20,501 nt of DNA from a virus. Positions within the stretch are counted from its first letter, which is position 1. Every line of letters begins with the position of its first letter. The stretch spans positions 1 through 20,501 of the IMG/VR virus record IMGVR_UViG_3300039045_000082, one strand, 5' to 3'. Below the pieces are notes generated by a model. That model was not told the DNA's origin. It saw only the letters and a program-made list of their open reading frames with translations, and ran no database searches. The position numbers and the translations under genes were made by a program. This document shows, one piece after another, positions 1 through 20,501 of this stretch.

Positions 1-2
1 AT

Positions 3-74
3 AATACAAGTGGATCTCGTGAGTTAGCATGCACTGCAGATGCCTGCGAAGTCGTGGACTTGAGTGCAAGCTGA
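3..74 (+). CDS. C-terminal end of a cut-off upstream gene (unidentified)
   Basis: An open frame enters from the left edge and stops at TGA (72-74), followed in frame by a second TGA (75-77). The last 23 residues end ...ELACTADACEVVDLSAS. The stop overlaps the ATG at 74 of the next gene (TGATG), the usual sign of two genes read as one translational unit, which is the main reason to believe the frame is real. The tail holds two cysteines in a C-x4-C arrangement close to the C-terminus. Ribonucleotide reductase large subunits also end in such a redox pair, and they are common in marine phages beside nucleases, but so short a fragment cannot establish this. Product left unassigned. Confidence 0.45.
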   Translation, partial: NTSGSRELACTADACEVVDLSAS

Positions 75-559
75 TGATAGAGATACCGATCAATGACGAC
101 TATATGAACCGTGCGAGGGAAAAAGCTTCTACTGTGGGCATATTGCAGGGAAGTATTACAGGTGGCACTAGCAACGTTGTAGGTGCGATAGGTGAGTTAG
201 TCGTTGCTGATAGTATTAATGCAAAGCAAATAAATACATACGATTATGATCTAGTTAAGGATGGGATGCGTATAGATGTTAAGACCAAGCGTTGCAACTC
301 TAAACCACAACCCCACTATGATTGTTCTGTAGCGTTGCATGGAACTAAACAAGATTGTGATGCGTATGTGTTTGTTCGCATACTTACAGATTTAACAAAG
401 GCTTGGATTCTTGGTGGCATCTCCAAGCATAACTTTTACAAAGAAGCTACCCTATACAGAAAAGGGGATATTGATTATAACAACGGCTATACATTCAAAG
501 CCGACTGTTACAATTTACAGATAAGTCAGTTGAGTCCTTGCCATGAAATCAAAAACTAG
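74..559 (+). CDS. PD-(D/E)XK-superfamily nuclease-like phage protein
   Basis: A 161-residue protein with the layout of a small PD-(D/E)XK nuclease. A Gly-Ala-Ile-Gly-Glu motif (E41) lies in the first helix, followed by a Tyr-Asp-Tyr-Asp-Leu strand (D57/D59) and then Ile-Asp-Val-Lys (D68, K70) on the next strand; these are the expected metal-binding and catalytic residues. The rest alternates beta strands and short helices, as in single-domain phage endonucleases used in DNA repair, recombination or host DNA degradation. An in-frame ATG at 29 exists, but the start at 74 is chosen because it overlaps the upstream stop (TGATG) and the added residues are Cys/Arg-rich and unlike the rest. It probably belongs to the replication arm. 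The exact substrate cannot be told. The fold call is by motif, not alignment. Confidence 0.68.
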   Translation: MIEIPINDDYMNRAREKASTVGILQGSITGGTSNVVGAIGELVVADSINAKQINTYDYDLVKDGMRIDVKTKRCNSKPQPHYDCSVALHGTKQDCDAYVFVRILTDLTKAWILGGISKHNFYKEATLYRKGDIDYNNGYTFKADCYNLQISQLSPCHEIKN

Positions 560-764
560 AGCAAAGCTATTTGTGTTAGAAGCGTATTTAAATAAAGAGG
601 GGAATGTGGAGATGAACTACGAAGCAGTCAAACCTGAAGATCTCGAACGAGAGTTGAATACTGGTTTGCCTATGTATAGTGGCACAAGTCAGGTTGCATC
701 ACTGCTCCGTTACCTTAGGAAGTGTGGTGATGATATAATGAGTGGATCACGGAATTATATTTAA
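543..764 (+). CDS. Small hypothetical phage protein (73 aa)
   Basis: Unrecognised small protein, Lys-rich at the N-terminus (MKSKTRAKLFVLEAYL), followed by a charged helical part and ending in a Leu/Arg helix (ASLLRYLRKCG). Two or three helices of this kind suggest a compact, possibly nucleic-acid-binding fold, but no family is recognised. It overlaps the nuclease gene by 17 bases. No good Shine-Dalgarno sequence precedes the ATG at 543. An alternative in-frame ATG at 612 lies 9 bases after a strong AGAGGGGA (596-603) and would give a 50-residue protein. The longer form is kept because residues 1-23 read like coding sequence and the overlap suggests coupling. It is the last + gene before the convergent junction. 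Confidence 0.55.
   Translation: MKSKTRAKLFVLEAYLNKEGNVEMNYEAVKPEDLERELNTGLPMYSGTSQVASLLRYLRKCGDDIMSGSRNYI
596..603 (+). promoter_or_regulatory. Strong internal ribosome binding site, alternative start at 612
   Basis: AGAGGGGA ends 8 bases before an in-frame ATG at 612 inside the small + gene at 543-764. It is a far better Shine-Dalgarno match than anything in front of the ATG at 543. It either marks the true start (50 aa) or drives a second, shorter product from the same frame. Confidence 0.35.
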
Positions 765-767
765 AGC
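765..767. other. Convergent gene junction without visible terminator
   Basis: The + strand arm ends with TAA at 762-764 and the - strand late operon ends with TTA (TAA on its own strand) at 768-770, so three bases separate two opposing transcription units. I see no GC-rich hairpin followed by a T-run on either side. Transcripts from each arm would therefore be expected to run into the 3' end of the other unless a factor or a distant terminator stops them. Confidence 0.7.
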
Positions 768-1079
768 TTATTTTCTGCCTTCAAACTTCTTGATAGCACC
801 ACCAAGATTATAACCCATACCAAATTTCTTTTGTTGAGTCATCATGCCCATACCGTCACTCATTTTAGGTGTCATTACTCCCTGAGATTTATTTTGCTCA
901 GCAAGTCCACCTAACATCATAGGCTTTCTTATATTGCCACCGTACGCAACGGACTTACGTTGTCCGTTATTGTATTCTTTTTTACCACTTTTTTTCTTGG
1001 CCGCAGTAATTATGTCACCTCTTGTTATTTTGTTAGGATCACCATACATTGCAGCTAATTCTTTATTTTTTTGTTTCAT
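768..1079 (-). CDS. Small basic Met/Gly-rich phage protein, last gene of the late operon
   Basis: A 103-residue, strongly basic protein with no recognised family. The N-terminal half is Lys-rich with an 'AAKKKSGKKE' stretch. The second half is rich in Met and Gly (GMGMMTQQKKFGMGY) and ends in GGAIKKFEGRK. Low-complexity basic tails of this type are frequent in marine phage virion operons and could bind DNA or RNA, but no function can be assigned. The start is well supported: an AGGAGA ribosome binding site (1085-1090) overlaps the stop codon of the preceding 1573-aa gene and lies 5 bases before the ATG. Its stop faces the stop of the + strand gene with only three bases between them. Confidence 0.7.
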   Translation of the reverse strand: MKQKNKELAAMYGDPNKITRGDIITAAKKKSGKKEYNNGQRKSVAYGGNIRKPMMLGGLAEQNKSQGVMTPKMSDGMGMMTQQKKFGMGYNLGGAIKKFEGRK

Positions 1080-1089
1080 TAATTTCTCC

Positions 1090-4000
1090 TTATTTGAGTG
1101 GATTTAAAGACACCCCTTCTAAGGGTATTTGATCATCGTATTGAGTAAAGGTTGCTTTATAATCTTTGTCGTTAAGATATAAATCTTGTTCAGGATATAC
1201 TCTTTCTTTTAGCTCTTGATTAACTTTAAATAAAGCTGTTGTCAAAGCGTTGAAAAATTGAAGTTCTTTTTCACCAGATAATGGTTTACCTGATTTAACA
1301 GTTTCTAAAAACAACTGTGCAGCATCTTCATTTTCGATAATAGCTTTGAAAAGTTTATGTCCTTTCAATCTGAATTGTTGTAGAACAGCTTCAGTTCCAA
1401 CATATCGTGCAGATATAACACCTCTGTTTATAGAATAGAATCTACTAATGTAACTTTCAACAGAAAAGTTTCTTGGTATACCTGTCACGTTTGCAGCCAT
1501 CTTTTCGTCATTAAATTTTTCTGAAGCAAATTTAACAAGAGCATCAAATCGTTTAAATCTTTTTTCACCAATAATCTCTTTTACCATTTCACGTCTATTT
1601 GGGTCATCAAAGCCGATCAAATCTTTTAATCTATCCATGTTCATATTAACGTCAGGTATTATGTTCTCTGCATTTTCAACAGTCATAGTGCCAGTTGGTG
1701 TAAAACTTTGATTAAGTATATCTTCTAAGTAAGCTTCTGATACTAAATCATCTATTTCTTGTTTTGTTTTTTTACCACCATAAAATTTTAAAAGACCATC
1801 TTTTACTTCTCTAAGTCTTGTTGGATTCTCTGTCATTGCTTGTGCTAAACTATTTCCCTTTTTTACATCAAAAGGCATAACACTTCTTAATTTTCTTTGT
1901 ATATCTTTTAAATCATTTATCTCACTGGTTACTTTTGCTGTTTGCGTTCGTGCTAAAAACTCAAGCCTATTGCCCATATTCACATAGTTTCCCTCAATTA
2001 TATCTGCTCTAACATTGGATGGTGAAAAAGAAAATATATCTTTTTCTACTTTTTGTGCATCAATTAAAGTAACTTTTTTACCTTGATCATCTACGGCTGT
2101 GAAAGCTTCTTGAATTTTTAATAATTTTCTACGATACTCTGGATTATTTATACGACCTTGATCGGCAACTTGTTCTATGTATTGAGCCATTTTAAGCTCA
2201 AGAATACTTTTTAAAGATTTACCTGCAGGAGAATTTACATTAATACTGTATTGTCTATTTTTATAATCTCCAACCAATTTGTAAAAATCATCCTTAAACT
2301 CCAACATTCTGTCAGGAGTAAGATTAGATATCTTTTCAAAATCAAACCAAGTATGAGGAGAATTACCAAATGTTAAACCTGACGGTGCGTTTTTGTTTGG
2401 TTCAACTTTGTTTCTACCTTTAAATAATTTGTTATAATTAGTTGTGTTGTCAAAATATCTATTCATATATGTTTGATGTTTTGTATCTGCATCTTGTAAA
2501 ATATTTTTAACTGGTATTAATGAATCTGTTTTAGAGTCCTTTATAAATAAATCACCAACAAACTCACTGTTTTCTTCACCAAAGTTTATTTTAAATTCAC
2601 TAAATTTATTAGTTGATTTGTTTTTTAAATTTGAAAAAGCATTTGAAAGTCTACCACCACCTTGAGCCAATCTGTCAAAGTATTTATTTTGCAACCTAGA
2701 AAAAGCAGATTTTATGTCTTTTAATTGATCAAAATTTAATGGCAATGAATCTAGTTCAGAACCTATTTCTTCACCTTCTTTTCTTAATATGTACACAGCT
2801 TGTAAAGACTTTGGCAGATAATTTATTTTATTTAACAATTCAGGACTTGCATCTAATATAATATCATTCACAAACTCTTTTACACTTTCTGTGGCTCTGC
2901 CTGCATCAGCTAATTTACTGTGTAACCTATTTAAAGTTTCTTCGGCAGCAACGTTAAATCCTTTAAATATTTGGGATTGTAAAGTAGAACTAATAGTATT
3001 ACCTGCCGCTGCTTTAAAAAACTCTGTTTCATCTTTGGGTATGTTTTCAATAAAACCTTCTAGTAGATCCATACCTTCCACTTGAGCGTTTCTTCCCATG
3101 ACTTTGCGACCACTAGAATAAAACTCTGATTTGTCTAAAAGATTATAACCTGCACTTACATTTGCATTTTCAAGATGCCTTTTGTTTTCTACAAATGCAA
3201 CTAACAAATCACCAGATGTATCATACGTTGGGGAGTCAGCATTATATCTTTTAGTTTCTTTTTCAAAGTTTTTAACTTGTCTTTTTGCGTTTTTTAATCT
3301 AGTTGGTATTCTTAACTGTTTGGCTTTTGTTTCTAGTGTTTGATTTATTTCGTCATCTATTTTTTTGTTAACAGTTTCAATATCTGTTAAATTGTTAAAA
3401 TCTAATTTTCTAACACCAAGTTTATAAGTCCTACTATATGATGTGCTTATATCCTCTGCATCTATAGGACTATCTTGAACATTACCACTAGAGTTTAGTA
3501 TGGCTGATTTAATTTTGTTTTTTTGATGTCTATCTATTACATCTAAATCATTTGTTAAATTTTGTAGCCTTTTCTCTCCGTAGTTTATTGCTTCGTTAAA
3601 AGTATTAATTAATTTGGTTGATGCTTCTGTGTTATTATCCTTTGTCAATGCAGTTATATTTTGCACAGCACCCTTTAATTCTTGAATAGTTTTTTGTTTT
3701 AAGTCTTGTATTGTACTCAAATCTTCAACAACACTGCCAAAATTTTTAACCTTTTTCAGAGATATATCTATTCTAGATGTCTCTTCTAAACTTTGTAGTA
3801 TGGCTAAATTAGACATTTTAGCAAAACTCATTTTCAAAACATCATCAGATACACCTAAAGATTTCATTTCTTGTTGTAAACCATCAATGTATTTTATTCT
3901 TGTTTGTAATTTTTGAGCAAATTCAGGAGAGAACGTATTTACTCTTTTAGCTAACTCTTCAGCTAAATTTAATTGTTTGTTATCAAACCCCATATAATTT

Positions 4001-5811
4001 GCAACACCTCGCATCTTTCCAATAAAGAATCTACTATTGGATGTCATAGCTAAAGTTAGACCAGTCAGTAATCCTATCATTTCAAACACTTGAGGATCAC
4101 CACTTTCAGTCTCTTGACCAAGTTGACCCATAGTGCTTGCACCTATGATCATGTATTTGTTTTGTTTAGATATATCTCTAATAAATTTTGGAACTGTTGA
4201 TTCTACTATAGTGGCATGTAATTCATCTTGAGCATTTTGTATTTGTCTATCTAACAAACCTATACTTTTTTCTTGTTGTAAAGTCTTTGCTTTGCCTTCT
4301 AAAGTATCTACAAAATTTTCTCTTTGCTTTAATAATCTTTCGTGAGTGTTAAATGCGTTAACAACGTCTGGTCTATTTCGTAAACTTTTAGCAGCTTCAT
4401 CTATTTGTAGTCCTTGAATTATTTGAGGACCTGTACGCATACCATTAATAAATTTAAATACTTTACCTGCTATAGGCAAATTTCCTACTTGAGCATCGTT
4501 GTAAAAAGGCAGACCACCTCTTTTATAATCAGCAAACTTGTTAAATAACTCAGCATCATTAAGAGGTTTAACATTATCCTCTGTTTCTCTAGCTTTTTGT
4601 TCAGCAACATATCGTTTGTATTGCTTCAATGTTTTTTTACCAAAGAACATGGTTACTTTTTTTGCAATCTCACTAGGAACTCCTATCTCTGTGGCTTGAG
4701 CGATGGCTCTAGGAGCAGTAGAACTAAACATAGATGCAAGAAGCTCTGCTGTGCCTAAATCTATTTTTATATTTTTATCTGCAAATCCGTCTTGAATTAT
4801 TGCGGCTTGCATAGGTGCTATCATATCATAAAAATTAACACGACTTACAGTGTCAGCAATCCCTGTTTTGAACGGAATATCTTCATCTTTTAAATTTTTA
4901 CCCAGAGGTGATGCTTTTATAGCTTCAGTTAAAATGTCGTAAGTTTCACCTGCTATGAATATAGGAGCTTCAATCCCAAATCGAACTCCTCTTCTGCCAT
5001 ATCCCATTATGTTTTGTAAGTCAGCAAATTTGTTTGCCATTCTTTCTTTAAGTATTCCGTACCTTTGTCTGCTATTCAAACCTGCGTTAGCTAACACTTT
5101 ATCGTATTGTTTTGCTAATCTTATTAAAGCTCCATCGGAATCAAAGTTAGTTCCAAGCATAGCATCTAAAGTTACTCCAACTTTTGTTCCTTTCATAAAA
5201 GGAGCTAATCCAAAAAAGTCACCTAATCTGCCTTGATCTTCACTTATTTTTCTTCTTGGTAAATCACGAGTTGCTTCCATTTGTAAAGGGAATTGCATTT
5301 GAAACAACATTTCTGTTCCTGAAGGAGGTGGTTTCTTTTCTTTAAAAAATTCTTGTATGCCCACATCATAAGGTATGGGTACAAGATCAGGTTTGTCGTT
5401 TTCATCTAAAAAAACAAAATGAGTTGCACCTGCTAAATTCATTGATCTAATTTTTGTATCAACGTCTATATCTTGTGATTTTTTAAAGTCACTTATATCG
5501 CCTGAAAAAGGAATGTAATTAAAATTACCATCAACATCAACGATGTCACCCACTTCATCTTTTGTTCTGTATCCTATGAATCCTGCTATCTCTTTTCTCA
5601 TTTCTGGATTGGTTGTATTATAAACATCCTCTATCTTTACGAACTCTTGTACTTTTGTAGGATCTACAGTGATGTCTCGCTTTATAACAGATGAGGTTCC
5701 GGGTATTATTCCTTTTTCAAATGTTTTGGTAACACCAGTTATAGCTTGTGATTTATTAAAACCTAAAAAATCACCTGAAGTTTTAACTACTTTGTTAGAG
5801 TCTTGTTCCAT
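1090..5811 (-). CDS. Giant putative internal virion / ejection protein (1573 aa)
   Basis: No family recognised. About 1573 residues, mostly charged and helical, Lys/Asn/Glu-rich. The N-terminal part (about 1-300) looks globular. A Gly-rich hydrophobic stretch at about 552-598 (MIIGASTMGQLG..., then FEMIGLLTGLTLAM) is the one place that could insert in a membrane. Residues about 610-1050 are rich in amphipathic, coiled-coil-like helices. Its position at the end of a T7-like virion operon, its extreme length and its helix content match the role of T7 gp16-type ejected proteins, which form a conduit for DNA entry. This is inference from context. I looked for a transglycosylase-type Glu-Ser/GLMQ signature as in T7 gp16 and found none. 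An AAGGT ribosome binding site precedes the ATG. The gap to the 1032-aa gene is 15 bases, the largest in the operon. Confidence 0.72.
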   Translation of the reverse strand: MEQDSNKVVKTSGDFLGFNKSQAITGVTKTFEKGIIPGTSSVIKRDITVDPTKVQEFVKIEDVYNTTNPEMRKEIAGFIGYRTKDEVGDIVDVDGNFNYIPFSGDISDFKKSQDIDVDTKIRSMNLAGATHFVFLDENDKPDLVPIPYDVGIQEFFKEKKPPPSGTEMLFQMQFPLQMEATRDLPRRKISEDQGRLGDFFGLAPFMKGTKVGVTLDAMLGTNFDSDGALIRLAKQYDKVLANAGLNSRQRYGILKERMANKFADLQNIMGYGRRGVRFGIEAPIFIAGETYDILTEAIKASPLGKNLKDEDIPFKTGIADTVSRVNFYDMIAPMQAAIIQDGFADKNIKIDLGTAELLASMFSSTAPRAIAQATEIGVPSEIAKKVTMFFGKKTLKQYKRYVAEQKARETEDNVKPLNDAELFNKFADYKRGGLPFYNDAQVGNLPIAGKVFKFINGMRTGPQIIQGLQIDEAAKSLRNRPDVVNAFNTHERLLKQRENFVDTLEGKAKTLQQEKSIGLLDRQIQNAQDELHATIVESTVPKFIRDISKQNKYMIIGASTMGQLGQETESGDPQVFEMIGLLTGLTLAMTSNSRFFIGKMRGVANYMGFDNKQLNLAEELAKRVNTFSPEFAQKLQTRIKYIDGLQQEMKSLGVSDDVLKMSFAKMSNLAILQSLEETSRIDISLKKVKNFGSVVEDLSTIQDLKQKTIQELKGAVQNITALTKDNNTEASTKLINTFNEAINYGEKRLQNLTNDLDVIDRHQKNKIKSAILNSSGNVQDSPIDAEDISTSYSRTYKLGVRKLDFNNLTDIETVNKKIDDEINQTLETKAKQLRIPTRLKNAKRQVKNFEKETKRYNADSPTYDTSGDLLVAFVENKRHLENANVSAGYNLLDKSEFYSSGRKVMGRNAQVEGMDLLEGFIENIPKDETEFFKAAAGNTISSTLQSQIFKGFNVAAEETLNRLHSKLADAGRATESVKEFVNDIILDASPELLNKINYLPKSLQAVYILRKEGEEIGSELDSLPLNFDQLKDIKSAFSRLQNKYFDRLAQGGGRLSNAFSNLKNKSTNKFSEFKINFGEENSEFVGDLFIKDSKTDSLIPVKNILQDADTKHQTYMNRYFDNTTNYNKLFKGRNKVEPNKNAPSGLTFGNSPHTWFDFEKISNLTPDRMLEFKDDFYKLVGDYKNRQYSINVNSPAGKSLKSILELKMAQYIEQVADQGRINNPEYRRKLLKIQEAFTAVDDQGKKVTLIDAQKVEKDIFSFSPSNVRADIIEGNYVNMGNRLEFLARTQTAKVTSEINDLKDIQRKLRSVMPFDVKKGNSLAQAMTENPTRLREVKDGLLKFYGGKKTKQEIDDLVSEAYLEDILNQSFTPTGTMTVENAENIIPDVNMNMDRLKDLIGFDDPNRREMVKEIIGEKRFKRFDALVKFASEKFNDEKMAANVTGIPRNFSVESYISRFYSINRGVISARYVGTEAVLQQFRLKGHKLFKAIIENEDAAQLFLETVKSGKPLSGEKELQFFNALTTALFKVNQELKERVYPEQDLYLNDKDYKATFTQYDDQIPLEGVSLNPLK

Positions 5812-5826
5812 GCTTTACCTTATTTT

Positions 5827-8800
5827 TTAATTTTTGGGTTGATTAATAAATTCAAGAAGTCTTTTTTGTTTTTGGGCCGCAGATTTACTTACTTTACCAG
5901 TTGTTTTTTTAGCTGTTCCTCTATAATCAAATGGAACATTTTTTAATTTATTCATAATAAAATCTCTTCTCATTCCAACTGTTAACTTAGGATTTTCTAT
6001 ATTATAAGACAACATAACACCACCACTTTGATCATTTAAATTTGTCATAAGTATTTGTCTAGCTTTTAGTGCAGCAAACTGTTTATTTGGCTGTGTGCTT
6101 TGTCTCAACGCACTATTGTAATCATATATCTGCACTAACATATTTCTAGCTTCTTTTAAAGTGGCTACTTCATAACGAGCATCTGTAAAAGTTCCAAAGT
6201 TCAAAGCTGTAAGTATGTTTTGAACGTCTTGGTCAGATATGGTTCTACCACCTGTTCCACCCTGTATGGCTGCGGCAAGTTGATAAGCAAGCATATATTT
6301 GTGATATTGACGTATGGCTAATTTACGTAATATTTCTTTGGTAACTTGTTTATTTTCAAATTGTCTACGCAGAGACTCAGGCATGTATTTTGAAAATGCA
6401 GTAAACGCTTCGTAGTCACCACTCATTAGTCTTTTTATATTATTAAATTCTTCTTCATTGGCTTTTCTTGCAGCTCGTTCTTTTTCATCATCAGGGTTTT
6501 CCATATCGTATACTGATGATTGATTCACTAAGGATGAATTTATTTCGTCAATATCTGCCGTTGCTAAATCAACAAAACTTTTACCACCTGTAAGAAAGTT
6601 AAAACCTTTATTTAAAACTTTAGCACCACCTGCAAGTGTTGTAATTATTTTACCTTGAACAGAGTTAATATCTATAAATCTTTTTTGACCATCAACCATA
6701 ACTTCGTATGTGCCAAGTATGGAGTCTATTGTAGTAATACCATTGTATGATGATGTCTCTTTGCCTTCTAAATCCATTTGAACTTTTTGACTATTTAAAC
6801 TATCTCCGTAAGTACCGTTTATTAAGTTTTCTGTAGTCTCTCCTGTCGCATCAACAAACTGTTCAATTAAATTAGAAGTTTTCTTAAAATTTGCTCTTGT
6901 TAGTAAAGCTATTTTTCTTTTAACAAGCTTTTCAACATTTGGATTCAGACTGCCAGATAACGGAGCTTGATCAGGAAACGGAGATACTATATTTATAAAA
7001 GCATCAAACAGTGTAGCAGGTCTACCTTGAACAGTTAAATTAGGTATTTGTGAACTTTCAAGTTGCATTATAAAATCTAATTCTGGTTGCACTTTAGCAG
7101 GCACTAATCTAAAAGTACCATCTCCTTGATCTTCTTCTATGGGTAAGCCAGTAACCTCATCTACTTCATACCTTATAAGACTAGAAGCCAACTTTTGTAT
7201 ATTCTCTGCTCCACCCACATGAGCATTGCTTATGGCTTCCATTATTCTCGGCATAATTTTATTATATTTTTTATTGTAAGGAGCGTTAAAAAATACAGTT
7301 CCCTTTTCTCCATTCTGTTCAACTTTAAGTTGAATAACTAATCCATCTTCGTTTGGTTTTTTTAAGTTATTTGTTTTAAATTGTTCAACCATTCTAGCAG
7401 AAACCATATCCGATGCTTGAGCAGCTATACCATTCATACCTAGCACGCCTTTTATTTTTGCTAACTGTTTAAAATTTTGAGCAACTTTGTCAGAAGCATC
7501 TTGTGGACTTGCAGGTTTATTTGGTGCAAATATTCTTTCACCTTGTTTTATTGGAGGTTCAAAATATGTTTCTAAATTATTTAAAATTTCAGTTTGAAAT
7601 CCTTGTAGTTTGGTGGGGTCGTTATTAATTTGAGCTATTACAAATGGGTTTTTTGCTAAAAAAGCATCTACTTTAGTTAAATTTTCAACTCCCATTTTAT
7701 TAGTTGAAAAAGAAGTTCCCACAAACTTGTTTTTAAAATTACCTGATAACTTTTCACCTGTATCAAAAAGGTATGAAGAAGATACATTTTCTGATTCCAT
7801 AGCTGTTTCCACTGCTTTTTTAGAACCTGTAGCAGTGTAAGGCTCATAGGCTTGTGGCTCACCCTTTTCATTGAAACGTTGTCTACCCACAAGTCTTATT
7901 TCTTGACCTTTGTTTTTTCTCTCTATGTATTCTTTTTGTGTGACTGATGCTGCTTTTACTTTACCATCTTCCATAAATTCTATGTCAAACATTATTTTAG
8001 CTTGACTCTCTGGTATAGTTTTTGCAAGATCGATAGCTACAGGAGGTTCGACTGCTTCTTCCCTACCGTCTGGAAAAACCCTAACTTTTTGATAAAAATC
8101 AGCATTAACTTGACTATCTAATCTAATTCCAATTTTACCGTCTTTAGTGGAGCTAAAAAATATAGTTTTAGGAACTGGATCACCCTGCTTAAAAGGTTCT
8201 GTTTTAATTATTACTTTTTTATTGTTTACAGTTTTAAACGTTTGTACAAACAAAGCTTCTTTAGGATTGGTTGTTGGATTATTATCTTTATCTAAAAGTT
8301 GTTCTTCTTCAATTAAATCTGCAACTTTAGTTTTCTCTGGTTTTTTTAAAAGTTCTGGTAGGGTAACTTCTATGTTACCATCTGTGTCCTCTGTTAATAA
8401 CTGATTATGAGTTGCAGGCTTTTTACCGTCTGTTTTAAAATTATTATTATTGTCATAATAACCACTTACAACTTTTGTTTTTTTCGTAGCTTTTTTTTCT
8501 TTTGTTTGATTAAAAAAATTATCGTCAATTTCAAAAAGTTCGTTGTTTGGGCCTCTTTGTGCCACTAATTTAACTAGGGGTTTTGATTTAATATCTGGGA
8601 TATTTTTGTCTTGTAAATACTTATTATATCCTTCTTGAGTGATTGTTTTTCCTTCAATATACGGATGTGCGTAAATATCTGTTCTGCTTTTATCTAAAAC
8701 TTCTGATTTCGTAAATTTACCTTGAAACATAAATCCGTGATGTGTTTCATCACTTTTTAATTTGTAGCCTGACGGCATAGGAAAAATGCCTTTTGATTTA

Positions 8801-8925
8801 CTAAAACCAAAGTTCGTTACTGCGTTTTTTTGTTTTTCTACTGCTGCAGCATTTGCTTTTAATCTATTAGATTTTATTTTAGTGGATGCTGCATAAGCTC
8901 CTAATAATAAAAGATCAGCTATCAT
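5827..8925 (-). CDS. Large putative internal virion protein (1032 aa)
   Basis: No family firmly recognised. The N-terminus is a short hydrophobic segment (MIADLLLLGAYAAS), then a Lys/Asn-rich region to about residue 200 with low-complexity stretches. The middle is beta-rich and the C-terminal third is helical. A motif at about 880-902 (AYQLAAAIQGGTGGR followed by ISDQDVQ) is the most conserved-looking part and resembles motifs I associate with large phage virion proteins. The last 30 residues are basic. The start overlaps the end of the 188-aa gene by 11 bases and follows an AAGGAG ribosome binding site inside that gene, so the two are probably translationally coupled. With the 1573-aa product it makes a pair of giant proteins at the operon end, most likely core/ejection proteins. 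Confidence 0.72.
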   Translation of the reverse strand: MIADLLLLGAYAASTKIKSNRLKANAAAVEKQKNAVTNFGFSKSKGIFPMPSGYKLKSDETHHGFMFQGKFTKSEVLDKSRTDIYAHPYIEGKTITQEGYNKYLQDKNIPDIKSKPLVKLVAQRGPNNELFEIDDNFFNQTKEKKATKKTKVVSGYYDNNNNFKTDGKKPATHNQLLTEDTDGNIEVTLPELLKKPEKTKVADLIEEEQLLDKDNNPTTNPKEALFVQTFKTVNNKKVIIKTEPFKQGDPVPKTIFFSSTKDGKIGIRLDSQVNADFYQKVRVFPDGREEAVEPPVAIDLAKTIPESQAKIMFDIEFMEDGKVKAASVTQKEYIERKNKGQEIRLVGRQRFNEKGEPQAYEPYTATGSKKAVETAMESENVSSSYLFDTGEKLSGNFKNKFVGTSFSTNKMGVENLTKVDAFLAKNPFVIAQINNDPTKLQGFQTEILNNLETYFEPPIKQGERIFAPNKPASPQDASDKVAQNFKQLAKIKGVLGMNGIAAQASDMVSARMVEQFKTNNLKKPNEDGLVIQLKVEQNGEKGTVFFNAPYNKKYNKIMPRIMEAISNAHVGGAENIQKLASSLIRYEVDEVTGLPIEEDQGDGTFRLVPAKVQPELDFIMQLESSQIPNLTVQGRPATLFDAFINIVSPFPDQAPLSGSLNPNVEKLVKRKIALLTRANFKKTSNLIEQFVDATGETTENLINGTYGDSLNSQKVQMDLEGKETSSYNGITTIDSILGTYEVMVDGQKRFIDINSVQGKIITTLAGGAKVLNKGFNFLTGGKSFVDLATADIDEINSSLVNQSSVYDMENPDDEKERAARKANEEEFNNIKRLMSGDYEAFTAFSKYMPESLRRQFENKQVTKEILRKLAIRQYHKYMLAYQLAAAIQGGTGGRTISDQDVQNILTALNFGTFTDARYEVATLKEARNMLVQIYDYNSALRQSTQPNKQFAALKARQILMTNLNDQSGGVMLSYNIENPKLTVGMRRDFIMNKLKNVPFDYRGTAKKTTGKVSKSAAQKQKRLLEFINQPKN

Positions 8926-9481
8926 CAGAATCTACTCCTTGCTCTTCGTCTTGAACATTAAGAAACCCACCCTCGTCATCGTCTACGCCTTCTATCATAG
9001 TTTCTGCTTTTTTCATTGCAAACTCTTCTTCTAATCTTGCTTCTTCATTTATTTGTTCATTCATGACTTTAAACATTTCAGGGTTTCTTTGTTTCATTAT
9101 TGAAAAGAATGTTTCATCAGAGACTTGAGGTTCTTGTTCTTCTTCTATGAATAATCTAGGAGTAAACCCATTGTCTATTGATAACTTCAAAAGATACATA
9201 GCTAATGCAGGTTTTATTAATTCTGCTACATCAGGATTAAATGTTCCTTGCATAAAACCTTTAAAAGATATTTGATTCACTATTTCTTCTATTGTTATGC
9301 CTGCAGTCATCATTCTTAACATATCTCTTTGTGGGATTGTTCTGTCTAATTTTTCTGTAATAAAATCTATGGCATCGTTTGGATCAGAAAATCTAGGGGG
9401 TTGCTCCCACGCCCACTTGCCCGGTTCTCCTGTTAAAGAATGACCGGGGGGTGCAGACATTGCTTTTATTTTATCTAACAT
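8915..9481 (-). CDS. Conserved marine-phage virion-operon protein (188 aa), function unknown
   Basis: The N-terminal segment has a Pro/Trp-rich motif (SLTGEPGKWAWEQPPRF) followed by DPNDAIDFITEKL. I have the impression of similar motifs in other marine phages, without an assigned function. Residues about 50-110 are helical (IPQRDMLRMMTAGITIEEIV). The C-terminus, from about 110 on, is very acidic and ends in a DDDEGG...DSDDS tail. Such acidic tails are found on phage assembly or chaperone-like proteins and on proteins that contact basic partners; the neighbouring giant proteins are Lys-rich, so a partner role is possible but unproven. An AGGT ribosome binding site lies just upstream, 7 bases after the preceding stop. 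Its 3' end overlaps the start of the 1032-aa gene by 11 bases. Confidence 0.68.
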   Translation of the reverse strand: MLDKIKAMSAPPGHSLTGEPGKWAWEQPPRFSDPNDAIDFITEKLDRTIPQRDMLRMMTAGITIEEIVNQISFKGFMQGTFNPDVAELIKPALAMYLLKLSIDNGFTPRLFIEEEQEPQVSDETFFSIMKQRNPEMFKVMNEQINEEARLEEEFAMKKAETMIEGVDDDEGGFLNVQDEEQGVDSDDS

Positions 9482-9488
9482 ACTTTAC

Positions 9489-10004
9489 CTATATCTTTGT
9501 ACTTTTAATTTGACCTTTTCCTAAAGCACCCAAAGAAGATAATCTTACGGTAGGTTCTACGACTCTCATTTTAGGCATCCTTGCTTCAGTATACTTCATT
9601 GCTATGTTTTCAACAACTGGATCATCAAAAGCATTGTCTATAACTCGTCTTGATCCTTGAGGAAGTCCACCATAGTTTTTAGCTTTTTGTATATCATACT
9701 TAGATCTAAATGTATCACCTTCAGGTACATCTATGGTAGGCATGTTTTGACCTGTTCTAGGATCAAATCCTAAACCCTGATTAAGTAATTCTTCAATTAC
9801 TTTTCCACCTAAGTCTTTTCCTACCTCTAACGCAGCTTGAGAAACAGGGTCTTTTCCAAAAAATTTATCAATACCAAAACTTGATCCAATCGATTTTAAA
9901 CCTCTATCCAAGAAACTACCTTGAAAGTATTCATTTTTTACATATTCTGTGCCTTTTGATATTGCAGCACCAATAAGTAGATTACCTACGCTTGTTGGAA
10001 ACAT
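9489..10004 (-). CDS. Putative virion protein (171 aa), function unknown
   Basis: Unrecognised. It starts with MFPTSVGNLLIGAAISKGTEY, a moderately hydrophobic amphipathic helix, followed by a Gly/Phe/Asp-rich segment (about 28-60) and a helix with LGGKVIEELLNQGLGF. The C-terminal half is basic, with SRRVIDNAFDDP and MPKMRVVEP, and ends in GKGQIKSTKI. The size and the N-terminal amphipathic helix would suit a small ejected protein, comparable in position to T7 gp14, but no alignment supports this. It is preceded by AAGGAT at good spacing from the ATG, lies 10 bases after the Ala/Gln-rich gene and 7 bases before the 188-aa gene. Confidence 0.65.
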   Translation of the reverse strand: MFPTSVGNLLIGAAISKGTEYVKNEYFQGSFLDRGLKSIGSSFGIDKFFGKDPVSQAALEVGKDLGGKVIEELLNQGLGFDPRTGQNMPTIDVPEGDTFRSKYDIQKAKNYGGLPQGSRRVIDNAFDDPVVENIAMKYTEARMPKMRVVEPTVRLSSLGALGKGQIKSTKI

Positions 10005-10014
10005 TTTTAAATCC

Positions 10015-11358
10015 TTATGTAAATATGTTGTCTATAGTTTTTATAATTAAAAAATCGTCAAATTTACTATCATACAAATCTGATCTCTCTGATATAGCCG
10101 CAGCCTGCATGGCCGCATTGTGGGCCCGATCTAAGTTGTTTTCACTTGTTTGCATACTCCAAGCTGCTTGATCTCTATATAATTGCCATAGATTGTTTTG
10201 TGCTAATTGAGACATATTTAATAATGATTGTAAGTTTGTTCTATTTTCTTCATTTTGTGTAGCCGTGTTCGCTGTGTTGATAGTTCTTCTCCAAACAGCA
10301 TTTGATGCGTCAATTTGTCTGCGTGCATTTGAGTTAAATGTTTCTCTTTGTGAAACCATTTGTGCATTGAATTGATCTACGGCTGTAGCTTGTGATATAT
10401 TAGCTTGTTCAAGAGCAACATTTCTATTTAACGCTGTTGTTTCAACTTGTGATCCCAACTCTGCAAAAAACTGATCAATTTCGTTTTGTGTTTTTGCATT
10501 GAACTGTTTGGCCGCATTGTCTGACGCTGCATCAGTAAACAAAGAACTGGTTGTTGTTTGAAAATCTATTGTAGCTTTTTGCTGTGCATTTGTTAAATTT
10601 TGCATATCCATAGCAAGAAACGTTTTTGCATTATTGACGGCTGCAGCTTGCCTATTATTTAAATTAGCCATATCCATAGATGCAGTAGTTGTTGCATTTT
10701 GTAATGCAGCCTGCTGTCTATTATTTAAATTTTGCAGTTGTATTGCACCATATTTGTTTGCGTCTTGTGCAGCGATCGGTATACCTGCTTCGTATACAGC
10801 TTGTGTTATTGCTGACGCAGCCATACTAGAAGAACCTAATCCTCTTTGTGCCATGATTGCTGATACTTTACGAACAGCAGGAGATGCCCATGCAGGTAAT
10901 TCTGTTCCTTCTTCTATACCTTTGAATAACTCTGCCATCTGGTATTTGACGGTAGCTCTTACATCTAATTCTTCTGTGGCTGCAGTGGCTAAAGCACCTT
11001 CTGATAATGAACCTTGTGCTGCATCAATTACAGCTTTATCAGATACTTCACCTGTGACTTTTTTTACTTCACCAATCTTACCGACTTGCGTAGCATCATA
11101 CTTTGGTGCTGTTGTTTTTTCAGGAGAGTCCTGTTGAAAATCTTTAGGATCTAATTTTTTAGGATCATCTATTCTTATATCTGGAATGTCATAATCTTTA
11201 CTTTTTAGAAGTTCATCATCCTTAACTTCTCTTTCTTCTAAATCTAATGTTTGTGACGGTTTTAAAGTATCTTGATCGGCTTTACCTGCTTGTTGTTGCA
11301 GAATAGCTTTCTCAAGTTCTTTTCCAGTTTTACCTTTTAACTTGTCATCTTCAGCCAT
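10015..11358 (-). CDS. Ala/Gln/Asn-rich putative internal virion protein
   Basis: A 447-residue protein. The first 100 residues are charged and Lys/Asp-rich (probably flexible). From about 115 on it is Ala/Gln/Asn/Thr-rich and predicted to be long helices. A segment at about 156-200 (AWASPAVRKVSAIMAQRGLG, then SSSMAASAI and PIAAQDAN) is of a type I associate with internal virion or ejection proteins of marine podoviruses. Residues 206-271 are three 22-residue repeats, each with an N-L-(N/T)-N-x-Q core. The rest is further coiled-coil-like sequence. The role is inferred from composition and position after the fibres. A GGAAG ribosome binding site precedes the ATG, which overlaps the stop of the membrane protein gene by one base (TAATG). 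Confidence 0.72.
   Translation of the reverse strand: MAEDDKLKGKTGKELEKAILQQQAGKADQDTLKPSQTLDLEEREVKDDELLKSKDYDIPDIRIDDPKKLDPKDFQQDSPEKTTAPKYDATQVGKIGEVKKVTGEVSDKAVIDAAQGSLSEGALATAATEELDVRATVKYQMAELFKGIEEGTELPAWASPAVRKVSAIMAQRGLGSSSMAASAITQAVYEAGIPIAAQDANKYGAIQLQNLNNRQQAALQNATTTASMDMANLNNRQAAAVNNAKTFLAMDMQNLTNAQQKATIDFQTTTSSLFTDAASDNAAKQFNAKTQNEIDQFFAELGSQVETTALNRNVALEQANISQATAVDQFNAQMVSQRETFNSNARRQIDASNAVWRRTINTANTATQNEENRTNLQSLLNMSQLAQNNLWQLYRDQAAWSMQTSENNLDRAHNAAMQAAAISERSDLYDSKFDDFLIIKTIDNIFT
10546..10743 (-). repeat. Three degenerate 66-bp (22-residue) coding repeats
   Basis: Residues 206-227, 228-249 and 250-271 of the Ala/Gln-rich protein line up as three units with the pattern (I/M)(Q/D)(L/M)xNL(N/T)Nx(Q)xAA..., i.e. 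a 66-bp period. The units are divergent in DNA but clear in protein. The repeat fits a long amphipathic helix lengthened by whole units. Confidence 0.6.
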
Positions 11359-11594
11359 TATCTACTTCCCATCAATACTTTGTCTAACTTATCTTCTAAT
11401 CTTCTTAGTGCATCCATCAACTCATGCACATCATCTTTTACATCATCTTTACGTGCATACTCTTCTCGTGTCTTGTTAAGGAGTATTTGTATTCGTTTTA
11501 CCTCTTGGAACATCTTATTAAATGCCCAACCAAATGGTACAACGACCATAGTCAGGATTATGTTCCAAAATAACATTGGGTCAATGCTTTCCAT
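11358..11594 (-). CDS. Small membrane protein with coiled coil (holin/spanin-position candidate)
   Basis: A 78-residue protein: one transmembrane segment near the N-terminus (about residues 7-25, MLFWNIILTMVVVPFGWAF) followed by a charged coiled-coil-like tail with QILLNKTREE and LMDALRRLEDKLDKVL. Small proteins of this design sit after tail-fibre genes in many marine phages; in T7 the holin (gp17.5) also follows the tail fibre. A lysis or membrane-anchoring role is therefore possible, but holins usually have a shorter cytoplasmic part, and no lysis partner is visible here. The start at 11594 is preferred over an in-frame ATG at 11621 because it lies 5 bases after the upstream stop, has GTGGAT 7 bases before it, and excludes residues that would overlap the fibre gene. 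It ends in a 1-base overlap with the next start. Confidence 0.68.
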   Translation of the reverse strand: MESIDPMLFWNIILTMVVVPFGWAFNKMFQEVKRIQILLNKTREEYARKDDVKDDVHELMDALRRLEDKLDKVLMGSR

Positions 11595-11599
11595 ATTGT

Positions 11600-12892
11600 T
11601 TATCCACAGTATAATGCACAAGGTACAGTGTAACTTCCGTCACTGTAAGTTTCTTGTTTGATGTTTGTTAATACTTTGCCTATAGTCTTGCTTCTTATGA
11701 CATCATCATCTTGTACTTTAGCTGTGCCATCTCCATTAGATGAAAGCAAATCACCTGCTTGTACTGTTACGTCTTTGTTAACTCTTACTACATGAGTTCC
11801 AACTGCTGTAACGTACATATCATTTACTGTATCGTCATCATTATCCCAATTAGCAAAAACTCCATAAACTCTTTTGCTATCTGCTGTGTCTGATATTTTA
11901 CATTTGGTGTGCTTGTTATCATCTTCTTTGATAATAGTTGCTTTATAATCATTTTCTTCATAGGTATATGTTATCGTATCGCCAACATTTTCACCATCTT
12001 TTAAGACGTAACTTACTTTTTTAGTTGTTTCATCATTTTCATCTGTTTCATCATTTTCATCTGTTTTAGGAATTGTAAACTGAACTTGATACCAATCACA
12101 CATTTCATCAATAGTTTCAATAATAGTTCCATTTAATATAGTTGGTTTTGAATTATCTGTTAATCTTGACCAGTGAGAACCACTAAAGGCATTATAAGAA
12201 ACAGTGCTACCACTGACTGATATTGTTCCTTCAACAGTTCCATTTTGTCTTAAATCTACTATTGTTCCATCATTATTTAATCTATTTAAGTGTAAAACTG
12301 TTCCTTGATAAACTGCAACCATAATATTGGAGTCATTATCAATTCCTCTCAAAGATATTCCTCTAGCACTACCACTATTATCGGCAACATTGCTATCAGT
12401 AGTACCTACTAAGAAATCACCACCACTAGTTAATCTAGCTCTTTCGCTTTCAGTTGTGCTAAACATTAAATTAGTTTGAACAGTTGAACTTGACGTGCCA
12501 GTCTGTTGAGCAGAAATCTCTGCTCCAATATCTGAAACAGCAGAAGTATTTACACCTCTAAATTTTATACTACCTAATAATTCATTATCTGCTGTAGCTG
12601 CAAAGTTACCACTGTCAGTTGATGATTTTTGCATCACTATTTCAGGCTGATGACTATCTGTTGTTGACCTACATAAAAATGATAATACTGCACCTTCAGC
12701 AGATGTTGCAATGTTTAGTTTACCACCATTTATTTGGGATGTCTCACCAATAGCAACAAAGTCACTTCCTGCATCACATACTAAAAGGTTAGCATCACCA
12801 TTGCCTTCAACACGTAAATCTACATCATTGCTATCTTCGTTGATTACTGCTCCACCTGATAATATTCTTGCTGTATCACTTGCTCTTGTCAT
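11600..12892 (-). CDS. Tail fibre protein with non-S74 C-terminal domain (peptidase G2-like candidate)
   Basis: A 430-residue fibre-like protein. Residues 1-230 are Ser/Thr/Asn/Gly-rich beta sequence, including the common fibre phrase ESERARLTSGGDFLVGTT and an ISVSGSTVSYN segment that in the neighbouring fibre type leads into an S74 domain. Here it leads instead into NAFSGSHWSRLTDNSKPTI (about 234-252) and later VYGVFANWDNDD, then a compact beta domain ending DGSYTVPCALYCG. I associate this arrangement with the peptidase G2 / intramolecular-chaperone type C-terminal domains seen in phage appendages; this is from memory and should be checked. Residues about 270-330 look like an acidic insertion with an exact 18-bp duplication. 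An AAAGGG ribosome binding site overlaps the end of the preceding gene. Probable host-recognition protein. Confidence 0.7.
   Translation of the reverse strand: MTRASDTARILSGGAVINEDSNDVDLRVEGNGDANLLVCDAGSDFVAIGETSQINGGKLNIATSAEGAVLSFLCRSTTDSHQPEIVMQKSSTDSGNFAATADNELLGSIKFRGVNTSAVSDIGAEISAQQTGTSSSTVQTNLMFSTTESERARLTSGGDFLVGTTDSNVADNSGSARGISLRGIDNDSNIMVAVYQGTVLHLNRLNNDGTIVDLRQNGTVEGTISVSGSTVSYNAFSGSHWSRLTDNSKPTILNGTIIETIDEMCDWYQVQFTIPKTDENDETDENDETTKKVSYVLKDGENVGDTITYTYEENDYKATIIKEDDNKHTKCKISDTADSKRVYGVFANWDNDDDTVNDMYVTAVGTHVVRVNKDVTVQAGDLLSSNGDGTAKVQDDDVIRSKTIGKVLTNIKQETYSDGSYTVPCALYCG
12031..12066 (-). repeat. Exact 18-bp tandem duplication in a fibre gene
   Basis: Two identical 18-base copies (catcattttcatctgttt on the + strand, 12031-12048 and 12049-12066) encode two TDENDE units in the acidic part of the fibre protein. 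The five bases before the first copy continue the pattern. Being in frame and perfect, it looks like a recent slippage product that lengthens or shortens an acidic loop. Confidence 0.85.
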
Positions 12893-12895
12893 TTT

Positions 12896-14203
12896 TTACC
12901 CTTTCAATGCTTTTACTTCTGCTTCAAGTGTTTCTATTCTTGTAAGTGCTTCTTGTAATGTCTTTGTTAGAAGAGGAACTAAAAATCCGTGGTCAATACC
13001 TTGTGCTATAATTGCATCTTCTTCATCAACTGCATCTTTAACTCCACTTACTGCATTTGGTACAACTGATTCCACTTCATGTGCAAGAAAGCCATCAACT
13101 GTTTTGTCTGGTGTAACCTTAAAATTAAATCTAGCAGGTTTTAGTTGTTTTAGTCTTGATGTAGCATCAAAATCGTAATTTACATTTTCTTTAAGTCTAT
13201 AATCAGATGATGTTTGGTAGGCTGTTACATTACTTGATGTTGTAATTATTTGACCACAAGTGATTGCAGTAGTATCATTACCCCCTGATTGTCTAAAAAA
13301 CTTTATCATATCTTCATCACTAGATGCAGAGGTTTTAAAAACACCTAAATTGTAACTTCCAGTTCCTTGTATTCTACTTCTTCCATTGTTATCTACTAAG
13401 AATCTTACATTTCCATCTCCATCTGATAAAACAATGTAATTATCTGCTGTCCGTAAATCATAACCATCTTGATTACCATCATATTTACCAATAAATGTAT
13501 TCTTATCACCATTAGTTACTGCACTTCCTGCACTATGTCCTATGAATACATTTTGGTCACCTACATTTGCAACTCCTGATTGATATCCTATGTAAGTATT
13601 TTTACCATTAGTTGTAATAGCTTTTCCTGCTTCAAAACCCACTGCTGTATTATCATCTGCTGTAGTAATTGCTGTTCCTGCTTCATCTCCAACTACAGTA
13701 TTGTAATTACCACCACTTTGTATAGCATCTCCTGCATTTTCACCTATTCTTACATTAGACGTACCACTTGTAGATGTAATTATTTCACCACTAAATGTAG
13801 CATTACCTGTAACTCCAAGTGTTCCTGCAGCAGTTGCATTACCTGTCAGTGCTGTTGTTCCTGTCACTGCAAGTGTACCACCCATAGTAACGTTACCATC
13901 AAACGTACCACCATCTGCTTTACTTACAGTGTCTGCTACCGAGAACACATCAAATACCACAATGACCACGAGGTCACTTGCAGTAGCTCCTGTGCCTAAT
14001 ACTATTGATGTACCACTTGTTGCAGTGTAGTCTGCATCACCTAACTTTACACCATTTTGGTACACATCTACGAAGTTACTGTCTTTGTAACTTAAAGATG
14101 TACCCTCTGCACCTGCACCACTGAATGTGGTCTGCGATGCTGTGGCAGTGTAGGTGTGAACCCTACGAACTCCATTAGATGGACTGACTCCTATGTATGC
14201 CAT
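12896..14203 (-). CDS. Tail fibre with YadA-head-like stalk and C-terminal S74 self-cleaving chaperone
   Basis: A 435-residue fibre. Residues 1-92 form an N-terminal beta domain starting MAYIGVSPSN, related in pattern to the fibre at 15006-16190. Residues 95-140 are short TxxxTG beta repeats. Residues about 151-240 hold five to six 16-17-residue units of the type NTxxGxxAGxAIT, like the left-handed beta-roll of YadA-type trimeric adhesin heads. The C-terminus is a peptidase S74 intramolecular chaperone: TSSDYRLKEN with the Ser333-Asp334 pair, then GFLAHEVESVVP, VPLLTKTLQEAL and a coiled-coil end. In this family the chaperone drives trimer folding and is then released by self-cleavage before the serine, leaving a fibre of about 332 residues. 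A CAGGGG at the end of the preceding gene is the ribosome binding site; gap 3 bases. Confidence 0.88.
   Translation of the reverse strand: MAYIGVSPSNGVRRVHTYTATASQTTFSGAGAEGTSLSYKDSNFVDVYQNGVKLGDADYTATSGTSIVLGTGATASDLVVIVVFDVFSVADTVSKADGGTFDGNVTMGGTLAVTGTTALTGNATAAGTLGVTGNATFSGEIITSTSGTSNVRIGENAGDAIQSGGNYNTVVGDEAGTAITTADDNTAVGFEAGKAITTNGKNTYIGYQSGVANVGDQNVFIGHSAGSAVTNGDKNTFIGKYDGNQDGYDLRTADNYIVLSDGDGNVRFLVDNNGRSRIQGTGSYNLGVFKTSASSDEDMIKFFRQSGGNDTTAITCGQIITTSSNVTAYQTSSDYRLKENVNYDFDATSRLKQLKPARFNFKVTPDKTVDGFLAHEVESVVPNAVSGVKDAVDEEDAIIAQGIDHGFLVPLLTKTLQEALTRIETLEAEVKALKG
13484..13753 (-). repeat. YadA-head-like beta-roll repeats in fibre stalk
   Basis: Residues about 151-240 of the fibre repeat every 16-17 residues with a Thr/Val-Val/Ile-Gly-x-x-(A/S)-G core (for example TAVGFEAGKAI, TYIGYQSG, VFIGHSAGSAV). 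Repetition is at protein level; the DNA copies have diverged. It predicts a trimeric left-handed parallel beta-roll. Confidence 0.75.
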
Positions 14204-14206
14204 GTT

Positions 14207-14503
14207 TTACCCCTGTGCTTCAATCTTAGCCTTGTATGCTTTTTTTACATCATCTGTCCAAACAGTATTACATATATCTTGAACTTGTTGTGGTTGGTCA
14301 CTTACATCTGTATCATTCCATACCCATTTATCTGGAGTGCTATCTATTGGTTTAGTGTGACCACAAGGAATTAAACTATATCTTTTATTTGACCTACTAA
14401 TTTCTTGCCCATCTTCAGTAATAACTATGTTTATTAAAACTTGAATTATGCAAGTATGCACTATTTCTATTTTTATAATTTCTTCTGTTTTTGTTATTGC
14501 CAT
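14207..14503 (-). CDS. Small conserved tail-region protein (98 aa), function unknown
   Basis: A 98-residue protein with an N-terminal beta part (EEIIKIEIVHTCIIQVLINIVI), an EDGQEISRSNKRYSLIPCG segment, and a helical C-terminus with QPQQVQDICNTVWTDDVKKAY. I have the impression of similar proteins beside the fibre genes of other marine phages, without a known role. It could be a fibre assembly factor or a small virion component, but nothing in the sequence decides this. It lies between a free-standing fibre-tip-like gene (11-base gap) and the YadA-head/S74 fibre (3-base gap). An AAGGAA ribosome binding site precedes the ATG. Its final codons supply the ribosome binding site of the following fibre. 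Confidence 0.65.
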   Translation of the reverse strand: MAITKTEEIIKIEIVHTCIIQVLINIVITEDGQEISRSNKRYSLIPCGHTKPIDSTPDKWVWNDTDVSDQPQQVQDICNTVWTDDVKKAYKAKIEAQG

Positions 14504-14514
14504 ATTTTTATTCC

Positions 14515-15006
14515 TTATACTTTAAATATTACAGTTGCAAAAGCATCGGCGTTTCCGTTATTAAATTTATTTACATGAGTTGACCCAGACCCTGCATCAT
14601 CAAGAGATTCGATAAATGACATGTAAGTTTGACCTGCATTTATAAATATATTATAATTAAAACATGCTGATTCTACATCTATTAAATTAACTGTGCATGA
14701 ACCAGAACCATAAGAACCCGATTTTGGAGTAAATGGTGAACCTTGTAAATAAAGAGTTGTAGCACCTGTCAAACCAGTTGTTGTAATATTTATAAGATTT
14801 ATATTTAAAATTACAGTGTCACCAATTTTTGTGTAAAAATTTGTTTGTGTTACTGAACCAGTATTTCCACCACTTGTTGCATCTGATACTGTTAAATCAA
14901 AAGTGCCTTCTTCATAGTCGTCTAAAGTATTAGCAGTACCTGAACCACCTATCTTGATGTCAGTTACTTGACCAATACCATCTCCTATTACTCGTGTTAA
15001 TGCCAT
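14515..15006 (-). CDS. Small free-standing fibre-tip-like structural protein (163 aa)
   Basis: A 163-residue beta-rich protein. After a short N-terminus (MALTRVIGDGIGQVTDI) it contains TANTLDDYEEGTFDLTV, and later NFYTKIGDTVILNINL. The 'YEEGT(F/W)xxTv ... YTKIGdxV' pattern is common at the C-termini of phage tail fibres and receptor-binding proteins, where it forms a beta-sandwich tip. Here it stands alone, with no shaft or N-terminal anchor domain, so it may attach to another fibre or be the remnant or exchange form of a fibre tip. The start overlaps the preceding fibre's stop by one base (TAATG), with GGAG upstream, so the two are translationally coupled. The family is recognised by motif only. 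Confidence 0.7.
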   Translation of the reverse strand: MALTRVIGDGIGQVTDIKIGGSGTANTLDDYEEGTFDLTVSDATSGGNTGSVTQTNFYTKIGDTVILNINLINITTTGLTGATTLYLQGSPFTPKSGSYGSGSCTVNLIDVESACFNYNIFINAGQTYMSFIESLDDAGSGSTHVNKFNNGNADAFATVIFKV

Positions 15007-16190
15007 TACTTACTCTCCAATGCTGCCACTTTTGTTTTAAGTGTGTCTATCTCTGCTAATGCTTCTTGAAGTGATTTTGTTAAAAGTGGAACTAATAAAC
15101 TTGTGTCTATTCCTTGTATAACATCTCTTGTTTTCTCATCACCATTTTCATCTGTGTATTTTTCTGTTTCATCTTTTACACCAGTAACAGCAAGAGGACA
15201 AACTTCTTGTGCTTCATGTGCTATAAAACCAGTAACCTTAACATCTGAATTTGTTTTAAAATTAAACTCACAAGGTTTTAATTTTTTAACTTGTGATGAT
15301 GCGTCAAAAGAATAATTTATATTTTCTTTTAATCTGTAATCAGAACTTGTTGCATAAACTGTATTACTTCCATTAAAACCTATACTACCTTTAGTACTTG
15401 CATCAGACAAAAACACAAAAAAGTTTTCTGTACCACTGTCATAATCTGTGAGGTTCATGAAACCCATGTTATTACCATCGTGTGCTAGTAATAATTGACC
15501 AGTGCTAGTTACTGTAGTTCCAGTGCCACTAGAAATAGCAGACAAATCTACTGTTGTAGTGCCTATCATTACATTGCCACTGTTGTCTATTCGCATACGT
15601 TCTGTATTATTTGTAGAAAATGTCATGGCAGCATTAGATGTATTATTTAGTTCTAATTGTCCACTTGAAGGTACAGAAATAGTAGATGTTCCAGAGCCAG
15701 TTCTTTCTAGTTTTATTTGTAAGTCAGATGATTTTTCAAGGTGTATATCACTGTCTATAGTTGTAGCACCTATTCCTAGCTTTCCTCCCAAACTAACATT
15801 TTCATCACTATCTATAGTTATGGCAGTTGCATCAGCATTATCATCTATACCGAGTGAGGTAAATGCACCTGTAAACGTACCTGTTGTCGCAGTCAACGCA
15901 TTGTTACTCGGATGACTTACTGTACCTACTGTTCTAAACAAATAATACACAAAGATATTATTACCTGAGTTACTTGATGGTGCAGCAGTAAATGTAAGTG
16001 TAGTTCCACTGCTCACTGCGTATGCTACAGATGGTTCTTGTATAACACCATCTACAGATACAAGTATGTCCTCATCAGAACCTACTGCATGGTCTAATGT
16101 AAATGCAGTTGTAGAACCATCACCTGAAAATACAGATGCTGCTTTGGGTGCTACAAATCTATTGGATGGGTCATTACCGATGTATGCCAT
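15006..16190 (-). CDS. Tail fibre with C-terminal S74 self-cleaving chaperone
   Basis: A 394-residue fibre. The N-terminal domain (1-90) starts MAYIGNDPSN and ends IFVYYLFRTVGT, a beta domain found at the start of many marine phage fibres and probably its attachment part. The shaft (about 95-275) is Ser/Thr/Asn-rich beta sequence with the usual TERMRIDNSGNVMIGTT phrase. Residues 281-394 are a peptidase S74 chaperone: ATSSDYRLKEN with Ser283-Asp284, LKPCEFNFK, GFIAHEAQEVCP, VPLLTKSLQEAL and a final coiled coil. Self-cleavage before Ser283 would leave a fibre of about 282 residues. Relative to the other S74 fibre in this window it carries an extra polar insert at about 341-353. The ribosome binding site GGAG lies within the last codons of the preceding gene. 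Confidence 0.88.
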   Translation of the reverse strand: MAYIGNDPSNRFVAPKAASVFSGDGSTTAFTLDHAVGSDEDILVSVDGVIQEPSVAYAVSSGTTLTFTAAPSSNSGNNIFVYYLFRTVGTVSHPSNNALTATTGTFTGAFTSLGIDDNADATAITIDSDENVSLGGKLGIGATTIDSDIHLEKSSDLQIKLERTGSGTSTISVPSSGQLELNNTSNAAMTFSTNNTERMRIDNSGNVMIGTTTVDLSAISSGTGTTVTSTGQLLLAHDGNNMGFMNLTDYDSGTENFFVFLSDASTKGSIGFNGSNTVYATSSDYRLKENINYSFDASSQVKKLKPCEFNFKTNSDVKVTGFIAHEAQEVCPLAVTGVKDETEKYTDENGDEKTRDVIQGIDTSLLVPLLTKSLQEALAEIDTLKTKVAALESK

Positions 16191-16191
16191 C

Positions 16192-16551
16192 TTATGTTAT
16201 CTCCATTATGCTCAATGTTCCTGAAATTTTATCTGCTACAGAACAGTCTACTCTTAGAAGATCTCCTGTTTCAAGTATGATCTTACCACCTGTTAATACT
16301 TCCAATGATGAACCTACAGGTATGGGTGCATCTTTAACTAAGAACGATGTTCCATTGGTTGCTGCTCTACCACCTCCTGATGTGGTGGACACAAGCTCTA
16401 CTTCTGTGGTTACTTGAGCAGTGTGTATGTTTGAGAGTACAAGTCCAATCACTACTGTAGTTGTGCTACCCGGAACTGTATATATCGTATACGGAGAACC
16501 TGCACTGTTTGGCTCGGCAGCGAATGTGACTACTTTAAATGTATTTGCCAT
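16192..16551 (-). CDS. Small structural protein of the tail-fibre cluster (119 aa)
   Basis: A 119-residue beta-rich protein: MANTFKVVTFAAEPNSAGSP, then TIYTVPGSTTTVVIGLVLSNIH, a GGGR turn, and ILETGDLLRVDCSVADKISG near the C-terminus. The alternating hydrophobic strands and the absence of helices suggest one beta-sandwich. I have the impression of similar small proteins in other marine phage tail operons, where they are usually called structural without further detail. It lies between the repeat fibre (4-base gap) and the first S74 fibre (1-base gap), so a fibre adaptor or decoration role is plausible. AGGAT 9 bases before the ATG serves as ribosome binding site and overlaps the tandem TAA TAA stops of the fibre. 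Confidence 0.66.
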   Translation of the reverse strand: MANTFKVVTFAAEPNSAGSPYTIYTVPGSTTTVVIGLVLSNIHTAQVTTEVELVSTTSGGGRAATNGTSFLVKDAPIPVGSSLEVLTGGKIILETGDLLRVDCSVADKISGTLSIMEIT

Positions 16552-16555
16552 GTTA

Positions 16556-18268
16556 TTATCCTAACGCTATCGCAAGTGCTGTCGGATCATCCGAACTGAA
16601 GCCTGCACTAGTTAAATATGTTTTTACATCTGTCAATGCCACTTGTTTCATTGTGCCATTGTCATTTGTAACTAATCTATCTGCATCTACTAATGTAGTA
16701 GAAGAAGCAGACGTATCACCATCCATGATGTTAAGCTCTGTTGCCGTTGCAGTTACGCCATCTAAGATGTTAAGTTCGGCAGCGGTTGATGTTACTCCAT
16801 CTAAGATATTAAGTTCTGCAGTTGTGGATGTTACGCCATCTAATATGTTTAACTCTGCAGTAGTAGATGTTACCCCATCTAATATATTTAGTTCTGCAGT
16901 AGTAGACGTTACCCCATCCAATATATTTAGTTCTGCAGTCGTAGATGTAACACCATCCAAGATATTTATTTCTGTCGCAGTTGCAGTTACTGCTACATCT
17001 TCGTTTACTTTTGGTGATGTTAATGTTTTATTTGTAAGTGTTTGTGTTCCTGATAAAGTGGCTACAGTAGAATCTATCGCAAAGGTAACAGCATTACCAC
17101 TACCACTTGTGTCAATACCTGTACCACCTGTAAACGTTAAGGTTTCACTGTCTAGATCTATGCTTAATGCACCACCACTGTCAGCTTGGAAATCTAAATC
17201 TTCAGCAGTTAGTTGAGTGTCAACGTAAGCTTTTACAGATTGTTGTGTAGGCACGAGAGTCGCACTGTTGGATGCCATATTATCTTCATCAACAAACGCT
17301 GTAATAGTTATGCTACCGTCAGATAAACTACCATACGTAATTGTACCTGTAGTTGTTATGGCTGATGAGCCGTTGTCTATAGCACCAAAGCCTGATGTAA
17401 TAGAACCACTGTTCAACGCACCAACTGTTGTTACATTAGATAGTGTATCTAGTGCAGACTCAAAGTAAGTCTCGAAGTCAGTCAAAGCAACCTGTTTCAT
17501 TGTGCCTGCATCGTTGACCACAACTCTGTCTGCGTCTGCAAGTGTAGTTGACGATGCACTTGTGTCACCATCCATGATGTTTAGTTCTGTAGCAGTAGAG
17601 GTTACACCATCAAGTATATTTAGTTCTGCAGTGGTAGACGTTACTCCATCAAGTATATTTAACTCTGCAGTTGTAGACGTAACACCGTCAAGTATATTTA
17701 GTTCTGCTGTGGTAGATGTTACACCGTCAAGTATATTCAACTCTGCAGCCGTAGACGTAACACCGTCAAGTATATTCAACTCTGCAGCAGTTGATGTTAT
17801 TGCAGTGCCACCTAACGTCAATGATCCTGATACATCTAAGTTACCATTTAAATCAACTGTTGTGGCTGCAAGTTGTATTTCTGTATCTGCTACAAGGTCG
17901 AGTTGTCCATCGGTACTCGAATTGATGTATATAGCTGTATCTCTGAATTGTAGCTTCTCTGTAGAAGCAACAAGTATGTCGTCACTAAACTCAAAATAAT
18001 CCTCATCTTCCATCCATTTAAGGACACCATCGGATGTTTCACCATCAAATGTAATTGTTATATCTGTTCCTGCAGTTCCTGCACCAAACGTAAGCGTGTT
18101 GCCTAATAGCTTAGTTATAGGGCCACCCTCGTTGGCTGTGCCATCGTGAGTGTGTCCTGTACTCGCTTGGAAGGCTGCTAATAACTGATTGAACTCATCA
18201 TTGGTATGAGCTGCAGTTATAACGTCTCCGTCAGTGTAAGAAGATTGTCTTGTGTAGGTTGCTCCCAT
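16556..18268 (-). CDS. Tail fibre protein with two 13-residue repeat arrays
   Basis: A 570-residue protein. Residues 1-60 (GDVITAAHTNDEFNQLLAAF, then TGHTHDGT and GGPITKL) are a typical attachment region with an HTH metal-type motif. Residues 60-157 are beta sequence. Residues 158-235 hold six copies of T-S-T-x-A-E-L-N-I-L-D-G-V. Residues 236-427 include ASSTTLADADRVV, MKQVALTD and the NSATLVPTQQSVKAYVDTQL segment common in fibre shafts. Residues 428-518 hold seven more copies. Both arrays end in ELNIMDGDTSASSTTL and continue with the same MKQVALTD module, so a whole section is duplicated. No S74 domain is present, and the protein ends abruptly in TALAIALG. As the first fibre gene after the nozzle it is the likeliest fibre base or main shaft. 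The ATG directly follows the preceding stop (TAAATG). Confidence 0.8.
   Translation of the reverse strand: MGATYTRQSSYTDGDVITAAHTNDEFNQLLAAFQASTGHTHDGTANEGGPITKLLGNTLTFGAGTAGTDITITFDGETSDGVLKWMEDEDYFEFSDDILVASTEKLQFRDTAIYINSSTDGQLDLVADTEIQLAATTVDLNGNLDVSGSLTLGGTAITSTAAELNILDGVTSTAAELNILDGVTSTTAELNILDGVTSTTAELNILDGVTSTTAELNILDGVTSTATELNIMDGDTSASSTTLADADRVVVNDAGTMKQVALTDFETYFESALDTLSNVTTVGALNSGSITSGFGAIDNGSSAITTTGTITYGSLSDGSITITAFVDEDNMASNSATLVPTQQSVKAYVDTQLTAEDLDFQADSGGALSIDLDSETLTFTGGTGIDTSGSGNAVTFAIDSTVATLSGTQTLTNKTLTSPKVNEDVAVTATATEINILDGVTSTTAELNILDGVTSTTAELNILDGVTSTTAELNILDGVTSTTAELNILDGVTSTAAELNILDGVTATATELNIMDGDTSASSTTLVDADRLVTNDNGTMKQVALTDVKTYLTSAGFSSDDPTALAIALG
16715..16987 (-). repeat. 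Seven 39-bp tandem coding repeats (C-terminal array)
   Basis: Residues 428-518 of the fibre: seven consecutive 13-residue units with consensus TSTTAELNILDGV. The first (TATATEINILDGV) and last (TATATELNIMDGD) units are degenerate caps. The DNA units differ mainly at third codon positions, so they are not fresh copies, but they remain similar enough to recombine. Confidence 0.9.
17564..17797 (-). repeat. Six 39-bp tandem coding repeats (N-terminal array)
   Basis: Residues 158-235 of the same fibre: six 13-residue units with consensus TST(A/T)AELNILDGV, closing with the ELNIMDGD cap also seen in the other array. Some neighbouring units are nearly identical in DNA (compare 17680-17720 with 17720-17760 and 17755-17795), suggesting recent unit copying within this array. 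Confidence 0.9.
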
Positions 18269-19795
18269 TTATCTTCTAGCTCCTAGTTGATACTCTAACT
18301 GAAATCCTTTTAACGAATAAGGTGCAGTTGTTCCCCCATCATTCACTCGTAAAGCTACTGCAAATCCAGATCCTTCTACTGGTTGTCTTACGAGAGGTTG
18401 TGTTGCACCACCATACGTTCCTGACGCTGAAGTGCTTACACCATATGTGCTTGTTCCATATATTGCAGCAACATCTTCAGAATCTAAAGCGTAAGCTGCA
18501 GGTCGTGCTGAGTCTTTACTTTCATAATCATATCTAACAAACAAGTCTGCATCTATAGATGATTCAGGTGCATAGTTTACTATGACCCTTTGCATATTTT
18601 TTCGTATCCCCGGATCGTTCATTGTAAGATCTGGACTACGGTATCTTCCCAAAATAGCAGTGCCATCAAAATCGTTGCCTGACTCTTGTCTGTACACAAA
18701 TCCATCTCCTGATCCGTGTATAGCTATCACATCTCCTGAAGATACAAATGTATCTGTGGCTGTCGGTCTTATGCCTTTCATTTCTGCAAACTCAAACTGT
18801 TGACCTCTAAGCACACAAATTACACCTTTTGTTAAAGTTTCACCTTGACCACTTTTTGTAAAAAATATTCTGTATTGTGTTTTGTTAGGTATTACGATTG
18901 ACGTAAAATTACCAGAGTCAGATAAGTTGGCATCAAACAAGCTTTGTACGTTAGAACTTATTGTACCCAACTCAACGTCACCAATTCTTGCAGTACCTGC
19001 GATGGTGCGTAATCCGTCAGGACCTAAGAATATAAGGTCACCTGCAAATTCCTGTATAGTTTGTCCGTTTACACAACCTATGTTTCTTGTTACAGGTTTG
19101 ACTGCAAAGTCAGATAGTGATGATCCAGTAAGTTGAAATATTCTGTTTTCGCAAAAGATAAACAAATTATCACGGAATACTTTGAGTCCTGTCACAGTAT
19201 CGTCAACTTTGATACTACCTGCACCAGACCCACTATTAAACGCATCTTCATCAAACGGTTGGCTAAACACAACCTCTTGTGGTGTGCTTGACTTGCCTGC
19301 ATAGAACATGTGATCTTTAAATGCAGTTACAAACTTTGCACCAGACACAGAACTCTCACTTACATCCGTTGCACTAAATGATGAGTTAAACACTGTCGGT
19401 GCGTTTGCACCGTCTGCAACAATTAATTTATCGTTGCCATCAAAGTTAAATCTTTGAAATGTGTACTTGCCTGCACTACTTCTACCAGTATCTCGCTCTG
19501 TCCAACTTGAGCCACCGGGGGTAGCACTAAATATCTTTTCACCTCTCGCTGCAACAACACTCGATCCAAATGTTGCAACCATCAAAACCTCTTCACTTGA
19601 TGAACTTGTCTGTGGCACAACTGCTGTTACGTATTTGCTAAAGCCAGTTATTCTTCTGTAGCCACCTTCGATGTCAGGCTCAAAATTAAGAAGCTCAAGT
19701 GCTTGACCGGGTTTCATTATGAACGTAGATTGATTAAGGACTAACCCACCTTCACATACAAATGGAAACGCACCTGTCTGACTTAACTCTGGCAT
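18269..19795 (-). CDS. Tail nozzle/hub protein (T7 gp12 / P22 gp10-like beta-propeller)
   Basis: A 508-residue, nearly all-beta protein. Repeated blade-like strands alternate with loops: EEVLMVATFGSSVVAARGEKIF (about 68-89), NDKLIVADGANAPTVF, KDHMFYAGKSS, FRDNLFIFCENRIFQLTGSS (about 207-226) and EFAGDLIFLGPDGLRTI. This is the pattern of beta-propeller tail hub/nozzle proteins. The C-terminus YSLKGFQLEYQLGARR is also typical. It directly follows the adaptor gene, as gp12 follows gp11 in T7 and gp10 follows gp4 in P22. At 508 residues it is shorter than T7 gp12 (794) and near P22 gp10 (472). It should sit at the tip side of the adaptor ring and close the DNA channel. The ATG overlaps the adaptor's stop by one base; the ribosome binding site is weak, so coupling probably drives translation. 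Confidence 0.78.
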   Translation of the reverse strand: MPELSQTGAFPFVCEGGLVLNQSTFIMKPGQALELLNFEPDIEGGYRRITGFSKYVTAVVPQTSSSSEEVLMVATFGSSVVAARGEKIFSATPGGSSWTERDTGRSSAGKYTFQRFNFDGNDKLIVADGANAPTVFNSSFSATDVSESSVSGAKFVTAFKDHMFYAGKSSTPQEVVFSQPFDEDAFNSGSGAGSIKVDDTVTGLKVFRDNLFIFCENRIFQLTGSSLSDFAVKPVTRNIGCVNGQTIQEFAGDLIFLGPDGLRTIAGTARIGDVELGTISSNVQSLFDANLSDSGNFTSIVIPNKTQYRIFFTKSGQGETLTKGVICVLRGQQFEFAEMKGIRPTATDTFVSSGDVIAIHGSGDGFVYRQESGNDFDGTAILGRYRSPDLTMNDPGIRKNMQRVIVNYAPESSIDADLFVRYDYESKDSARPAAYALDSEDVAAIYGTSTYGVSTSASGTYGGATQPLVRQPVEGSGFAVALRVNDGGTTAPYSLKGFQLEYQLGARR

Positions 19796-20481
19796 TAGAC
19801 GGCTCTCATATATAATTGTTTGTTAATTAATTCTACACGCATACGTTTGATTGATTTTTCAAACTGCAGTTGTGCAAGTTGTGCATTTTGCACTTCACCA
19901 CGTAAAGTAAACGCATAATACTTTGCTCGTTCTATTATCACGTTTTCAAATCTATCAGGTATATCTGAGGTATCTGTTGATGCACTTAACGCTGTGTGCG
20001 TGGCATAATAATAATATTTTACGGTGTATGTGCTTTTATCAGGCACAGGAGACAAACCAATATTATTCTGTGGATCTTCGTAAACATACACTGGTATGGC
20101 TCGTGAATTACCTGTTGGATCTGTATCTCTTTCATGATAGTTGTCAAGATACTCACTGTAAGTTAAAAACTCAAGTGTAATTTCTTTCTTGTCTGCAGCT
20201 TCAAGAAATGTAAAGCTATCAAAGTCTACCGTCTTTGTATTTGTTGTGCTTAATGCAGATCTAGTATAAAGACGTGTGCCTGCAGTGGTTGTAAAACTTT
20301 TATTAACAACTGTAAAGGGCCACTCGGTATCTGCATTTATTATGTCATCTATTGCACGATTAACGTAATCTTTCACTGCAGTTTGTATACCTCTTGATGC
20401 AGAAAAGTTAGAGCTTGTTAGCTCTACCTCGTTTAGATCTCTTAGTACGTTGTTGATTAATACTAGATAACTGCTCGCCAT
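19795..20481 (-). CDS. Tail tubular protein A / head-to-tail adaptor (T7 gp11-like)
   Basis: A 228-residue protein. It starts with a helical part (SSYLVLINNVLRDLNEVEL, then GIQTAVKDYVNRAIDDIINADTEWPF) that matches the usual opening of gp11-like adaptors, including the Glu-Trp-Pro-Phe turn. The beta middle includes VNKSFTTTAGTRLY and FLTYSEYLDNYHERDTD, then PVYVYEDPQNNIGLSPVPD and TVKYYYYATHTAL. It ends in a helix (ENVIIERAKYYAFTLRGEVQNAQLAQLQFEKSI in part). T7 gp11 has 196 residues. It forms the dodecameric ring that joins the portal to the nozzle. AGAGAAG lies 7 bases before the ATG. A possible stop of the previous gene (TAA, 20485-20487, after codons for SKRS) lies just upstream, consistent with the operon continuing beyond the right edge. 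Confidence 0.86.
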   Translation of the reverse strand: MASSYLVLINNVLRDLNEVELTSSNFSASRGIQTAVKDYVNRAIDDIINADTEWPFTVVNKSFTTTAGTRLYTRSALSTTNTKTVDFDSFTFLEAADKKEITLEFLTYSEYLDNYHERDTDPTGNSRAIPVYVYEDPQNNIGLSPVPDKSTYTVKYYYYATHTALSASTDTSDIPDRFENVIIERAKYYAFTLRGEVQNAQLAQLQFEKSIKRMRVELINKQLYMRAV

Positions 20482-20501
20482 GTTTTAGCTTCTCTTGGAC
20501 T

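Follow-up and report, generated by a model that had tools for sequence, protein, structure and literature searches.

A three-gene unit for candidate ejection proteins closes the structural operon of an uncultured HMO-2011-type podovirus

Background

The ejection genes of podoviruses form a small operon, in which a gp14-like gene for a protein of about 200 aa lies beside a gp15-like gene and a larger gp16-like ORF follows. Of these proteins gp14 is the best conserved; gp15 and gp16 are matched between phages mostly by size and synteny, their sequences diverging beyond detection. A hydrolase domain in ejection proteins is optional and phage-specific, and swaps between members. In T7, helices are enriched in gp15 and make up most of gp16 (PMC8954989 for all of these points). 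Another kind of giant phage protein, the polyvalent protein, also adjoins virion genes and is thought to be injected (PMC5512222). The HMO-2011-type phages are among the dominant, broadly distributed marine viral groups (PMC9038755). In the literature we found, the passage of their DNA through the envelope is not described, and our search did not find virion proteomics for them.

The window and its phage group

We analysed the 20,501 bases of IMG/VR record IMGVR_UViG_3300039045_000082. This whole stretch, referred to here as the window, is a fragment without DNA polymerase and portal genes. Its structural genes include:

19795-20481, minus strand: SU10-type adaptor, 228 aa (PF24175 SU10_adaptor, E 3.5e-21)
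18269-19795, minus strand: tail nozzle-like protein, 508 aa, 58% identical to gp44 of Puniceispirillum phage HMO-2011
10015-11358, minus strand: 447-aa virion-module protein, upstream of the triad described below, with homologues in 27 phage records
9489-10004, minus strand: 171-aa protein with a hydrophobic N-terminus, between the 447-aa gene and the triad, 43-45% identical in the clade A loci (see below)

From its gene content we place the window in an uncultured HMO-2011-type podovirus, as the terminal part of the structural module. We do so because of the nozzle-like protein, the SU10-type adaptor, the distribution of the 447-aa homologues, and the polymerase and portal found in triad-bearing contigs. 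All 27 records with a 447-aa homologue belong to the HMO-2011 assemblage or its relatives, and in those inspected the gene is upstream of the triad. Nine contigs, 50-57 kb long, have the member-2 motif and the triad, and every one of them encodes an HMO-2011-like DNA polymerase (40-45% identity) and an HMO-2011-like portal (48-50% identity). The nozzle, 447-aa and 188-aa proteins are homologous and in the same order in the window and in HMO-2011-type phages.

The family of the nozzle-like protein (18269-19795, minus strand) has acquired several labels. PHROG 5107 and RefSeq call it 'amidase', its members in CHOED and Slicky01 carry the label 'dimodular nonribosomal peptide synthetase', and weaker PHROG matches are to head closure Hc3 and virion structural families. 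The enzymatic names look like annotation errors, and we have not adopted 'amidase' as the function of the 508-aa protein.

A three-gene unit ends the structural operon

A first-pass annotation had singled out two giant proteins at the end of the operon as candidate new ejection machinery. The two ORFs were confirmed and together occupy 7,821 nt, but the grouping was incomplete. The operon unit is one of three genes, since a 188-aa gene that overlaps the start of the 1032-aa gene had been missed; the 447-aa and 171-aa products lie upstream of this triad. Its members and their main features are:

8915-9481, minus strand: member 1, 188 aa, in the gp14-like position, homologous to the syntenic protein in cultured phages
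5827-8925, minus strand: member 2, 1032 aa, in the gp15-like position (ORF, IMG/VR homologues, AlphaFold)
8827-8925, minus strand: N-terminal helix of member 2, aa 1-33, hydrophobic then charged (family consensus MxxPLLLxxYAxS...)
6226-6264, minus strand: core motif of member 2, QGGTGGRTISDQD, aa 888-900, a loop between two helices (homologue comparison and AlphaFold)
1090-5811, minus strand: member 3, 1573 aa, in the gp16-like position (ORF, IMG/VR homologues, AlphaFold)
4018-4158, minus strand: stretch of member 3 that is rich in glycine and mildly hydrophobic, aa 552-598 (Kyte-Doolittle across homologues)
1366-1476, minus strand: C-terminal signature of member 3, PRNFSVESYISRFYSINRGVISARYVGTEAVLQQFRL, aa 1446-1482 (identity profile across homologues)

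The order is thus small, medium, giant (188-1032-1573 aa) at the end of the structural operon. We compared this order with that in HMO-2011, HTVC033P, HTVC104P, HTVC115P, CRP phages, rhizobial phages, Slicky01, MQM1 and CHOED. In all cultured HMO-2011-type phages examined a protein of 160-190 aa is followed by one of 365-928 aa and then one of 817-1893 aa, ending the structural operon, and in most of them the triad faces a DNA-metabolism operon. The counterparts of the window's triad are gp24-gp23-gp22 in HMO-2011, gp54-53-52 in HTVC033P, gp56-55-54 in HTVC104P and the corresponding genes of Roseobacter CRP phages; their annotation in HMO-2011-type isolates does not go beyond 'hypothetical'. 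The window resembles these isolates in gene order, size classes, end-of-operon position, member 1, the upstream 447-aa protein and the nozzle, and related contigs add the homologous portal and polymerase. It differs from most of them in that members 2 and 3 have no detectable sequence homology to their counterparts, the only similarity being a degenerate motif in two rhizobial phages.

A DNA scan with the member-2 motif found the same triad in at least 118 IMG/VR loci; the set is widespread among ocean viruses. The pattern used was G-T-G-G-(R/S)-T-I-x-D-x-D, and the invariance of these residues in the 118 loci is therefore partly by construction. Complete motif ORFs in these loci are 573-1256 aa long, preceded by the small motif protein and followed, where the sequence allows, by a giant of 1373-1742 aa. 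An ORF of 175-221 aa lies immediately upstream of member 2 in 61 of the 63 uncultured loci with enough sequence; the exceptions are L041 and L084, where no ORF was picked in a 1-kb gap. Downstream of member 2 an ORF of more than 1300 aa was present in every one of 60 uncultured loci, with gaps mostly of -4 to +12 nt.

Conservation within the triad is uneven. Member 1 is homologous across the group, and members 2 and 3 are mostly undetectable between subgroups even in profile-profile comparison. Within the alignable family, dN/dS is 0.28-0.64 for member 2 and 0.11-0.45 for member 3, so both are real genes under purifying selection. They represent two new protein families, belonging to a major group of uncultured phages.

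The slot between the 447-like gene and the triad takes up accessory genes, as seen in HTVC115P, where it holds a gene annotated as toxin-activating lysine-acyltransferase (L016, 11011-11460), and in CRP-603, where it holds a cell wall hydrolase (L018, 10140-11081).

The individual proteins

Each of the 17 cultured HMO-2011-type or related phages compared has a syntenic protein homologous to member 1 (blastp E as low as 1e-20; E 1e-14 to 1e-35 with a deep HMM; hhalign probability 95-99%). Near its N-terminus is the motif APPGHSLTxEPGKWAWEQPPRF, which across the group takes the form PxPGxSLTxxPxxxPWExPP. A hydrophobic helix at aa 85-103 (nt 9173-9229) has a Kyte-Doolittle value of 1.11 in the window, against 1.5-2.0 in the homologues. 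A match of member 1 to designed pentatricopeptide proteins (PDB profile, E 3e-4) was rejected as repeat-like chance, no single stretch of it passing the threshold.

Member 2 has full-length homologues at 28-34% identity in clade A (L005-L008), and IMG/VR contains more distant relatives of the window's giants at 29% identity. In clade B the relatives of members 2 and 3 are partial and consist of the C-terminal blocks (hhalign 99.1 and 94.1). Bacterial genome contigs contained no relative of member 2. As the first-pass annotation had observed, the protein begins with a short hydrophobic segment, MIADLLLLGAYAAS, which is kept in the family; several cultured counterparts and P22 gp20 have a similar N-terminus. 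The same annotation had also pointed to a conserved-looking motif, AYQLAAAIQGGTGGR. Conserved it is, but it is part of a longer motif, RKLAIRQYHKYMLAYQLAAAIQGGTGGRTISDQDV, which is invariant in close homologues at 29-35% protein identity. This motif belongs to a near-invariant helix-loop-helix core, AYxLAxxxQGGTGGRTISDxD. Evidence for its conservation that is free of the bias of the motif scan comes from the preceding Q-G, from retrieval by other patterns and from a scan based on member 3. The core motif is invariant in member-2 homologues found by criteria other than the motif scan. In the scan with the member-3 signature, 22 of the 33 visible upstream proteins have the exact core and others have natural variants of it, among them QGGSGGRTISDQD, QGGTGGRTVSDQD, QGDSSGRTISNQD and GGTTVRLSDGD. 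The degenerate cores of the two rhizobial phages are GINGRDMSDKD in phiM6 and a form at the aligned place in RHph_I3_11; when the member-2 proteins of the 17 isolates are shuffled, 0.015 occurrences of the loose pattern that matches RHph_I3_11 are expected. A literature search for the motif letters found nothing.

The length of member 2 varies mostly N-terminal of the core; in complete proteins the motif lies at residue 431-1075 and is usually followed by a tail of 134-200 residues. AlphaFold (35-row alignment, mean pLDDT 74) predicts an N-terminal helix at 3-33, a beta-rich region at 37-410, a confident alpha/beta region at 411-760 and a helical part at 792-962, within which the core motif is a loop joining two helices.

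Member 3 has homologues 29-48% identical over nearly the full length (40-48% in clade A), in a family of 1373-1742 aa. Its invariant C-terminal block is ESxxSRxYxxxRGVxSxxYVxTE. Identity to the window at aa 1451-1475 averages 72% across 50 divergent homologues, compared with 4-39% elsewhere in the protein. A search for this signature gave only chance matches to cyanophage portal proteins (E>=0.7). An AlphaFold model of aa 380-1573 (36 rows, mean pLDDT 72) is nearly all alpha-helical.

The first-pass annotation had described aa 552-598 of member 3 as a Gly-rich hydrophobic stretch. It does have seven glycines, and in 22 of the 51 family members the most hydrophobic segment falls at this site, but its hydrophobicity is mild (Kyte-Doolittle mean 0.26, with a maximum of 1.11 for the 19-residue window at 579). 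T7 gp16 controls reach 1.32-1.44 in their published membrane regions. With a best window of only 1.11, a transmembrane helix at this site in the window's member 3 is unsupported; the stretch is a candidate membrane-active hairpin.

Searches for known domains and folds

No match to either giant was found in Pfam and PHROG (E<=1e-3), in PDB sequences with profiles included (E<=10), or by tblastn in annotated phages, and homology searches started from clade-B and other relatives gave nothing usable. This agrees with the first-pass annotation, which had reported no known domain or peptidoglycan-cutting motif, and none of the Pfam, PHROG and PDB searches gave a confident match to an enzyme family. 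Hydrolase, polyvalent (LPD) or other enzymatic domains were absent from the window proteins and from 31 diverse family members, and the SLT family was absent from nine related contigs. Both giants were modelled singly, at moderate confidence. Foldseek found no significant match for member 2 in PDB or BFVD or for member 3 (aa 380-1573) in PDB; at E<=0.001 there was no match, the solved T7 core proteins included, and the top TM-scores were around 0.1.

In related contigs, ORFs of 467-639 aa matching Hydrolase_2 (PF07486) lie a few kb from the portal in G005 (L089), G006 (L114), G007 (L050), G008 (L080) and G011 (L076), three of the matches being above and two below the curated cut-off. It is possible that these ORFs encode a separate virion peptidoglycan hydrolase.

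Other genes in the window

Directly after member 3 is a gene for a 103-aa Met/Gly/Tyr-rich protein (768-1079, minus strand; YNNGQRKS..YGG..RKPMMLGG). Every clade A locus retains it, at 89-105 aa and with the same repeats; in clade B this place is taken by other small ORFs. A 176-aa protein (29-559, plus strand) has only a weak match to DUF6998 (E 0.011), and its IDVKTKR stretch is suggestive of a PD-(D/E)XK nuclease-like fold. This protein and a 73-aa gene (543-764) are 53-100% identical among clade A loci, compared with 28-48% for the adjacent members 2 and 3. A 78-aa protein (MESIDPMLFWNIILTMVVVPFGWAFNKMFQEVKRIQ..., 11358-11594, minus strand) combines a coiled coil with a single strong transmembrane helix (1.85), is nearly invariant in clade A loci where visible, and is a candidate holin- or spanin-like protein. 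The tail fibre (16556-18268, minus strand) has tandem TAELNILDGVTST repeats, which seem to be the source of the long opposite-strand ORFs at 16539-17216 and 17502-17999; these ORFs look artefactual. Two fibre-like proteins (12896-14203 and 15006-16190, minus strand) carry SSDYRLKENxNYxFDAxSxxKxLKPxxFNFK near their ends, suggesting duplicated fibres; the segment is reminiscent of intramolecular chaperones of the peptidase S74 type.

Comparison with T7, P22 and polyvalent proteins

The window's triad has the small-medium-giant order after tail genes that is seen in gp14-15-16 of T7. T7 gp16 is largely helical, as member 3 is predicted to be. T7 gp15 is enriched in helices, whereas the N-terminal half of member 2 is predicted to be beta-rich. 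The N-terminal lytic transglycosylase of T7 gp16 has no counterpart in member 3, and T7 gp15 and gp16 are smaller than members 2 and 3. With P22 (gp7-20-16) the triad shares order and number and likewise the lack of a peptidoglycan hydrolase, and the Gly/Ala-rich N-terminus of P22 gp20 resembles that of member 2, but there is no sequence similarity, and members 2 and 3 exceed their P22 counterparts two- to threefold in size. In hhalign comparisons, deep alignments included, the triad matched T7 or P22 ejection proteins with a probability below 1%. At 1032 and 1573 aa the giants also exceed the published ranges of gp15-like (431-982 aa) and gp16-like (609-1337 aa) proteins, which are descriptive of 14 phages and not a strict criterion (PMC8954989). 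Because neither sequence nor fold comparison gave a match, the two giants cannot be classed as T7 gp15/gp16 homologues, and we regard them as probable counterparts of gp15/gp16 by position. The earlier suggestion of a conduit different from that of T7 gp15/gp16 holds only as an absence of sequence and fold similarity, and such proteins normally diverge beyond detection (PMC8954989).

The LPD38-type polyvalent proteins are, like the window's giants, giant, unannotated and adjacent to virion genes, and one positional counterpart of member 3 has this domain; the window's family differs in having no LPD or enzymatic domain.

Candidate ejection function and alternatives

We propose, with a probability of roughly 0.8, that 8915-9481, 5827-8925 and 1090-5811 encode ejection (internal virion) proteins of an HMO-2011-type podovirus. 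Of the claims of the first-pass annotation, ejection machinery is, for the unit extended to three genes, the best-supported reading. It rests on the gene order, the size classes, the convergent gene neighbourhood, the virion-lysozyme and LPD38 domains at the same locus, and the fit of the triad to the published operon description of podoviral ejection genes (PMC8954989). These domains are found in proteins at the member-3 position. HTVC104P gp54 has a C-terminal lysozyme (1469-1634) that includes the PHROG 'internal virion lysozyme motif', HTVC115P gp40 has an endolysin domain (1431-1584), and HTVC033P gp52 has the phage-only polyvalent domain LPD38 (E 1.3e-23); the Slicky01 equivalent matches two 'virion structural protein' PHROGs. 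The proteins with hydrolase or LPD38 domains are linked to the window's member 3 by position, not by sequence, and the window's clade has neither domain. As positional equivalents they lend support to virion packaging and injection of the triad. Weighing against the ejection reading are the lack of a strong transmembrane segment in the window's member 3, the absence of sequence similarity to T7 or P22 ejection proteins and, for the two giants, to most cultured counterparts, the absence of a fold match to solved structures, and sizes above the published ranges.

Member 3, and perhaps member 2, might instead be an injected polyvalent effector that acts in the host cytoplasm and forms no channel. 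Its great size, the LPD38 domain of HTVC033P gp52 and the precedent of giant polyvalent proteins beside virion genes (PMC5512222) are consistent with this. We consider it unlikely, since the 31 diverse members and the window proteins have no enzymatic or polyvalent domain and the near-universal co-occurrence of the three genes argues for one structural assembly. Still less probable is that the triad proteins belong to the virion but are retained in the particle, as an internal core, tail hub or fibre-linked scaffold. The operon shared with the tail nozzle, adaptor and fibres would suit such a role, as would transmembrane segments below normal strength, but in T7 and P22 the slot after the tail genes, with its small-medium-giant order, holds ejected proteins (PMC8954989), and the virion lysozymes of the HTVC104P and HTVC115P equivalents imply contact with peptidoglycan. 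That the genes encode late non-structural factors, for example in lysis or assembly, deserves hardly any credence. In its favour, the window's own sequences match no known virion protein; against it speak the operon position, the matches of positional equivalents to the PHROG families 'virion structural' and 'internal virion lysozyme', and a separate lysozyme gene elsewhere in five of nine related contigs.

If the triad encodes ejection proteins, we infer their virion location, ejection, exit order and compartments by analogy with T7 and P22. Within the capsid the proteins would be packed close to the portal, and they would exit through the tail. At adsorption the 188-aa protein would go first and insert its hydrophobic helix into the outer membrane, the 1032-aa protein would carry the channel on across the periplasm, and the 1573-aa protein, which is largely helical, would cross to or through the inner membrane and help to draw in the DNA. 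We speculate that members 2 and 3 dock through their invariant C-terminal blocks to a conserved partner, which may be each other, the portal or the tail nozzle; the remainder of both proteins diverges fast.

A more specific version is tentative and, on balance, doubtful. In it the triad would be an ejectosome with middle and large components that either originated independently of the T7 and P22 ones or have diverged from them too far for structure to reveal a relationship. Member 2 would act in the periplasm as a beta-rich component whose C-terminal anchor (QGGTGGRTISDxD) is fixed and whose N-terminal part varies in length, and member 3 would be a helical giant docked by its invariant C-terminal block.

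Conclusions

Our analysis gives testable assignments for three gene families in more than 100 uncultured phages and pinpoints two near-invariant blocks within them. The triad bears on the question of whether podoviral ejectosomes are of one ancestry or have been assembled more than once. If the more specific version were true, a very common group of uncultured marine phages would be using this ejectosome.
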